NCBI GenBank assembly: GCA_033344815.1
Contig: JAWPMR010000001.1
Span: forward strand, 2,032,136-2,096,135
DNA from: Paracoccaceae bacterium
Lineage (GTDB): Bacteria > Pseudomonadota > Alphaproteobacteria > Rhodobacterales > Rhodobacteraceae
Reading direction: 5' to 3'
DNA: 64,000 nt
In this document: positions 1 through 64,000 of the stretch, piece by piece
Layout: the number at the start of each line of letters is the position of its first letter
Position numbering within the stretch: position 1 is the first letter of the stretch
Made by a program: the position numbers and the translations under genes
Notes under the pieces: generated by a model
Database searches by the model: none
What the model was told of the DNA's origin: nothing
What the model saw: the letters and a program-made list of their open reading frames with translations, nothing else

Positions 1-659
<659 letters not shown>

Positions 660-729
660 AATGGCATAGTTAACGATCCCGTCAGCGGCAGGTTTGCCCT
701 GCCTGTTCAGGTCAGGAGACGACCAAAAC

Positions 730-1632
730 ATGGCAAAAGAACAAACAAATGGCAGCGAATATACCGGCCCGGTACGCCGGCTGCTGATTGCTGTTCTTGT
801 TCTTTGTTTATTAAGCACGTTTCTGGTGTGGCGGATCGACAGCCCTCGCGTGGAACGCTTTCGCGCGCAGGTTACGGACCGCTTTGTCCCGGGCCTTGAT
901 TGGGCCATGTCCCCTGTTACCGGCATCATCAACCTGCTCAAGGATTTTCAAAGCTATCAGCGTCTGGCTGAGCAAAACGGCGAGCTGCGTTCCGAATTGC
1001 GCCGTATGCAAGCATGGAAAGAAGCCGCGCTGCAACTTGAGCAGGAAAACGCGCGGTTGCTTGATCTCAACAAGGTGCGTCTGGATCCGCGCCTGACCTA
1101 TATCACCGGGGTTGTTCTGGCTGACAGTGGCTCGCCATTTCGCCAGTCAGTGTTGCTGAACGTTGGCGCACGTGACGGCATTATTGATGGCTGGGCAACG
1201 ATGGATGGGATCGGCGTCGTTGGACGCATTTCCGGCGTAGGCGAAAATACTTCTCGGGTTATCTTGCTGACGGATGCATCCAGTCGCATTCCTGCGCTCA
1301 TTCAACCATCCGGTCAACGTGTAATCGTCTCTGGTGATAACTCTGCGGCACCGCCGATTGAGTTTCTGGAAGACAGTGATGTGGTGCGCCCCGGACACCG
1401 CGTGATCAGTTCAGGCGATGGTGGCGTGTTCCCTGCCGGGCTTCTGATTGGCCAGGTTGCGGCGGACCCGACGGGTAAGCTACGCGTCAGACTGGCAGCC
1501 GATTATCAGCGCCTGGAATTTCTACGCGTGTTGCGACACCATGGCACCGATCCGGTTTCCGATACGGCCAATATTATCGGACCACAATTGCCCCAGCCGC
1601 CAATAGTCGCACAAGAACAGGTCAACCAATGA
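730..1632 (+). CDS. mreC: Rod shape-determining protein MreC
   Basis: Bitopic membrane protein of the elongasome that links MreB to the periplasmic synthases. 300 residues from the ATG at 730, chosen because AGGAG lies at 714-718; an upstream in-frame ATG at 694 lacks such a site. One transmembrane segment (about residues 15-35, LLIAVLVLCLLSTFLVW) is followed by a coiled coil (about 65-100) and the two beta-barrel domains typical of the family. Its stop overlaps the mreD start by 4 bases, indicating translational coupling. Confidence 0.95.
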   Translation: MAKEQTNGSEYTGPVRRLLIAVLVLCLLSTFLVWRIDSPRVERFRAQVTDRFVPGLDWAMSPVTGIINLLKDFQSYQRLAEQNGELRSELRRMQAWKEAALQLEQENARLLDLNKVRLDPRLTYITGVVLADSGSPFRQSVLLNVGARDGIIDGWATMDGIGVVGRISGVGENTSRVILLTDASSRIPALIQPSGQRVIVSGDNSAAPPIEFLEDSDVVRPGHRVISSGDGGVFPAGLLIGQVAADPTGKLRVRLAADYQRLEFLRVLRHHGTDPVSDTANIIGPQLPQPPIVAQEQVNQ

Positions 1633-2168
1633 CGGAACTGCCTCTGACACGGTTGTGGACGATGCGGCTTGGTTTTGCGCTGTTGGTTTGCGTCATTCTG
1701 TTCTTTCACCTGCTGCCTTTACAGACTACGCCGCAGCGCTGGGTCGGCCCTGATCTGCTCCTCGCTTTTGCTTTTGCCTGGTCTTCACGACGTCCCGAAT
1801 ACGTGCCTGCCCTCGCGCTGGCCGGTCTGTTTTTGTTGGCCGACCTCTTAATGCAGCGGCCACCCGGGCTTTGGGCAATGCTCGCCCTGTTGGCATGCGA
1901 ACATCTCAAGGCGCGCGCGCGAGGTCTGCGGGACGCCAACTTTGCCGCAGAGTGGTTGAGTGTTTGTATTTTAATTGCAGCGATCGCCATGGGATATCGC
2001 GTTGTTTTGATGGTCACTGCAGTTGATTTGCCACAGTTTAGCTTGACCCTTTTCGAAACGCTTATGACAATGTTGTTCTACCCTGTGATTGTCCCAGTTA
2101 CGCATGGAATAATGAGAGTACGCAAAGCAACACCAGGCGATCTGGAACCGTCCGGAAGTCGATCATGA
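1629..2168 (+). CDS. mreD: Rod shape-determining protein MreD
   Basis: Polytopic inner-membrane partner of MreC, 179 residues with five to six predicted hydrophobic helices. Sequence conservation in this family is low; the assignment rests on the hydrophobic profile, the length and the position between mreC (4-base ATGA overlap) and mrdA. Confidence 0.88.
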   Translation: MTELPLTRLWTMRLGFALLVCVILFFHLLPLQTTPQRWVGPDLLLAFAFAWSSRRPEYVPALALAGLFLLADLLMQRPPGLWAMLALLACEHLKARARGLRDANFAAEWLSVCILIAAIAMGYRVVLMVTAVDLPQFSLTLFETLMTMLFYPVIVPVTHGIMRVRKATPGDLEPSGSRS

Positions 2169-2200
2169 GCTGGTCCCAGTACGCTTCAGAAGGTTGAAAG

Positions 2201-4144
2201 ATGAAGAAAACGCGCGCTGAAACAGACTTTAGTCACCGCCTTATTTCGCGGCGGGCTGCGTTGTTGGGTGGGGCACAGTTGCTGTTTATCGGGGGCCTTG
2301 CCGCCCGAATGCGGTTTTTGCAGGTCGACCAGGCGGATCAGTTTCGCCTTCTGGCAGAAGAAAACCGGATCAACGTGCGGCTGATCCCACCCTCGCGTGG
2401 CGAAGTTTTTGATCGAAATGGCATCCGTCTGGCGCAAAACGCACCGTCGTATCGTATCGTGATTGTGCGCGAGGATGCGGGCGACACGGACGCTGTTCTG
2501 GACCGCCTGTCAACGATAGTCGCCTTGGATGCGGAAACCCTTGAGCGGACCAAACTGGAGTTGAAACGGTCCCCATCCTTTTTGCCGGTGACGATCGCCG
2601 AGGATGTCAGCTGGGACGATATTAGCCGTGTTTCCGTCAACGCGCCGGCTCTGCCCGGTGTAACGCCAGAAGTCGGGCTCAGCAGAATTTATCCGCAAGG
2701 ATCTGATTTTGCTCATGTCTTGGGATATGTCGGACCAGTATCAGACTATGACCTGGAAAAAATCGATGATCCGGAACCTGTTTTACGCATTCCTCGCTTT
2801 CAGATTGGCAAGGTCGGGGTTGAAACAAAACTGGAACCTATGTTGCGCGGCAAGGCAGGCGCAAAGCGCGTTGAGGTAAACGCAGCAGGTCGGGTGATGC
2901 GCGAATTGGACCGGGTCGAGGGGACTCCCGGGTCAGACTTACAACTCACCATTGATGCCACTTTACAGGGATATGTTCAGGCGCGGTTGAGCGAGGAAAG
3001 CGCCAGCGCGGTTGTCATTGATTGCGACAATGGCGACGTCGTTGCGTGCTCTTCTGCGCCGACCTACGATCCAAATCTCTTTGTGCGCGGTATTTCTGTT
3101 AAGGATTACAACGCACTGACAGGTAATAAATATCGGCCCCTGGCAAGTAAAACCGTACAGGGCCTCTACCCACCGGGCTCAACTTTCAAGATGATGACAG
3201 CCATGGCCGCCCTTGAAGCCGGCATGATTGGCCCCGATGAGACTGTCTATTGCCCCGGTCATCTGACAGTATCGGGGCGGCGCTTCCATTGTTGGAAGCG
3301 TGCGGGGCATGGCTGGGTTGATTTACAGACCTCGTTGAAACGGTCCTGCGACGTCTATTATTATGATCTGGCGGTCAAGATTGGCATTGAGAAAATCTCC
3401 GCCATGGCCAAGCGGTTTGGTTTGGGCGTCAAACACGATGTGCCGATGTCCGCCGTTGCTCAGGGCCTCGCACCGACGATGGACTGGAAATCTTCGACTT
3501 ACGGGCAAAACTGGCGTGTCGGCGACACGGTCAATGTCTCAATTGGGCAAGGATTTATGCTGGCGTCTCCTATGCAACTGGCGATCATGACAGCACGGCT
3601 TGCGACGGGTCGCGCTGTTGAACCAAGGCTGATCAAATCCATTGATGGCGTTGAAACCCCCCAACGGGGTGGCGAGAGCATGGGTATGAACGAGAACAAC
3701 TTGCGCAAAATGCGGCGCGCCATGAACGCGGTGGTCAATGATCGTCGGGGCACTGCGTATGGTTCGCGCATCATCGATGATACCATGCGCATGGCCGGCA
3801 AAACCGGAACCAGCCAGGTGCGCAACATTACGGCCGCTGAACGCCGCGCCGGGGTCATCAGAAACGAGGATCTGCCGTGGGAGCGGAGAGATCATGCACT
3901 GTTTGTTAATTTCGCACCTGTTGAAAATCCTAAATACGCCGTTGCCGTCGTTGTGGAGCATGGTGGTGGTGGGTCGAAAGCCGCCGCGCCGATTGCGCGT
4001 GACATTACTCTTCAGGCGATGGCTGGCGGTGCGCCTCCGCTAGAAGCCTATCCCGCAAAAGATCGCGAAAAAATCGAGTTACAACAGGAAAAACTGCGGG
4101 CCATGCAACCACAGGCGGCGTTTTCAGGGCGGGATCAGGCATGA
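2201..4144 (+). CDS. mrdA: Penicillin-binding protein 2 (peptidoglycan transpeptidase)
   Basis: Class B penicillin-binding protein that crosslinks lateral-wall peptidoglycan together with RodA. 647 residues: a short cytoplasmic tail, one membrane anchor near residues 22-40, a pedestal domain containing PPSRGEVFDRNG, and a transpeptidase domain. The three active-site motifs are visible: STFK near residue 327 (nucleophilic Ser), SCD near 381, and KTGT near 534. The stop overlaps rodA by 4 bases. Target of beta-lactams such as mecillinam in relatives. Confidence 0.96.
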   Translation: MKKTRAETDFSHRLISRRAALLGGAQLLFIGGLAARMRFLQVDQADQFRLLAEENRINVRLIPPSRGEVFDRNGIRLAQNAPSYRIVIVREDAGDTDAVLDRLSTIVALDAETLERTKLELKRSPSFLPVTIAEDVSWDDISRVSVNAPALPGVTPEVGLSRIYPQGSDFAHVLGYVGPVSDYDLEKIDDPEPVLRIPRFQIGKVGVETKLEPMLRGKAGAKRVEVNAAGRVMRELDRVEGTPGSDLQLTIDATLQGYVQARLSEESASAVVIDCDNGDVVACSSAPTYDPNLFVRGISVKDYNALTGNKYRPLASKTVQGLYPPGSTFKMMTAMAALEAGMIGPDETVYCPGHLTVSGRRFHCWKRAGHGWVDLQTSLKRSCDVYYYDLAVKIGIEKISAMAKRFGLGVKHDVPMSAVAQGLAPTMDWKSSTYGQNWRVGDTVNVSIGQGFMLASPMQLAIMTARLATGRAVEPRLIKSIDGVETPQRGGESMGMNENNLRKMRRAMNAVVNDRRGTAYGSRIIDDTMRMAGKTGTSQVRNITAAERRAGVIRNEDLPWERRDHALFVNFAPVENPKYAVAVVVEHGGGGSKAAAPIARDITLQAMAGGAPPLEAYPAKDREKIELQQEKLRAMQPQAAFSGRDQA

Positions 4145-5280
4145 GCTATCTTGAATATGCCGTAAAATCCGCACCTTCGGGTTTGCGCAAGATATTCTAT
4201 CTGAACTGGCCCGTCGCCTTGCTGCTCGCGTCTGTTTCCGGGGCCGGCTTCTTGATGCTTTATTCCGTGGCAGGCGGATCATTCACCCCTTGGGCCGAAC
4301 CGCAGATGAAGCGTTTTGCCATGGGCTTTACTCTGATGATATGCGTCGCGATGGTACCCATCTGGTTCTGGCGCTCGCTGTCCGGCCTCGCGTATTTGGG
4401 CACGCTGGCATTGTTGGTGGCCGTAGAACTGTTTGGAACGGTCGGCATGGGCGCGCAGCGCTGGATTGATCTGGGGTTCATGCGCCTGCAACCATCCGAG
4501 TTGATGAAAATCACACTGGTGATGTTTCTGGCCGCCTACTACGACTGGTTACCAGCAAAACGTACCTCACATCCGTTTTGGGTGCTGTTGCCAGTATTGA
4601 TTATTCTGATCCCCACATTTCTGGTGTTGCGCCAACCTGACCTTGGAACATCAATTCTTTTGCTCGCTGCCGGTGGCGGTCTGATGTTTCTGGCTGGGGT
4701 TCACTGGGCTTATTTCGCTGCGGTCGTCGCCAGCGCAATAGGATTGATCACGACCGTTTTCCAATCTCGCGGGACGCCATGGCAACTCATAAAAGACTAT
4801 CAGTTCCGGCGGATTGATACCTTTCTCGACCCCAGTACCGACCCCCTCGGTGCGGGCTATCACATCACTCAGTCTAAAATCGCACTTGGATCCGGTGGCT
4901 GGACAGGACGCGGATTCATGCAAGGCACGCAAAGCCGATTGAACTTTCTGCCCGAAAAACACACCGATTTTATCTTTACGACTCTGGCCGAAGAGTTCGG
5001 CTTTCTTGGCGGTGTCTGGCTCCTTGGGCTTTATGCGCTCATCATTATCTTTTGCATCTGGTCAGCTCTGATGAACAAGGATCGCTTTTCCTCGCTCCTG
5101 ACTCTCGGCATCGCATTGAATTTCTTTTTATTCTTTGCAGTAAATATGTCGATGGTCATGGGGATGGCACCGGTTGTCGGTGTTCCGCTGCCGCTGGTCA
5201 GCTATGGTGGGTCCGCAATGCTCGTCTTGATGCTGGCTTTTGGGCTCATGCAAAGCGCTCACGTGCATCGACCGAGGTAG
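4141..5280 (+). CDS. rodA: Peptidoglycan glycosyltransferase RodA
   Basis: SEDS-family polymerase that extends glycan strands from lipid II and forms a complex with PBP2. 379 residues with about ten transmembrane helices. Family motifs are present: RQPDLGTSIL, the loop carrying GWTGRGFMQGTQSRLNFLPEKHTDFIF, and the C-terminal GVPLPLVSYGGSAM. Last gene of the shape operon; its start overlaps mrdA. Confidence 0.96.
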   Translation: MSYLEYAVKSAPSGLRKIFYLNWPVALLLASVSGAGFLMLYSVAGGSFTPWAEPQMKRFAMGFTLMICVAMVPIWFWRSLSGLAYLGTLALLVAVELFGTVGMGAQRWIDLGFMRLQPSELMKITLVMFLAAYYDWLPAKRTSHPFWVLLPVLIILIPTFLVLRQPDLGTSILLLAAGGGLMFLAGVHWAYFAAVVASAIGLITTVFQSRGTPWQLIKDYQFRRIDTFLDPSTDPLGAGYHITQSKIALGSGGWTGRGFMQGTQSRLNFLPEKHTDFIFTTLAEEFGFLGGVWLLGLYALIIIFCIWSALMNKDRFSSLLTLGIALNFFLFFAVNMSMVMGMAPVVGVPLPLVSYGGSAMLVLMLAFGLMQSAHVHRPR

Positions 5281-5286
5281 TCTTCA

Positions 5287-6219
5287 ATGTCCATCAAAGT
5301 CTTGTTTGCTGCTCACTCTGAACGGTGGGATATATACAAACCCGCTTTGGAACAGGCCTTTGCCGCCCTTGCGCTGGATGTTCATCTTGCGACTGACATC
5401 CCCTCGAAAGATGTGGACTACATCGTCTACGCGCCCAATTCTCCGCTGCAGGATTTCACGCCATTCACCCGCGCCAAGGCCGTATTGAACCTCTGGGCAG
5501 GTGTCGAGGCCGTCACAAATAACGCAACCCTTAGTATCCCGCTCGCTCGGATGGTGGATCCAGGGATGACAAAGTCCATGTGCGAATGGGTCGCCGGGCA
5601 CGTCATGCGATATCACCTCGGCATGGACCGGCACATTGTGAACCCGGATCAAAAATGGCAGCCTCATACACCACCGTTGGCTTCAGAGCGCTCTGTCTGC
5701 ATTCTGGGCATGGGCGCACTGGGCACAGCCGTTGCCAAGGTTCTTAACGCGCTTCATTTCAAAGTCAGCGGCTGGAGCAGACGCGAGAAAATAGTTGCTG
5801 GCGTGACGATGTATTATGGGGACGACGGATTGAAAGATGCGCTGGCCAATGCCGAGATACTGGTCTTGCTGCTGCCGGATACCAAGGAGACAGCAAACAC
5901 CCTCAACACCGAGAGCCTCGCCCTACTCCCCAAGGGAGCTTTTGTCATCAACCCCGGCCGCGGTCCTCTGATTGATGATCAAGCTCTCCTGGAAGCACTT
6001 GATAACGGACAGGTGGCACAGGCCACTCTGGATGTATTTCGCGTCGAACCCTTGCCGCAGGATCACCCATTCTGGTCCGATCCAAGGGTAACTGTCACGC
6101 CGCATATTGCCGCAGAAACCCGCGAACACACGGCGTCACAGGTTATTGCCGAAAACGTACGGCGGGGAGAGGCTGGCGAAGAATTCTTACACCTCGTGGA
6201 TCGCAAAAGCGGCTATTGA
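5287..6219 (+). CDS. 2-hydroxyacid dehydrogenase, glyoxylate/hydroxypyruvate reductase A type
   Basis: NAD(P)-dependent D-2-hydroxyacid dehydrogenase of 310 residues, most like GhrA, which reduces glyoxylate and hydroxypyruvate. The Rossmann motif GMGALGTAV lies near residue 142; the catalytic Arg (NPGRGPLID), Glu (FRVEPLP) and His (VTPHIAAETR) are all present. It starts 6 bases after rodA and may be read through from it. Its 3' end overlaps the convergent peptidase gene by 7 bases. Substrate is inferred from family only. Confidence 0.85.
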   Translation: MSIKVLFAAHSERWDIYKPALEQAFAALALDVHLATDIPSKDVDYIVYAPNSPLQDFTPFTRAKAVLNLWAGVEAVTNNATLSIPLARMVDPGMTKSMCEWVAGHVMRYHLGMDRHIVNPDQKWQPHTPPLASERSVCILGMGALGTAVAKVLNALHFKVSGWSRREKIVAGVTMYYGDDGLKDALANAEILVLLLPDTKETANTLNTESLALLPKGAFVINPGRGPLIDDQALLEALDNGQVAQATLDVFRVEPLPQDHPFWSDPRVTVTPHIAAETREHTASQVIAENVRRGEAGEEFLHLVDRKSGY

Positions 6220-8225
6220 GCCAGTCCGCGCCCCTTCAACAGCGCCTCGACGCCCGGCAACCGCCCCCTGAAAGCAGTATAAAGCTCAGCCGCATCTCGA
6301 CTGCCGCCCGTGGACAGGATGTGTTCTTCCAGCGCCGCTGCTCGTTCTGGATCAAACGCACCGTTTGCCTCTTCGAAGGCTTCAAACGCATCCGCGTCCA
6401 TGACTTCTGACCACATGTAACTGTAATACCCACTGGAATACCCGTCCCCGGCAAAGACATGTGCAAACTGCGGGGTGGCATGGCGCATGGTGATGGCCGA
6501 CGGCATTCCCACGTCTTTTAATACCTCTTCCTGGCGTGCCATAGGGTCTTTGGCCACTGGCCCGTCATGAAAGGACAGATCGACCAACGCGGAAGCCACA
6601 TATTCTACTGTCTGGAACCCCATATCATAAGTGGCCGCCGCCAGTACTCTTTCCAGCATATCCTGCGGCATTGCGGCCCCGGTTTCCGCATGTGTCGCAA
6701 ATTCGGACAGCACCTCAGGTACTTCCAGCCAATGTTCATAAAGCTGACTTGGCAGTTCCACAAAATCGCGCGCAACCGACGTCCCGGAGATGCTTTCATA
6801 GGTGACGTTTGACAACATCTGGTGCAGGGCGTGACCAAACTCGTGAAACAACGTTCGCGCATCGTCATAAGACAAAAGCGCCGGATCGCCTTTGGCGAAA
6901 TTGCACACATTGATGACGACAGGCGATTGTTTTTCGGGGAATTTCGCCTGCGAGCGCATGGCCGAACACCAAGCCCCGGAACGTTTTGAGCCGCGCGCAA
7001 AGTAATCCCCGATAAAAACGGCCACATGTTCGCCGTTTCGGGTCACTTCCCATGCCCGGCAATCCGGATGGTACAGCGGTACATCCAGCGGTTTGAAAGC
7101 CAGCCCGAAAAGCCGGGTGGCACAGGCAAAGGACGCCTCAATCATCCGGTCGAGCTGGAAGTAAGGCTTAAGCGCTGCTTCATCCAAGTCATGTTCCGCT
7201 ACCCTGCGTTTTTCGGAATAGTACCGCCAATCCCACGGTTCCAACGGGCCATTTACGCCATCTGCCTGCATCATCTTGGTCAGAACCTCAGCATCAGAAT
7301 TGGCTTGGTTTTTCGCAGGCTCCCACACGGCCATCAAGAGATCACGCACGGCTCCAGGCGTCTTGGCCATTTCGGTTTCAAGCTTGTACTCTGCGAAACT
7401 GTCATAACCCAAGAGATGGGCACGCTCTTCGCGCAGAGCCAGCGTCTCGGCTGCAATCGCGCGGTTGTCCGTCTTTCCACCATTGGCGCCTCTTGCTGCC
7501 CATGCTTTAAACGCTTTTTCACGCAGGTCGCGACGGGAGGAGAATTGCAAGAACGGAACAATCAAGGAACGCGACAGGGTCACGACAGGCCCGCCTGCCG
7601 TTTTTTCTTCGCCCGCGTTTCTTGCAGCGTTCACCACAAAGTCTGGCAATCCCTGCAAATCGTCCTCCTCCAACGGCATGAACCAATCACGCTCGTCCGC
7701 CAGCAGATTTTGGGTAAAATCCGTACCCAACACGGCGAGACGCGCTTTGATCTCTTTCATCCGCTGCTCTGGCGCACCATCAAGCGCAGCACCAGCGCGC
7801 ACGAACCCGCGATGTGTCAGCATCAGCACACGCTCTTGCTCGGAGGACAGATTCCATTGGTCTTTTTGGTCCCATACTTCTGCCACTCGGGCGAAAAGCG
7901 CCTTATTCCCGGAAATCTCCGAAAAATGCGCCGCCAACTCAGGTGAAAATTGGCGCTGCAAATCCTCGCGGGCTGGATTGCTATCTGCTCCGGCGACTGT
8001 AAAAAACACGCTAAGGACCTTGTCCAACGCTTTCCCGGCTGCTTCCAATGCTTCGATCGTATTGGCAAAACTTGCAGGCTCTTTTGAGGTGGCAATCGCG
8101 TCAATCTGATCGCGATGTTGTTTAAGCGCATCCTCCATGGCCGGCGCGAAATCGCCGTCGCTGATCAGATCAAACGGCGCGATCTCAAATGGGGTTTTCC
8201 AATCTTGCAGCAACGGGTTGGTCAT
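6213..8225 (-). CDS. M3 family oligopeptidase (Dcp/OpdA-like)
   Basis: Cytoplasmic zinc peptidase of clan MA that degrades oligopeptides. 670 residues from the ATG at 8225, selected for an AGGAG site just upstream; an in-frame codon 18 bases earlier is less likely. The zinc motif HEFGH is at about residues 461-465, with the third ligand in the downstream helix. No signal peptide is seen. Length and sequence fit peptidyl-dipeptidase Dcp and oligopeptidase A; I cannot separate these two by eye. Confidence 0.92.
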   Translation of the reverse strand: MTNPLLQDWKTPFEIAPFDLISDGDFAPAMEDALKQHRDQIDAIATSKEPASFANTIEALEAAGKALDKVLSVFFTVAGADSNPAREDLQRQFSPELAAHFSEISGNKALFARVAEVWDQKDQWNLSSEQERVLMLTHRGFVRAGAALDGAPEQRMKEIKARLAVLGTDFTQNLLADERDWFMPLEEDDLQGLPDFVVNAARNAGEEKTAGGPVVTLSRSLIVPFLQFSSRRDLREKAFKAWAARGANGGKTDNRAIAAETLALREERAHLLGYDSFAEYKLETEMAKTPGAVRDLLMAVWEPAKNQANSDAEVLTKMMQADGVNGPLEPWDWRYYSEKRRVAEHDLDEAALKPYFQLDRMIEASFACATRLFGLAFKPLDVPLYHPDCRAWEVTRNGEHVAVFIGDYFARGSKRSGAWCSAMRSQAKFPEKQSPVVINVCNFAKGDPALLSYDDARTLFHEFGHALHQMLSNVTYESISGTSVARDFVELPSQLYEHWLEVPEVLSEFATHAETGAAMPQDMLERVLAAATYDMGFQTVEYVASALVDLSFHDGPVAKDPMARQEEVLKDVGMPSAITMRHATPQFAHVFAGDGYSSGYYSYMWSEVMDADAFEAFEEANGAFDPERAAALEEHILSTGGSRDAAELYTAFRGRLPGVEALLKGRGLAQ

Positions 8226-8311
8226 AGCGGCTCTCCTTTGCATGACAAGCTAGGTTTGCACCGGGGGATGCACAACCGCCGGTGGCACGACAAATAGCAT
8301 TTTTATCCCGA

Positions 8312-9373
8312 TCAACTGGCTTCCGCGCGCGCCTGACCACATGTCGCGCAATCGGGTCGACGCGCAATGGAAATTGTACGGCTCTCCCCATAAAGCGCGT
8401 CGTATATGACCATTTGGCCGCGCAAGACTTGACCCGCACCTGTGATGATCTTGATCGCTTCAGCGGCCATCATCGCCCCGATCACACCCGGAAGCGGGCT
8501 CAAGACCCCAGCTTCTGCGCAGGACGGTGCAAGTTCAGGAGCAGGCGCTTGTGGGAAAATGCACCGGTAACAGGGCGCACCGGATTCAGGATCAAAGACG
8601 CTCAGCTGCCCTTCCCATTGGCTCAGAGCGCCGGAAATCAGAGGCATGCTTTGCGCTGTTGCGACTTTATTGACCAGATAGCGCGTTTCGAAATTATCTG
8701 TCCCATCCAAGACCAGATCATATTCTGAAAACAAATCATCTGCGATATCCTCGCTCAACCGGCGATGATAGGGGCGCACATCCACATAAGGGTTTTGCGC
8801 GAGCATTTCAGATTGCGCCGAGAAAACCTTGGGCATGCCGATCGCTTGGTCTTTGTGAATGACCTGACGGGCGAGATTGGCATTCTCGACGACATCATCG
8901 TCAATAACACCGATCTGACCAACGCCTGCGGCCGCGAGATATTGTAAGGCTGGCGCGCCCAAGCCTCCCGCACCAATGATCAGAACCCTTGCTTCTTTAA
9001 GTTTTTTTTGTCCCGGTCCGCCAATTTCACGCAGCACGATATGTCGGGCGTATCGGTTGAGTTCGGCATCGCTGAAACCCGATCTAGGGGTTTCCTGCGT
9101 CTCTGCTTCTTCTTTGCGCGCAGCACGCCTGCGCAAAGCCAACAAGCCGCGCCGATAAGAGAAAATGAGGGCAGCAAATCCACCAAGTAGTAGCCAAGGC
9201 GCGGGACTTTCACCTGTCGCCAATCGCAAAGGAGTTCCAGCAGGCAAGGTGAACTGGATGATCAATACACCGACATAGAACACGCCAATCGCCGTTGCGC
9301 GTGTTGCGCGGGGAACTCCCATGAAACCGCCCAACCCCCAGACAGCTGCCGCCAAGATGACAACCAACAGCAT
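8312..9373 (-). CDS. ThiF/MoeB/HesA-family adenylyltransferase with N-terminal membrane segment
   Basis: E1-like enzyme that adenylates the C-terminus of a small sulfur carrier (MoaD- or ThiS-like). 353 residues. The catalytic part begins about residue 100 (RYARHIVLREIGGPGQ) with the ATP loop GAGGLGAP, and two zinc CxxC pairs (CYRC and CATC). Unlike E. coli MoeB the first 85 residues hold two to three hydrophobic stretches (for example LLLVVILAAAVWGLGGF-like and APWLLLGGFAALIF), suggesting membrane tethering. The start overlaps the dut stop by one base. Confidence 0.9.
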   Translation of the reverse strand: MLLVVILAAAVWGLGGFMGVPRATRATAIGVFYVGVLIIQFTLPAGTPLRLATGESPAPWLLLGGFAALIFSYRRGLLALRRRAARKEEAETQETPRSGFSDAELNRYARHIVLREIGGPGQKKLKEARVLIIGAGGLGAPALQYLAAAGVGQIGVIDDDVVENANLARQVIHKDQAIGMPKVFSAQSEMLAQNPYVDVRPYHRRLSEDIADDLFSEYDLVLDGTDNFETRYLVNKVATAQSMPLISGALSQWEGQLSVFDPESGAPCYRCIFPQAPAPELAPSCAEAGVLSPLPGVIGAMMAAEAIKIITGAGQVLRGQMVIYDALYGESRTISIARRPDCATCGQARAEAS

Positions 9374-9825
9374 CAGGTTTTCCCGGTCGAGCCAAACCCG
9401 GCGGCGCCACGGTCTGTTTCGCTCAGGCGCTCGGCATACGCGAAATCTGCCTGCAGCACGGGCGCGAGAACCAGCTGAGCAATCCGCATGCCATGCGTCA
9501 CTTCGAATGCGTCTCGCCCCGCATTTATGACAATGACTCCCACGGGGCCACGGTAATCGCTGTCAATTGTGCCGGGGCTGTTCACCAGCATGAGCCCGTG
9601 TTTGAGTGCCAATCCAGAACGCGGGCGCACTTGCATTTCATACCCCAAAGGGATCTCCATCTTCAGACCTGTCGGGATCAATGCGCGCTCCCCGGGCGCA
9701 ATCGTCAAGGCACCGCAGGGTAGATTTGCCCGGACATCCGCGCCCGCAGCGCCCGACGTCTGATAAAGGGGCAAGTCTACCGTTTGATCGGCATTCTGTG
9801 CCCATGTCAGTTTGATCTGAACCAA
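9373..9825 (-). CDS. dut: Deoxyuridine 5'-triphosphate nucleotidohydrolase
   Basis: Trimeric dUTPase that hydrolyses dUTP to dUMP and keeps uracil out of DNA. The five motifs are visible: [42 protein letters not shown] and [10 protein letters not shown] at the C-terminus. I prefer the TTG start at 9825 (150 residues, AAGGGG upstream, N-terminus VQIKLTW as in relatives); a TTG at 9852 would give 159. It follows coaBC closely, the coaBC-dut pairing seen in many proteobacteria. Confidence 0.95.
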
Positions 9826-9848
9826 TCTGTTGCCCCTTGGCCTGCGTT

Positions 9849-11042
9849 TCAAGTTAAGGATTGTACGATGCGGTCCGCCAATCTTTCGGCGACCTCTGCC
9901 TTGGTCATTTTGGGCCAGTTCTCCGAACCATTGTCATCGATCACAGTCACAGTGTTCTCGCTGCCCCCCATAACGCCGCTTGATACGGACACATCATTAG
10001 CAACAATCCAATCGCACCCTTTACGGTCCCTTTTGGCAGTTGCGTTCCTGATGACATCGTGCGTTTCCGCTGCAAAACCAATCACCAGTTGCGGACGGTT
10101 GGTTTCTGCCTGTGCCACCTGTTGCAAGATATCCGGGTTTTCGGTGAATTCCAGGTGCGGCACCCCTTCTTTGGACTTTTTCAGTTTGTGATCAACCGCC
10201 CCGGTCACACGCCAATCGGCCACCGCCGCTGCGAACACGCCTGCGTCAACTGGCAAGCTCGCCTCTACGGCCTTCAGCATCTCCTGTGCAGTTTGCACAT
10301 TGATGACCTCCACGTCTTGCGGCGGTGGAACATCGGCAGGACCGCTCACAAACACCACATGCGCGCCCTGTGCCGCAAGGGCGCGCGCAATGGCTGTACC
10401 CTGTGCGCCAGAGGATCTGTTGGCGATGTATCGGACCGGATCGATTGGTTCATGGGTAGGCCCGGACGTGACCAGAATACGTTTTCCATTCAGTGGCCCA
10501 TTCACCAGGCGTGACTCAATCGCGGCGACGATTTCCAGCGGCTCGGCCATGCGCCCCGGTCCAAATTCACCACAGGCCATGTCTCCTTCATTTGGCCCAA
10601 TCAGAAAGACCCCGTCTTTTTCGAGTTTCGTAAGGTTGCGCCGCGTCGCGGCATGTTCCCACATGCGCACGTTCATTGCCGGCGCGATCAAGACAGGCGT
10701 GTCCGTCGCCAATAGCAATGTACTGGCAAGATCATTTGCAAAACCACCCGCCATTTTTGCCATCAGGTCGGCCGTGGCGGGCGCGACCACGACCAAATCA
10801 GCCACGCGGCTGAGCTGAATATGACCCATTTCTGCTTCATCTGTGAGGTCGAATAAATCCCGGTAAACCTTGGCTCCAGCCAAAGCAGACACCGATAACG
10901 GCGTCACAAATTCTTCGCCCGCCTTCGTCAAAACCGGTGTGACCGAAGCTCCTCGCTCGCGCAGACGACGGATCAGATCAAGTGACTTGAACGCGGCAAT
11001 ACCACCACCGATGATCAGCAAAATATGTTTTCCAGTCAGCAT
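9849..11042 (-). CDS. coaBC: Bifunctional phosphopantothenoylcysteine decarboxylase/synthetase
   Basis: Catalyses two steps of coenzyme A synthesis: ligation of cysteine to 4'-phosphopantothenate (CoaB) and FMN-dependent decarboxylation (CoaC). 397 residues from the ATG at 11042 ([14 protein letters not shown]). The CoaC half carries the catalytic His in [18 protein letters not shown] and the PAMNVRMW motif; the CoaB half begins near residue 190 with [16 protein letters not shown] and NRSSG. In-frame codons upstream are not supported by a ribosome site. Confidence 0.95.
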
Positions 11043-11113
11043 GATGCGCCTTTGAAGGGGAATACTCCGACCCAACCATAAGCCGAGTGCTGTGTGACTG
11101 CCAGCCCCTCAAA

Positions 11114-11926
11114 TCATCTGAAAGCATCACAGGGATCACCACGGTCCACAGTTGGACCGTCCAGCGTAACATTGAAAACACCATCAGGCTCATTTCCAGC
11201 TTCACCCTGCCCCAATGCGAAAACGGTGATCTCAGGAGCCGCCTTGGCGACGAGAAACGGCGCGCCCCAATCTGCCCGCGCATGGCCGTTTCCTGTAATC
11301 ACCAGGACCGGACCGCCGGTTTCATCCAAAGCTTCCAGCGCGGTTCGCGCCAACACGGCATCGCGGAGTCGCTGCACCGAAACCATCATCGGCAGCAGAT
11401 CCGCAGGCAAAGCATCACAATGGGCCAGGCGTTGCAAATTTTCGCGGGCTGCTTGCTGAGCATCCGACAGCGGCTGATCCAAGCCGAACCGCTGCGCATC
11501 CTGTACGTCAAACGCTTCTTCCAAAGGCTTTTCCATCAACTGGCGCACCTGGGCGCGCGGCACTCCGGCCCCGAAAATCTGCGCGGTGGGCGCAGCGGCG
11601 AAAATAGGATAGTACATGGCAAAATCAGGCCAGCCGGCGTCCTCCCAGTTCAGCGCAGTCGACAATTCCTGTTCGGACAGGCGATTTAATGGCGTGACAG
11701 CCGCAGCCTGATCAGGTGTCAACATTTCAAAAACCAAGGCCGAAGGCGCCAAAGCAACGGCCCATTCTGCCTGCACGGTGTGATGAGCAAGGTTGTCATG
11801 TTGTTCGCCAAGGAAGACAATTTGCGCCGAACCAGCCTCTGATGGCAGGCCATTGGCAAACGAAAAGGGAGCGGCCAAAGTGACCACTCCAAACAATAGT
11901 GTTGCTGACAACTGACGCTGGATCAC
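11114..11926 (-). CDS. ChaN-like haem-binding family protein, exported
   Basis: 270 residues with an N-terminal signal sequence (about residues 1-24, ending SFANG) and the family signature FLGEQHDNLAHH, where the His residues correspond to the haem-contact region of ChaN. Members are periplasmic or lipid-anchored and thought to take part in haem/iron uptake. No lipobox Cys is seen here. The start overlaps the 3' end of rpoH2 by 4 bases, so it is probably cotranscribed with this stress sigma factor. Confidence 0.8.
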   Translation of the reverse strand: MIQRQLSATLLFGVVTLAAPFSFANGLPSEAGSAQIVFLGEQHDNLAHHTVQAEWAVALAPSALVFEMLTPDQAAAVTPLNRLSEQELSTALNWEDAGWPDFAMYYPIFAAAPTAQIFGAGVPRAQVRQLMEKPLEEAFDVQDAQRFGLDQPLSDAQQAARENLQRLAHCDALPADLLPMMVSVQRLRDAVLARTALEALDETGGPVLVITGNGHARADWGAPFLVAKAAPEITVFALGQGEAGNEPDGVFNVTLDGPTVDRGDPCDAFR

Positions 11927-12801
11927 ATCAGGAAATGGTGCACTTCACGCGATTGGTTTTCCAAAGACTTCCGCATCTTGCCGAAAGCTGCGGCCTCAAG
12001 CTGGCGCACCCGCTCCTTACTGAGAGACAATTCCTGTCCCAGGCTTTCAAGGGTGCGGGGCTGGTCGCGCAACTTTCGTTCTCTTACGATAAAGCGCTCG
12101 CGATCATTGAGATCGTTCATCGCCTGAAGTAGCCACGCGCGCAACTGCTCTGTGTCGTGGCGATGTTCGACCGCCTCGGCTGCCTGCTCGCTGTCGTCTT
12201 CCAGCGCATCGATCCACTCACGCCCCTCATCTTCTGTCGATTGGGTTGCATTGAGAGAGTAGTCGGAGCCAGAAAGCCGCCCTTCCATCATTTCGACGTC
12301 ATGCAATGGCACACCGATTTCAGTTGAAATCATTTGACGCAATTGATGGCGATCCAGTGTCTCGCCCGCTGCCGCACTTTCTCTTTCAAGCCTCGCCTGA
12401 ACACGGCGCATGTTGAAAAACAGCGATTTTTGCGATGAAGTCGATCCAGTACGAACCATCGACCAGTTACGCATGACATGGTCTTGGATCGATGCTTTGA
12501 TCCACCAAACCGCGTATGTCGAAAAGCGAACTCCGCGATCTGGGTCGAATTTGTCCGCGGCCTTCATCAGTCCAAGACCCGCTTCCTGGATCAGATCGTT
12601 CATAGGGGCGCCATATCGTTTAAACTTGGAAGCCATTGAAATAGCCAGCCTCATGTAAGCTGTAATCAGACGGTGCAGCGACTTTTCGCAGCGTTCATCA
12701 CGCCACGCATAAGCGAGACGCAATTCTGTCTCCGCGTCCAATAGTTCCGCTTTCATCGCCTTACGCGACAACGTCATATCTCGTGCAGTATCCAAAGCCA
12801 T
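11923..12801 (-). CDS. rpoH2: RNA polymerase sigma-32 family factor, RpoH2 type
   Basis: Heat-shock/oxidative-stress sigma factor, 292 residues. Region 2 has DLIQEAGLGLMKAADKFDP and FSTYAVWWIKASIQDHVMRNWSMVR; the RpoH box appears as KSLFFNMRRVQARL; region 4 ends with LESLGQELSLSKERVRQLE and the recognition helix. Rhodobacteraceae usually carry two rpoH genes; the N-terminus and RpoH box resemble the RpoH2 branch, which responds to singlet oxygen in Rhodobacter. The paralogue assignment is an inference. Confidence 0.9.
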   Translation of the reverse strand: MALDTARDMTLSRKAMKAELLDAETELRLAYAWRDERCEKSLHRLITAYMRLAISMASKFKRYGAPMNDLIQEAGLGLMKAADKFDPDRGVRFSTYAVWWIKASIQDHVMRNWSMVRTGSTSSQKSLFFNMRRVQARLERESAAAGETLDRHQLRQMISTEIGVPLHDVEMMEGRLSGSDYSLNATQSTEDEGREWIDALEDDSEQAAEAVEHRHDTEQLRAWLLQAMNDLNDRERFIVRERKLRDQPRTLESLGQELSLSKERVRQLEAAAFGKMRKSLENQSREVHHFLM

Positions 12802-12897
12802 AGCGACATCTCCCAGTCAGATGAAGCACACCTTGCCGTGTACATTGATATAGTTACGCATCATACACGCGTTTGGTTCACTTCAAAGGTTGATAAA

Positions 12898-13419
12898 ATG
12901 TTGCCAAAACTGACTTTGGTGCTAGGTGGGGCGGCTTCTGGTAAATCCGTTTGGGCTGAAAACTATTTGTTAAGCAATTGCTTAACGCCTGCTTACCTTG
13001 CGACATCACGCGTATTTGACGACGAAATAAAACTGCGTGTGGAGGTCCACAAATCGCGCAGATGTGACCGTTGGACTAATTTTGAGGCAGATTTAGACTT
13101 GGCACCAACCTTGTCGCGCCTTGAACCTGACCAAGCTGTATTAATTGACTGCGCCACAATGTGGTTGAGCAATCAAATGTTGGACGAACGGGACATAAGT
13201 GCGGCCCAGAATGACCTGTTGAGCGCGCTGTCCCTGTCCAAGGCGCCTGTTGTTATCGTCTCAAACGAAGTCGGTCACGGAATTGTGCCGGATAACGCGC
13301 TCGCCCGGCATTTTCGCGAAGCGCAAGGTCGGTTAAACATTGCTTTGGCCGCACAGAGCGACGTGACGGTGATGGTCACCGCAGGCCTACCCATGATATT
13401 GAAAGGGACCCTATCATGA
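12898..13419 (+). CDS. cobU: Adenosylcobinamide kinase / adenosylcobinamide-phosphate guanylyltransferase
   Basis: Bifunctional enzyme of the late cobalamin pathway that phosphorylates adenosylcobinamide and activates it with GMP. 173 residues from the ATG at 12898. Walker A GGAASGKS is near residue 10, DCATMWLSNQM near 77 and the SNEVGHGIVP stretch near 120. The gene overlaps the following histidine phosphatase by 4 bases. Confidence 0.94.
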   Translation: MLPKLTLVLGGAASGKSVWAENYLLSNCLTPAYLATSRVFDDEIKLRVEVHKSRRCDRWTNFEADLDLAPTLSRLEPDQAVLIDCATMWLSNQMLDERDISAAQNDLLSALSLSKAPVVIVSNEVGHGIVPDNALARHFREAQGRLNIALAAQSDVTVMVTAGLPMILKGTLS

Positions 13420-13997
13420 CCACTTGGCACTGGGTCCGCCATGGTCCCACACATGAAAAAAACTTCGTCGGTTGGCGCGATGTACCCGCAGATTTATCCG
13501 ATATAGATCAAATTGCGCGCCTCCGGGCGCATTTGCCGCAGACTGGTCTGGTAGTCACGTCCGACTTGATCCGCGCATCTGCAACTGGTGATGTCGTACA
13601 AGGGCCCGCGCATACGCGATTGCCGAACACACCTGAAATCCGAGAGTTTAATTTCGGTGTTTGGGATGGCATGCATTTCACCGAGGTCGCCGAACGTGAC
13701 CCCGATCTAAGCCGCGCCTATTGGGAAAAACCGGGAGATGTATCGCCGCCGGAGGGAGAGAGTTGGAATGCAGCAGCAGCCCGCGTGAATAATTTTGTCG
13801 ACAAAATCAACGAAACCCACCCTGGCAATCATGTCATTGCCGTTGCGCACATCGGTGTGATCCTGACGCAGGTTCAGCGTGGTTTGGGCGTAAGCGCTTA
13901 TGAAGCGCTATCCCACAAAATAGACAACCTTTCCGCCACGCGCATCACATGGATGGATGATAAGGCGACCGTGGAACTGATCAATCATTGTCCGTGA
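13416..13997 (+). CDS. Histidine phosphatase family protein, possible alpha-ribazole phosphatase
   Basis: 193-residue member of the phosphoglycerate-mutase-like superfamily. The phosphohistidine motif is WVRHGPTHE near residue 7; the acid EFNFGVWDG and the second His in AVAHIGVI are present. Translational coupling to cobU (4-base overlap) makes a CobC-like role, dephosphorylating alpha-ribazole phosphate or cobalamin phosphate, the best guess; family members hydrolyse many other substrates. Confidence 0.75.
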   Translation: MTTWHWVRHGPTHEKNFVGWRDVPADLSDIDQIARLRAHLPQTGLVVTSDLIRASATGDVVQGPAHTRLPNTPEIREFNFGVWDGMHFTEVAERDPDLSRAYWEKPGDVSPPEGESWNAAAARVNNFVDKINETHPGNHVIAVAHIGVILTQVQRGLGVSAYEALSHKIDNLSATRITWMDDKATVELINHCP

Positions 13998-14056
13998 TAT
14001 AGAACACCACAATTCATTGTTTGATGCCGAAGCGTCGCGCCAGTTAGCCTAACCAC

Positions 14057-14737
14057 ATGACTTATGACCTTTATATCGGCGATCGTACCTTCTCCAGCTG
14101 GTCTTTGCGCGGCTGGCTGATGTTGGAAAAATTCGGCCTGCCTTACAGGGCCAATATGGTTGGGCTCTACAATGGCACCATGGCAGAGGAACTCGCCCCG
14201 CTCGCCCCTGCGCGTCTCGTACCCGCGCTGAAAACACCCGATGGAGACATCATCGGCGAGTCGCTTGCCATGGCGGAAACGCTGGCCGAGCGTCATCCCG
14301 ACGTCGGGCTCTGGCCAAAAGACGCGCGTTTGCGCATGCGTGCAAGATGGCTCTGCGCAGAAATGGCCTCTGGATTCATGGCGCTTCGTGCTGCCTGTCC
14401 CATGCAATTGCAACATGTAGATGCTGGTTTTGAACCCACACAAGAAGTGCGTGCCGATCTTGAGCGGCTCGAACAGATTTGGGACAGTGCCCGCGATCTA
14501 ACGGGAGGCGACAGCGTTTGGTTGTTGGGCAACTATTCCTTGGCAGATGTCTTTTACGCCCCAGTGGCTGCACGAATAATCGGTTATGACTTACCTGTTT
14601 CGAAAACCACACGCGCCTATTGCCACGCTACAATACAAGACCCAACCTTCAAGGCGTGGCGATCTGAGGGTCTCAAAAAGACCTATGATCCGTTTCCTTA
14701 TCCGGTTGCCGACGCGCGCGGTGCGTGGCCTGCATAA
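14057..14737 (+). CDS. Glutathione S-transferase family protein
   Basis: 226 residues with an N-terminal thioredoxin-like domain (YDLYIGDRTFSSWSLRGWLMLEKF; Ser residues at the catalytic position, as in MaiA/zeta-like classes) and an all-helical C-terminal domain with the N-capping SLADVFYAPV motif. Probably a cytosolic glutathione-dependent enzyme; the substrate is unknown. It stands alone, 59 bases after the phosphatase gene. Confidence 0.85.
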   Translation: MTYDLYIGDRTFSSWSLRGWLMLEKFGLPYRANMVGLYNGTMAEELAPLAPARLVPALKTPDGDIIGESLAMAETLAERHPDVGLWPKDARLRMRARWLCAEMASGFMALRAACPMQLQHVDAGFEPTQEVRADLERLEQIWDSARDLTGGDSVWLLGNYSLADVFYAPVAARIIGYDLPVSKTTRAYCHATIQDPTFKAWRSEGLKKTYDPFPYPVADARGAWPA

Positions 14738-14807
14738 TGCCGCGACATTAACCCTTCATAAAGACCCCTCAAGTACCGATTAACCACAATTGGTGAGAGG
14801 GCGAACA

Positions 14808-16322
14808 TTGATTTCATTGGCACATTCCGTTGCGTTCCGTGGTGTCGAAGCTTGTCTCGTTGAGGTGCAATGTTCACTGTCTCCCGGATTGCCGGGCTTC
14901 AGCATCGTTGGTCTTCCCGACAAAGCTGTATCTGAAGCCAAGGAACGGGTGCGCGCGGCACTCGCGTGCATGGCAATTGCGTTTCCTTCCAAAAAAGTAA
15001 CGATCAATCTCAGCCCCGCTGATTTACCCAAAGAAGGCAGCCACTTTGACCTGCCAATTGCCCTCTCGCTTCTGGCAGCATTGGAAATTATTCCCCGCGA
15101 TATCACACAAACAGTGATCGCCCTGGGAGAACTGTCGCTGGATGGCAAAATTGTGCCCGTGACCGGTGCCTTACCGGCGGCGATGACGGCCGCCTCCGAA
15201 GGGTTAGATCTTTTTTGCCCTGAGCCTTGCGGCAAGGAGGCCGCGTGGGTGAGCGATGCCAATGTTATTGCTGCAAAAACACTGGGCGATGTCGTGCGTC
15301 ACTTTAGTGGCCAAGTGCCGATTCCATCCGCGCACCCCGGCGAAATTCCAGCCTCACCACTCGCCAAAGATCTCAGCGAAGTCAAAGGACAGGAACGCGC
15401 CAAACGCGCGCTTGAAATCGCCGCTGCAGGCCGTCACCACCTGATTTTTGTCGGTACGCCCGGGTCCGGCAAGTCCATGCTGGCACAGCGTTTACCCGGT
15501 ATCCTGCCCCCGATGACCGCAATCGAGGCTTTGGAAACTTCGATGATCCATTCGGTCGCTGGCGAATTGGACGAAGGCGGCATTACGCGAGATCGCCCGT
15601 TTCGCGATCCTCATCACACCTCCTCCATGGCGGCTATCATCGGTGGCGGACGCATGGCCAAACCAGGTGAAGTTTCATTGGCGCACAATGGCGTGCTGTT
15701 CATGGACGAATTCCCTGAATATCAACGCAATGTGCTTGAAACACTGCGCCAACCTTTGGAAACAGCCGAAGTGATGGTGTCACGCGCCAATGCGCATGTC
15801 CGTTACCCCTGCCGTTTTATGTTGGTAGCCGCAGCCAACCCCTGCAAATGCGGCTATCTTTCTGACCCAGAACGCGCCTGCGCCCGCGTGCCTCAATGCG
15901 GTGCGGATTACCTCGGTCGAATCTCTGGCCCGTTGATGGACCGTTTTGATCTACGCGTGGACGTACCACCTGTTGCCTACCGCGATCTTGATCTGCCAGC
16001 TAACGGTGAAAAGTCCATAACGGTGGCCGCACGGGTTGAAACGGCAAGGGCGGTACAACAGAACCGGTTTGCCGAGCGGGCAGAAATGCGCACAAATGCC
16101 GATGCCGAAGGCGAGGCTTTGGAAGAGATTGCATTGCCAGACGCCGAAGGTCGCGATTTGCTGTTACGCGCTGCGGAAAAGTTCAACCTCTCTGCACGCG
16201 GATATCACCGGGTCATGCGCGTGGCCCGCACGATCGCCGATCTTGACGGTTCCGAAGCAGTCCATCGCCCTCACATCGCAGAAGCCATCAGCTTCAGGCT
16301 TGTTACCCCTGTAGACGCCTAG
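14808..16322 (+). CDS. comM: YifB/ComM family Mg-chelatase-like AAA+ ATPase
   Basis: Homologue of ComM, a hexameric helicase that promotes branch migration during natural transformation. 504 residues from a TTG at 14808 with GAGAGG 7 bases upstream; earlier TTG/GTG codons at 14790/14793 are less consistent with relatives. An N-terminal Lon-like fold (about 1-170) precedes the AAA+ core with Walker [12 protein letters not shown], Walker [12 protein letters not shown] and the zinc-binding region NPCKCGYL...CARVPQC. Stops of this gene and gshB share a CTAG. Confidence 0.93.
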
Positions 16323-17254
16323 GCGCGCCGCGCTTCAATGGCCTCCCAAATCTTCGCAGCAATGTTTACCCCGTCAAACCGCTCCAGTTCCTGAATGCCA
16401 GTAGGCGATGTAACGTTAATTTCGGTCAGATACTCACCGATAACGTCAATGCCCACAAAAATCTGGCCTTTCTCTTTCAACAAAGGCCCGATCGCGGCGC
16501 AAATTTCCAAGTCACGCTCAGACAGGCCAATTTTTTCCGGCCGCCCGCCAACGTGCATGTTGGATCGCGTCTCACCAGCAGCGGGCACTCGGTTGATCGC
16601 GCCCACAGGTTCACCATCCACCAAGATCACCCGCTTGTCGCCCTTTGACACATCCGGCAGAAACTTCTGCACAATCAGAGGTTCACGCGAGAAACTGACA
16701 AACAATTCGTGGAGCGAACTGAGATTGCGATCATTCACATCCAGGCGGAACACCCCGGCACCACCATTGCCGTAAAGCGGCTTCAGAATGATATCCCCAT
16801 GCTTCTCTTTGAATGCTTTGATCGTGGTCAGATCACGCGCAATGCTTGTGGGTGGTGTAAGATCCGGAAAATCCAGCACCAGCAGTTTTTCAGGGTAATT
16901 TCGCACCCAAAACGGATCATTGACCACCAAAGTGCCCGGCGCAAGACGATCCAAAAGATGCGTGGAGGTGATGTAATGCATGTCAAACGGCGGGTCTTGG
17001 CGCAGCCAGACCACATCGAAATCCGCCAGATCAACTTCACGCGCGTGCCCAAGCTGTGCATGATCCCCCTGAACACGCTGCACACGCAGGTCATGGCCGC
17101 GCGCAGTAATGCGCCCTTCCTGATACGCCAGATGATCAGGCGAATAGAAGAACAGGTCATGACCACGCGCCTGCGCCTCTTCGGCGAGTCGGAACGAACT
17201 GTCTGCATTGATGTCAATGTTCCCAATCGGGTCCATCTGAAAGGCGATCTTCAT
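16319..17254 (-). CDS. gshB: Glutathione synthetase
   Basis: ATP-grasp ligase that joins glycine to gamma-glutamylcysteine. 311 residues from the ATG at 17254, chosen because CAGGAG precedes it and [14 protein letters not shown] is the usual N-terminus. The ATP-grasp loop [18 protein letters not shown] and the C-terminal [14 protein letters not shown] are present. The 3' end overlaps comM by four bases in a convergent arrangement. Confidence 0.96.
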
Positions 17255-17325
17255 GGCCACTCCTGCTTTGCTTGCCCTTAAATGGCGCAAGGATGACAAA
17301 GGTGCAATGACGTGGCGCGCCAGAC

Positions 17326-17706
17326 CTAAGCTTCGCCGAATGCATTCTCGATAATGTGGACGACACCCTGCCCGTCCACCAGCGCAACATCAAAGCGCGC
17401 TTCGGTTAAAGCGCCTCGTGGTTGCAATCCAAGATATTCTTCGGCGGTGGCATAAATTCGTTGCATCTGACGGGGGCTGATGCGCCCGGCTGCACGCGCA
17501 ATATTTGCAGCGTGTTTTACCTCCACAAAGACCAAGGCAACCCCATCGCTCAGAATCAAATCGATTTCACCACCCGAACCACGCCAACGGCTCTCGACAA
17601 CGGAACATCCGCAGTTCTGATAATGGCGCGCCACGCCATCTTCCGCTGCATTTCCAGCATGAAAGGATCGTTGCCCTCGCAATGCGCGCTGGTCTTTTAC
17701 GGCCAT
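17326..17706 (-). CDS. yraN: YraN family endonuclease-like protein (UPF0102)
   Basis: 126-residue member of the YraN family, which has a restriction-endonuclease-like fold. The core [21 protein letters not shown] carries the D...ExK arrangement of that fold. Start taken at 17706 ([18 protein letters not shown]), 4 bases after the rsmI stop; longer versions would run through rsmI. Biological role of the family is poorly known; the rsmI-yraN pairing is common. Confidence 0.88.
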
Positions 17707-17710
17707 GATC

Positions 17711-18568
17711 TTACCCTTTGGCAAGCTCCAGCGCCAATTGATAGACTTGGCGGCGAGGCAAATTGTGGGCCTTGGATACCATATCGACCGCATCGCGCAT
17801 CGTTGTGGCCTCCATCGCCCGAACAAGGTCAGTTTTTAGATGATCTTGACTAACAGACTCTGAACGATTGCGATCAATCAGCACCACGACCTCGCCCTTG
17901 ACCGATTTCTGATCGTATTCTCGCGCCAAATCCGCCAGGCTTCCGCGTCTGACTTCTTCAAATTTTTTGGTGAGTTCCCGACAAACAGCTGCCTTGCGCT
18001 CCGCACCCAGAATGGCCTCGGCATCCGATAGCATTGCGCCCAATCGTTTGGGGGATTCATAGAATACTAAGGTCCCGGGCACTTCCCGTAGATCTTCCAG
18101 ACCAGACCGGCGGGCCGCTTTGGCGTTTGGTAAAAACCCCGCGAAGTGAAATGCATCCGTGGGTAGCCCGGCCAGAACGAGCGCTGTCAGAATAGCAGAA
18201 GGGCCCGGTGCACAAGTCACAAGACATCCCGCCTCAGCTGCCGCGCGGCTGAGCTCAAACCCGGGATCGGCAATGAGAGGCATACCCGCCTCCGATGCAT
18301 AAGCCACCGATTTGCCCGCCGCGACTGCCTCCAGCAGTCGATTGATCACTCCAGCGCCGGAGTGATCATGCAGCGCGACAAGCCGGCGCCCGGCCAGTGG
18401 TACACCATGAATGTCCATCAAACGGCGCAGACTGCGCGTGTCTTCAGCCGCCAGAATATCAGCTGAGGCCAGAATATCCAAAGCGCGCAGTGTAATGTCA
18501 CGCGCTGTTCCAATTGGCACACCTACGAAGTAAAGACCCGCGCCCAAGGGCACCTTTTGGAAATTCAA
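17711..18568 (-). CDS. rsmI: 16S rRNA (cytidine(1402)-2'-O)-methyltransferase
   Basis: Tetrapyrrole-methylase-fold enzyme that 2'-O-methylates C1402 in the decoding centre of 16S rRNA. 285 residues starting at a TTG (18568) with AAAGGCGGG 8 bases upstream. Motifs VGVPIGTARDITLRAL, AEDTRSLRRL, GMPLIADPGFEL and the C-terminal helix are intact. Divergent from the lppC-like gene, with an 84-base shared promoter region. Confidence 0.95.
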   Translation of the reverse strand: MNFQKVPLGAGLYFVGVPIGTARDITLRALDILASADILAAEDTRSLRRLMDIHGVPLAGRRLVALHDHSGAGVINRLLEAVAAGKSVAYASEAGMPLIADPGFELSRAAAEAGCLVTCAPGPSAILTALVLAGLPTDAFHFAGFLPNAKAARRSGLEDLREVPGTLVFYESPKRLGAMLSDAEAILGAERKAAVCRELTKKFEEVRRGSLADLAREYDQKSVKGEVVVLIDRNRSESVSQDHLKTDLVRAMEATTMRDAVDMVSKAHNLPRRQVYQLALELAKG

Positions 18569-18652
18569 CGCTGGACCCGCCTTTCGTGACGTTTATGATC
18601 ACACCAACCGCGCCACAGTGCGCATGGACCTTGATGACTGGAGTGTTCACCT

Positions 18653-19834
18653 ATGTTTGCTGTTTTCCCATCTGCCCGCAAGGTATTGCATATGCTAGCG
18701 CTGCCGATAATTGCGCTGACACTTGCGGCCTGTGATGCGGTGCCCGGCGGCGGTTTTGGAGGCGGGCCCAGCATCGACACCAGCGAAGCTGTCCCAGTTG
18801 CGCTCCTTGTCCCCGGCGGATCAGGTCTGACCACTGACGAACTTTTGGCTCAGAGCCTTGAAAATGCTGCGCGCCTGGCGATGCGTGACTTGAACGGTGC
18901 CAGTATCGACCTGCGCGTGTACCAAACCGGGGGCGATGCGAATAGGGCAGCGGCCCGTGCGAAACAAGCCGTCGACGAGGGCGCAAAGATTATCCTTGGC
19001 CCGGTCTACGCGGCCTCGGCCAATGCCGTCGGCAATGCTGTGGCAAGCCAGAACATCAGCGTGCTGTCATTTTCCAACAACGCCGCGATCGCAGGGGGGA
19101 ACGTTTTCGTATTGGGGCCAACCTTCCAGAACACGTCTGATCGGATGATCAGTTACGCGTTGTCACAAGGAAAACAGCGTTTTGTGCTTGTGCATGGGCA
19201 GGATTCTGCTGGCATCGCGGGGCGTGACGCCATTAACAGATCAATCCAAACGCAAGGGGCCTCGGTTGTCGGGTCCGTCAGTTATGCCTTGTCTCAGCAG
19301 GATGTAATCGCGGCCATTCCTGCGATTAAGACTGCGGTCCAAAGCAACGCAGCTGACGCCGTCTTTATGACAACAGACACCGCAAGCGCGCTGCCCCTGT
19401 TGTCGCAGCTCTTGCCCGAGGCCGGTGTGACGTCGGAGACATCACAATTCATGGGACTGACACGTTGGGATATTCCCGCCCAAACGCTCAGCTTACCAGG
19501 CGTACAGGGTGGATGGTTCGCTATTCCTGACCCTTCTGCTTCCGCGACTTTCAGTTCACAGTATCAGAACGCCTACGGGAGCGTACCGCATCCCATCGGT
19601 GGGCTTGCCTTTGACGGTATCGCAGCCATCGGTGCCCTGGTCAGCCAAGGCCAGTCAAACGCCCTGAGCGGTGCCGCCTTGACACAGGGCGCTGGATTTC
19701 GCGGGGCCAGCGGTATCTTCAGGCTGCTGCCGGATGGTTCAAATCAACGCGGTCTAGCTGTGGCGACGATCAACGAGGCACAGGTGTCAATCCTGAGCCC
19801 TGCCCCGCAGTCTTTCCGCGGCGTGGGCTTCTGA
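18653..19834 (+). CDS. LppC/LpoA-like lipoprotein, penicillin-binding protein activator family
   Basis: 393-residue lipoprotein: signal sequence with lipobox LTLAAC (Cys at about residue 27), then a glycine-rich linker and a type I periplasmic-binding-protein fold (IALLVPGGSG-like start, LVHGQDSAGIAGRDA, GLTRWD). The fold matches the C-terminal domain of LpoA, which stimulates PBP1A, but the N-terminal TPR domain of gamma-proteobacterial LpoA is absent, as usual in alphaproteobacteria. A role in wall synthesis is inferred. glnD follows after 9 bases. Confidence 0.82.
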   Translation: MFAVFPSARKVLHMLALPIIALTLAACDAVPGGGFGGGPSIDTSEAVPVALLVPGGSGLTTDELLAQSLENAARLAMRDLNGASIDLRVYQTGGDANRAAARAKQAVDEGAKIILGPVYAASANAVGNAVASQNISVLSFSNNAAIAGGNVFVLGPTFQNTSDRMISYALSQGKQRFVLVHGQDSAGIAGRDAINRSIQTQGASVVGSVSYALSQQDVIAAIPAIKTAVQSNAADAVFMTTDTASALPLLSQLLPEAGVTSETSQFMGLTRWDIPAQTLSLPGVQGGWFAIPDPSASATFSSQYQNAYGSVPHPIGGLAFDGIAAIGALVSQGQSNALSGAALTQGAGFRGASGIFRLLPDGSNQRGLAVATINEAQVSILSPAPQSFRGVGF

Positions 19835-19843
19835 GGAACACAC

Positions 19844-22621
19844 ATGTCGTTTTCCGCAGCGCAGGTCGATGCACCTCTGGCAGAGGCGCTCGTATGCGCG
19901 CCCTCGCTGATTTTTGATTCCACCGGATTTGCCGAGGACCTGACCGACGCAACCGCCGGGCTGACTGCGCATAGTGACATCCGCGGCGCTGTTGTGAAAC
20001 TTCTGCGCGCCCGTCAAAAGGAGGGGCGCGCGCAGATTGCTCAGGCTTTCGCCGAACGCCCGTTTGATGCCCGTCCCATGACACGGGCATATACCTACTT
20101 GACCGACAAACTGGTGATATCAGCCCTGCATGTCGCGCAAAACATTTTGCACCCGAAACCCAATCCAACAGCCAGCGAACATCTCGCTGTCATCGCAGTG
20201 GGCGGCTATGGGCGGGGTGAGATGGCACCGTTTTCAGATGTCGACCTACTCTTTCTGACGCCCTACAAGATTACCGCCTGGGCGGAGAGCGTGATTGAAT
20301 CCATGCTCTACATCCTGTGGGACCTCAAGCTGAAGGTTGGCCACGCCAGCCGAACCGTCAAGGAGTGCCTGCGCCTCGGGTCAGAGGATTTTACAATCCG
20401 AACAAGCCTGCTCGAACAACGTTTCCTGGTCGGTGATGTCGCCCTGGCCCAAAAGCTTACACAACGCTTGCGCACAGATTTATTTGCAGGTTCGGGTCGA
20501 CAGTTTGTCGAGGCGAAACTCGGCGAGCGTGAATCCCGCCACAGGAAATACGGACAACGCTATGTTGTCGAACCAAACGTCAAGGAGGGCAAAGGCGGTT
20601 TGCGCGATCTGCAATCGCTTTTTTGGATCGCGAAATACATTCACAACGTAAAGGATGCCGCGGATCTGGTGGGACTGGGTGTCTTCACAAGTGAGGAATT
20701 CCGCGGTTTTGTCGCAGCCGAAGATTTCTTGTGGGCGGTTCGGGGGCACCTTCATCTGATCAACAACCGCGCATCGGAACAGTTGACATTTGATATGCAG
20801 GTCATGGTTGCGGAGGCCATGGGTTATAAGGATACCAAAGGCCGACGTGCGGTTGAGGTTTTCATGCAGGCGTATTTTCTGCATGCAACCGAAGTGGGTG
20901 ACCTGACGCGGATCTTTCTCACAAAGCTGGAAGCTGATCACGTAAAGGCCGAACCAATACTCGACCGAATTTTCAGACGTCGCCGCAAGGTTAAAGACGG
21001 CTACGTCGTTGTTAACAACAGGATTGGGATTGAGGACGACGCAGTTTTTCTGTCCGACAAACTGAACTTGCTCCGCCTTTTCGAGGAGGCCCTCAGAACC
21101 GGCATGCTGATCCATCCAGACGCGATGCGCCTTATCAAAGCCAACCTGAATCTGATCGACGAAGAAGTGCGGACCAACCCTGAGGCGAGACGCATTTTCT
21201 TTGATCTGCTACTGAAACACGGCAATCCGGAACGCGCTCTGAGGCGGATGAATGAGCTCGGCGTGCTATCTGCCTTCTTGCCGGAATTTGAACCCATCGT
21301 CGCAATGATGCAATTCAACATGTATCATAGCTACACGGTTGATGAACACATCATTCAGTGCATCAAGAACCTCAGCCAAATTGAGCGCGGTGAGCTTGAG
21401 GAGGATCTGCCGGTTGCCTCCTCCATTCTGAAGCGCGGCGTGGATCGCAAAGTCCTTTATACCGCCCTTTTGCTCCACGATATTGGCAAGGGCCGTCCCG
21501 AAGACCATTCAATCCTTGGGGCTCACATGGCGCGCAAAATCGCCCCGCGCCTGGGGCTGAGCCAAGCCGACACCGATACGGTCGAATGGCTGGTGCGCTA
21601 CCATCTGCTGATGTCGGATATGGCGCAGAAACGTGATATCGCCGACCCCCGAACGGTGCGTGATTTCGCCAAGGCCGTGCAGACCGTGAAACGGCTGGAC
21701 CTACTGTGTGTGCTGACGGTTTGCGACATTCGGGGCGTTGGACCCACCACGTGGAATAACTGGAAAGCCGTTCTGATCCGGGCACTTTATCGTCAGACCA
21801 AACGCGCGCTGGAAACCGGTCTTGAGGATCTCAATCGCGAAAACCGCGGCACAGAAGCGAAACGCGCGCTGCGCGAGGCGCTCAGCGGATGGCCCCGCAA
21901 GGATCTGCAAGCCGAAACGGGCCGTCATTACGCACCCTATTGGCAGGCACTGCATCTGACCGCCCATGTTACCTTCGCCAAAATGCTGCGGGATGTGACG
22001 GATGAAGACATCCTGATTGACCTGCACCCGGACGAAGAACGCGATGCCACGCGCGCCTGTTTTGTGATGGTGGATCATCCGGGTATTTTTGCCAGGTTAT
22101 CAGGTGCTTTGGCGCTTGTGGGGGCGAATGTCGTCGATGCCCGAAGCTACACGACCAAAGATGGCATGGTCACGGATGCCTATTGGATACAGGACAGCGA
22201 TGGAAACCCCTATGACGCCGCGCGTCTGCCACGACTGCGTCAGATGATCGAAAAAACGCTGCGCGGTGAAGTCGTGGCACGTGACGCACTGAAATCCCGT
22301 GACAAAGTGAAAAAACGCGAGCGGGCCTTCAAGGTCCCAACGCATATCACCTTCGACAATGAAGGGTCCGAAATCTATACTATCATCGAAGTCGACACGC
22401 GCGATCGTCCGGGCTTGCTCTATGATCTTGCGCGCGCACTGGCAGCAGCCAATGTGTACATCGCCAATGCGGTGATCGCGACATATGGTGAACAAGTGGT
22501 CGATACCTTCTATGTCAAAGACATGTTCGGGTTGAAATACTACTCTGAAACCAAACAACGCACGCTTGAAAAGAAATTGCGTCAGGCCATTACCGATGGT
22601 GTCGAAAGGGCCAAAGAGTGA
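19844..22621 (+). CDS. glnD: Bifunctional uridylyltransferase/uridylyl-removing enzyme GlnD
   Basis: Nitrogen sensor that uridylylates and deuridylylates PII proteins according to glutamine. 925 residues: nucleotidyltransferase domain with GGYGRGEMAPFSDVDLLFL (about residues 118-137), GlnE-like linker, HD domain with LLHDIGKGRPEDHS (about 545), and two C-terminal ACT domains (starting about 735 and 845; ARPGIFARLSG-type and DRPGLLYDLARAL). Its end overlaps murJ by 4 bases. Confidence 0.97.
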   Translation: MSFSAAQVDAPLAEALVCAPSLIFDSTGFAEDLTDATAGLTAHSDIRGAVVKLLRARQKEGRAQIAQAFAERPFDARPMTRAYTYLTDKLVISALHVAQNILHPKPNPTASEHLAVIAVGGYGRGEMAPFSDVDLLFLTPYKITAWAESVIESMLYILWDLKLKVGHASRTVKECLRLGSEDFTIRTSLLEQRFLVGDVALAQKLTQRLRTDLFAGSGRQFVEAKLGERESRHRKYGQRYVVEPNVKEGKGGLRDLQSLFWIAKYIHNVKDAADLVGLGVFTSEEFRGFVAAEDFLWAVRGHLHLINNRASEQLTFDMQVMVAEAMGYKDTKGRRAVEVFMQAYFLHATEVGDLTRIFLTKLEADHVKAEPILDRIFRRRRKVKDGYVVVNNRIGIEDDAVFLSDKLNLLRLFEEALRTGMLIHPDAMRLIKANLNLIDEEVRTNPEARRIFFDLLLKHGNPERALRRMNELGVLSAFLPEFEPIVAMMQFNMYHSYTVDEHIIQCIKNLSQIERGELEEDLPVASSILKRGVDRKVLYTALLLHDIGKGRPEDHSILGAHMARKIAPRLGLSQADTDTVEWLVRYHLLMSDMAQKRDIADPRTVRDFAKAVQTVKRLDLLCVLTVCDIRGVGPTTWNNWKAVLIRALYRQTKRALETGLEDLNRENRGTEAKRALREALSGWPRKDLQAETGRHYAPYWQALHLTAHVTFAKMLRDVTDEDILIDLHPDEERDATRACFVMVDHPGIFARLSGALALVGANVVDARSYTTKDGMVTDAYWIQDSDGNPYDAARLPRLRQMIEKTLRGEVVARDALKSRDKVKKRERAFKVPTHITFDNEGSEIYTIIEVDTRDRPGLLYDLARALAAANVYIANAVIATYGEQVVDTFYVKDMFGLKYYSETKQRTLEKKLRQAITDGVERAKE

Positions 22622-24162
22622 GGCCCATCCGACTGATGTCCGGTTTTTTCACCGTTGGCGGCTGGACTCTGATGAGCCGCATTCTGGGCTTTGTACGTGA
22701 CGCGATGATCCTGGCCTACCTTGGAACCGGACCGCTTTATCAAGCCTATGTCGTTGCCTTCCGCCTGCCCAATATGTTCCGACGGTTTTTCGCAGAGGGC
22801 GCATTCAACATGGCCTTTGTGCCAATGTTCTCAAAACGCCTTGAGGGGGGTGATGACCCGGATAACTTCGCCTCTGATGCCTTTGCAGGATTAGCCTCGA
22901 TCCTGATCTTGTTGACGCTGGTGGCAATGGCCGCAATGCCATGGTTGATTTACGGATTGGCTTCCGGATTTGCGGGGCAGGAACAGTTCGATCTATCTGT
23001 CGAATTTGGCCGCATAGCGTTCCCCTACATCCTGTTTATCTCACTGGCCGCGCTTCTGTCGGGTATGCTGAACGCAGCGGGACGGTTTGCGGCAGCCGCT
23101 GCGGCCCCCGTTCTGCTCAACATTCTTTTGGTCGCTGCGATGGCCGGTGCTGCATGGATGGGCGGCGACGTCGCGCGCGCATTGATTTGGGGCATTCCGA
23201 TTGCTGGTGTCGTGCAATTTGCGCTGCTTTGGGTCGCGGCACGACGCGCCGGGTTCACGTTGCAACTCAAACGCCCGCGCTTGACGCCCGACATGCGCCG
23301 CCTCATTCGCGTGGCGATCCCTGCGGCTTTGGCGGGCGGTGTTGTACAGGTCAATTTGCTCGTCGGCCAACAGGTGGCGAGCTACTTTGACAAGGCCGTG
23401 GGGTGGCTTTTTGCGGCGGACAGGTTGTACCAATTGCCGTTGGGTGTGGTTGGCATCGCCGTAGGCATCGTTTTGCTCCCGGACCTGTCTCGCCGTCTTC
23501 AGGCGCGTGACGATGAGGGCGCGAAATTTGCCTTGAGCCGCGCCGCAGAAATTTCGCTCGCTCTTACAATACCCGCCGCCGTCGCGTTGATTGTCATCCC
23601 TTTCCCGCTTGTCTCAGTGCTTTTTGAACGGGGCGCGGCAACGGTAGATGACACCGCCGCCATTGCGGTTGCCGTGGCGATCTACGGGCTTGGGTTGCCT
23701 GCTTTCGTTTTGCAAAAAGTCCTCCAACCGGTCTTCTTTGCTCGCGAGGACACGCGGCGTCCGTTCCATTACGCTTTGATTTCAATGGTTGTGAATGCAG
23801 GGCTCGCCATTGGTCTCGCACCGGTGATCGGGTGGATTGCACCCGCCATTGCGACGACATTGGCAGCCTGGGTCATGGTGGCGTCGCTCGGCATTGGCAT
23901 CCGGCGTTTTGGGGACGTCGCGCGCTTTGATCGACGCTTTCACGGACGCATCTGGCGGATGGTTTTTGCTTCGGCAGTGATGGGCGTGGCACTTTGGTGG
24001 GGCACGGTCGCGCTCAGCCCGTTTTTGGGTCTGCCGTGGTGGCGCGCTTTGGCCTTGGGTGTGCTCATTTCCATCGGTGTCGTAAGCTATTTTGGGGCCG
24101 CCCATATGATCGGCGCGATCAAAGTATCAGAAATCCGTCAGGCTTTGGGGCGCGCGCGCTAG
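22618..24162 (+). CDS. murJ: Lipid II flippase MurJ
   Basis: MOP-superfamily transporter that moves the peptidoglycan precursor lipid II across the inner membrane. 514 residues, about 14 transmembrane helices, starting at a GTG that overlaps the glnD stop. Signature stretches: SRILGFVRDAMILAYLGTG near residue 20, FRRFFAEGAFNMAFVPMF near 60, and the central helix with NLLVGQQVASYF. The glnD-murJ coupling is a conserved order in this family of bacteria. Confidence 0.96.
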   Translation: MRPIRLMSGFFTVGGWTLMSRILGFVRDAMILAYLGTGPLYQAYVVAFRLPNMFRRFFAEGAFNMAFVPMFSKRLEGGDDPDNFASDAFAGLASILILLTLVAMAAMPWLIYGLASGFAGQEQFDLSVEFGRIAFPYILFISLAALLSGMLNAAGRFAAAAAAPVLLNILLVAAMAGAAWMGGDVARALIWGIPIAGVVQFALLWVAARRAGFTLQLKRPRLTPDMRRLIRVAIPAALAGGVVQVNLLVGQQVASYFDKAVGWLFAADRLYQLPLGVVGIAVGIVLLPDLSRRLQARDDEGAKFALSRAAEISLALTIPAAVALIVIPFPLVSVLFERGAATVDDTAAIAVAVAIYGLGLPAFVLQKVLQPVFFAREDTRRPFHYALISMVVNAGLAIGLAPVIGWIAPAIATTLAAWVMVASLGIGIRRFGDVARFDRRFHGRIWRMVFASAVMGVALWWGTVALSPFLGLPWWRALALGVLISIGVVSYFGAAHMIGAIKVSEIRQALGRAR

Positions 24163-24166
24163 ATTT

Positions 24167-24853
24167 TCAGTCGCGGCGCAGCGACGCAATCACCCGTGCG
24201 ATGCCCCCGGGCACCAACGCCGCTGACGCGCCAAACCCAAAAACAAAACCCACGAGATCAGCGACCCAGCCGTTGCCGACGTCGAAAAACACTCCCCATA
24301 TCAATTGCAGCCCCATAAGCACTGCGATGAGGCTGAAAGCGCGAAGCTGTTGTTCACCGCGCGCGCCGAGGCTTTGCCACATCACAAAGGAATACCCACC
24401 AATGAGCCCATAAACCGCCGGAAATCCGCCCACGAGCCAATTGGGATCATTCAGCAATAGCCCATAGATCAAGGCCCCGGAGATCGCGCCGCCAAAGAAT
24501 AGAACCAACACTGCAAGTTGACCTAAAACCTCGCCAACCAGTTTACCCAAAGCCAGCAGGAAAACGGCAGCAAACAGCGTGGACGTAAAGCTGATGTGCA
24601 CAAACGAATACGTCACAAAGCGCAGTAGATGTTCCGGCATCCAGCGTGAGTTGGCCACCATCCAGTCAAAAATATCGCCCGAAAACCCATAGGCTTGCAC
24701 GGCCGCAAGACGCCAGCCGACGGCCTCCGCACCACCAATCACCCCTCTCGCGCCGAGGCTGAAAAGCACCTCGGGCAAGATCATCGCCAGAAAGAGGATA
24801 ATCACCACGGGAGGCAGTGGATTTACGGGTGACGCTTCTTTGTGATCCTGCAT
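24167..24853 (-). CDS. Rhomboid-fold membrane protein, catalytic dyad apparently lost
   Basis: 228 residues from the ATG at 24853 (AAGGA upstream), with about six hydrophobic helices and rhomboid-like features: SFVHISFT in helix 2 region and VYGLIGGYS in the helix that normally carries GxSG. The serine position reads Phe144-Pro145 instead of Ser-Gly, and the helix-6 His position appears to be Asp within WVADLVGFVFGF. It would therefore be a non-proteolytic rhomboid relative. Neighbours (murJ convergent, trpS divergent) give no functional clue. Confidence 0.75.
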   Translation of the reverse strand: MQDHKEASPVNPLPPVVIILFLAMILPEVLFSLGARGVIGGAEAVGWRLAAVQAYGFSGDIFDWMVANSRWMPEHLLRFVTYSFVHISFTSTLFAAVFLLALGKLVGEVLGQLAVLVLFFGGAISGALIYGLLLNDPNWLVGGFPAVYGLIGGYSFVMWQSLGARGEQQLRAFSLIAVLMGLQLIWGVFFDVGNGWVADLVGFVFGFGASAALVPGGIARVIASLRRD

Positions 24854-24930
24854 AGGGTCATTCCTTGACGATGCTCGGGACCATGGGTAAGCCAGCGCAA
24901 CCCGCTTTTCCAGCCTGAACGGAGCTCGCA

Positions 24931-25947
24931 ATGACCAATACAGATTTTACGCCGCGCGTCTTTTCCGGCATTCAACCCTCGGGCGGGTTAACATTGGGTA
25001 ACTACCTCGGCGCAATTAAGCGTTTTGTGCAGATGCAGGAAGAAGGTATCCAAACTGTCTACTGCATGGTCGATCTGCATGCGATCACCGTTTGGCAAGA
25101 CCCTGCCGACCTGCGGCGCAATACACGTGAATTGGCAGCCGGGTTCATTGCGAGCGGTATCAGCCCGGAAAAGTCCATTCTGATCAACCAAAGCCAGGTG
25201 CCCGAACACGCGCAACTGGGTTGGGTATTTTCTTGTGTCGCCCGCATGGGCTGGATGCAGCGGATGACGCAATTCAAGGACAAGGCGGGCAAGAACGCCC
25301 AGAATGTCTCCTTGGGGCTTTTTGGATATCCGGCTCTTATGGCAGCAGACATCTTGGTCTATCACGCAACGCATGTACCCGTAGGAGAAGATCAAAAGCA
25401 GCATCTTGAACTCACGCGGGATATCGCAGCCAAATTCAATCATGACTACGGTGTGGATTTTTTCCCGATCACAGAGCCCGTAATTGAGGGCGCTGCGACG
25501 CGGGTTATGTCCCTGCGCGATGGGTCAAAAAAGATGTCTAAATCTGACCCCTCTGATGCGTCTCGCATCAATATGACGGACGATGCAGACACCATCGCGA
25601 AAAAAATTCGCAAGGCCAAGACCGATCCTGATGCGTTACCTTCCGAGGCCGCAGGCCTTACCAATCGGCCAGAGGCGCAGAATCTCGTCAATATTTATGC
25701 GGCGTTAAGCGAGCAATCGATTGATGAAGTCCTGAGCGACGTCGGTGGTCAGCAATTTGGCGCGTTCAAACCGCAGTTGGCAGAACTGGCGGTGGCGAAA
25801 CTCTCGCCCATATCGGGGGAAATGGCGCGCCTGATGTCTGATCCCACCGAGATTGATAAGATACTTGCGCATGGCGCCACTCAGGCCCGTGAAATTACGG
25901 TGCCGATTCTGGAACGCACTTATGAGATCATGGGCATGATCCGCTAA
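24931..25947 (+). CDS. trpS: Tryptophanyl-tRNA synthetase
   Basis: Class I aminoacyl-tRNA synthetase that charges tRNA-Trp. 338 residues, the usual bacterial length. The HIGH-like motif is [11 protein letters not shown] near residue 18 and [10 protein letters not shown] near residue 201 is the KMSKS loop. Preceded by GGAG at good spacing and followed by a hairpin that could end the transcript. Confidence 0.97.
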
Positions 25948-25979
25948 AGCAATCCGCGCCGTGCGGGACCGCCCAGAGC

Positions 25980-26010
25980 CTGTGCATCCGCGCATATAGC
26001 AGATGCACAG
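25980..26010 (+). terminator. Candidate terminator hairpin after trpS
   Basis: A perfect 9-base inverted repeat, CTGTGCATC and GATGCACAG, encloses a 13-base loop 33 bases after the trpS stop. There is no strong U-run, only a T-rich stretch at 26011-26026, so it could be a weak intrinsic terminator or a 3' stabilising structure. Confidence 0.5.
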
Positions 26011-26057
26011 TCTTGTGGTTATTTTCATGCCATCCCAGAAAACGGAAAGCCGCGAAA

Positions 26058-26537
26058 ATGTCTCAAACTCCTCATGCCAGCGTTGGCCATGTGCACCTCA
26101 AGGTCGCAGACCTTGATCGCGCGATCGCATTTTACAGCGATGTTCTCGGGTTTGATCTGACGCAACGCTTCGGGGACTCTGCAGCCTTCTTGGGGGCTGG
26201 CGGCTATCACCATCACATTGGTTTGAATACGTGGCACAGCAAAGATGGCACGCCGCCGCCGGACGGTCACACCGGACTTTATCATGCCGCTTTTCTCTAT
26301 GCAGATCGCGCATCGCTGGCGCGCGTACTAAAGCGTGTTGGCAACGCGGGCATTGAGCTGGACGGGGCAGCAGATCACGGCGTCAGCGAGGCGGTCTATT
26401 TGCGTGACCCAGATGGCAACGGCGTCGAACTATATTGGGACCGCGCACCCAAAGACTGGCCGCGCCAAGCCAACGGCGATTTGGCCATGGTCAATGATCG
26501 CCTGGATGTGACCGCTTTGCTGGCGGAAGCTGATTGA
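26058..26537 (+). CDS. VOC superfamily dioxygenase-like protein (CatE-like)
   Basis: 159 residues of the vicinal-oxygen-chelate fold. Metal-ligand positions look intact: HVHLKV (His near 12), GLYHAAF (His near 78) and NGVELYWDR (Glu near 130). The arrangement is most like the N-terminal half of catechol-2,3-dioxygenase-type CatE proteins of Bacilli and alphaproteobacteria. Start at 26058 chosen over an in-frame codon at 26013 because the latter adds a non-conserved tail. Substrate unknown. Confidence 0.8.
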   Translation: MSQTPHASVGHVHLKVADLDRAIAFYSDVLGFDLTQRFGDSAAFLGAGGYHHHIGLNTWHSKDGTPPPDGHTGLYHAAFLYADRASLARVLKRVGNAGIELDGAADHGVSEAVYLRDPDGNGVELYWDRAPKDWPRQANGDLAMVNDRLDVTALLAEAD

Positions 26538-26618
26538 GCAATCACACCTACGCCCTGCATGGACAATCGGGCTGTACTACGGCAATTTCTGATCGAACAG
26601 ATCAGGGTGAGAACAAAC

Positions 26619-27719
26619 ATGGCGACTGGATTTTTCTGGGACGAAAAGTGCTTTTGGCATGCTGGTGGCAATTATTCTTATACCCTTCCAATTGGTGGCC
26701 ATGTTCAACCCCTCGCCGCTGGCGGTTTGCCTGAAAATCCGGAAACGAAACGCCGGTTGAAGAACCTCATGGATGTTACAGGTATTTCCAACGATCTGGA
26801 CATGCGTTCAGCCCCAATGGCGCGCGACGAGGATCTGCTGCGGGTGCATCCTCAATCCTATCTTACGGAATTCAAACGTCTTTCAGACGCGGGCGGTGGA
26901 GAGTTGGGTCGTCGCACCCCCTTCGCAACAGGCGGCTATGAAATCGCGGCGCTCTCAGCCGGGCTTGCTGTAGCCGCCGTGGATGCCGTGATGACCGGAG
27001 AATTGGAAAACGCTTACGCGCTGTCGCGTCCGCCCGGTCACCATTGCCTACCCGATTTTCCAAATGGCTTCTGCCTTCTGGCCAATATCGCAATCGCCAT
27101 CGAAGCGGCCCAATCCAAAGGGCTGGCGGGGCGCGTGGTCGTGCTGGACTGGGACGTGCATCATGGCAATGGCACCGAGGCTATATACTATGATCGCGAT
27201 GACGTTCTGACCATTTCGCTGCATCAAGAGGGGAATTACCCACTTGATACAGGTGCCATTACGGACCGGGGAAAGGGCGCAGGCGTTGGGTATAACGTAA
27301 ACCTGCCCCTGCACGCGGGGGCCGGACACACTGCCTATTTGCACGCGATGGACACAATTGTTTTGCCGCAGATCGAAAAGTTCAATCCCGACATCATCAT
27401 TGTCGCTTGCGGCTTTGACGCCAGCGCGATTGATCCACTGGCGCGCATGCTGGCCACGGCGGAAACCTTCCGGCAAATGACCCTGCGGGTTAAGAAAGCT
27501 GCTGAAAACATATGTGACGGACGCCTCGTGCTTGTGCATGAAGGGGGTTATTCCGAAGTCTACGTACCGTTTTGTGGCCACGCGACGTTAGAAGCGCTTT
27601 CCGGCAGCGCTGTTACAGCCCCCGACCCTCTCGGCCCAGCCCTCGAAATTCGACAGCCAGGTCCCCGGTTTGATAAGTTTCTTAGAGACGAAATCGACCA
27701 CCTTGCCCAACAACTTTGA
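26619..27719 (+). CDS. Histone deacetylase family (class II) amidohydrolase
   Basis: Zinc-dependent deacetylase, 366 residues from 26619 (MATGFFWDEKCFWH). The active-site motifs SRPPGHH, LDWDVHHGNGTEAIYY (zinc Asp and His) and CGFDASAIDPLAR (second zinc Asp) are intact, as is HEGGYS. Bacterial class II members act on acetylpolyamines or other N-acetyl or acetoin-like compounds; the substrate cannot be read here. It is followed by a nitroreductase after 17 bases. Confidence 0.9.
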   Translation: MATGFFWDEKCFWHAGGNYSYTLPIGGHVQPLAAGGLPENPETKRRLKNLMDVTGISNDLDMRSAPMARDEDLLRVHPQSYLTEFKRLSDAGGGELGRRTPFATGGYEIAALSAGLAVAAVDAVMTGELENAYALSRPPGHHCLPDFPNGFCLLANIAIAIEAAQSKGLAGRVVVLDWDVHHGNGTEAIYYDRDDVLTISLHQEGNYPLDTGAITDRGKGAGVGYNVNLPLHAGAGHTAYLHAMDTIVLPQIEKFNPDIIIVACGFDASAIDPLARMLATAETFRQMTLRVKKAAENICDGRLVLVHEGGYSEVYVPFCGHATLEALSGSAVTAPDPLGPALEIRQPGPRFDKFLRDEIDHLAQQL

Positions 27720-27736
27720 CGACTGGATCCATCCTT

Positions 27737-28315
27737 ATGCCTACTGCGAACCCGCAAGCCCTCGACTTTCTGCTGACCCGAAGATCTCGGCCTGCCAAAA
27801 CCCTTACAACGCCTGTTCCTTCAGAAGCAGAGTTGAAACCTTTGTTGCAAGCAGCCGCCCGCACGCCGGATCATGGCAAGCTCGAACCCTGGCGTTTCAT
27901 CGTAATCGAAAAACCGGCAATGGCGCGACTGGCCGAAGTTGCAGAAACACGCGGGCGCGCACTTGGACTGGACGCGGAGCAGGTCACCAAAGGACGCGGT
28001 CAATTCGATCAGGGGCATTTGGCCGTTGCTGTCATCGAAGTTCAAAGACCTACCGAAAAGATCCCCGCACTTGAGCAAACCTATTCTGCGGGCGCCGTAT
28101 GCCTAGCGCTTTTGAACGCAGCACTTACATCGGGCTGGGGCGCAAATTGGCTGAGCGGATGGCCAAGCCATGACCGGGATTTCATGCAAGACGCTCTGGG
28201 TCTGCAACTGAATGAAAGAATCGCAGGCTTTATCCACATTGGAACAGAGACTTCAACACCGCCGGATCGACCACGGCCAGATCTGGACAGCATCACGACC
28301 TGGGTGACAGAATGA
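27737..28315 (+). CDS. Nitroreductase family FMN oxidoreductase
   Basis: 192 residues, similar to the YdjA-type small nitroreductases. FMN-binding signatures TRRSRPAKTL at the N-terminus, RTPDHGKLEPWRFI and the C-terminal FIHIGTE. Start set at ATG 27737; a TTG at 27716 overlapping the previous stop would add 7 residues. Overlaps the EI24-like gene by 4 bases, so the three genes 26.6-29.0 kb are probably one transcript. Confidence 0.88.
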   Translation: MPTANPQALDFLLTRRSRPAKTLTTPVPSEAELKPLLQAAARTPDHGKLEPWRFIVIEKPAMARLAEVAETRGRALGLDAEQVTKGRGQFDQGHLAVAVIEVQRPTEKIPALEQTYSAGAVCLALLNAALTSGWGANWLSGWPSHDRDFMQDALGLQLNERIAGFIHIGTETSTPPDRPRPDLDSITTWVTE

Positions 28316-29013
28316 TCTTCAATGCTTTCTTTGCCGCTCTGGGGCAAATGACCGACCCGCGGTTTCGCCGCGTTCTACTTCTTGGCATTGCGCTGACGTT
28401 GGCGCTCCTGATCGCGGTTTCGACCGTTTTCATTTGGCTTGTGGGCAGCATGGTCGGGGATCAGACGTCGCTTCCGTTCATCGGCGAAGTCACGTGGTTG
28501 AACGATTTGGTGGGCTGGGGATCCGCGTTACTGTTGGCCGTTCTCTCGACCTTTCTTATGGTGCCCGTTGCTTCGGCGATCACCTCCATGTTTCTCGACA
28601 CAGTCGCTCAGGCGGTGGAAGACGAACACTACCCGAACTTGCCAAAAGCAAATTCCGTTCCTTTCGGCGACGCGCTGCGCGACACGGTGAACTTTCTAGG
28701 AGTGCTACTTGGCGCCAATATTCTGGCGTTGGTGTTGTATCTGGTTTTTGCGCCAGCCGCACCTTTGATCTTTTGGGGCCTGAATGGCTTTCTGCTGGGT
28801 CGGGAATACTTCACGCTTGCTGCCATGCGTCGCGTGGGTCGCGCAGAGGCGAAAACCTTACGCTCCCGTCACATGTTGAAAATATGGATGGCAGGTTTCC
28901 TGATGGCGATCCCGCTGTCCGTGCCGCTGCTGAATCTGGTGATCCCTATTTTAGGTGCCGCGACTTTTACCCACTTGTTTCATTTGCTGACGCAGCAGGC
29001 GCCCCGCGGTTGA
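28312..29013 (+). CDS. EI24/CysZ-like integral membrane protein
   Basis: 233 residues with four to five hydrophobic segments and the family stretch NGFLLGREYFTLAAMRR near residue 160. CysZ in enterobacteria carries sulfate; alphaproteobacterial EI24 proteins are mostly uncharacterised, so no substrate is claimed. Its last 47 bases overlap the opposite-strand DUF1467-like gene. Confidence 0.82.
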   Translation: MIFNAFFAALGQMTDPRFRRVLLLGIALTLALLIAVSTVFIWLVGSMVGDQTSLPFIGEVTWLNDLVGWGSALLLAVLSTFLMVPVASAITSMFLDTVAQAVEDEHYPNLPKANSVPFGDALRDTVNFLGVLLGANILALVLYLVFAPAAPLIFWGLNGFLLGREYFTLAAMRRVGRAEAKTLRSRHMLKIWMAGFLMAIPLSVPLLNLVIPILGAATFTHLFHLLTQQAPRG

Positions 29014-29263
29014 ACCAATCCAGATCGCGCACTGTGATGACTTCAAAAATGATAATGGACGAAATCATGACCCATAAAACCACACTAATCGCCGTCGTGA
29101 TCCACGCTTTTTTCCGCAGGTTGTGAACTTCTGGCGCGCCCGCATGTGTGCCCGGGACAATTTCGCCCAAATCCCCTTGTGTCTGCACGCGAATGGGCAA
29201 CACGATGAGAAAAGTCATCGACCAGATCACCGCAAACAACACCATCGCTGACGTAATTCCCAT
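28967..29263 (-). CDS. DUF1467-like small membrane protein
   Basis: 98 residues with two transmembrane helices (about 3-22 and 55-77) separated by a short loop LPIRVQTQGDLGEIVPGTHAGAP-like that is well conserved in the alphaproteobacterial DUF1467 family. Function unknown. GGGAG precedes the start. It follows the epimerase gene by 15 bases, a pairing I recall as common in Rhodobacterales. Confidence 0.82.
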   Translation of the reverse strand: MGITSAMVLFAVIWSMTFLIVLPIRVQTQGDLGEIVPGTHAGAPEVHNLRKKAWITTAISVVLWVMISSIIIFEVITVRDLDWFNRGAPAASANETSG

Positions 29264-29278
29264 GATTTTGCTCCCTCT

Positions 29279-29683
29279 TCAGACCTGTTCCAACTCAACC
29301 AGACAACCGTTGAAATCTTTGGGGTGCAAAAATAACACCGGCTTGCCATGAGCACCGATCTTGGGCTCGCCAGACCCCAAAACGCGCGCACCTGTCGCCA
29401 CCAAATGATCCCGGGCGGCCAGAATATCGTCAACCTCATAACACACGTGGTGCATGCCACCGGAAGGGTTTTTGTCCAGAAAAGCCTGAATTGGGCTGTT
29501 CTCGCCCAAGGGGTAAAGCAGTTCGATCTTGGTATTGGGCAATTCGATGAATACTACAGTGACGCCATGATCCGGTTCATCTTGCGGAGCACCGACATTG
29601 GCACCCAGGGCGTGGCGGTACTGATCCGCCGCGGCCTTCAGATCCGGCACGGCCATTGCAACGTGATTCAATCTGCCAATCAT
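29279..29683 (-). CDS. mce: Methylmalonyl-CoA epimerase
   Basis: VOC-fold enzyme that interconverts (2R)- and (2S)-methylmalonyl-CoA in propionyl-CoA assimilation. 134 residues, family length. Metal ligands in LNHVAMAVPDL, GGMHHVCYEVDD and CLVELEQV; KPVLFLHPKDFNG is characteristic. A GGGGAG site precedes the ATG. First gene of a two-gene unit with the DUF1467-like gene. Confidence 0.93.
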   Translation of the reverse strand: MIGRLNHVAMAVPDLKAAADQYRHALGANVGAPQDEPDHGVTVVFIELPNTKIELLYPLGENSPIQAFLDKNPSGGMHHVCYEVDDILAARDHLVATGARVLGSGEPKIGAHGKPVLFLHPKDFNGCLVELEQV

Positions 29684-29841
29684 GAGACGAACTCCCCTGT
29701 TGTATCTGTTGCGGCGCTTATGCTTGTGCTGCTCTCTGGATGCAAGGGACGCACTACCGCAGTTCTATGGCAGCAATTAACGCGCTGTTAGCCATATGTA
29801 CGCCATGTTGAGTCGAAACCCGAGTCACCCCGGAGTCGATC

Positions 29842-30561
29842 ATGGATAAGACGGATCCTTTTGCCGCCACAGTACCTGCGCCCACCGCAACACGTCCTCT
29901 TTTGGGCCTGACGGTTTTGGTGATTGAAGACAGCCGTTTTGCCTGTGAAGCGATGCGATTGTTATGCCTGCGCAGCGGAGCCCGCATTCGTCGGGCTGAT
30001 TGTCTACGTTCTGCGCGACGGCATTTGCAAGTGTATCGCCCGTCCGTGGTGATTGTGGATCTTGGCTTGCCGGACGGGAGCGGTGTCGACCTGATTACAG
30101 AGCTCACGCAGACTGAACCACGTGTTGACGTCGTATTGGGCACATCCGGCGATTTGGATGGCCATGCAGTGACCATGGGAGCAGGCGCAGACGGGTTTTT
30201 GGAAAAACCGATAACATCGCTTGCCGCGTTTCAGCAGGAGGTCTTGTCTAATCTGCCTGCAGATCGCCAACCCAGTGGTTTGCGTCAGCTTTCTGACGAA
30301 GTGATCCAGCCTGATCGTATGGCGTTCCAGGATGACATGGCGCATATCGCCGACGTCCTGCAAGATCCTGCAGATGAGCAGGCCTTGGACTACGTAGCGC
30401 AGTTCGTGGGTGGTGTCGCGCGCTCTGCCCATGATCACATCTTGGAAAAAGCGGCTACTGACCTCGCTCAAAAACGGGCGTCCGGTGAACCCAGCAGCAA
30501 CGAAGCTGCTGCAATTGCCGGGTTGATCCAAGAGCGGCTAACACAAAAACTCGCGATCTAA
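29842..30561 (+). CDS. Response regulator with uncharacterised C-terminal region
   Basis: 239 residues. A receiver domain (about 22-140) has the acidic pair in VIEDSRFAC, the phospho-acceptor Asp in VIVDLGLPDGSG, the Thr/Ser in GTSGD and Lys in LEKPI, so it should be phosphorylatable. The last 100 residues are helical, Ala/Gln/Asp-rich and match no output domain I recognise; no DNA-binding helix-turn-helix is evident. No histidine kinase is nearby. Ends tail-to-tail with the GNAT gene (4-base overlap). Confidence 0.85.
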   Translation: MDKTDPFAATVPAPTATRPLLGLTVLVIEDSRFACEAMRLLCLRSGARIRRADCLRSARRHLQVYRPSVVIVDLGLPDGSGVDLITELTQTEPRVDVVLGTSGDLDGHAVTMGAGADGFLEKPITSLAAFQQEVLSNLPADRQPSGLRQLSDEVIQPDRMAFQDDMAHIADVLQDPADEQALDYVAQFVGGVARSAHDHILEKAATDLAQKRASGEPSSNEAAAIAGLIQERLTQKLAI

Positions 30562-31268
30562 AGCGCCGGATCACTGGCGACGCGTACCGAACGTGTCAGA
30601 TCGCCCAAGCGCTTGCGCTGGACGCCATTTGCATCAAAATTCTGAGGCGCGAGCCATGTTTCGAATGCTGTTTTCAGGGCGGGCCACTCGCTGTCAATCA
30701 CGGCAAACCAGGCGGTGTCACGATTATGACCCTTGGCGATTGTGGCCTGCCGGAACACGCCTTCAAAGCTGAACCCATATCTTTGTGCAGCACGGCGCGA
30801 TCCCAGATTGAGCGCATTGCATTTCCACTCATAACGCCGATAGCCTTGGGAAAAGCTCCATTGCATCATCAGAAACATCGCCTCTGTCGCGGCTCGCGTG
30901 CGCTGGAGTGACGGGCTGTAATTGATATGCCCCACTTCGATGGAACCGTTTCTTGGATCTATGCGCAGAAAACTTGCAACGCCTTCCCAATTTCCGGACT
31001 CAAGATTTCGGACAGCGTAGAAAACAGTGGATTTGTCCTGTACCGTCTCGTGGACCCAGTGACGGTAAAGCTCGAATGACGCAAACGGGCCATAGGGCAA
31101 GTAATCCCAAACAGTGTCTTGCTTTTCAAAGGATTGGTAAAGCGATACGGAATGCAAATCTGCATCCAGCTTTTCTAACTGGGCATATTGCCCGCGCATC
31201 GGCGCGCCTACCGGTTCACAAGGGGGCGTCCAGTCGGGAACCGGCATACCAAGATCTATCGATTTCAT
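30558..31268 (-). CDS. GNAT family N-acetyltransferase (RimJ/RimL-like)
   Basis: 236 residues similar to the Acetyltransf_3 branch. The core includes YAVRNLESGNWEGVASFLRI, the acetyl-CoA region SPSLQRTRAATEAMFLMM and YEWKCNALNLGSRRAAQRYGFSFEGVFR. Possible targets are protein N-termini or small amines; not determinable here. ATG at 31268 preferred over a GTG 6 bases upstream. Confidence 0.87.
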   Translation of the reverse strand: MKSIDLGMPVPDWTPPCEPVGAPMRGQYAQLEKLDADLHSVSLYQSFEKQDTVWDYLPYGPFASFELYRHWVHETVQDKSTVFYAVRNLESGNWEGVASFLRIDPRNGSIEVGHINYSPSLQRTRAATEAMFLMMQWSFSQGYRRYEWKCNALNLGSRRAAQRYGFSFEGVFRQATIAKGHNRDTAWFAVIDSEWPALKTAFETWLAPQNFDANGVQRKRLGDLTRSVRVASDPAL

Positions 31269-31326
31269 ATGCACACGTTAGAATCTAATGCTCCTCACGC
31301 CAACCAATTCCATCATGAATTGACAC

Positions 31327-33102
31327 TTAGTCTTGCGGGATGACGCGCAACCCAAGATCCATCAATTGGTCACTACTCGGGTCTGACGGAGCGGACATCA
31401 TCAAGTCTTCTGCGCGTTGGTTCATTGGAAACAGGATCACTTCGCGAATATTACTTTCGTCAGCGAGCAACATGACGATCCGGTCAATTCCAGCGGCACA
31501 TCCACCATGCGGGGGTGCGCCATATTGAAATGCGTTGACCATGCCACCGAAACGCTTGCGCACTTCGTCCTCGCCGTATCCTGCTATTTCGAAGGCCTTG
31601 AACATGATTTCCGGCTTGTGGTTCCGGATCGCACCGGACACCAACTCGTATCCATTGCACGCCAGATCATATTGGTACCCGAGTACATCCAGTGGATCAC
31701 CTTCCAATGCGGCCATCCCCCCTTGTGGCATAGAAAACGGGTTGTGCTCAAAATCGATCTTGCCGGTTTCGGCGTCTTTTTCATAGATCGGGAAATCAAC
31801 AATCCATGCAAAGGCAAACCTGTTTTCATCGGTCAAGCCCAGCTCTGCGCCAATCGCATTTCGCGCCTTTCCTGCGATCGTTTCAAATGTCTTTGGCTTT
31901 CCACCCAGAAAGAACGCTGCATCGCCAATGCCCAGACCGAGTTGGAGGCGAATGGCCTCGGTACGTTCGGGCCCGATATTTTTTGCCAAAGGACCGGCGG
32001 CTTCCATACCATTGCCCTGGTCGCGCCAGAAAATGTAACCCATCCCCGGTAAGCCTTCTTTTTGCGCAAACGCATTCATCCGGTCACAAAACTTGCGGCT
32101 GCCGCCTGTTGGCGCAGGAATGGCTCGAATTTCGGTGCCCTCTTGCTCCAGCAGCTTGGCGAAAATCGCGAAACCGGAGCCCGCAAAATGCTCCGACACA
32201 ACTTGCATCTTTATAGGATTTCGCAAATCGGGTTTGTCCGAACCGTACCAAAGAGCAGCATCCTTGTACGAAATCTGTGGCCAGTCCTGATCAACGCTCT
32301 TGCCGCCGCCAAATTCCTCAAAAATTCCAGTCATCACCGGTTGGATGGTGTCAAATACGTCCTGTTGTTCAACAAAACTCATTTCCAGATCGAGCTGATA
32401 AAAATCGGTAGGGGAACGGTCCGCACGCGGATCCTCATCCCGGAAACAGGGGGCGATCTGGAAATACTTATCGAAGCCAGAAACCATCAAAAGCTGTTTG
32501 AATTGCTGAGGTGCCTGCGGCAATGCGTAGAACTTGCCCGGATGCAACCGGGACGGGACCAGAAAATCGCGCGCGCCTTCCGGACTTGAAGCGGTAATGA
32601 TCGGCGTCTGGAATTCTCGGAAGTCTTTTTCCCACATTCGACGGCGAATCGAGGATACGACATCCGATCGCAACGCCATATTGGCCTGCATTTTTTCCCG
32701 GCGCAGGTCGAGGTAGCGGTAGCGCAGGCGCGTTTCTTCGGGGTATTCCTGATCGCCAAAAACTTGCAGGGGCAGTTCAGCAGCTGCACCCAAAATTTCA
32801 ATATCCCGAACATAGACCTCAATAGCGCCGGTCGGAATTTTCGCGTTCACCAAGGAAGCATCGCGAGCTTTGACTTCGCCATCGATGCGAATGCACCATT
32901 CTGCGCGCACTTTCTCAACCTGCGTAAACACTTCACTATCAGGGTCGCAAAGCACTTGCGTCATGCCATAGTGATCACGCAAATCAATGAACAGAACGCC
33001 ACCATGATCTCGAACCCTGTGTACCCATCCGGACAAACGTACTTTCTCGCCAACATCGTTCGCGTTCAGATCGGCGCAGGAGTGGCTGCGATAGGCATGC
33101 AT
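31327..33102 (-). CDS. aspS: Aspartyl-tRNA synthetase
   Basis: Class IIb synthetase, 591 residues: N-terminal OB-fold ([22 protein letters not shown]), catalytic core with motif 2 [19 protein letters not shown], the bacterial GAD insertion, and motif 3 [15 protein letters not shown]. In alphaproteobacteria this enzyme is often the non-discriminating type that also charges tRNA-Asn; I cannot tell which from sequence alone. Confidence 0.97.
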
Positions 33103-33135
33103 GGGCGTATCCCTTCAGGGTCAGATTTCGCGCCA

Positions 33136-33164
33136 GATACACCTTTTGAGCAAGGGGAAGTCAA
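33136..33164 (-). promoter_or_regulatory. Candidate sigma-70 promoter of aspS
   Basis: On the minus strand TTGACT (33164-33159) is followed after 17 bases by TGTATC (33141-33136). It would give a leader of about 27 bases before the aspS ATG at 33102. Judged by eye only. Confidence 0.45.
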
Positions 33165-33440
33165 GGTATCCGCGAAGAGATTTCCACTCTGTCCGTTGAC
33201 CGCTTCCTCGATCCTGGTGCAAGCAGGCTTCCAGTAAGGGCAGCTTGATTACGACTCGGTTGATTGCATGCCAGTTTTGCCACGTCGCGTAAGCAGATTT
33301 AGAAATCAAGAAGTCGAAAGGACCGCGATCTTCTGAAAACCACGGCAACCCCTAAGAATTCAAGATCTCTAGCGGTATTAGAACACCTAGGCGCACTATC
33401 AAACCGGCCATTGCTAACCGACTGATCCCGAGAATGGGTG
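33165..33440. other. Intergenic region between aspS and the glycosyltransferase gene
   Basis: With the promoter above this is a 338-base stretch without a supported gene. Short open frames here lack ribosome sites and conserved features. The aspS promoter lies in its left part; no repeat or RNA gene was recognised in the remainder. Confidence 0.6.
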
Positions 33441-34310
33441 TCAAGGCATGTAGTCGCCTTTTTGATACCGGTTCATGTCAAATCGCAATGTGCCTTTGAA
33501 GTAGGCCTGTGCCTGCGCTCGCTTGCGCGCAGAAATCAAATTGAGAGGCGACAGCAACTTGCTGACGGCCCTGAACCACGCCCGTGGCGCCGGCATGGAA
33601 ATGCCGTGCTTTTGCTCCACGTACATTCTTGATTGCGCGATAAAAAACGCCTTGAGCGCGGCCCCTTCTGCCGCACTACCCGATGACTTTCCGCCCAGAT
33701 GAGTCACCGTAGCGCCATGTTCAATTCGCAACGTCCAACCCGCTTGACGCATCCGAAAAACCAGGTCGTCATCTTCATGATAAAGAAAGATTTTTTCGTC
33801 AAACCCAGCCACGTCCTCAAAAGCGGATTGTCGGCAAAAGAGAGCAGCGCCCGTCAGGATATTCACCTGCACGCTGTCTTTGTTCCCGGGCGCCGCATAC
33901 CGCCGGTCTGTATACTCAGCACGCGAAATGAGAGCGGATCTGCGATCAAGTCTCAGTTTGCTCTTGCTATTCAGGATCGCCGGGTTCATCGCGCCCGCTT
34001 GCGGATGTATTTCTGCCGCTCCGATCAAAGACTTGCAACAGTCCGGGGTCAGCGTAGAGTCCGGATTGCAAAAGAAAACGAACTCTTTCTTGTTGCCTGC
34101 CGCACCGCGATTGCAAGCCGTTCCAAACCCCATATTGCGCGGCAATGCGACCACTGTTGCTCCCAGTTGCTCCGCAATCTCGCGAGATGAATCACTACTG
34201 TTGTTATCAACGACGATTACTTCGATGCCCTTCGGAACCGACGACAAAAACGCCCCTATGACCTCAGCACTATTGTAGGTAACAGACACGATTCTGAGAC
34301 GGTCATGCAT
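33441..34310 (-). CDS. Family 2 glycosyltransferase
   Basis: 289 residues, GT-A fold, rhamnosyltransferase-like. The nucleotide-sugar core has VSVTYNSAEVI, VVDNNSSDSS, GFGTACNRGA and the DxD-like FFCNPDSTL; the acceptor side has FLYHEDDDLVFRMRQAGW. No membrane segment. It stands alone rather than in a polysaccharide cluster, so the acceptor is unknown. Confidence 0.88.
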   Translation of the reverse strand: MHDRLRIVSVTYNSAEVIGAFLSSVPKGIEVIVVDNNSSDSSREIAEQLGATVVALPRNMGFGTACNRGAAGNKKEFVFFCNPDSTLTPDCCKSLIGAAEIHPQAGAMNPAILNSKSKLRLDRRSALISRAEYTDRRYAAPGNKDSVQVNILTGAALFCRQSAFEDVAGFDEKIFLYHEDDDLVFRMRQAGWTLRIEHGATVTHLGGKSSGSAAEGAALKAFFIAQSRMYVEQKHGISMPAPRAWFRAVSKLLSPLNLISARKRAQAQAYFKGTLRFDMNRYQKGDYMP

Positions 34311-34395
34311 AAATGCCTGCGTGGTTAAGGGTTGACCAAGACACTCAAACTAGCGGGAAAACCCAACAGGTGCCAGACCATAAGGAACCAAAAAC

Positions 34396-35067
34396 CTAGA
34401 GCGCATGCAACCTGTGACGCTCTAACAACTCGACAAGCATCTCGCGCGCCTGTTGGCGATGCGCGCGGTGGGCTGCGCGCGCCATGTTGGCGTCGCCCTG
34501 CTCAATGGCCTGGTAAACACGGCGATGAGCTTCATTTGACCTCAACGGCACGGGACGCATGAACAGGGTCGTTGCGCGGGCGCGGCGCACCTGATCCTGC
34601 ATCATCATGACAATCGTCTCTATGCGACTGTTTTGACCCAAGCGCACCAGTTCCGTGTGGAAGCGGTCATCTGCTTTCGACCAGTCTTCAAGACTATTGG
34701 ACGCCACGGCGATCTCCATATCTTCGATGGCGCGCGCCAAGTCTTGCAACTCCTCCGAACCGTAGCCTTTTTGCGCGGCCCGCTCTGCTGCAAGGCTCTC
34801 CAGTTCGGTCAGGACATCGTAAATCTCGCGCATGTCGTCAGGCGAAACCGGTAAAATCCGTACGCCCTTGCGCGGGCGCAGCTCAAGCAATCCCTGTGCT
34901 TCCAGCATGAGAACAGCTTCGCGCACAGGCGTGCGGGACATCTCAAGCAGCTGCGCGAGTTCGGATTCCAAATGATTTGATCCGGCGGCCAGTTGTCCCG
35001 AGAACACCATCTCTCTTAACGCATTTAACGCGCGTTGTGCATGGGATGGGGATTTGGTTTCGATCAA
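34396..35067 (-). CDS. GntR family transcriptional regulator, FCD subfamily
   Basis: 223 residues starting at TTG 35067 with TGGAG 7 bases upstream. Winged helix (about 10-70: LESELAQLLEMSRTPVREAVLMLEAQGLL) and a C-terminal FCD ligand domain whose metal-binding His/Asp residues appear in DDRFHTELVRL and the AHRRVYQAI helix. No obvious target operon beside it. Confidence 0.9.
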   Translation of the reverse strand: MIETKSPSHAQRALNALREMVFSGQLAAGSNHLESELAQLLEMSRTPVREAVLMLEAQGLLELRPRKGVRILPVSPDDMREIYDVLTELESLAAERAAQKGYGSEELQDLARAIEDMEIAVASNSLEDWSKADDRFHTELVRLGQNSRIETIVMMMQDQVRRARATTLFMRPVPLRSNEAHRRVYQAIEQGDANMARAAHRAHRQQAREMLVELLERHRLHAL

Positions 35068-35186
35068 GAACGCTCCAGTTTGATACTGAGGCTTGCAGTC
35101 GCCTCGCAGTACTCAATGAAGGCCCGAAACGGTGCAAAAATGCAAGCGGCCTCATCGCCGGCGTATGCTAGCGACGACAAAGCATC

Positions 35187-36602
35187 CTAAGCTGCGATCA
35201 GGGATTGGGCTTTTGCGGTGGCACGGTCTGCCTGACCTTGATCGCCGAGACCTTTGAAAGCCCGCGCTACAGCACGCCAGTTTTGCGCCGAAGTCGGTTT
35301 TGTCCCGGTACGTTCGTTTGCCAGTGCAAGTGCCAGATCGAACCGCTTCGCCCGCAAAGCCGCCTCAAGCAATGTCCATCCAATGATATCACGTTGCGCA
35401 AAACTGCCCCCAAGGCGGTGGGTCATGTACCGGACCGGCAACAGGCGATCCACGCACATGCCATAATCTTCGCGTTTGAAATCCTGCATCGCCATACAAA
35501 ATGGCAACCCGATTTCACGCGTCATCGCAACATTGGCATCCGACGCGCTCTCGACGTAACGCTCGTTTGCGGAGAGCAAAGCTTTCTGGGCGTCCACCCG
35601 GTCATCGGACACAAAGGTCAGCATCGCGTGCACGTCGTTAAAGGCATATAACGTGTCTTGGGCGGCAGGCTCCCACTTGTTGGCCAGATGGGTCCAGCGA
35701 TCACCCCCCTCTTGCCCGACCAGATTCATGCGCCACAAAAGGGCAGCTGCATCCAGTTCTTCATACTTGTGACCATCCTTATTACGGGAATCGAGATGGG
35801 TATCGAAAATATTGAACACTTCATCATATTGTTCGAGATCAAGATGATAGAGCCCCGTGTGCCACCAAAGATGGTTGGCAAAATTGGAAGTCCCCCACAT
35901 ACCCGCGTGTTCGCGCATGAAACGGATTCCACCTGCTTGCCGGCCTCGCATTTCCATCACGTGGCTAACCGTGTGGACTGCATAGGGATTATCCGGACGA
36001 ATCGACAAGGCGTGACGCGCCAGCTCTTCTGCACGGGCAAAATCGCGATTCTCTTCGAGCCCGAATGAGTAGAAACCGAGCACGAATTCGTAGCCCGGGA
36101 TGCTCTCGTCCCAAAGGTTGAACACACGCGCCACAACATCGCGCTGCCCCGGCACATCGCCCAGCAAAACCATCGTGTAGTGGATCAATTCTAGAGCGAG
36201 AAGATCCATCGGATACTGGGTTAGAACCGCTTCCCATTTTTGCACGGCGCCAAAGAAGTCGCCTTGCACCCATGCGCGGACCGCCTCGTAATGGCCACGT
36301 TCGCGATCATTCGCCCCGGCAAGCAACCTCTCTGCCTGCGCGAGACTTTCAACCATCAGATCGTAAATCCGGGTTTCCATCGCCTGAGTCAGCCAACCGG
36401 CCTTGAACAGCCATCCCATCAGAAAATCCGGATGTTCGGCCAGTATCTCGTCTATCTCGGCGATTGCATCCCCGCGAAAGGACAATGACATGACGACTGC
36501 CCGCTCAAGACCACCAATGGCGGCGCGGTCGCGGTACGAGACTGGGACGCCTCTTACATCAACACAAGGCAATGGCTTGTTGGCAGCTGTTTGAACGATC
36601 AT
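35187..36602 (-). CDS. StaR/TTC38-like tetratricopeptide protein
   Basis: 471 residues made of degenerate TPR helices, resembling the conserved family that includes Streptomyces StaR and animal TTC38 (PGYEFVLGFYSFGLEENRDFARAEELARHAL, NPYAVHTVSHVMEMRGR, NHLWWHTGLYHLDLEQYDEVFNIFD). No catalytic domain or export signal. Biochemical function of the family is unknown. AAGGA lies 10 bases before the ATG. Confidence 0.82.
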   Translation of the reverse strand: MIVQTAANKPLPCVDVRGVPVSYRDRAAIGGLERAVVMSLSFRGDAIAEIDEILAEHPDFLMGWLFKAGWLTQAMETRIYDLMVESLAQAERLLAGANDRERGHYEAVRAWVQGDFFGAVQKWEAVLTQYPMDLLALELIHYTMVLLGDVPGQRDVVARVFNLWDESIPGYEFVLGFYSFGLEENRDFARAEELARHALSIRPDNPYAVHTVSHVMEMRGRQAGGIRFMREHAGMWGTSNFANHLWWHTGLYHLDLEQYDEVFNIFDTHLDSRNKDGHKYEELDAAALLWRMNLVGQEGGDRWTHLANKWEPAAQDTLYAFNDVHAMLTFVSDDRVDAQKALLSANERYVESASDANVAMTREIGLPFCMAMQDFKREDYGMCVDRLLPVRYMTHRLGGSFAQRDIIGWTLLEAALRAKRFDLALALANERTGTKPTSAQNWRAVARAFKGLGDQGQADRATAKAQSLIAA

Positions 36603-36722
36603 CAGGCGCGGTCCTTAACAATTCGGTTTAACCGCAAAATAGTCGCTTGACCCGAAATTGCACTCAGGATCGACACACTCACGAAAAATCTATCGTTTTG
36701 TCAGCTGGCGAGAGCGCGATTG

Positions 36723-37958
36723 TTAGTCGGCTTGGCGGTGAAGTGCCGCATAACCATCCCGTGTTTGTGGGGTTTTTATGTTCAAAACCTTGCCCGCAAT
36801 CAGGTTACGCAGCATCTGCGCAGTTCCGCCACCGATGGTGAACATCCGCGCATCCCGCACCATGCGCTCGATCGGATTGTTACGGGAATAGCCGCCAGCA
36901 CCGTGCAATTGCAATGCATCATTCGTAACTTTAACGGCCATTTCCGATGCAAAAACCTTCGCCTGAGCGGCAAGCATCGGTTCAGGGAAACCTGATTCCT
37001 GATATTCGGCACTTTTGGCAGCGCGCCAAATCATCATGCGCGCGGCATCGATTTGGATCGACATATCTGCCAACATCCATTGAAGACCCTGAAATTCGGC
37101 GATGGGTCTGCCAAACTGCTCACGCTGTTTGACATGCTCACAGGCTGCTTCGAAAGCCCCCTGCGCAATGCCAAGCGCCACCGTCGCCGCCCCAACACGC
37201 TGGGCATTATAGGCGTTCATCAATCCCGCAAATCCCCGTTCGATGCCTTCAGGTGGTGTGATCAGCCGGTCAAATGGAAGAGTCAGGTCGTTAAAATGAA
37301 CGGCGGTTTCCGGAATGCCACGCAGCCCCATCGTCGGTTCACGCGCGCCAATGTCGAGGCCTGCCTCACCCAGGAACGCCATAAAACCGCCAATCCCTTT
37401 GAAAACGCCGTCCTCAATAACGCGGGCAAAAATCAAGTGCAGGCGCGACACTCCACCGCCCGTAATCCAGTGTTTGGAACCGTTAAGCACCCATTTATCG
37501 CCATTTCGAACAGCAGTCGTTGTCATTTCTGTCGCGGCACTTCCCGCGCCTGGCTCGGTAATGCAAATCGCGGGTTTGTCGCCAGACAGCACATGCTCGG
37601 CGGCTGTCTTGCGCTGTTTCGCGGTGCCATAGGCCAAAATAGCGCCCACCGCACCCATGTTTCCCTCCACGACAATACGACCAGAAACGCCACAGCAGCG
37701 GGCAAGTTCCTCCACAACCAAAGCGACCTCAAAACAGGATAGCTGCTGCCCTCCAAGGTCCTTGGGAACAGACATTCCCATGAAACCGGCTTGGCTGAGC
37801 GCAGTCACGACCTGCCTCGGATAGGCTTCTGTTCGGTCTGTTTCAAAAGCTGAGGGCCTTGCCACCTGTTCGGCCAAGGCGCGTGCACGCTGCTTCAATT
37901 CGGCTTGATCATCGGTCAGAAAATGCAGCGGATCGTCTTGAACAAATCTGTCGAACAT
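36723..37958 (-). CDS. Acyl-CoA dehydrogenase-fold flavoprotein lacking the usual general base
   Basis: 411 residues from ATG 37958 (GGAG 7 bases upstream). The acyl-CoA dehydrogenase fold is clear: ICITEPGAGSAATEM, WITGGG, GLRGIPETAVHFNDL, the FAD/CoA helix REQFGRPIAEFQG and QLHGAGGYSRNNPIERMVRDAR. However the canonical catalytic Glu of the YEGT motif is Gly377 (TIGGGTAQ), and the alternative helix-G position is Gln253 (AYNAQRV). 3-sulfinopropionyl-CoA desulfinase is a known acyl-CoA-dehydrogenase-fold enzyme without this base; Arg94 in SGRIVVEGN might match its essential Arg. An ordinary dehydrogenase seems unlikely. Confidence 0.85.
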   Translation of the reverse strand: MFDRFVQDDPLHFLTDDQAELKQRARALAEQVARPSAFETDRTEAYPRQVVTALSQAGFMGMSVPKDLGGQQLSCFEVALVVEELARCCGVSGRIVVEGNMGAVGAILAYGTAKQRKTAAEHVLSGDKPAICITEPGAGSAATEMTTTAVRNGDKWVLNGSKHWITGGGVSRLHLIFARVIEDGVFKGIGGFMAFLGEAGLDIGAREPTMGLRGIPETAVHFNDLTLPFDRLITPPEGIERGFAGLMNAYNAQRVGAATVALGIAQGAFEAACEHVKQREQFGRPIAEFQGLQWMLADMSIQIDAARMMIWRAAKSAEYQESGFPEPMLAAQAKVFASEMAVKVTNDALQLHGAGGYSRNNPIERMVRDARMFTIGGGTAQMLRNLIAGKVLNIKTPQTRDGYAALHRQAD

Positions 37959-38054
37959 CACGAAACTCCGATTGGGGAACTGCTGATATACTACATCATT
38001 TGCATTCTTAACGGTAACGAGTTTTTCGATTTATTTTCGTAAGTTTTTCCAATG

Positions 38055-38903
38055 TTAAAGGGCATTCAGAAAGGTTTGTATCAATGCATCCGTAGCGGCA
38101 CCGTTCATTACCAGAGCACCAATATCCCGCATGTGCGGAGGATCACCAAACGGTACTGATCTTAACCCAGGCCAAACACCTGATTGTCCACGGCATACCG
38201 GAACAATGGCCACACCCAATCCTTCGCGCACCATGACCCGAATGGCATCCAGTGAGTCAATTTCCATTGTCGCATTGACCGAGATCTCGCGCGACTTCAA
38301 ATGTGCCTCGATATCACTGCCAGCCCATGTCTTGCGATTGAACCAGATAAAGGGTTGGCACGTCAGCAGCGCATTTGCGTCGCCAGTGGCGTCTTGGGGC
38401 GCTATGACGACCAGCGGTTCATGCGCGATGTGGTGCCATTCGAGCCCTGGCACAGGATGCGGTGGTTTAGTGCAAACAACAACATCCAACCCACCCTGAG
38501 ATAATTGCTTGGCAAGGTTATCGGAACTGCCGCTACGCACATCAAAGGACAATTCCGGGTGCAGGGCTTTTAGTTCGGCCAAGGCACCGGGTAGAAAACT
38601 GCTCAATACCGTCGGAACGGCACCAACGATCAGACGTCCGCGAACCAATTGGCCTTGAACCACGTCATGCGAGGAATCAAAGAGAGCCACGACTTTGCGC
38701 GCGTGGTCCACCAAGGCACGCGCCTTGAGCGTCGGTATCGGAGGCCGGGCAGTACGATCAAAAAGGACAACGCCCAATTCATCCTCTAATCCCTTGATCT
38801 GAAGACTTATTGCCGAATGAGAACGGCCTATTGCCTTTCCCGCCGACGCAAAAGATCCGGTGTCAACCACGGCAATCAAGATGCGCATCTGAAGAATGTT
38901 CAT
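38055..38903 (-). CDS. LysR family transcriptional regulator
   Basis: 282 residues from ATG 38903. N-terminal winged helix (MNILQMRILIAVVDTGSFASAGKAIGRSHSAISLQIKGLE, about 1-60) and a periplasmic-binding-type effector domain. Divergent from ycaO with 166 bases between starts and a T-N11-A site in the gap, so it may control ycaO-tfuA and itself; it could also act on the acyl-CoA-dehydrogenase-like gene 97 bases downstream on the same strand. Confidence 0.92.
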   Translation of the reverse strand: MNILQMRILIAVVDTGSFASAGKAIGRSHSAISLQIKGLEDELGVVLFDRTARPPIPTLKARALVDHARKVVALFDSSHDVVQGQLVRGRLIVGAVPTVLSSFLPGALAELKALHPELSFDVRSGSSDNLAKQLSQGGLDVVVCTKPPHPVPGLEWHHIAHEPLVVIAPQDATGDANALLTCQPFIWFNRKTWAGSDIEAHLKSREISVNATMEIDSLDAIRVMVREGLGVAIVPVCRGQSGVWPGLRSVPFGDPPHMRDIGALVMNGAATDALIQTFLNAL

Positions 38904-38941
38904 GGAACCAATAGCCAATACCTTTTAGCGCGCCCTGGACA

Positions 38942-38960
38942 ATTTCATGCAATACTAAAT
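38942..38960. promoter_or_regulatory. LysR-type operator candidate (ATTT-N11-AAAT)
   Basis: Interrupted palindrome ATTT (38942-38945), 11 bases, AAAT (38957-38960), the T-N11-A architecture bound by LysR proteins. It lies between the divergent lysR and ycaO starts, 39 bases from the lysR ATG. Confidence 0.5.
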
Positions 38961-39069
38961 GACCACGTCCCGCGGGTCCATCGGATCGGGTCGGCCAGCA
39001 CAAAACGCCATTCCAGATCAGTCGCAATTATGATTTGAATACAGATGAACAACAGAGAGCAGAAACGTG

Positions 39070-40296
39070 ATGGACCTAGAGGGATGCCCCGAAAAGCAAA
39101 TAATGCAAGCATCACATCGGGTATGTTCCGTAGAAGAGACACTGGCACGCATCCTGCCCATGAAGCATGAGTTTGGCATCACACGCATCGCCAATGTAAC
39201 CGGTCTGGATCGAGTCAATATTCCCGTCGCGATCGCAATCCGACCCAATGCGCGATCTATTGCAATCTCGCAAGGCAAGGGGCGAACCTATGCTCACGCC
39301 AAAACATCCGCCCTTATGGAGGCCATCGAGATCTGGCACGCTGAGCATTTCGAAGGCGAGGTTTACTACGCCAGCGCCGCAGATCTTTCGCGAACACATC
39401 AAATGATCGATCTATCCCGACTGCCGCGAACGCCGGGACCAGATTTGCCCATGACGATGCGAATGCATTGGGTCAAAGCTCTGGATCTGATGAGCGAAAC
39501 GGAAAAACTGGTGCCCCTGGAGATGGTCCACGCAGATTACACACACCCGGTTTCGGGCGATTGCGGATTCTTCCCGGCAAGCACAAACGGTTTGGCCTCG
39601 GGCAACCATTTCCTCGAAGCGACCTGCCATGCGATTTGCGAGGTGATTGAACGGGACGCCTTGTCCGTGTGGTATCACTTGCCCGTCGATGCACGGCGCG
39701 CAACCCGGCTTGATCCGGGATCGCTCACCGCTGCAGGGCATGTCGCGACCCTTGAAAAATACTCAAACGCCGGACTGACCTGTGCAATGTGGGATGTCAC
39801 AAGTGATGTTGGTGTGCCAACTGTACTCTGCCTGATTTATGAAAACGACACCGCGGCGGGGCATATTGGCCTTGGTTCAGGCACGCATCCGGATCCGGAA
39901 ACGGCATTGCACCGTGCCATGAACGAAGCCGCACAAACCCGGTTGAATTATATCACCGGGGCACGGGAGGACTTGTTTCACGACGAATACAGTCTGCAAG
40001 GACGTCAGCACAAAAACGATTCCTTTGCCGACTTGCTGATCGAGCATCCACAGATGCGCAAAATCAGTGCAATGACCGGAGTCGTCAATAGAACCCTGCA
40101 GGCCGATCTTGAGTGGCTTAAGGCAAAACTCGGCGCGGCGGGCATTGAAGAAATTACCGTTGTCGACCTGACGCGCAGGGAATTCGGGATCCCGGTGGTG
40201 CGGGTGGTCATTCCGGGTCTGGAAGCGCCCCACGACGATGCCACGTACATTTTGGGTGACAGGGCAAAGAGCGCAAGGGGTCGGATCACGATATGA
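39070..40296 (+). CDS. YcaO-domain ATP-dependent cyclodehydratase/thioamide synthetase
   Basis: 408 residues. YcaO enzymes phosphorylate a backbone amide oxygen; with TfuA partners they install thioamides. ATP/Mg residues are in place: ALMEAIE (Glu84, Glu87), EATCHAICEVIERDA (Glu191, Glu194, Arg195) and HRAMNEAAQTR (Glu286, Arg291). The C-terminus (RGRITI) lacks the proline-rich PxPxP tail of azoline-forming cyclodehydratases, and no E1-like or RRE domain is fused, consistent with the TfuA-associated class. GTG 39067 precedes the chosen ATG. Overlaps tfuA by 4 bases; a LysR regulator is divergent. Confidence 0.93.
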   Translation: MDLEGCPEKQIMQASHRVCSVEETLARILPMKHEFGITRIANVTGLDRVNIPVAIAIRPNARSIAISQGKGRTYAHAKTSALMEAIEIWHAEHFEGEVYYASAADLSRTHQMIDLSRLPRTPGPDLPMTMRMHWVKALDLMSETEKLVPLEMVHADYTHPVSGDCGFFPASTNGLASGNHFLEATCHAICEVIERDALSVWYHLPVDARRATRLDPGSLTAAGHVATLEKYSNAGLTCAMWDVTSDVGVPTVLCLIYENDTAAGHIGLGSGTHPDPETALHRAMNEAAQTRLNYITGAREDLFHDEYSLQGRQHKNDSFADLLIEHPQMRKISAMTGVVNRTLQADLEWLKAKLGAAGIEEITVVDLTRREFGIPVVRVVIPGLEAPHDDATYILGDRAKSARGRITI

Positions 40297-41084
40297 TAAT
40301 CGTCCTCGCGGGCCCGTCCATTGCAACGCTCAAACCGCCCTGCATGGGTAAGATCGAGATACGCCCCCCCGCTCAACAAGGGGATATCTATCTGGCCGCT
40401 TTGGAAAAACCGGATGCGATTGGTGTTATTGACGGGTATTTCGAAGGTGTTCCTGCGTTGTGGCACAAGGAAATCTTATGGGCCATGGCGCAAGGCATTC
40501 CCGTCATGGGCGCTTCCAGTATGGGGGCGCTTCGGGCGGCAGAGCTGGAAGCCTTTGGCATGATCGGTGTCGGCGCGATCTTCGAAGACTACCGTGACGA
40601 AAAGCTGGAGGATGACGATGAAGTTGCGCTTTTGCACGGCCCGCAGGAAGTTGGATACCCCGCGCTAAGTCTTGCAATGGTAAACGTGCGTGCGACGCTC
40701 AAGGCTGCGCGCGAGGCCAAAAGCATAACGCATTCTCAAACAGAACAGATTCTGAAGTTGGCGAAATCAGAGTTCTACAAAACCCGGACCTGGGACAGCG
40801 TCTTTGGCGCAGTAGACTCCAGTATTCTGTCAGAGCGAGAGGCTCATGATCTGCGCAACTGGATCAAAACCCACGGCATTGACCAAAAGAAGTTAGACGC
40901 GATGGCGCTTATTGATCGACTTGAGAACGGTCAGTTCGAACTCCCCCAGCCAAATTATCATTTTGAGGAAACCGATCTTTGGCTCAATGCCACAAAGGTC
41001 TGGCGCCAACGAGAGAGATCCAAACCCAACATTGAGGAAGACGGGTATCGGCTGCTTGGGTCCATAACCGCATTGGACGAATAG
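40293..41084 (+). CDS. tfuA: TfuA-like protein, YcaO partner
   Basis: 263 residues. TfuA proteins, named after the trifolitoxin cluster, work with YcaO in thioamidation and have been implicated in sulfide delivery. The family core is evident: AGPSI at the N-terminus, PPAQQGDIYLA, IGVIDGYFEGVPALWHKEILWAMAQGI, MGASSMGALRAAEL and the acidic DDDEVALLHGP. Coupled to ycaO through an ATGA overlap. The remaining C-terminal ~120 residues are helical and less conserved. Confidence 0.92.
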   Translation: MIIVLAGPSIATLKPPCMGKIEIRPPAQQGDIYLAALEKPDAIGVIDGYFEGVPALWHKEILWAMAQGIPVMGASSMGALRAAELEAFGMIGVGAIFEDYRDEKLEDDDEVALLHGPQEVGYPALSLAMVNVRATLKAAREAKSITHSQTEQILKLAKSEFYKTRTWDSVFGAVDSSILSEREAHDLRNWIKTHGIDQKKLDAMALIDRLENGQFELPQPNYHFEETDLWLNATKVWRQRERSKPNIEEDGYRLLGSITALDE

Positions 41085-41144
41085 ACGGAAGCTCTTTTTT
41101 GCGTTAGCCATGGGGGAGCAACGGCAACTGGAGAACACCGTATC

Positions 41145-42401
41145 ATGGCCGGAACGCGGTTCAAATTGTTCCCCCAACCCCGATTTTTGGACGATTATCG
41201 AGAGCCTGAGATTGTTGAGGTTTCTTCACCCGCCGGCAGCCTTGCGCCGGGTCCTTCTGATGATCGTATGTACACTATTTTTCCCATTGGGAAAGAAGAT
41301 CCCTACGGCATTGCGCCTGATGGTTCCGCAGTCCTCGCACCACCATGGCAAGGCGCAATAGAACCAATGGCAATGCCGGATGCGGAAGGTCACTTTGACT
41401 ATCTGGAACCTGGCACGCCTCAGTTTGAAACAGCGCATCTGTTTGGTACCGTGCGCTTTGTGATGGACATCTGGGAGGATTATTTTGATCGCCCGATCCC
41501 GTGGCAAAGCGACAAGACACATGATCGCCTTGAGCTCACCATTCTGCACTCGCTGGAGAACGCCTATTCCGGGTATGGTTTCATTGAAATGGGTGTGGAT
41601 CTCTCGACGGGCATTCTGAAACCTTTCAGTTTGAACTTCGATGTAATCGCACATGAACTAGGTCACGCGATCATCTATTCCGAGATCGGCGTGCCAGATC
41701 CGAACAATGTCACAGGCGAATACTTCGGGTTCCACGAAAGTGCCGCCGATCTTGTCGCGTTGTTATCCTCACTGCATTTCAATTCCCTGGTGGACCTGCT
41801 GCTGGAGAATACCAGCGGCAATCTTTACATGCTGAACGCCGTGAACCGGATGGCGGAACTTTCAGAAAACAAGCAGATCAGGATCGCGGCAAATGACAAA
41901 CGGCTGAGCGAATTTGCCCAGGGCTGGGTCAAGGAACACCACCTTTCGCAACCTTTGACCGGGGCATTCTTTGATATTCTAGTCGATCTTTTTCACGAAA
42001 TGCTGCTGGATTACGATGCCATTTCACCCGAAATGGAGGATCTGTCAGATCAGCTTCTGGCGACATCGCAATATGCCCCAGTAATGCAGGACCTGTTTGA
42101 CGAAGCCTACGCCGCCAATCCGGATAAGTTCAAAATGGCGCTGCTGGATGCGCGTGATATTCTGGGTACATATTTGGCTGATACCTGGCAAAGACTGAGC
42201 CGACAGGACCTGAATTTCGTTGATGTCGCTGATGTTTTTCTCGACGTTGACCGCGCGCATACCGGCGGGCGGTTTGAACGCCTCATAGAAGGAAATTTTA
42301 AACTGCGCGATATTGGCTATGTCGAAGTTGGCCCGCAACTGGAACCTTTAGGCAAGGATAGTCACGCAAATTCGGTACGTACGATTGTTCCATTGGACTG
42401 A
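41145..42401 (+). CDS. M4-like (gluzincin) zinc metallopeptidase, cytoplasmic
   Basis: 418 residues without signal peptide or propeptide. Zinc site HELGH at residues 170-174 in FDVIAHELGHAIIY, third ligand probably Glu198 in GFHESAADLVALL, matching the HExxH...ExxxD layout of thermolysin-like enzymes with a slightly longer spacing. N-terminal 100 residues are Pro/Asp-rich and unassigned. It lies 60 bases after tfuA and 75 before the repeat-tailed protein gene, so a role in trimming or handling the modified product is plausible but inferred. GGAG lies about 12 bases before the ATG. Confidence 0.8.
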   Translation: MAGTRFKLFPQPRFLDDYREPEIVEVSSPAGSLAPGPSDDRMYTIFPIGKEDPYGIAPDGSAVLAPPWQGAIEPMAMPDAEGHFDYLEPGTPQFETAHLFGTVRFVMDIWEDYFDRPIPWQSDKTHDRLELTILHSLENAYSGYGFIEMGVDLSTGILKPFSLNFDVIAHELGHAIIYSEIGVPDPNNVTGEYFGFHESAADLVALLSSLHFNSLVDLLLENTSGNLYMLNAVNRMAELSENKQIRIAANDKRLSEFAQGWVKEHHLSQPLTGAFFDILVDLFHEMLLDYDAISPEMEDLSDQLLATSQYAPVMQDLFDEAYAANPDKFKMALLDARDILGTYLADTWQRLSRQDLNFVDVADVFLDVDRAHTGGRFERLIEGNFKLRDIGYVEVGPQLEPLGKDSHANSVRTIVPLD

Positions 42402-42441
42402 AAAACGAGAATACGCTAAGTATTGAATAGAACCGGCTAAA

Positions 42442-42462
42442 CGGGAGTAATTTTCGCTCCTG
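42442..42462 (+). promoter_or_regulatory. Small hairpin before the repeat-protein ribosome site
   Basis: CGGGAG and CTCCTG form a six-pair stem (one G-U) around a 9-base loop, directly upstream of AAAGGA (42463-42468). Could be an attenuator or processing site raising expression of the last gene relative to the enzymes. Stem is short, so chance is possible. Confidence 0.3.
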
Positions 42463-42476
42463 AAAGGAAAAAAGTT

Positions 42477-42965
42477 ATGTCAGAATCAATCTTTGCATCT
42501 TCATCCATTGTCTTGTTCGGCCGCGAGGTTGATGATCTGGCGGTGATCAAAAAAGCCGCGGCCACGGCGACAACTTTCAGCAAGGACAAGAACCAGTTCG
42601 CTCGAATTTATGGATTTACATATGACGGGACGTACTATGAGATTCCCACGCCTGTATTGTTCATGACGAGCAGCAAGGGGGTCAAGGCGTCGACTGTCGA
42701 TGTACCCGGGCCGAACCCGAAGGAAAAGAAGTTCTTCGAAAGCCTGCTGGCATGGACCGTAAGCCAAAAGGATGAGACCGTGCGTCTCGATGTAGACCAG
42801 GGCAAATTTGAAGACGTCTTGCTCGCAGTTGGGATCGATGGGATGGGCACAGGTGTTGGTGCAAACCGTGTATCGGGCGCCAAAGTTTCGGGCGCCAAGG
42901 TCTCCGGGGCCAAGGTTTCTGGTGCAAAAGTATCCGGAGCTCGGATTTCAGGCGCGCGCGATTAG
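42477..42965 (+). CDS. Repeat-tailed protein, candidate YcaO/TfuA substrate
   Basis: 162 residues with a strong ribosome site (AAAGGA, 8 bases before ATG). I recognise no family. Residues 1-128 form a soluble, lysine/aspartate-rich domain (SSIVLFGREVDDLAVIKKAA, FARIYGFTYDGTYYEIPTPVLF, FFESLLAWTVSQKDETVRLDV). A Gly-rich hinge (GIDGMGTGVGAN) leads into six tandem pentapeptides of pattern [VI]SGA[KR] and a final Asp. No Cys is present. Fourth gene after ycaO-tfuA-peptidase on the same strand. The leader-plus-repeat layout suits a modified precursor; alternatively the tail could be a short pentapeptide-repeat-like beta structure or a nucleic-acid-binding basic tail. Confidence 0.85.
   Translation: MSESIFASSSIVLFGREVDDLAVIKKAAATATTFSKDKNQFARIYGFTYDGTYYEIPTPVLFMTSSKGVKASTVDVPGPNPKEKKFFESLLAWTVSQKDETVRLDVDQGKFEDVLLAVGIDGMGTGVGANRVSGAKVSGAKVSGAKVSGAKVSGARISGARD
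42870..42959 (+). repeat. Six tandem 15-base units encoding [VI]SGA[KR]
   Basis: Six in-frame 15-base units at the 3' end of the repeat-protein gene. The units differ almost only at synonymous sites: Ser is TCG, TCC, TCT or TCA; Gly is GGC, GGG, GGT or GGA; Ala is GCC, GCA, GCT or GCG. The peptide is kept while the DNA has diverged, which points to selection on the amino-acid repeat rather than recent slippage. Confidence 0.95.
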
Positions 42966-42984
42966 AAAAGGCTAGCGTCGCGCC

Positions 42985-44775
42985 TCAAAGCCCTGCGCGT
43001 TTCATGCCATCATAAAAGTGCTGAGTATCCTCTGCGAACTTGTCCGGCTGTACCGACGCCCAGCGTTCAACAGAGAAATTGGGATGCGCTTTGCGCACCA
43101 AATCTGCCTGCGCCCGAGCTTCATCGAGACGATCCAGATAGGCATAGCTCGCCGCGAGGATACGACGACCTTCGGTGGGATTCTGCATTGTTTGAATTGC
43201 GTTTATTGCGTCTTCATATTGCTCGAGCGCGAAATAAGCGCCACCCAGATGCCAGATGTATTGGTCGGGGTAAAACGGGTTTAGGCGCATGGCTTTTTGA
43301 AGCATTTCGACAGCTTCTTCGGAACGTCCCATGTGCACCAATGCATCTGCCATGTCTGACATGACATCGGCGTCGTTTGGATTTAGCTTCAAAGCCCGCT
43401 CATAAGAGTTAATCGCCGGATCGTGCTCTTTGCGGTAAAGATGCGCAAAACCAAGTTCGCCAAAACCACGCGCGTCGGCCTCGTCCAGATCAATCGCCTG
43501 GCGTGCAAAAATCAATGCATCATCCAATGCAGCTTCTGGGTTGTCAGCCCAATCATAGCGCCAGTCCAGGTTGAAAGTACGGGATTTTGCCGCATAGGCA
43601 CGTGAATACCGTGAATCACTGGTAATGGCGTTCTCGTACAGCCCACGTGCCTGACGTACTTCCGGTTGCGTATATTTGTGCACGTGTCGATGACCTTTGA
43701 GTACAAACCCGTAGGCCATCAGATTGGCTGGCGGCAACAAGCGCATACGATCCCGTTCAGTCGCTTCAATCCGCGCGGCTGTCGCGCTGACAATGATCTG
43801 CGTGATCTCATCCTGCAGATCAAAGATATCTTCGACGTTACGGTTGTATTGTTCACCCCAAATGGTTCGGTCTTGCAAGGCGTCCAGGAGTTGTAGAGTG
43901 ATACGGATCCGGGAGCCGGCCTTGCGCACCGTCCCGTCGACCGCATAACGGACACCCAACTCCCGCGCGGCCTGTGCCGGCGATTTAGTACGGTCCATAT
44001 ACATATTCGCGGATCCGCGCGCGATCACGAAAAATTCCTGAAACCGTGACAGATTGGTGGTGACGTCTTCTGTCAAGCCTTCTGCAAACCACTGATCATC
44101 CGTGTTGCTCCCCTGAAATCCAAAAGGCAGAACGACGATGGACTGGTTCGCGATGGGGCGTTCTTTGAACTCAGCAGAGTTTTCGAGGTTGCGGCGCAGT
44201 CCTGGCGTCATGGCCGCGGTCGTCGGGTTTTCATGCACTTGAAAGACATCGATTGTTCGGCCGATGTTCTTGAAATCCTGACCGCCAAGATATTCGTAAC
44301 CATAGCCTAGCTTGTTGCTGACATGATCATAGGCGGCGCCTGAAATACACACTTGCCCAGGTGAGGCAAAAGCTTCAATCCGAGCCGCAATGTTGATGCT
44401 TTCACCGGTAATTTCATCGCCACTGACAAGTATTTCACCAAGATTGATGCCAAACCGGAACCAGATCTGCTCTTCTTCCGACAAACCTTCGTTTTCAACC
44501 GCCAGCGTTTTTTGCATTTCTACTGCAAAAGTAACTGCGTCGACGGCGCTTTCGAACACCATAAAAGCATTGTCACCTGCTGACCCCTTGAAATCACCGG
44601 AATACGCGCGAATGGATTCACGGAATTTTTCCAGTCGGTTAGCAACTGAGATGGTTGTACCGACCTCATCCACGCTCATCATGCTGCTAAAATTTGCCAC
44701 GTCGGCAAAAACGATCGCCACAAGGCGTCGCCTGAGATTTCTGCGCAATCCAGATGTATTCTCTGTGCTACTCAC
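42985..44775 (-). CDS. Class III adenylate/guanylate cyclase with TolB-like and TPR domains
   Basis: 596 residues starting at GTG 44775. Cyclase domain (about 15-185): metal Asp25 in FADVANFS, Asp68 in GSAGDNAF, and Asn128/Arg132 in ESINIAARIEAF, so catalysis is plausible. A TolB N-terminal-like domain follows (about 212-335, QSIVVLPFGFQGSNTDDQWFAEGLTEDV) and then TPR repeats (about 400-560, YERALKLNPNDADVMSDMADALVHMGR). No transmembrane segment. This architecture is frequent in alphaproteobacteria. Its start overlaps the GNAT gene by 8 bases, and it converges on the repeat-protein gene with 19 bases between. Confidence 0.9.
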   Translation of the reverse strand: MSSTENTSGLRRNLRRRLVAIVFADVANFSSMMSVDEVGTTISVANRLEKFRESIRAYSGDFKGSAGDNAFMVFESAVDAVTFAVEMQKTLAVENEGLSEEEQIWFRFGINLGEILVSGDEITGESINIAARIEAFASPGQVCISGAAYDHVSNKLGYGYEYLGGQDFKNIGRTIDVFQVHENPTTAAMTPGLRRNLENSAEFKERPIANQSIVVLPFGFQGSNTDDQWFAEGLTEDVTTNLSRFQEFFVIARGSANMYMDRTKSPAQAARELGVRYAVDGTVRKAGSRIRITLQLLDALQDRTIWGEQYNRNVEDIFDLQDEITQIIVSATAARIEATERDRMRLLPPANLMAYGFVLKGHRHVHKYTQPEVRQARGLYENAITSDSRYSRAYAAKSRTFNLDWRYDWADNPEAALDDALIFARQAIDLDEADARGFGELGFAHLYRKEHDPAINSYERALKLNPNDADVMSDMADALVHMGRSEEAVEMLQKAMRLNPFYPDQYIWHLGGAYFALEQYEDAINAIQTMQNPTEGRRILAASYAYLDRLDEARAQADLVRKAHPNFSVERWASVQPDKFAEDTQHFYDGMKRAGL

Positions 44776-45388
44776 GGCCCTCTTTCCAACAGGTCGGTGT
44801 AAATGAAAGGTCGCAGGATTGCATCACCGTTTCAATGACCTGCTCTCTTTTGGCTAACCATTCCGAACCCAAAATACCAGCAATTACGATATCTTTTCTT
44901 TCGCCTTCAACGAACCACCCTTCACGGAACTTCCCCTCATCAATAAATCCAAGCTTATTGATTGCCCGTTTCGTTGCAGCATTGTCATCACGATAAAAGG
45001 TTGTAACCCGGTGCAATCGCAGGCGCTTGAATGCAAGATCCAAAACGCACACCGCCATTGCCGATGCCAGTCCCTTCTTCCTGAAAGGCTTGGCAACGAA
45101 GAAGGGCAGCACCCCATCTCCTTGGATGTAGTTTACAGATTCCAGCCCCGCGATACCAAGAGGTTCACCGTTTTCAGTTTCGGCAATGAACCAAAACCCG
45201 CAGGGAGATTTTTGATATTCGATGGATTTGCTCCAACTTTCACGAAGCGCGTCCTCACTTGTTGGAACGGGAAGCGACCTATCAAAAAGGGCGACGTCCT
45301 GAAAATCCCAGAACCAGTTTGAAATATTTGCAATGTCGGCAAGCGCCAAGGGACGCCAGGTGATGTCTCCAGTGGTTTCTATTGACAT
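44768..45388 (-). CDS. GNAT family N-acetyltransferase
   Basis: 206 residues from ATG 45388 (MSIETTGDITWRPLAL), supported by AGGAA upstream; a longer open frame to 45538 adds a non-conserved basic tail. Core motifs: WFIAETENGEPLGIAGLE, FFVAKPFRKKGLASAMAVCVLDLAF and NAATKRAINKLGFIDEGKFREGW. Coupled to the cyclase gene. Target unknown; RimJ/RimL-like. Confidence 0.87.
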   Translation of the reverse strand: MSIETTGDITWRPLALADIANISNWFWDFQDVALFDRSLPVPTSEDALRESWSKSIEYQKSPCGFWFIAETENGEPLGIAGLESVNYIQGDGVLPFFVAKPFRKKGLASAMAVCVLDLAFKRLRLHRVTTFYRDDNAATKRAINKLGFIDEGKFREGWFVEGERKDIVIAGILGSEWLAKREQVIETVMQSCDLSFTPTCWKEGRE

Positions 45389-45816
45389 AGAGTTATTCCT
45401 ATCAAACTTTTTAAAAATTGATCGACGCCGACCGCGCGTTTCAGCTCCGTGACAGCGTTTCGCAAAAGAAACTACGTCGAGAATGTTAATAACCCAAAGT
45501 ATGACCGCCCTTACCCGCTTTGCAACATTTTTAAGCACTCAGTTCAGCATTCCACTGTCCAGGATCGCAGGAAAAAACTGACAAGGCTCCAATTTCAAAA
45601 AGTCTTTTTATGGCGTAGACGTCTGAAACCGGGCTGGAAAAGGTTCAATCCATTCTCAAAAGACCTCAAACGCCAAACCCGTAAAATGCACGTTTTGATG
45701 GACAGAGAAAATCTGCGCGCGGCTGACCCAAAACACCAAAACAATTCCATTTTTATCTGATAACGGAGCATTAAGCGCTCACATATAGTAGTTTTTCAGG
45801 TTTCTTGAGAGTTCCA
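45389..45816. other. Intergenic region upstream of GNAT and the GGDEF-EAL gene
   Basis: A 428-base divergent region. A plus-strand open frame of 103 codons at 45449-45760 has no ribosome site, many basic residues and no recognisable domain, so I do not call it. AT-rich stretches near 45400-45420 and 45745-45800 probably hold the two divergent promoters. Confidence 0.55.
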
Positions 45817-48399
45817 ATGCACCTGAAGAACGACGCTATAGCTGGGGACACCACCAAGCTGCTGGTCGATGCACTGGCGCTGCCCGCCTTCATTGTTGGT
45901 TTGGATCACTCTGTAATCTTCACAAACGCCCTGGCAGACACCCTCTTGCTGGATAGCGAGGGTAATTCGCTTCTCGGTCGTTCCATACAATCCCTTCTCT
46001 CGCAGGACAAAGAAACCCAGTGCTTGGACGAACCGTTCTTTTCCCTCACGCAGACCGCTACCCGTACTGTCCGTCTCAATTCTGTCGGATCCAAAAGCGT
46101 CGAATTTTCTGTTTCCGCCCTGAAAGATCCGCAGGGTTCTGTCTTCAGCTATTTGTTTCAATGGCAACGACCTACGGAACAATCGCTCCAAGACGGGTCA
46201 GATGCGACCGGCCTGCATCGCGACACCAAACCAAGACATGTGGGAAAAGCCGCTGAAAAAACGGGTCAATCCAGCTGGGAGACGCGCTGTCATATCGAGA
46301 ACGATTGGCGTTGGCAAACAACGATATTAAGCGCGAACCACGCTATTTGGGACCATGATTTTGAGCGAGATCAGCATTTTGTTTCCGAGACCTGGCGTCA
46401 ACTGCGAGGTCTTTCTCAAGACGATCCATTCCCAAAATCCAATGAGGCTTGGTTGGAAACCATTCATCCCCAGGATGTTGACCATATTAAGAATGAGCTC
46501 CGGCGTCTCGATTCCCAGGAGACAGACATCATTGACTACAAGTTCCGGCAAAAACACACGCTCGGACATTGGGTTTGGTTCATGAGTAGCGGTCGTGTCA
46601 TGCGCCGTGATAAATCGGGCCTGCCGGCGCGTATCATCGGGACTGATACGGACATTACCGATATCAAAACTGTCGAGTTGGAACGACACCGGATGGCAGA
46701 TCGTCTGCATATCGCAATGGAAGCCGCTGGCATGGCGAGATGGGAATTCGACGTAGGAGCGAATTATGCGTATTGGGACGATCGCATGCTTGAGATCTTT
46801 GAGATCACGGATGGCATAAATATACGCAGCTCAAACGCTTGGGCAAACTACATTTATCCAGACGACAGAGAAGCAACACTCGCATTAGCGGCAGAATGCC
46901 TTGAACAAGGGAAAGACATAGCATGCGATTATCGTCACATGCGAAAAGACGGAAGCATCAGGCATATCCGGACACGCGGCAAATACGTTCGCGATAAAGA
47001 ACACGGAGCACGATACTACGGCGTCAACTTTGACGTAACGCGCGATTACGAGCGCGCAGAAGAACTTGAACAAGCGCGGGCCCGTCTGGAACATGACAGC
47101 CGCCACGACGCACTCACGGGTTTAGCAAATCGCAGATACCTCGACGATGTATTCACGCGACAGTCGCAATATCTGGACCGCGCAGATCTCAGGCCCGCAA
47201 TCCTTCACTTTGACATCGATTATTTCAAGCAAATAAATGACACTCTTGGACATGATGCAGGTGATGCCACTCTGAAACACGCCGCAGAAATCCTGAGAAA
47301 AAACGTGCCCGAAGATGCATTGGTTGCCCGCGTGGGGGGAGACGAATTCGTCGTGCTCCTGCTGAGTGCGCCCGACCCTTCCGAGTTGGAAGAAATAGCC
47401 AAGAATATCATTGGCGACATGTCACAACCGTTTTTTTATGGATCTCAACAATGCAATACGGGAACCAGCATTGGCATCGCTGTAGCCGAAGATGCGGAAC
47501 CCTTGGACAACGGGTTGTTCATCAACGCCGATCTTGCACTCTATGCGGCAAAAAAGGCAGGTCGCGGCCGGCTTCAGTTTTTCACCCGAGAAATGAAAAC
47601 AGAGGCGCGCCGTCGGAAAAACTCTTTTGACGCTCTGCTGGCGGGATTTGATAACGGCGAGATAACTTGCCATTACCAACCACAGTTTGACGCACAAACC
47701 TTGGAAATGACGGGTTTGGAAGCCCTTGTGCGGTGGGAAAGCAAGAAATTTGGGTTGATTATGCCAGATGAGTTTCTGTCGACCGCCGAAGACATGGGTC
47801 TAGTGGCGCATTTCGACGAACTCGTCTTGAGGAAGACACTGCACGATCTTGAAAAATGGGAAATGCAAGGATTTGATATCCCAAGAATTTCCGTCAATGT
47901 TTCATCGCATCGACTGAACGACCCTACTCTGATCAAACAGTTAAAACCTATGGGTATTCCGGAGGGTAAGATAGCATTTGAATTGCTTGAGTCCGCATTT
48001 CTGGATCTAAAAAACGAAGTTATCGAACGGAATCTAAAACAGATAGAACGTATGGGTATCGACGTGGAAATCGACGATTTCGGGAGCGGGCATGCCTCGA
48101 TAGTAAGCTTGCTACAAGTTGCCCCGAAGCGTTTGAAAATCGACCGTTTTTTGATTGAGCCAATTGTGGCTTCAAATCGTCAGCGAGATTTGATCAAAAC
48201 CATTATCGGGATCGGCCAAATGCTCGATGTACAGGTTGTCGCAGAGGGCGTAGAATCCTGGGAACATGTCAAGGTCTTGCAGGAAATCGGATGCTGTTAC
48301 TTACAAGGATACGGTCTGGCGCGCCCTATGGACGCTGAAGGGGTGAGTACATTCATGCGAGAGTTGGTAACCAAAAATGGATGTCTGGCATTTGGTTGA
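45817..48399 (+). CDS. PAS-PAS-PAS-GGDEF-EAL cyclic-di-GMP signalling protein
   Basis: 860 residues from ATG 45817, no membrane segment. Three PAS-like domains (about 10-90, 165-275, 290-405), a GGDEF domain with VGGDEFVVLL near residue 506, and an EAL domain (LEALVRW near 633, ISVNVS, FELLES, IDDFGSGHAS, LKIDRFLI, VVAEGVES). The diguanylate cyclase motif is canonical; the inhibitory RxxD site upstream is replaced (PEDA). EAL metal and catalytic residues look present, so both synthesis and hydrolysis of c-di-GMP are possible. Ligand of the PAS domains is unknown. Confidence 0.94.
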   Translation: MHLKNDAIAGDTTKLLVDALALPAFIVGLDHSVIFTNALADTLLLDSEGNSLLGRSIQSLLSQDKETQCLDEPFFSLTQTATRTVRLNSVGSKSVEFSVSALKDPQGSVFSYLFQWQRPTEQSLQDGSDATGLHRDTKPRHVGKAAEKTGQSSWETRCHIENDWRWQTTILSANHAIWDHDFERDQHFVSETWRQLRGLSQDDPFPKSNEAWLETIHPQDVDHIKNELRRLDSQETDIIDYKFRQKHTLGHWVWFMSSGRVMRRDKSGLPARIIGTDTDITDIKTVELERHRMADRLHIAMEAAGMARWEFDVGANYAYWDDRMLEIFEITDGINIRSSNAWANYIYPDDREATLALAAECLEQGKDIACDYRHMRKDGSIRHIRTRGKYVRDKEHGARYYGVNFDVTRDYERAEELEQARARLEHDSRHDALTGLANRRYLDDVFTRQSQYLDRADLRPAILHFDIDYFKQINDTLGHDAGDATLKHAAEILRKNVPEDALVARVGGDEFVVLLLSAPDPSELEEIAKNIIGDMSQPFFYGSQQCNTGTSIGIAVAEDAEPLDNGLFINADLALYAAKKAGRGRLQFFTREMKTEARRRKNSFDALLAGFDNGEITCHYQPQFDAQTLEMTGLEALVRWESKKFGLIMPDEFLSTAEDMGLVAHFDELVLRKTLHDLEKWEMQGFDIPRISVNVSSHRLNDPTLIKQLKPMGIPEGKIAFELLESAFLDLKNEVIERNLKQIERMGIDVEIDDFGSGHASIVSLLQVAPKRLKIDRFLIEPIVASNRQRDLIKTIIGIGQMLDVQVVAEGVESWEHVKVLQEIGCCYLQGYGLARPMDAEGVSTFMRELVTKNGCLAFG

Positions 48400-50294
48400 A
48401 AACGTACATTCGAGCGCCTTGGAGCTGGCAAAATGGGGCTATCTCATGTCGTATTAACCGATTGCTCCCCTAGCCCCGTCACGAAATGGCCAGACCAAAT
48501 TTACCGAGATCCCAACTTGCAAAAATTCGACTCGAATCATGATTTCGAGATGACATTTGTTCTGACTGCATCATTGCGTGATTTCGCATAACAAAAAGTC
48601 CTCGGCGCGATTAATCTTGTCGTTTCGCGACCATGTTGCCACACCATGTTCGGGAGCGCTGTAGCTTGTGAGCAAGTCCATACCTTTGAAAAACTAATTC
48701 ATAAGTGCTTGATCGGTATAAACCGGTCGCTTCTTCCTCGATCGTTTCAATAGGGTCTACGTGATTTTCTCTATTCTTGTCTTCGTCGCAGCACGGTGTA
48801 CGATCGTTCGGTTCGGTGGGTTAACTTCTCAAGGAGGAAGTTGAGGCATTCTGCACCTGAAAATCGCGGTTGCTCGCAAGACTCCCCGTTGGATCCTAAA
48901 TCTGATTTCAGTTGTGCATCGGCGCCAGATTTTTGGTGACGTGCCGCTGATTCTTTCAACAGAAAGCCTCGCTCAATCGATCCGGTTCAACAGTTAGGAT
49001 GCGACGCAGCTTGTGCGGCGTGGCGGAAGCGCTCCCAACCTTACTATGAAAACACTTCGGGAACCCTGGCAGAAATGACGTGCCTTTAGACCTGTTTGAT
49101 ATGCCAGCAAAGCACAGCCTTTCGAACAACAATTTTCGCAAAATCCGCTCCGCATACACCACACGGCCCTTTGCATGGTCGCATTCTTGCGCAAAAGACC
49201 CAGATGTTTAGCTTAGCCGGGCCACGTGAAAACTGTATCATACCTGTTATGTTTTGGTTGAGCGTGGGGACGCGAAAGACCGTGTATTTGTCGCTGCAAA
49301 GAGTTGACTAATCGACAGTTTTGGGGCGGTGATTCTCAAGTGCTTTGATGCACGTGAACGTATTCTTGGGCAGGACAATCGACAGCTCCATCAAATTGTG
49401 TGCGGCGTTACCTACCAAGTCTGTCAGGGTACATGGACCATCGCTGATTAGAACCGTCGAAGACGATCAGCGTGCAGAAACACGCGAGGCGCAAACGCGT
49501 CCGGTGAGTCCCAATCCGCGCGCATTTCAGGGGCTGTTCGCATCCAATTCCAATCTGACCATGCTGTTTTATCCGGATAATGACCTTGGCTTGCTGAAAA
49601 CATCTGTCACGAGACCTTGATGCCGTGATGTTAGCAGCTTCGCCTCAAGCCTTTTAGCGGGTGGCGGCAGCGCCGCTTACGCGGCACCTAATCGCCGGCC
49701 AGTATATCCGCCGGTTCGCGACATCCAGCATTTTGGTAGCATTCGGAAAGTTTCGCTGCCCCTCCTCAGTCTGCGCTAAGATTTCTATGCGATCAAACGG
49801 GTGCTTACTCATCGTCACTCATCCCAAGTTCAAACTCCAGTTGTTCACTTGAACAAGAGAGCAACATTCCTGATTTGCCGAAGGATGACACTATCGCTTC
49901 GCGGTGACAAAGACGCAGAACATTACTCTTGATTGCGTTTTGCGTTTAATCGTAAGCAGCCGAAAATCCCCCCCGCAGCCGTCGCGGCTGAGATACCGAC
50001 CAAATATCACGGGCTTAAAATCTCGCGCGAAGCATTGCCCATTTAGGTGTACGTTACCGGGCTCCGATGATCGTGCACATCAGTATTGCAGTTTCGTTTG
50101 AGCTATTTTTACTGAGTTTCGTTCACAATCATTCGAGTTGCCGCCCGCCAAACTGTAGTGCTGGGACGCATCCATGTAGACGTCTTAGCGCCCTGTTTCG
50201 GTACCACCACATTGGTTGGTCGCTTTAACATCTCTGCTCGCACCTGCGGCTTCTTCAGCGCAGCCGCACCAGCAGAAGCTACATTTTTTTGACT
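48400..50294. other. Gene-poor, probably decayed region of about 1.9 kb
   Basis: No open frame longer than about 100 codons and none with a convincing ribosome site or recognisable domain. Frames are interrupted and the base composition is less structured than in neighbouring genes. No terminal inverted repeats, transposase motifs, tRNA or rRNA were recognised. It separates the signalling genes from the sugar-acid island and could be the remains of inactivated genes or of an insertion. Confidence 0.6.
49654..49812 (-). CDS. Possible small hypothetical protein (52 residues)
   Basis: ATG at 49812 with a weak GGGATGAG-like site upstream. The peptide begins MSKHPFDRIEILAQTEEGQR and ends RVSGAAATR, with a reasonable amino-acid mix but no recognised family. 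It lies within the gene-poor stretch and may be a fragment of a decayed gene. Confidence 0.2.
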   Translation of the reverse strand: MSKHPFDRIEILAQTEEGQRNFPNATKMLDVANRRIYWPAIRCRVSGAAATR

Positions 50295-50297
50295 CAT
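50109..50297 (-). CDS. Possible small hypothetical protein divergent from gntR (62 residues)
   Basis: ATG at 50297, inside the operator-like palindrome, and no Shine-Dalgarno site. The peptide (MSQKNVASAGAAALKKPQVR...) is basic and unrecognised. It may be spurious. Confidence 0.15.
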   Translation of the reverse strand: MSQKNVASAGAAALKKPQVRAEMLKRPTNVVVPKQGAKTSTWMRPSTTVWRAATRMIVNETQ

Positions 50298-50321
50298 GTA
50301 TACATGTGTGCTTGTATGCAA
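50295..50321. promoter_or_regulatory. Tandem GntR-type operator candidates upstream of gntR
   Basis: A perfect 12-base palindrome CATGTATACATG (50295-50306) and, 16 bases centre to centre, TTGTATGCAA (50312-50321). Both share a TGTATRCA core like sites of FCD-type GntR regulators. They end 13 bases before the preferred gntR start, fitting autoregulation. Confidence 0.5.
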
Positions 50322-50334
50322 ACAGGGGGAGACT

Positions 50335-51024
50335 TTGAAAAATCTTTCAACCAGCCTGTCTGATGCATCGCGGAACTTTGCCGCGACGATAGACAAAAAC
50401 AAACCCATGGGCGGTCAAATCTACGACGCCATCCGGCTCAGCATCATTCTGGAAGAATTGAAGCCAGGCGGAACGATCAACGAAACGGCTCTGGCATCTT
50501 GGTTTAACGTTAGTAGAACGCCAGTCCGGGAAGCGTGTCAAAAATTGATTGAAGATGGCCTTGTTGAAACGCGAAGCAAGGTTGGAACAGTGGTGGCATC
50601 TATGGACGAAGCCCGGGTGCGCGAAGGAATTATCATCCGCAGGGCGTTAGAACGTGAAGTTGTGCGCTTGCTATGCAAAAGCGACGTCGACTTTAGACCT
50701 CTGGATAAAATCATCGCACTGCAACGCGTCGCTTTGAGCCATGAAGATCACATTGAGTTCTTCCGCGTTGATGAAGAGTTGCACGCGACCCTCGCGACGC
50801 TCGCAGGAATACCGTCTGCCTGGCGTTTGTCGCACTCCGTCAAGGCGCATACGGACAGGGCACGGATATTGCTCACAAGGCATTTGCCAAACCGCATCAA
50901 TACCGCATTTGATGAGCATCTGGAAATCATCGAGGCGATCAAGTCACGCGATGTCGAACTGGCACAGGCTCTGATCAACAAACATATCAATTCGGCCCTG
51001 GAATCTGTAGGTCACCATGTTTGA
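50335..51024 (+). CDS. GntR family transcriptional regulator, FCD subfamily
   Basis: 229 residues from TTG 50335, preferred because AGGGGGAG (50324-50331) precedes it and the palindromic sites then lie upstream; an in-frame ATG at 50296 would place them within the coding region. Winged helix (about 28-85, INETALASWFNVSRTPVREACQKLIEDGLVETRSK) and a helical FCD domain with metal-type residues in FRVDEELHATLATLAG and FDEHLEIIEAI. Probably the local regulator of the uxuA-tct genes that follow, sensing a sugar acid. Confidence 0.9.
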   Translation: MKNLSTSLSDASRNFAATIDKNKPMGGQIYDAIRLSIILEELKPGGTINETALASWFNVSRTPVREACQKLIEDGLVETRSKVGTVVASMDEARVREGIIIRRALEREVVRLLCKSDVDFRPLDKIIALQRVALSHEDHIEFFRVDEELHATLATLAGIPSAWRLSHSVKAHTDRARILLTRHLPNRINTAFDEHLEIIEAIKSRDVELAQALINKHINSALESVGHHV

Positions 51025-51876
51025 TCTGGAACAAAATTCTGCAACCAAGTGTATTGTTTTTCTCGCTGCGAAGCGATTGGGGCGGTCTATCAAAACTCGA
51101 CGATCGGTATGTTTGCAAATTGAAACCAATAGGTCTGGCTCGATCGAAGCTGCAATGGTTTCCGCGTCGCTTGAGCCTGTCCGTGATCCGAAAAACTCCA
51201 AATCGCGCTACTTACTACTGCAAAATCAAATATCTAAGAGACTGAAATATAAAACCGGTACGGTGCATCACATCGAGGCGGATCGGTATGCATCGAGGCG
51301 ATATGTGACAGACCTTTACGACTGGAAATACTTGCAGCCAAAACCCGACTGGCTCGAGCATGGCTTAAAAAGCCCTGTTACCGTTGACGCGGCACGAAAG
51401 GAGCATTCTCTTTTGGCAGCGTCTTTTCTTCGGATTGAGGAAGGACCGGTTATGAGGAAGCATCCAGGATTGTTGCGCATTGTGTCCTGCGGTTTTTTTA
51501 GGCGGACAAAACAAAGCTATACCGTCGTGGATCCCTCCAAGGGATTTAACGCTCGGTCGCAAAAGCAGGTCGCGTCGCGCACAGCATTTTCTTGGGTACG
51601 GGTGGGGCGCACAAGGCGGTTTCAAATCGAAACAAGGGAAACGACGCGATTTCGGACCATCACCTGCGAGGTATCAGACAGCCCATTCAAGATCGGTGCT
51701 GCAAATGGCGAACTGTGGTCAAGGTCAACGCTAAATGATCTGAACTATTTGGTGAACAGCAAGTTTATCGCGAACTGTGAGATCAGAAAACTATCGCAAG
51801 AGGATGACGCCCCGAATTCAGCTAGAAACGCGGCGCCGGGTCTCGTTCAAAAATGCCTATTGGCGAGGTTAGCCGC
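51025..51876 (+). other. 850-base stretch between gntR and uxuA with a doubtful open frame
   Basis: A 287-codon open frame (51017-51880) spans the gap, overlapping gntR by 8 bases and uxuA by 4. Its product is rich in Arg, Lys, Ser and Cys, matches nothing I recognise, lacks a ribosome site, and shows no domain signature, so I treat it as non-coding or the wreck of a former gene. A near-direct repeat CATCGAGGCG occurs at about 51270 and 51291. The uxuA promoter should lie in this stretch but was not pinpointed. Confidence 0.4.
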
Positions 51877-53121
51877 ATGAAAGAGGTATGGCGCTGGTTT
51901 GGGCCTCAAGACATGGTCTCAATTGAGGAAATCGTACAAACAGGTGCGAGCGGCGTAGTTTCAGCATTGCACCATCTCGCCAACGGCGCGGTTTGGGCAC
52001 CAGAGGAAATCAAAAAACGTAAGGCTGAAATCACAACGCATGACGATGGCAGGCCAACCGGATTGACTTGGGATGTCGTGGAAAGCCTTCCGGTGTCCGA
52101 GGAGATTAAAACCCAGACCGGTGCATGGCGCGCGCACATCGAAAACTACAAGACCAGCTTAGAGAACCTGGCGGCTGAAGGCATCAAAGTCGTATGTTAT
52201 AATTTCATGCCCGTGCTTGACTGGTCGCGCACCGATTTGGATTGGGTACTGAACGATGGCGCAACTTGCATGCGGTTTGACCTCGTCGACTTTGCAGTTT
52301 TCGATCTTTTCATTCTGAAACGGCCCGGTGCGGAGGTTGATGTGCCCCGCGACATACAGAAAAAAGCGCGGGACCGTTTTGAAACCATGGCGGATGAGCA
52401 GCGGCAAGCGCTGGTCCAGAATGTGGTTCAGGGCCTTCCTGGCGCCAACCAAAGTCTGACACATGATGATTTGCGCGTGTATCTTGCGCGATATCGCGGA
52501 ATAGATGCCACGCTTCTGAAAGAAAACCAATACGCGTTCTTGAGGGAGGTTGTGCCAGTTGCGGAACGTCTCGGCATGCGCCTGTGCTGCCATCCCGATG
52601 ACCCGCCATTTCCCCTGCTGGGACTGCCACGCGTAATGTCCACTGAACAAGATTACATGGAACTCGTCCAAGCAATTGACAGTCCAGCAAATGGCATAAC
52701 ACTTTGCAGCGGTTCATTGGGTGTCCGGGCCAAAAATGATCTGCCTGGGATGATGCAGCGTTTGGGAAAACACGTGCATTTCTTACATCTCAGGAACGTG
52801 CATCGCGACAGCGAGATCGTACCTACATCATTTCATGAAGCCGCGCATTTGGCAGGATCCACCGACATGGTGGCATTAATTGCCGCGGTCCTTGCGGAAG
52901 AAACACGTCGTTTCACAACCGGTGAGACAGTTTGTGAAATTCCAATGCGACCGGATCATGGCCATAAGATTGCGGATGATTTCAAACGTCCGGTCCAGCC
53001 GGGTTATCCTTACATTGGCCGATTGCGCGGGCTTGCGGAAATACGCGGTGTTTCGGCAGCGCTGGTGTCCTCTTTTGCTCAGCATTCCCTGACCAAAGAT
53101 GATGCGGAGTCTGACCCGTGA
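51877..53121 (+). CDS. uxuA: Mannonate dehydratase
   Basis: Converts D-mannonate to 2-keto-3-deoxygluconate in hexuronate catabolism. 414 residues from ATG 51877 (MKEVWRWFGPQD, with GCGAGG upstream), slightly longer than E. coli UxuA. Family motifs: GASGVVSALHHLANGAVW, CYNFMPVLDWSRTDL, the metal region CCHPDDPPFPLLGLPRVMST, LCSGSLGVRAKND and HFLHLRNVHRD. First enzyme gene of the island; the usual mannonate oxidoreductase UxuB is not next to it. Confidence 0.94.
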   Translation: MKEVWRWFGPQDMVSIEEIVQTGASGVVSALHHLANGAVWAPEEIKKRKAEITTHDDGRPTGLTWDVVESLPVSEEIKTQTGAWRAHIENYKTSLENLAAEGIKVVCYNFMPVLDWSRTDLDWVLNDGATCMRFDLVDFAVFDLFILKRPGAEVDVPRDIQKKARDRFETMADEQRQALVQNVVQGLPGANQSLTHDDLRVYLARYRGIDATLLKENQYAFLREVVPVAERLGMRLCCHPDDPPFPLLGLPRVMSTEQDYMELVQAIDSPANGITLCSGSLGVRAKNDLPGMMQRLGKHVHFLHLRNVHRDSEIVPTSFHEAAHLAGSTDMVALIAAVLAEETRRFTTGETVCEIPMRPDHGHKIADDFKRPVQPGYPYIGRLRGLAEIRGVSAALVSSFAQHSLTKDDAESDP

Positions 53122-53370
53122 GATATCATTGTGTTTATGACTGCGCCCCAGAAAGAAGAGGCGATCCAGAGAGGACCGGCGTTGGAACATGTCACGCTTG
53201 TGCGACCATCAAACGTCGTAAGCCTGCAGGCGTATTTGCGTTAATACCTGATGCAGGCTTTTCGACCGATCAAAGCCTTTCTCCAAACTTTTTCTCGCTT
53301 GACGCCTATTTTCTAGCGATCCCTGCGATCCACAAAAGTGAGTTATTTTCGAATTTCACAGAGGTACGCG

Positions 53371-54411
53371 ATGGTTAGGCACAAACCGATGAGACTTGCC
53401 GTTATTGGCCTTGGGATGGCCTCAAAACCACACCTAGCAGCTCTGAAACGGCTTGCGGGCACGGTTGAAGTTGCGGGCGTGACCAATCGCAACGGGGCAC
53501 GTCGCCAAAAAGTGGCTGATCAGTTCGGATGGCCTTGCTTTGTGGACATCGACGCCATCTGCAACTGTGAGACAGTGGATGGCGCCATAATCATCACGCC
53601 GCCCAATGCCCGACATGAAATCGTGGATAAACTATCTGCAGCGGGCAAGCACATCCTGATGGAAAAACCCGTAGAGCGTTCTTTTGAAAACGCGCGGCGG
53701 ATCGTCGATCTTTGTGAGAAACGAGAGGTTGCGCTTGGTATTGTCTTTCAGCACCGCTTTCGAGCCGGTGCTGTCGCGTTGCGCGATCTTATTCAATCCA
53801 AAAGACTTGGAGACATCTACCTAGCGCGAGTGACGGTGCCTTGGTGGCGCGACCAAAGCTATTACGATCAAGACGGCAGAGGGCAATACGACTCCGATGG
53901 TGGCGGCGTTTTGATTACTCAAGCCATTCATGTCCTTGATTTGATGTTGAGCCTCACCGGGCCGGTCAGTTCAGTTGTCGCGCTGAAGGGCACCACGCCG
54001 TTACATCAGATGGAAGCGGAGGATTTTGCGTCAGCCGGCTTGCGATTTGAGTCCGGAGCCATGGGATCGATTGTCGCAACAACTGCCAGCTTCCCGGGCA
54101 GCGCCGAAACCTTGGAACTGGATACGCAACATGCAGCATTGCGCCTGACCGCGGGCGAGCTGGTTGTACATTGGCGCAATGGAGAAACGGACAAATTTGG
54201 CGAAGTAACCGGGACCGGCGGCGGCAGCGATCCGATGGACTTCCCATGTGACTGGCATCAAAGCTTGATCGCGGACTTTGCCGCCAACTGGCAAGCAGGT
54301 ACGCCGCCCTCGGTTACAGGGCGCTCCGCATTAAATGTACACGCGTTGATTGATGCCATTGAGCGTTCCGCCCAAAGCGGACGTCAAGAAAACGTGGAGA
54401 CATTGGTATGA
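53371..54411 (+). CDS. Gfo/Idh/MocA family oxidoreductase
   Basis: 346 residues from ATG 53371 (AGAGG 7 bases upstream). N-terminal Rossmann domain with VIGLGMASKPHLAAL and the EKPV cofactor/catalytic motif (HILMEKPVERS near residue 103); C-terminal substrate domain with YDSDGGGVLITQAIHVLDLM carrying the HxxD-like catalytic His. Likely an NAD(P)-dependent sugar or sugar-acid dehydrogenase. Overlaps the next paralogue by 4 bases. Upstream gap of 249 bases after uxuA holds no supported gene. Confidence 0.9.
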   Translation: MVRHKPMRLAVIGLGMASKPHLAALKRLAGTVEVAGVTNRNGARRQKVADQFGWPCFVDIDAICNCETVDGAIIITPPNARHEIVDKLSAAGKHILMEKPVERSFENARRIVDLCEKREVALGIVFQHRFRAGAVALRDLIQSKRLGDIYLARVTVPWWRDQSYYDQDGRGQYDSDGGGVLITQAIHVLDLMLSLTGPVSSVVALKGTTPLHQMEAEDFASAGLRFESGAMGSIVATTASFPGSAETLELDTQHAALRLTAGELVVHWRNGETDKFGEVTGTGGGSDPMDFPCDWHQSLIADFAANWQAGTPPSVTGRSALNVHALIDAIERSAQSGRQENVETLV

Positions 54412-55418
54412 CCGCTCTCAAATTCGCAGCCCTCGGATTGGATCACCGCCACATCTACGGCATGGCCCAGGGCATGGTGGATGTTGGCTGCACCTTTTCA
54501 AGTTACTGGACAAAAAGCGAACCACAGCCTTTGGCCGGTTTGGTCAAGCGGTTTCCGGATGTGCCGCGTGAACATGATTTGCAAGCAATTCTGGATGATC
54601 CTGAAATCGCATTGGTGCTGATTGCAGCACCACCTGCCGATCGTGCGGCGCTTTCATTACGGGCCATGCGACATGGCAAAGACGTTATGCTGGACAAGCC
54701 GGGCTGCCTGACGCTGCAAGAGCTGGCTGAAATTGAGGCCTGCATTAAATCTACGGGCAGGATCTGGAGTGTGAATTTTTCAGAACGTTTCGAGGTGCCT
54801 GCCGTCACCTTGGCCGATGAGCTTCTGGCTGAGGGCCGCATCGGACGCGTGGTCCATGTTCTGGCGGTTGGGCCACATCGATTGAATGCGCCTATGCGGC
54901 CGGATTGGTTTTGGACCGCGAAAGACTATGGCGGTATTTTGGGCGACATCGGCACCCATCAAATCGACCAGTTCTTACATTTTACGGGTTCGACAGACGC
55001 CACGATCACGCGTTCAACCGTTGGTAATTTAAACACGCCGGATCATCCGGAGTTTCAAGATTTTGGAGAGTTGAACTTAAGCAGTGACACGGCGCATGGG
55101 TATGTGCGGTTAGATTGGTTTACGCCGGATGCTGCACCAAATTGGGGTGACGGGCGGCTGACGATTTTAGGCACAAAAGGCTTTATTGAACTGCGTAAAT
55201 ACATGGATATCGCAGGTCAGCCCGGAACGGATCATGTGTTTCTGGTCAATGGCTCGGACTGTACGCGCTTTGATGCTTCCCAAGCGGGCACACCATATTT
55301 TGCGCGGCTGCGTACTGACATTGAGCGGCGCAGCGAAACGGCCTGCCCACAACGCCACACGCTGACCGTGATGCGGTTGGCGATAGAAGCACAACAAAAG
55401 GCAATTCATTTGAACTAA
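54408..55418 (+). CDS. Gfo/Idh/MocA family oxidoreductase (second paralogue)
   Basis: 336 residues. The cofactor motif is VMLDKPGCLTL (Asp replaces the common Glu of EKP); the C-terminal domain has GGILGDIGTHQIDQFLHFTG with the catalytic-type His. Clearly distinct from the preceding paralogue, so the two probably act in sequence or on different epimers. Translationally coupled to it and followed by tctC after 56 bases. Confidence 0.9.
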   Translation: MTALKFAALGLDHRHIYGMAQGMVDVGCTFSSYWTKSEPQPLAGLVKRFPDVPREHDLQAILDDPEIALVLIAAPPADRAALSLRAMRHGKDVMLDKPGCLTLQELAEIEACIKSTGRIWSVNFSERFEVPAVTLADELLAEGRIGRVVHVLAVGPHRLNAPMRPDWFWTAKDYGGILGDIGTHQIDQFLHFTGSTDATITRSTVGNLNTPDHPEFQDFGELNLSSDTAHGYVRLDWFTPDAAPNWGDGRLTILGTKGFIELRKYMDIAGQPGTDHVFLVNGSDCTRFDASQAGTPYFARLRTDIERRSETACPQRHTLTVMRLAIEAQQKAIHLN

Positions 55419-55474
55419 GCGACGAGGTCGCAAATTAGCAGGAGCTCTGCACCCACCTTGGAGGAGAAACTATA

Positions 55475-56467
55475 ATGAATATCAAACAAATTATCACCGG
55501 GGCGTTCACAGCCGCCCTTCTCGCGGGTCCAGCATTGGCGGACACTTGGCCCAGTAAACCCATTCAACTGATCGTGCCTTGGGGAGCAGGCGGCGCGACC
55601 GATCAGGTGACACGTGTTGTCGCGGCGGAACTTGAAGGCGCCTTGGGACAAAGCGTCGTCGTTGTAAACCAGCCCGGCGCTTCTGGATCGATTGGGTCGC
55701 AAGCCGCATGGGATGCGACGCATGACGGATACACCTGGACTGCTGGTGCAGCAAAGGATCTGGGCACTTATGCTGTCACAGGCAAAATGGACACATCGAT
55801 TAAGGATTGGGACCTCTACCTGAATTCCGCTCTGGCGAGCGTTATCAGCGTTCCGGCCAATTCGGACATCACGAATTTGGATGAGTTTCTGGCCGCTTTG
55901 AAAGCCGGTGGTCTCAAGGTCGGTACGTCCGGGGTCAACTCGGCTGGGCATTCCACTATCGAAGCGCTTTCGGCAGCCGTTGATGGCAGCTACGTACACG
56001 CATCATATGATGGTGGAGCCAATGCAGTTTTGTCGACTGTGTCGGGTGAAACAGACGCAACGACACAGCTTATTTCTGAACAGATCGACATGCTCCGCGC
56101 GGGTCAGCTCAAGGCAATTGCAATCATTTCGGACGCAGATGTTGAGGTTCCAGATGTCGGGACCGTGACTGCAGTGACCGCAGCGCTGCCGGATTTTGCC
56201 GTTGCACCGATCTATTTTGGCCTCTTTATGCCTGGCGATGTTCCGGCAGAAGTCAAAGAAAAAATGCAAGCTGCTTGGAATGACGTCATTGCGAATTCAG
56301 CAGCACTCGCCGAGTACACTGAAGGTCGTGGCTCGATCAAAACTGTTTATTCGGGAGACACCGCGCAAGATAAAGTATGGGCATCCATTCAATTGAATGC
56401 ATGGCTGTTGCATGACAGCGGACAGTCATCCGTGGATCCAGATAAACTGGGCATTGCGCGTCCATAA
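55475..56467 (+). CDS. tctC: TctC-type substrate-binding protein of a tripartite tricarboxylate transporter
   Basis: 330 residues with a signal peptide (about 1-23, ending PALADTW). Family motifs WPSKPIQLIVPWGAGGATDQVTR and GASGSIGSQAAW are near the N-terminus of the mature protein. Periplasmic binding protein of TTT systems; homologues bind citrate and many other carboxylates. Preceded by a strong GGAGGAG. Genetic context suggests a sugar acid as ligand. Confidence 0.93.
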   Translation: MNIKQIITGAFTAALLAGPALADTWPSKPIQLIVPWGAGGATDQVTRVVAAELEGALGQSVVVVNQPGASGSIGSQAAWDATHDGYTWTAGAAKDLGTYAVTGKMDTSIKDWDLYLNSALASVISVPANSDITNLDEFLAALKAGGLKVGTSGVNSAGHSTIEALSAAVDGSYVHASYDGGANAVLSTVSGETDATTQLISEQIDMLRAGQLKAIAIISDADVEVPDVGTVTAVTAALPDFAVAPIYFGLFMPGDVPAEVKEKMQAAWNDVIANSAALAEYTEGRGSIKTVYSGDTAQDKVWASIQLNAWLLHDSGQSSVDPDKLGIARP

Positions 56468-56479
56468 ATGGAAACCAAG

Positions 56480-56504
56480 GCGTCGCCGCGTTTTGTGGCG
56501 ACGC
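56480..56504 (+). promoter_or_regulatory. Intercistronic stem-loop between tctC and tctB
   Basis: GCGTCGCC (56480-56487) pairs perfectly with GGCGACGC (56497-56504); two more pairs (C-G and G-U) extend the stem to ten pairs with a 5-base loop. It begins 12 bases after the tctC stop. Such hairpins often protect the upstream binding-protein mRNA and lower expression of the membrane genes. Confidence 0.65.
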
Positions 56505-56542
56505 ATCTGTATTGCATTGCCCAAAACCGAAAAATAGTCATC

Positions 56543-57052
56543 ATGACCAACGCCAAGCTGGACCGGGCCCTAGGGGTTCTATTCGTTCTGATCGGAAGTC
56601 TCGTTACTTACGGTGCGGCTTTGATGCCGCGCTACGGCGAGCGGGACGCCCAAATCTATGAAGCACCCGGATTCACACCGGCGCTTTTGGGTATCGCATT
56701 GGCTATCTGCGGTGTGCTTTTGGCATTCCGACCTGCGAGTGACACGCAAAACACATCGTTCTGGGACGAAGTTGCCGGGTCATCAACGTCGCGAAAGCGG
56801 GCCGGCGCGGCATTAGGGTTAACCCTCACGTATGGCGGCCTACTCTTTGGCAGAGTTCCCTATTTCGCGGCCACATTCGTTTTCGTCTTTGCTTTCATTT
56901 GCACGTTCGAATTGCTTTTACGCCCCGCAGACAAGGCCAATCTGCGACCAACTTATTTGAAAACGATTGTTGCCGGCGCCGTGATCGCCACACTTTGTGC
57001 CGGGATTTCGCAATACGCCTTCGAAACCGTGTTTCTGGTTCAACTGCCCTGA
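56543..57052 (+). CDS. tctB: TctB-type small membrane subunit of tripartite tricarboxylate transporter
   Basis: 169 residues with four hydrophobic helices (ALGVLFVLIGSLVTYGAAL; GFTPALLGIALAICGVLL; and two later), typical for the poorly conserved TctB family. I chose ATG 56543 because the stretch from the earlier ATG at 56468 includes the stem-loop and is not TctB-like. tctA starts 7 bases after its stop. Confidence 0.85.
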   Translation: MTNAKLDRALGVLFVLIGSLVTYGAALMPRYGERDAQIYEAPGFTPALLGIALAICGVLLAFRPASDTQNTSFWDEVAGSSTSRKRAGAALGLTLTYGGLLFGRVPYFAATFVFVFAFICTFELLLRPADKANLRPTYLKTIVAGAVIATLCAGISQYAFETVFLVQLP

Positions 57053-57059
57053 GGTCGAC

Positions 57060-58553
57060 ATGCTGGATTACGCCGCACTAACGACTGCCTTTGGCAATGC
57101 TTTGACAATTGACCATTTGTTTATATCGCTGTGGGCGACCCTTCTCGGTGTTATCATCGGCATGTTGCCTGGACTGACTGCCACGATGGGGTTGGCCCTT
57201 TTGACAACCCTTACCTTTCAAATGGAAAGCAGCGCGGCTATCACTGCCTTGTTGGCAATGTATGTCGGCTCGATCTATGGTGGAAGCCGCACCGCGATTA
57301 TCCTCAACATGCCCGGCACACCCGCCAGTGCCGCAACGACACTGGATGGGTATCCATTGTCGCGACAGTCCAAAGCGCGTGAAGCGCTGGGTCTTGCGAC
57401 AATTGGATCCCTGTGCGGCACGCTACTGGGTGTTTTACTGCTGGTCTTCACAGCACCCGTTTTGGCAAATTACGCTTTGCGATTTGGGTCGTATGAGTTC
57501 TTTTGGCTAGCGCTCTTTGGTGTCGTCATCTCGGGGCGTTTGACGTCGATGGATGACCCTCTCAAGGGCTGGATCGCCGGATTTTTGGGCCTGATCATCG
57601 CCATGATCGGCCAAGAGCAGGTTTTTGCATTTGCCCGCTATACCTTCGGCTATCAACCTCTGTCAGGCGGTATCAGCCTCATCCCAGCCATGGTTGGAGC
57701 CTTTGGATTTGCAGAGATCCTGTCAAGCATTTCCAAAAGCCAAACACCCGAGATCGCGGAAAACAAAGGACGCGTGGTGCCAGAAGGTCGCGAATTGTTA
57801 CGCTATTCCCCAAGCATCGCACGATCTGGTGTCGCGGGAACTGTGATGGGCCTCATTCCGGGCGTTGGCGAGGACATCGGCGCATGGGTTTCTTATGCCA
57901 TTGCCAAACGGTTCAGCCGGGAAAGCGCCAAATTTGGACATGGATCCAAGGAAGGCTTGATCGCAGCCGAAACCGGAAATTCCGCCGCAGTGCCCGGCGC
58001 AATCATTCCGGTTTTGACGTTGGGAATTCCTGGGTCGGCGCCCTCAGCGGTTCTTCTGGCGGCGATGATCATTCACGGTGTTCAGCCGGGGCCGCTGATT
58101 ATGATTCAGAATGCGCATATGGTGTACGGCGTGGTTGCCGCGATCGTGATTGCGGCCATTTTCATGACAGTTTTTGGACTCCTACTAACCAGCCCGCTCC
58201 TCATGGTTCTCCGAATTCCGCGAGAGAGGATTTTACCGATTATCTTCGTTCTCTGCGTCGTTGGGGCCTTCGCCATCGCATCCCGCCCCTTTGATGTTTT
58301 GGTCATGTTGGCGTTTGGGACGTTTGGTTTTCTATTGCGTCAGATGAACTACCCGATGGCCCCGATCATCCTTGGTTTGGTACTTGGCGCCATTCTGGAC
58401 AAAAGCCTGCGTCGCGGACTCATTCTGTCAGAAGGAAGCCTCGAACCTTTCTTCACCCGCCCGGTCAGCGCTGTTTTGGCTTTCGCGACGATTTTCAGCG
58501 TTCTCGTCATCTTGGTATCGGGTCTAAAAGCTGTCGTGCGCAGGCGAGGCTAA
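57060..58553 (+). CDS. tctA: TctA-type large membrane subunit of tripartite tricarboxylate transporter
   Basis: 497 residues, about 12 transmembrane helices. Signature motifs GVIIGMLPGLTATMGLALL and YGGSRTAIILNMPGTPASAATTLDGYPL near the N-terminus, and the repeated GVGEDIGAWVSYAIAKRFS and GNSAAVPGAIIPVLTLGIPGSAPSAV in the second half. Start at 57060 (MLDYAAL) rather than 56997, which lies inside tctB. Last gene of the rightward island; ends 49 bases from the convergent HAD gene. Confidence 0.95.
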   Translation: MLDYAALTTAFGNALTIDHLFISLWATLLGVIIGMLPGLTATMGLALLTTLTFQMESSAAITALLAMYVGSIYGGSRTAIILNMPGTPASAATTLDGYPLSRQSKAREALGLATIGSLCGTLLGVLLLVFTAPVLANYALRFGSYEFFWLALFGVVISGRLTSMDDPLKGWIAGFLGLIIAMIGQEQVFAFARYTFGYQPLSGGISLIPAMVGAFGFAEILSSISKSQTPEIAENKGRVVPEGRELLRYSPSIARSGVAGTVMGLIPGVGEDIGAWVSYAIAKRFSRESAKFGHGSKEGLIAAETGNSAAVPGAIIPVLTLGIPGSAPSAVLLAAMIIHGVQPGPLIMIQNAHMVYGVVAAIVIAAIFMTVFGLLLTSPLLMVLRIPRERILPIIFVLCVVGAFAIASRPFDVLVMLAFGTFGFLLRQMNYPMAPIILGLVLGAILDKSLRRGLILSEGSLEPFFTRPVSAVLAFATIFSVLVILVSGLKAVVRRRG

Positions 58554-58602
58554 CGCTTCAAACAGCAGTCGGTCGTCTTGTTACGAAAAAACGCCACAGG
58601 TG

Positions 58603-59508
58603 TCAGGTCACGGGGCAAATATAGTCGGGCACGATGCCCGAGGTGGCAATGTATGGCGCTATGCTCTGCCGCGCGAAAAGCCCGTAATCCGTTATCAAGA
58701 CTGTGCGCATACCTGCCGCAGCGCCCCCGAGGATGTCCGTGTGCAGTGTATCGCCCACCATCGCCACGCGTTCTGGCGTGATCCCTTCCAGCCGTTCGAT
58801 CACGTCAGCGTAGGCGTTTCCGAAGGGTTTGCCGAAAAACACAGGGGCCACGCCTGTTTCATCCGCAAGTTGATGCGCGTAAAAGCCCGGCTCGATGCTG
58901 AGACCTGTTTCGCGCGGTGCGACAAGATCAGGGTTCGCGACCAAAACCGGGCGCGCCTGTGTTTGAAGTGCCTCACGCAGCGCCTCATAGGTCGCAACGG
59001 ACAAATCAGCGCTTGAGAGCATCAGGAACCCATCCACCTCAGGCTGCGCCTGTGCTGTCCAGCGAACGACATCTGCATCAAGGTCGGCAAAGTCATCGAC
59101 TTCGGTGCAGATCGCCCCCCAACGCCCCTCTGGCAGATGCTGTCCAAGCCGCGCGGCGCATACATCGCGGCTGGCCACCACTTCGTCAGCGGTAAAATCA
59201 AAACCAAGTTTGTGATACTTGCGCAAGGCAGCGGCGCGGGTGTCGCTGGCAGCATTGGTTAGCACTACCAGTTTTTTCCCGCGCGCGCGGAGTTCCTTCA
59301 TGCGCTCGACCGCTCCGGGGATCGAAGTCTGCCCAACATTCAAAACCCCAAACGCATCCAGAACAAACGCATCCACGTCGTCTGCAACTTCTGACAAGGA
59401 CGCACAATGCCGGGACGTTGACGGAAAAAGAGCCTGTGGTAAACGGTGCCGGATACCTTCGTAACGCGCAAAAGCTGCGGCGGTATCAAGCGTGGACAAA
59501 TAAGACAC
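58603..59508 (-). CDS. HAD superfamily class IIA (NagD-like) protein with altered motif I
   Basis: 301 residues starting at GTG 59508. HAD motifs: motif I VLDAFGVLNVG (nucleophile Asp51 present, but the Asp at +2 is Phe53), motif II VVLTNAAS, Lys in FFGKPFGNAY, and motif IV MVGDTLHTDILGG. The cap domain is of class IIA type. Loss of the general acid predicts weak or different phosphatase chemistry; a subgroup with D-x-W at this place exists in alphaproteobacteria. Last gene of the leftward sugar operon, 3 bases after the epimerase gene. Confidence 0.85.
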   Translation of the reverse strand: MSYLSTLDTAAAFARYEGIRHRLPQALFPSTSRHCASLSEVADDVDAFVLDAFGVLNVGQTSIPGAVERMKELRARGKKLVVLTNAASDTRAAALRKYHKLGFDFTADEVVASRDVCAARLGQHLPEGRWGAICTEVDDFADLDADVVRWTAQAQPEVDGFLMLSSADLSVATYEALREALQTQARPVLVANPDLVAPRETGLSIEPGFYAHQLADETGVAPVFFGKPFGNAYADVIERLEGITPERVAMVGDTLHTDILGGAAAGMRTVLITDYGLFARQSIAPYIATSGIVPDYICPVT

Positions 59509-59511
59509 GGA

Positions 59512-60360
59512 TCAGATCAACCTGTATTGACGCGCTTTGTTGCGCAGAAACGGCAGACCCTTACCCATCACCTCAGTGTGGCTTTCCGCGACGGGTCGCC
59601 AGACGGACAAACCATGCGCAATCTCGGGCGGCATGTTGATGAAACTCTCCATTGCAAGCCCACCGTCAAAACCGATTGCAGCCAGCGTGGCATAGATTTC
59701 ATCCCAATCACATGTCCCTTCACCCGGCGTGCCCCGGTCACTTTCGGACAAGTGGATATAGCGTAAGTGATCGCGCCCATCGAGGATGCCATTACCCGCT
59801 CCTTTTTCCTCAATGTTCATGTGATATGTATCCAAGTGCAGGAAAATGTTGTCCGATCCGACTTTCTCAATCATCGCAACGCCTTGGGCTGCGGTGTTGA
59901 TCAAATGGGTTTCATAACGATTGACCGGCTCGATTCCGAACAGAATGCCCGCGTCTTTTGCGAGTCGCGCCGCGGCGCCCAATGCCCGCGCAACATTATC
60001 CAATTCGTGCAGCGTCGGCGGCAGACCGGAGCGTTCACCGATCCCCCCATATGTCACCCCACTCAACGCTAACGCACCCATTGCAGCAGTCTTTTCAATT
60101 GCCGTTTTCAGAAAGGCGATTGCGCCGTCGGGATTGTGGGACGCCCAGACGGCTTCCGGCAGGCCAAGAGAACATACGGCGGATAAATCCGCCTGCTGCA
60201 ATAGTCTTCGACTGTGTTCCGCATCCGCTGATGGTGGATCCAACAGGGCGATTTCAATGAAATCCATCCCTGTTTCTTGTGCCGCCGCGATCGCCGCCGC
60301 CGCGCCTTTGGGGTCCCATGTCATGGTCCACATGCTGGTATGTACGCCAAATCCTTTCAT
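59512..60360 (-). CDS. Sugar isomerase/epimerase, TIM-barrel (D-tagatose/D-psicose 3-epimerase-like)
   Basis: 282 residues of the xylose-isomerase-like TIM barrel. Metal-binding positions are seen in LFGIEPVNRYETHLINT (Glu), FLHLDTYHMNIEEKG (Asp, His), RYIHLSESDRGTPGEG (His) and LAMESFINM (Glu), matching ketose 3-epimerases. Start overlaps the SDR stop (TGATG). Likely interconverts a ketose or ketose phosphate intermediate in the operon's pathway. Confidence 0.88.
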   Translation of the reverse strand: MKGFGVHTSMWTMTWDPKGAAAAIAAAQETGMDFIEIALLDPPSADAEHSRRLLQQADLSAVCSLGLPEAVWASHNPDGAIAFLKTAIEKTAAMGALALSGVTYGGIGERSGLPPTLHELDNVARALGAAARLAKDAGILFGIEPVNRYETHLINTAAQGVAMIEKVGSDNIFLHLDTYHMNIEEKGAGNGILDGRDHLRYIHLSESDRGTPGEGTCDWDEIYATLAAIGFDGGLAMESFINMPPEIAHGLSVWRPVAESHTEVMGKGLPFLRNKARQYRLI

Positions 60361-61136
60361 CACACGCTTGAATAACCTCCCTCAATCATCATCAACGCGC
60401 CGTTCACCAGATCCGAGGCGGGTGAGGCGAGATAGAGCGCCATGTCTGCAATTTCCATCGGTTCGCCGAACCGGCCCAATGGCGTGGCAGCCAAAAACGG
60501 TTCTGATTTTTCTGGCGGTGACCACAGTTTGCGACCCATCTCCGTCATCACGACCGTTGGACAGATCGCGTTAACCTGAACATTGTACGGCGCAAATTCG
60601 GTCATCAGCGCCTTGGTCAACGCGTTCAGCCCACCTTTGGATGCGGCATAGGCGGCGTGGTCCGGCAAGGCAATCACCCCCGTCTGGGACGAGATGTTGA
60701 TGATCTTGCCGTGCCGTTGCGCCATCATGGCCGGGGCGAGTCCCTTGGAAAGGATGAAGGGCGCGCGCAGGTTTACTGCCATTGTTCGGTCCCAATCGGC
60801 AATATCAAAGCTGGTCGCAGCACCAACAATCGCGGTGCCTGCACAATTTACCAGGATGTCGATTGTGCCGCGTATCGCCAGCGCTTTGGCTACAACTGTC
60901 TCCGCCCCCTCGGCCGTTGCGACATCAGCAATGATGGTGTCGCAGGTGCCGCCTGCTGCTTCGATCTCCGTCCTGAGGATTTTCAAATTGCTGGCATTGC
61001 GCCCGGTTGCCACCACTTGCGCACCGGCATCGGCAAAGACGCGTGCGACCTCGGCACCAATCCCGGAGCTTGCCCCTGTGACAAGAGCCGATTGCCCGGC
61101 AATGGAAAATCGATCGATCCAATCGGCCATGGTCAT
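60360..61136 (-). CDS. Short-chain dehydrogenase/reductase
   Basis: 258 residues, classical SDR: cofactor loop TGASSGIGAEVARVF, NCAG near residue 95, catalytic Ser in INISSQTG, YAASKGGLNAL with Tyr and Lys. The Arg in VVATGRNASNL could favour NADP(H), judged weakly. Probably oxidises a polyol or sugar; overlaps the SIS gene by 4 bases and the epimerase gene by one. Confidence 0.92.
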   Translation of the reverse strand: MTMADWIDRFSIAGQSALVTGASSGIGAEVARVFADAGAQVVATGRNASNLKILRTEIEAAGGTCDTIIADVATAEGAETVVAKALAIRGTIDILVNCAGTAIVGAATSFDIADWDRTMAVNLRAPFILSKGLAPAMMAQRHGKIINISSQTGVIALPDHAAYAASKGGLNALTKALMTEFAPYNVQVNAICPTVVMTEMGRKLWSPPEKSEPFLAATPLGRFGEPMEIADMALYLASPASDLVNGALMMIEGGYSSV

Positions 61137-61690
61137 TCCATATTTGTATGCCGTGCACGCATGGCATCGGCACTGATACCAGCAGCATCGCGCAAGTGCA
61201 GGATCAGAATTTCAAAGAACATGAACTGTGCCGCCTCAAAAAGCGACCCCATCGGCAGCACGGATCCAGCACCGGACTGATCGCGCGCCATCGTCTGGGC
61301 CGGAAGATGAATGACTGTGTCCACCATGCCTGGCACATTGCCACTCGGCTCGGCGGTGATACACATCGTTGCAGCCTCTGCACCTTTGGCCCGCTCAACT
61401 AACGCAGACACGGTGCCAAATTCCCCAGGTCCGGCGCTAACGATCAACAAATCTCCTGAGCCGACGTGCGGCGTTGTCATGTCCCCGACCATATGCGCAT
61501 CCAACCCCAAGTGAAACAGACGCATGGCCAGTGATTTGATCATCAACCCTTCCCGTCCCACGCCGTGCAGAACAATCCGGCGCGCAGTCAGAATGGGAGG
61601 TGCCATAGCCTCGATTTGCGCGGGCAACGAAGCCTGCAACACGTCTCCAACTTCGCCCACCGCCCGTTGTGCCAACTCATTCATACTCAT
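61133..61690 (-). CDS. SIS-domain protein, 6-phospho-3-hexuloisomerase-like
   Basis: 185 residues, one SIS domain. GVGREGLMIKSLAMRLFHLG, the phosphate loop LLIVSAGPGEFGTV, and the C-terminal VLPMGSLFEAAQFMFFEILI resemble PHI/HxlB of the ribulose monophosphate pathway. The usual partner hexulose-phosphate synthase is absent, so the substrate here is probably another ketose phosphate. Overlaps neighbours by 4 bases on both sides. Confidence 0.85.
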   Translation of the reverse strand: MSMNELAQRAVGEVGDVLQASLPAQIEAMAPPILTARRIVLHGVGREGLMIKSLAMRLFHLGLDAHMVGDMTTPHVGSGDLLIVSAGPGEFGTVSALVERAKGAEAATMCITAEPSGNVPGMVDTVIHLPAQTMARDQSGAGSVLPMGSLFEAAQFMFFEILILHLRDAAGISADAMRARHTNME

Positions 61691-63045
61691 AAGCTCATTG
61701 CCTTTTCAGAAAGATCGGACTGACGGGCGACTACCGCATCAACAGCATCTTCAAACAGACCTAAATCCTTGAGAAAATCAACAATTGTGTATCTGCTGCG
61801 AATGAAGGCAGAAGCGCGGATGGTCCTGCGCAGGTGGCCAAGCGAAATTCCGATGTCTTGCGGCAGAGCGGGTGACTGCGCACTGCGCAGCATGGCGATC
61901 ATCTCATCCGCGCGAAACAGATGATGTTTCAGTGTCGCACGCGTCTCTGGCCAGATGCGGTGAATCCGTGTGATCCGATCCTTGTGCATTTGTGCGTTCG
62001 GCCACTTGGCAAGGGTTTCCTGCTCCGCTCGCTGCGCGATCCCACGATCGGGAATGCTAGTGTGTAAATCCGCCAAAGCCGCCGACAGATCCGGTGCGGC
62101 CGGTGCCAAGTCTTCAAGGTTTTGGTTCAGCAGCCAATCATAAAACATCAAAGCCGTGACACAGCCTACGGCGACCGCTGCCCCATGGGACACCTTACGC
62201 CCATCATGTTCGTGCCCCTCCATTTCCCACATATGGGCGATTTGGTGGTCCGCCCCCGATGCAGGTCGCGACGAGCCATGAAATTCCATGGCAAAGCCGA
62301 CAGCTGTTAATCCAATAAACAGTGGCGCGCAGCCGTCACCTCCGTCTGAAACGCTTTCCGGGGCGGCGAGCCAACCGCGCAAATGATCCTGCACCAGCGG
62401 CCAGGCGAGGTCATCACGTGCTTCCACACCTACCAGCTCAGCGAGCAGCCAGTCCCCCCCAGCCGGGGATTTTCCAGCCAGATCGGCATAGCCCCAGCCT
62501 GTCATTTCTGGTGGTGCAGCCGCAATGACGTCCAGATCGGCAATCAGCGCGATGGGCGCCCGTACCGGGATCGTAACCTTGAATCCGTTCTTGGCGAGCG
62601 GAGCGCCTGCACTGGTGTAGCCATCCATTGACGCCGCAGTGGCGACCGATAGATAACGACGGTCACTCTCAAAGGCGGCGTATTTCACAAGATCATTGAT
62701 GACCCCCGAACCAACCGATACGGGCATCAGCGCACTATCCGCACTCAGGCGGTCGAGAAACACCTGCGCGGCCTCAACACTGGCCTTGGGCAGCGGATCC
62801 GCCGGGATTACCAGAGTATCGACGGTAAACCCCGCAGCACGCAACGCCGCGCAGGCTGCTGCACCCGCTGCCGCAAATCCAGCCGTATCCGCGCAGACCA
62901 ATGCCTTGCGTGATGCAAAAACCTGTGTGGCGACTGTCCCGGTCTGGGCCAGGGCACCCGGCGCTATCAAAAGGGCCTGCGTCGCGGCTGATCTTGCCAG
63001 CGCCGGCAAGATCAGGTTGTCGTACTGGCCTTGCCAGTTGCTCAC
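61687..63045 (-). CDS. AraM/glycerol-1-phosphate dehydrogenase-like metal-dependent dehydrogenase
   Basis: 452 residues of the iron-containing-alcohol-dehydrogenase fold, closest to bacterial AraM (sn-glycerol-1-phosphate dehydrogenase). Cofactor and substrate stretches [15 protein letters not shown] and [12 protein letters not shown]; metal ligands Asp in [10 protein letters not shown], His in [19 protein letters not shown] and His in [11 protein letters not shown]. An AraM-type gene in a sugar operon recalls the arabinose operon of Bacillus. Overlaps the ABC ATPase gene by 4 bases. Confidence 0.87.
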
Positions 63046-64000
63046 GCGACCACCTCCGCGTCGCTATTGGGCAATGTGACGCCCTGCTTGTCAAATTGAT
63101 GCAACCGGTGGACGGGCAACGAAATTCCGACCCTATCACCGGCCTTGGTCTGGTCTTCACCATCCGTCTTGACAACCAACCGAGCACCATCTGCGGCCTC
63201 AAGGTAAAGATAGCTTTCACCGCCCAGCTGTTCCTTGACCGCAACACTCAAATCGCCACCCTTTGTCAACACCACGTGCTCTGGTCGGATACCGATGCGA
63301 ACGGCACTGTCTTGCGTCGAAACCCCGGTCGCGAAGGCTGTGTCCACGTCAAAGATATTCATGCCCGGCGAACCGATGAACCCAGCCACGAACTCGGACG
63401 CAGGCCGGTGATACAAATCCATCGGCGCGCCCACCTGTTCAATCCGTCCCGCATTCAAGACCACGATCTGATCAGCCATTGTCATCGCCTCAACCTGATC
63501 ATGCGTCACATAAATCATTGTGGCGTCCAACTGTTTGTGCAGCGCTTCCAACTCCACCCGCATCTGCACCCGCAACTTGGCGTCCAGATTTGAAAGGGGT
63601 TCATCAAACAAGAACACCTTGGGTTCCTTGACAATTGAACGTCCGATAGCGACGCGCTGACGTTGCCCCCCCGAGAGTTGTCCGGGCTTTCGATCCAGGT
63701 AATCGGTCAATTGCAGGATTTTGGCCGCCGCTGCGACACGCCGGGTCCGCTCATCAGCAGATACACCGCCCACTTTCATCCCAAATTCCATATTTGCGCG
63801 CACACTCATGTGGGGATAAAGCGCGTAGGATTGGAAGACCATTGACACATCACGATCTACGGGTTCGAGGGTCGTTACATCCTTTTCGCCGATGTGAATG
63901 GCCCCATCGCTGATTGATTCGAGACCCGCAATTGTCCGCAGCAGAGTCGATTTTCCACAACCTGAGGGGCCTACGAAGACTACAAATGCGCCGTCCTCGA
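63042..64000 (-). CDS. ABC transporter ATP-binding protein, MalK/UgpC type (5' part missing)
   Basis: About 318 C-terminal residues; the gene runs off the right edge. Walker [12 protein letters not shown]-loop [12 protein letters not shown], signature [14 protein letters not shown] and Walker [17 protein letters not shown] are intact, followed by the OB-fold regulatory domain of carbohydrate importers ([25 protein letters not shown]). ATPase of a sugar, polyol or glycerol-phosphate importer whose binding protein and permeases should lie just outside the window. Confidence 0.94.

Follow-up and report, generated by a model that had tools for sequence, protein, structure and literature searches.

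The window examined here, a 64,000-nucleotide stretch of DNA, carries genes for a YcaO enzyme, a TfuA protein, a zinc peptidase, and a repeat protein (Rep), in that order and all on the forward strand, at positions 39070 to 42965 (ORF list and DNA of the window). Together with a class III nucleotide cyclase, these four form, judged by sequence, a recurring unit in alpha-, beta-, and gammaproteobacteria. We put the probability at roughly 55% that the cluster is a RiPP-type peptide-modification system of the YcaO-TfuA kind, in which the tail of Rep is thioamidated and the peptidase does the cutting.

The genes are closely spaced, with an ATGA overlap between ycaO and tfuA, 60 bases between tfuA and the peptidase gene, and 75 bases between the peptidase gene and Rep. 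A preliminary description of this DNA had listed four same-strand genes with these gaps and six [VI]SGA[KR] units, all of which we found in the ORFs and DNA. The four-gene unit it drew is real, but the unit is larger: a cyclase gene and a GNAT gene, both recurrent at related loci, had been overlooked (Table 1). An alternative GTG start for YcaO lies at 39067, and the true start of the GNAT is probably internal to its ORF. The source is a Roseobacter-like bacterium.

Table 1. Features of the cluster, with positions counted along the window.
Feature	Position	Strand	Basis
YcaO enzyme, thioamide-type candidate	39070..40296	+	Pfam YcaO E 3.2e-78
TfuA partner protein, short form	40293..41084	+	Pfam TfuA E 5.7e-48
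Thermolysin-like zinc peptidase, HELGH...HESAAD	41145..42401	+	Motifs and predicted fold
Rep, putative precursor: leader-like domain and repeat tail	42477..42965	+	ORF, repeats
Rep N-domain, residues 1-122, predicted beta-rich	42477..42842	+	AlphaFold2
Rep tail, residues 132-161, six [VI]SGA[KR] units, putative modified region	42870..42959	+	Sequence, shuffle test, pLDDT
TPR-bearing class III nucleotide cyclase, convergent with Rep	42985..44775	-	Pfam Guanylate_cyc 2.4e-8, TPR_2 2.6e-14
GNAT acetyltransferase, upstream of cyclase, same strand	44768..45538	-	NCBIfam GNAT models

The YcaO had been described as having intact ATP residues and no PxPxP tail, and both traits were borne out. Aligned to MJ1094, its ATP motifs are intact (SALMEAIE at 80, HAICEVIERDA at 187, and NEAAQTR at 285), and its C-terminus (...GDRAKSARGRITI) ends in SARGRITI, with PxPxP absent. 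The nearest solved chain in the PDB is MJ1094 itself (6pe3, 4.5e-37), a YcaO with a role in McrA thioamidation. Among NCBIfam models, TIGR03266 gives 239.6 bits, under its curated cut-off of 365, and NF040716, which is named S12 methylthiotransferase accessory factor, gives 31.8 bits, under its curated cut-off of 700. The sole YcaO match in the genome is the cluster's own. The TfuA scores 204.5 bits against NF033432 (NCBIfam), under the curated cut-off of 235.2, and its nearest solved chain is 6xp8 (8.7e-29, PDB); many of its relatives are longer, with an ORF of 430 to 470 residues and a C-terminal extension, and the window TfuA is a short form. According to section 15 of Malit et al. 2021 (PMC8120280), TfuA-associated YcaOs prefer Met, His, and Ala. 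The same three residues occur in the ATP motifs of the window YcaO; the pairing of the published preference with individual motifs is our own matching. We favor thioamidation because the YcaO is nearest to MJ1094, the TfuA is nearest to 6xp8, and these three residues occupy the ATP motifs.

The 418-residue peptidase contains the motifs HELGH (170 to 174) and HESAADL (197 to 203), and H170, E171, H174, E198, and D202 are invariant in 42 aligned peptidase sequences. Pfam gives no match above cut-off, NCBIfam no family, and the sequences of the PDB no match at E <= 1. Foldseek matches its AlphaFold2 model (mean pLDDT 87.3) to M36 and M4 peptidases, with a best E of 4.2e-8, and on the strength of this predicted model the enzyme is thermolysin-like, with an M4/M36 fold. 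Thermolysin (M4) and fungalysin (M36) have this fold and the HExxH...E site in common with it, but M4 and M36 peptidases are secreted with a signal and a prodomain, whereas the window peptidase starts MAGTRFKLFPQ, and no hydrophobic N-terminus, secretion sequence, or prodomain was seen by eye. The preliminary description of an unsecreted HExxH...ESAAD peptidase thus holds for the motifs and, by eye, for the N-terminus.

The window Rep, of 162 residues, is predicted to consist of a folded domain of about 120 residues followed by a disordered tail. In the AlphaFold2 model, mean pLDDT per ten residues is 84 to 94 at residues 11 to 20 and 41 to 110, lower at 111 to 120 (77) and at 1 to 10 and 21 to 40 (65 to 67), and below 50 across residues 123 to 162. 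Pfam and NCBIfam bring up nothing for Rep at E <= 1, no fold in the PDB matches its N-domain at E <= 0.001 (the best has 0.49), and Rep is absent from the phage records searched. The tail holds four copies of VSGAK, one VSGAR, and one ISGAR, then D (residues 132 to 161 of 162), and its repeat score is 20.6, whereas 2000 shuffles of the final 60 residues reached 5 at most. Neighboring units differ by 20.5 synonymous changes over 22.8 sites and by 2.5 nonsynonymous changes over 52.2 sites; because synonymous changes so far exceed nonsynonymous ones, we attribute the repeat to selection rather than to recent DNA duplication. Across 62 tails, pN/pS between units is 0.10, and the constancy of units within a tail reflects purifying selection.

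Tandem units are present in 63 of 75 Reps, with periods of 5, 6, and 7 residues in 37, 25, and 1 of them, respectively. The units vary by lineage (VSGAR, AYSGGK, VSGSR, GMNAR, QSRAMM, and others) and are uniform inside one tail, and R or K is preceded by A, G, or S at 430 of 435 places. A branch that has YcaO-TfuA (Microvirga, Rhizobium, Sinorhizobium, and others) lacks repeats and carries a conserved end such as LAHRxGRL. Mean column identity of the Rep alignment is 23% (57 aligned), and Rep is present in 12 of 19 same-genus genomes, its own included. Judged by sequence, Rep begins with an N-terminal domain that forms a family by itself, followed in most relatives by tandem units of 5 to 6 residues. 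Its anatomy is of the RiPP-precursor type and comes nearest to that of the repeating precursor of thiovarsolin; the predicted fold and the varied tails support the earlier view that Rep resembles a precursor, its N-domain structured and its repeat tail variable.

Pentapeptide repeat proteins are built of units with the consensus A(D/N)Lxx. A beta-helix of this type was rejected for the Rep tail, which has no Pfam match at E 1 and is predicted to be disordered; pentapeptide-repeat models of NCBIfam match up to 19 of 57 Rep relatives weakly (best 7.2e-5). When a Rep profile was run against 385 class genomes, 7 of 13 matches covered only model positions 150 to 197, which correspond to the tail, and were excluded. 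One of them, in G091 (L026), is a 469-residue pentapeptide-repeat protein matched by the tail only and was dropped as spurious.

Linkage was assessed in the best 80 loci found when only the peptidase served as query. Of the 79 assessable loci, 78 carry both YcaO and TfuA, and Rep is present in all 74 loci that extend far enough. This strong linkage of Rep to YcaO-TfuA and to an unsecreted thermolysin-like peptidase supports the earlier view of the four genes as one system. A class III cyclase adjoins the cluster in 65 of the 80 loci, and 13 of the other 15 end early on one side. A GNAT is found in 37 of 80 (GNAT1 in 24 and GNAT2 in 13); the window GNAT is 38% identical to the GNAT1 of L077. 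In 237 genomes of the family to which G443 belongs, YcaO-TfuA accompany 30 of 32 peptidase matches at E < 1e-80, leaving out six weak matches (E 1.2e-26 to 3.7e-22). In the 385 class genomes they accompany 8 of 8 matches at E < 1e-100, leaving out seven weak matches (E 3.5e-18 to 1.7e-4) that come from six genomes. All six Rep N-domain matches in the class genomes, and all 12 others in the genus and family set, adjoin the peptidase and TfuA.

YcaO-TfuA are absent within 7 kb at four Rhizobium plasmid loci (L122, L123, L124, and L128), and both families are absent genome-wide from G484. These five form one clade with support of 100 in a tree made by a quick method without a mixture model, which carries a long-branch warning, with one such branch at this clade. 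At L077, from a MAG, YcaO-TfuA are absent from the 3.4 kb upstream and no TfuA occurs elsewhere in the MAG; because L077 (ungrouped in the tree, like L076) also lacks the pair, at least two changes in YcaO-TfuA presence are needed rather than one. The preliminary description had named common occurrence of Rep without ycaO-tfuA as evidence that would refute its reading. This holds only in part: among the loci read, the pair is missing at these six, and it accompanies nearly all assessable loci. The peptidase, Rep, cyclase, and repeats persist at all six. In the Rhizobium clade, pN/pS is 0.00 to 0.14 for the tail versus 0.11 to 0.38 for the N-domain (four pairs, with about 32 tail codons each), so the tail is under the stronger constraint and has a function for which YcaO in cis is not required. 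The plasmid record of L124 holds two YcaO genes elsewhere, so YcaO action in trans is possible there.

The RiPP reading is favored because of the linkage of Rep, its tandem units kept by selection, its tail, predicted to be disordered, behind a mostly folded leader, the M4/M36 fold of the peptidase, and the precedent of the repeating VarA core. Thioamidation of the Rep tail is what we infer from the sequence comparisons. In the mechanism that we propose, YcaO and ATP would activate backbone carbonyls in the tail, TfuA would help to deliver sulfide, and up to one amide per unit would become a thioamide; our guess for the site, modeled on thiovarsolins with their thioamide at Pro-Arg, is the small residue (A, G, or S) before R or K. 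The N-domain would serve as a recognition leader, and the peptidase would cut the tail off the leader, between units, or both, inside the cell. Where a GNAT is present, it may acetylate the freed peptides, and the TPR or STAND-TPR cyclase could tie the pathway to cyclic-nucleotide signaling as a regulator or a peptide sensor. Action of the peptidase on Rep is putative, and so is any role of the cyclase beyond that of a regulator. Thioamidation in its simple form is weakened because YcaO-TfuA are absent in the Rhizobium clade and L077, where tails still repeat, and because the nonrepeat branch retains them.

An unlikely rival makes peptide signaling the core of the system and thioamidation an add-on: Rep would be a multi-copy precursor, the peptidase would free short oligopeptides from it, intracellular or re-imported, the TPR cyclase would sense them and make a cyclic nucleotide, and YcaO-TfuA would usually harden the peptides but could be lost. 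The cyclase indeed keeps the company of the peptidase and Rep at the six loci where YcaO-TfuA are gone; it lies upstream on the YcaO strand in 17 loci, four of them with a 4-base overlap; a Crp-type regulator is nearby in 14 of 80 loci; and the RRNPP family provides examples of TPR proteins binding short peptides. However, peptide binding by this cyclase is putative, no exporter was seen, CRP-like sites show no excess in the window (29 matches versus 26.6 expected), and L044 and L048 have no cyclase in about 4.9 kb to the left and 6.3 to 6.4 kb to the right of the cluster. We also offer, as a doubtful speculation, a self-contained circuit in which leader-borne thioamidated penta- or hexapeptides, cut in the cell by the dedicated peptidase, would be the ligands of the neighboring class III cyclase, of TPR or STAND-TPR type, with thioamidation stabilizing or tuning the signal and being dispensable in some lineages. 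It is rather improbable that Rep instead stays whole, with its thioamidated or plain tail working in place to bind metal, nucleic acid, or membranes, while the peptidase serves turnover or quality control. Consistent with this, no transporter is common to many loci (among the 30 largest neighbor clusters, an ABC ATPase cluster occurs at 11 of 80 and sugar-ABC-type genes at 4 of 80), which extends to the relatives what had been noted for the window; an acidic tip (GDASD, GGNSD, or GNGD) closes many tails; and the nonrepeat branch retains just a single conserved end. Yet the wide differences in unit and period across lineages, with uniformity per tail, look more like peptide products than a fixed binding surface.

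It is very unlikely that YcaO-TfuA modify some other cellular protein, as the E. coli YcaO does with uL16 and a YcaO-TfuA pair with McrA, and are chemically unrelated to their neighbors. Among curated families, those of McrA-glycine thioamidation come closest, and 17 of 25 TfuA matches in the 385 class genomes are without this peptidase, but linkage to the precursor-like Rep is very frequent across alpha-, beta-, and gammaproteobacterial records. We give hardly any credence to formation of azolines or another heterocycle, rather than thioamides, on tail Ser. Although most units contain Ser (VSGAR, AYSGGK, and VSGSR), TfuA is present and the YcaO lacks the PxPxP C-terminus that marks azol(in)e-forming YcaOs. 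Moreover, Cys is absent from all tails, and three consensus units (GANAR, GMNAR, and RARLQA) are free of Ser, Thr, and Cys alike, which rules out azoline as the common chemistry of the family. The cluster thus has neither of the two marks of azol(in)e TOMMs, a PxPxP end and Ser, Thr, or Cys in each core unit, and no cyclodehydratase partner was noticed among the 30 largest neighbor clusters, most of them unannotated.

Our preferred reading, a thioamidating RiPP-type system, matters because YcaO-TfuA pairs are common in Proteobacteria. In the Rep family, leader and core of the precursor-like protein are clearly separated, the core comes in many natural variants, a peptidase belongs to the system, and lineages that lack YcaO-TfuA provide natural controls, so the thioamidation chemistry and the rule of site choice are open to direct test. 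With a cyclase linked to the cluster, one may ask whether modified peptides serve cyclic-nucleotide signaling rather than warfare. A literature search (openly licensed PMC papers; mostly titles, abstract openings, and passages) found no earlier description of this cluster type. RiPPER seeks ORFs of 20 to 120 residues in apparently noncoding DNA, as described in PMC6511847, whereas complete Reps have 148 to 321 residues, a sign that precursor finders restricted to the shorter range have a blind spot here.

Several known systems share parts of the cluster. McrA glycine thioamidation supplies the closest curated families (TIGR03266 for YcaO and NF033432 for TfuA) and solved chains (MJ1094 and 6xp8), but both window enzymes score under the cut-offs, and their partner here is a precursor-like repeat protein. 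The YcaO modeled by NF040716 is the one linked to uL16, according to PMC13063428. The TfuA-related RiPP clusters of Proteobacteria covered by Malit et al. 2021 (PMC8120280) have the enzyme pair in common with the window; more than 500 Rhizobium clusters are counted there, and the thioamidated RiPPs known to those authors were all from Actinobacteria. We guess that the Rhizobium clusters may include the Rep family; the words "repeat" and "cyclase" are both absent from the main text of that paper. Complex loci with adenylate cyclases are reported for branch 6 of the ATP-grasp enzymes, which are linked to YcaO and TfuA (PMC8939145), but those loci are built on ATP-grasp ligases, none of which was noticed here. 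Cyclases at related loci match models of cyclases from peptide-modification systems, under the curated cut-offs: the long cyclase of L090 matches TIGR03903 (TOMM_kin_cyc; E 5.7e-141, 471.7 bits, cut-off 705.75) from a point past the kinase part, and the short cyclase of L057 matches TIGR04510 (mod_pep_cyc; 4.1e-9, 35.5 bits, cut-off 400). The thiovarsolin cluster of Streptomyces varsoviensis (VarA/VarY/VarT) combines, as here, a YcaO, a TfuA, and a repeating-core precursor, and the repeating core of VarA gives rise to N-acetylated, thioamidated APR peptides (PMC6511847). By that account, the cluster is actinobacterial, has no specific protease, is proposed to use an endogenous acetyltransferase, and places the thioamide at a Pro-Arg bond. 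A heme-oxygenase-like VarO partner is a further mark of thiovarsolin-like RiPPs; the tails described here show tandem units and a small residue before R or K. Unlike the thiovarsolin cluster, the family of the window has a leader-like domain predicted to be folded and is linked to a thermolysin-like peptidase, to a cyclase, and, at nearly half of the loci, to a GNAT.

The YcaO, TfuA, peptidase and repeat-protein genes of the window have the positions and spacing given in the preliminary description, as judged from ORFs and DNA, and the tail of the repeat protein (Rep, the putative precursor) does consist of the six [VI]SGA[KR] units described there. YcaO and TfuA are clear members of their families in Pfam and NCBIfam; neither the HExxH zinc peptidase nor Rep matched a Pfam or NCBIfam family above cut-off. 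The tail had a repeat score of 20.6, compared to a maximum of 5 in 2000 shuffles. Adjacent units differ by 20.5 synonymous changes on 22.8 sites and 2.5 non-synonymous changes on 52.2 sites; these differences are almost exclusively silent. A GGDEF/EAL-like ORF past the acetyltransferase (GNAT) gene suggests a second nucleotide-signalling gene close by.

Coordinates of genes and ORFs in the window and at related loci (L-numbers)
Sequence	Feature	Position	Strand	Remark
Window	YcaO	39070-40296	+	
Window	TfuA	40293-41084	+	
Window	Peptidase	41145-42401	+	
Window	Rep	42477-42965	+	
Window	Large ORF	45805-48399	+	Immediately past GNAT gene; VGGDEFV and EAL-like sequence (by eye)
L057	TfuA	5562-6968		C-terminal extension
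L077	Locus with peptidase, Rep and cyclase	1-5530		VSGGR repeats
L085	793-residue ORF	4548-6929		Matches YcaO and TfuA; apparent fusion
L088	616-residue ORF	8399-10249		Between peptidase and Rep; amidohydrolase-like by eye

We modelled Rep from a 57-sequence alignment and the peptidase from 42 sequences. For Rep, pLDDT was 84 to 94 at residues 11 to 20 and 41 to 110, about 65 at residues 21 to 40, and <50 over the tail (residues 123 to 162); no PDB fold matched at E ≤ 0.001 (best 0.49). The peptidase model (mean pLDDT 87.3) had 30 PDB matches at E ≤ 0.001, with titles of M36 or M4 metalloproteases (for some entries, the M36/M4 family is our assignment), and H170, E171, H174, and E198 are invariant in the 42 aligned sequences.

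Counting the window's own genome, Rep matches were found in 14 of 99 relatives and in 12 of 19 same-genus genomes; among the 99, a single same-family genome outside the genus (G025) carries Rep. All 12 true matches outside the own genome lie in a YcaO-TfuA-peptidase-Rep array. We rejected the match in G091 as spurious, since it covers the tail only and the protein is a pentapeptide-repeat protein, a type built of A(D/N)Lxx units. Within the genus, the peptidase is more conserved (80 to 89% identity) than YcaO, TfuA, or Rep, with two divergent copies at only 54 to 56%; in two genus members (G008 and G015), a second cluster lineage with AYSGGK units is present. Across 385 genomes of the class, all eight peptidase matches at E < 1e-100 lie within about 1 kb of TfuA, and all six Rep matches covering the N-domain fall in those loci; the two other peptidase loci, in G129 and G269, gave no Rep match, in G129 because the contig stops there. 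Of 25 TfuA matches, spread over 21 of these genomes, 17 lack the peptidase. In 237 genomes from the family of Mesorhizobium waimense (G443, the genome of L054), TfuA lies no farther than about 1 kb from 30 of 32 peptidase matches at E < 1e-80. Neither TfuA nor YcaO had a match in the genomes of the other two, G484 and G534; the G534 contig starts inside the peptidase.

We then considered linkage with the peptidase as query, using a pattern-and-tblastn scan of genome contigs with a peptidase alignment that yielded 150 relatives. Restricting the analysis to the 80 best, we found YcaO together with TfuA at 78 loci; L076 and L077 are the exceptions, and at L076 the sequence ends at the peptidase. 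Rep was present at 74 (73 plus L096; incomplete at L087), and at the other six the sequence stops 0 to 341 bases beyond the last core gene, with the first Rep residues visible in three (L072, L078, and L080). A class III nucleotide cyclase was found at 65 of the 80 loci: at 17 it lies upstream on the same strand as YcaO, at 44 it follows Rep in convergent orientation, and at 4 it is elsewhere. Only two of the 15 loci without it (L044 and L048) extend >4.8 kb on both sides; in the remaining 13, the sequence is cut short on one side or both. Because PF00211 matches are few per genome (1 to 17 in the 3.7 to 5.4 Mb of 19 same-genus genomes, and 3 in the window's own), we estimate that chance would place a cyclase within about 7 kb in a few per cent of cases, and more often in two outliers among 39 genomes counted, with 32 and 63 matches. 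GNAT genes of two groups, GNAT1 and GNAT2, occurred at 24 and 13 of the 80 loci, respectively, never together, and a Crp-type regulator near 14. Among the remaining neighbour clusters, annotation was available for few of the 30 largest; these include a generic-looking ABC ATPase cluster (11 loci) and sugar-ABC-type genes (4 loci).

TfuA frequently carries a C-terminal extension of ~190 residues, which in L057 weakly resembles TIGR04500, a PpiC-related peptide maturation family (E 0.0049). In Microvirga (L101, L102, and L103), the cyclase, YcaO, TfuA, and Rep genes form an array in that order, and the peptidase gene converges on it from the other strand.

Tandem units occur in 63 of 75 Reps, the window's own and 74 others; the period is 5 in 37, 6 in 25, and 7 in 1. 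The residue before R/K is A, S, or G at 430 of 435 places, and Cys is absent from every tail. Consensus units lack Ser/Thr/Cys in L063, L070, and L093, and R/K in L050 and L074. Over 62 tails (74 proteins examined), pS was 0.75 and pN 0.077. The 12 repeat-less Reps are L079, L081, L082, L085, L087 (cut), L090, L101 to L104, L106, and L107; the end of the L085 Rep looks frameshifted by eye. In a non-repeat branch (L101 to L104, L106, L107, L125 to L127, L129, L130, and L147 to L160), a single conserved terminal stretch, such as YAxxMxLAHRxGRL or MALAPQRHRD, replaces the repeats.

The peptidase occurs in 124 plasmid records (115 Rhizobium); of 60 spread rows listed, 24 were at 48 to 51% identity and 36 at 33 to 40%. 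Five loci of the latter group (L125, L126, L127, L129, and L130) carry YcaO, TfuA, and the peptidase together with a Rep that ends without repeats. The four loci examined from the former (L122, L123, L124, and L128) have cyclase, peptidase, and Rep on one strand, with neither YcaO nor TfuA within 7 kb; both genes are absent from plasmid records p42c and pRlBT01b, whereas in the record of L124 two YcaO genes lie at other sites. These four form a single clade (support 100) with G484, where the cyclase-peptidase-Rep array has RSSGG units. The three-gene array was seen at L122, L123, L124, L128, and L163 (Rhizobium plasmids and G484), followed in three annotated plasmids by a ~112-residue protein, of which the L122 copy has no Pfam family. 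For four pairs in the Rhizobium clade, pN/pS was 0.00 to 0.14 in the tail and 0.11 to 0.38 in the N-domain (window against four relatives: 0.16 to 0.26 and 0.18 to 0.38), so selection continues to act on the tail where no YcaO lies in cis. L077, from a MAG of Acidiferrobacterales (gammaproteobacteria), is a case apart: an unrelated 1075-residue ORF occupies the 3.4 kb upstream where YcaO-TfuA would be expected, and TfuA was not found in the MAG, which can be incomplete. The YcaO-less lineages, together with the cyclase linkage, indicate that the putative thioamidation is not the whole story.

The cluster family is real and widespread. It most likely functions as a RiPP system of the YcaO-TfuA kind, whose leader is large and folded and whose core varies and is mostly made of repeats. 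PxPxP is a feature of azoline YcaOs, and RRNPP proteins are TPR sensors. The closest NCBIfam families of the YcaO-TfuA pair are those of McrA thioamidation, a process in which MJ1094 has a role, but the pair scores below their cut-offs. NCBIfam already names cyclases of peptide-modification systems (TIGR03903 and TIGR04510). We found no description of a YcaO-TfuA-peptidase-repeat-cyclase family in the literature searched, which included the available parts of PMC6511847, Malit et al. (PMC8120280), PMC13063428, and PMC8939145, and as far as seen the family is apparently without earlier description. According to PMC8939145, complex ATP-grasp loci include adenylate cyclases, and their ATP-grasp branch is linked to YcaO and TfuA. 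The nearest working model for the Rep cluster is thiovarsolin, which, as described in PMC6511847, has a cluster without a specific protease, a repeating core, a thioamide at Pro-Arg, and an N-acetyl cap.
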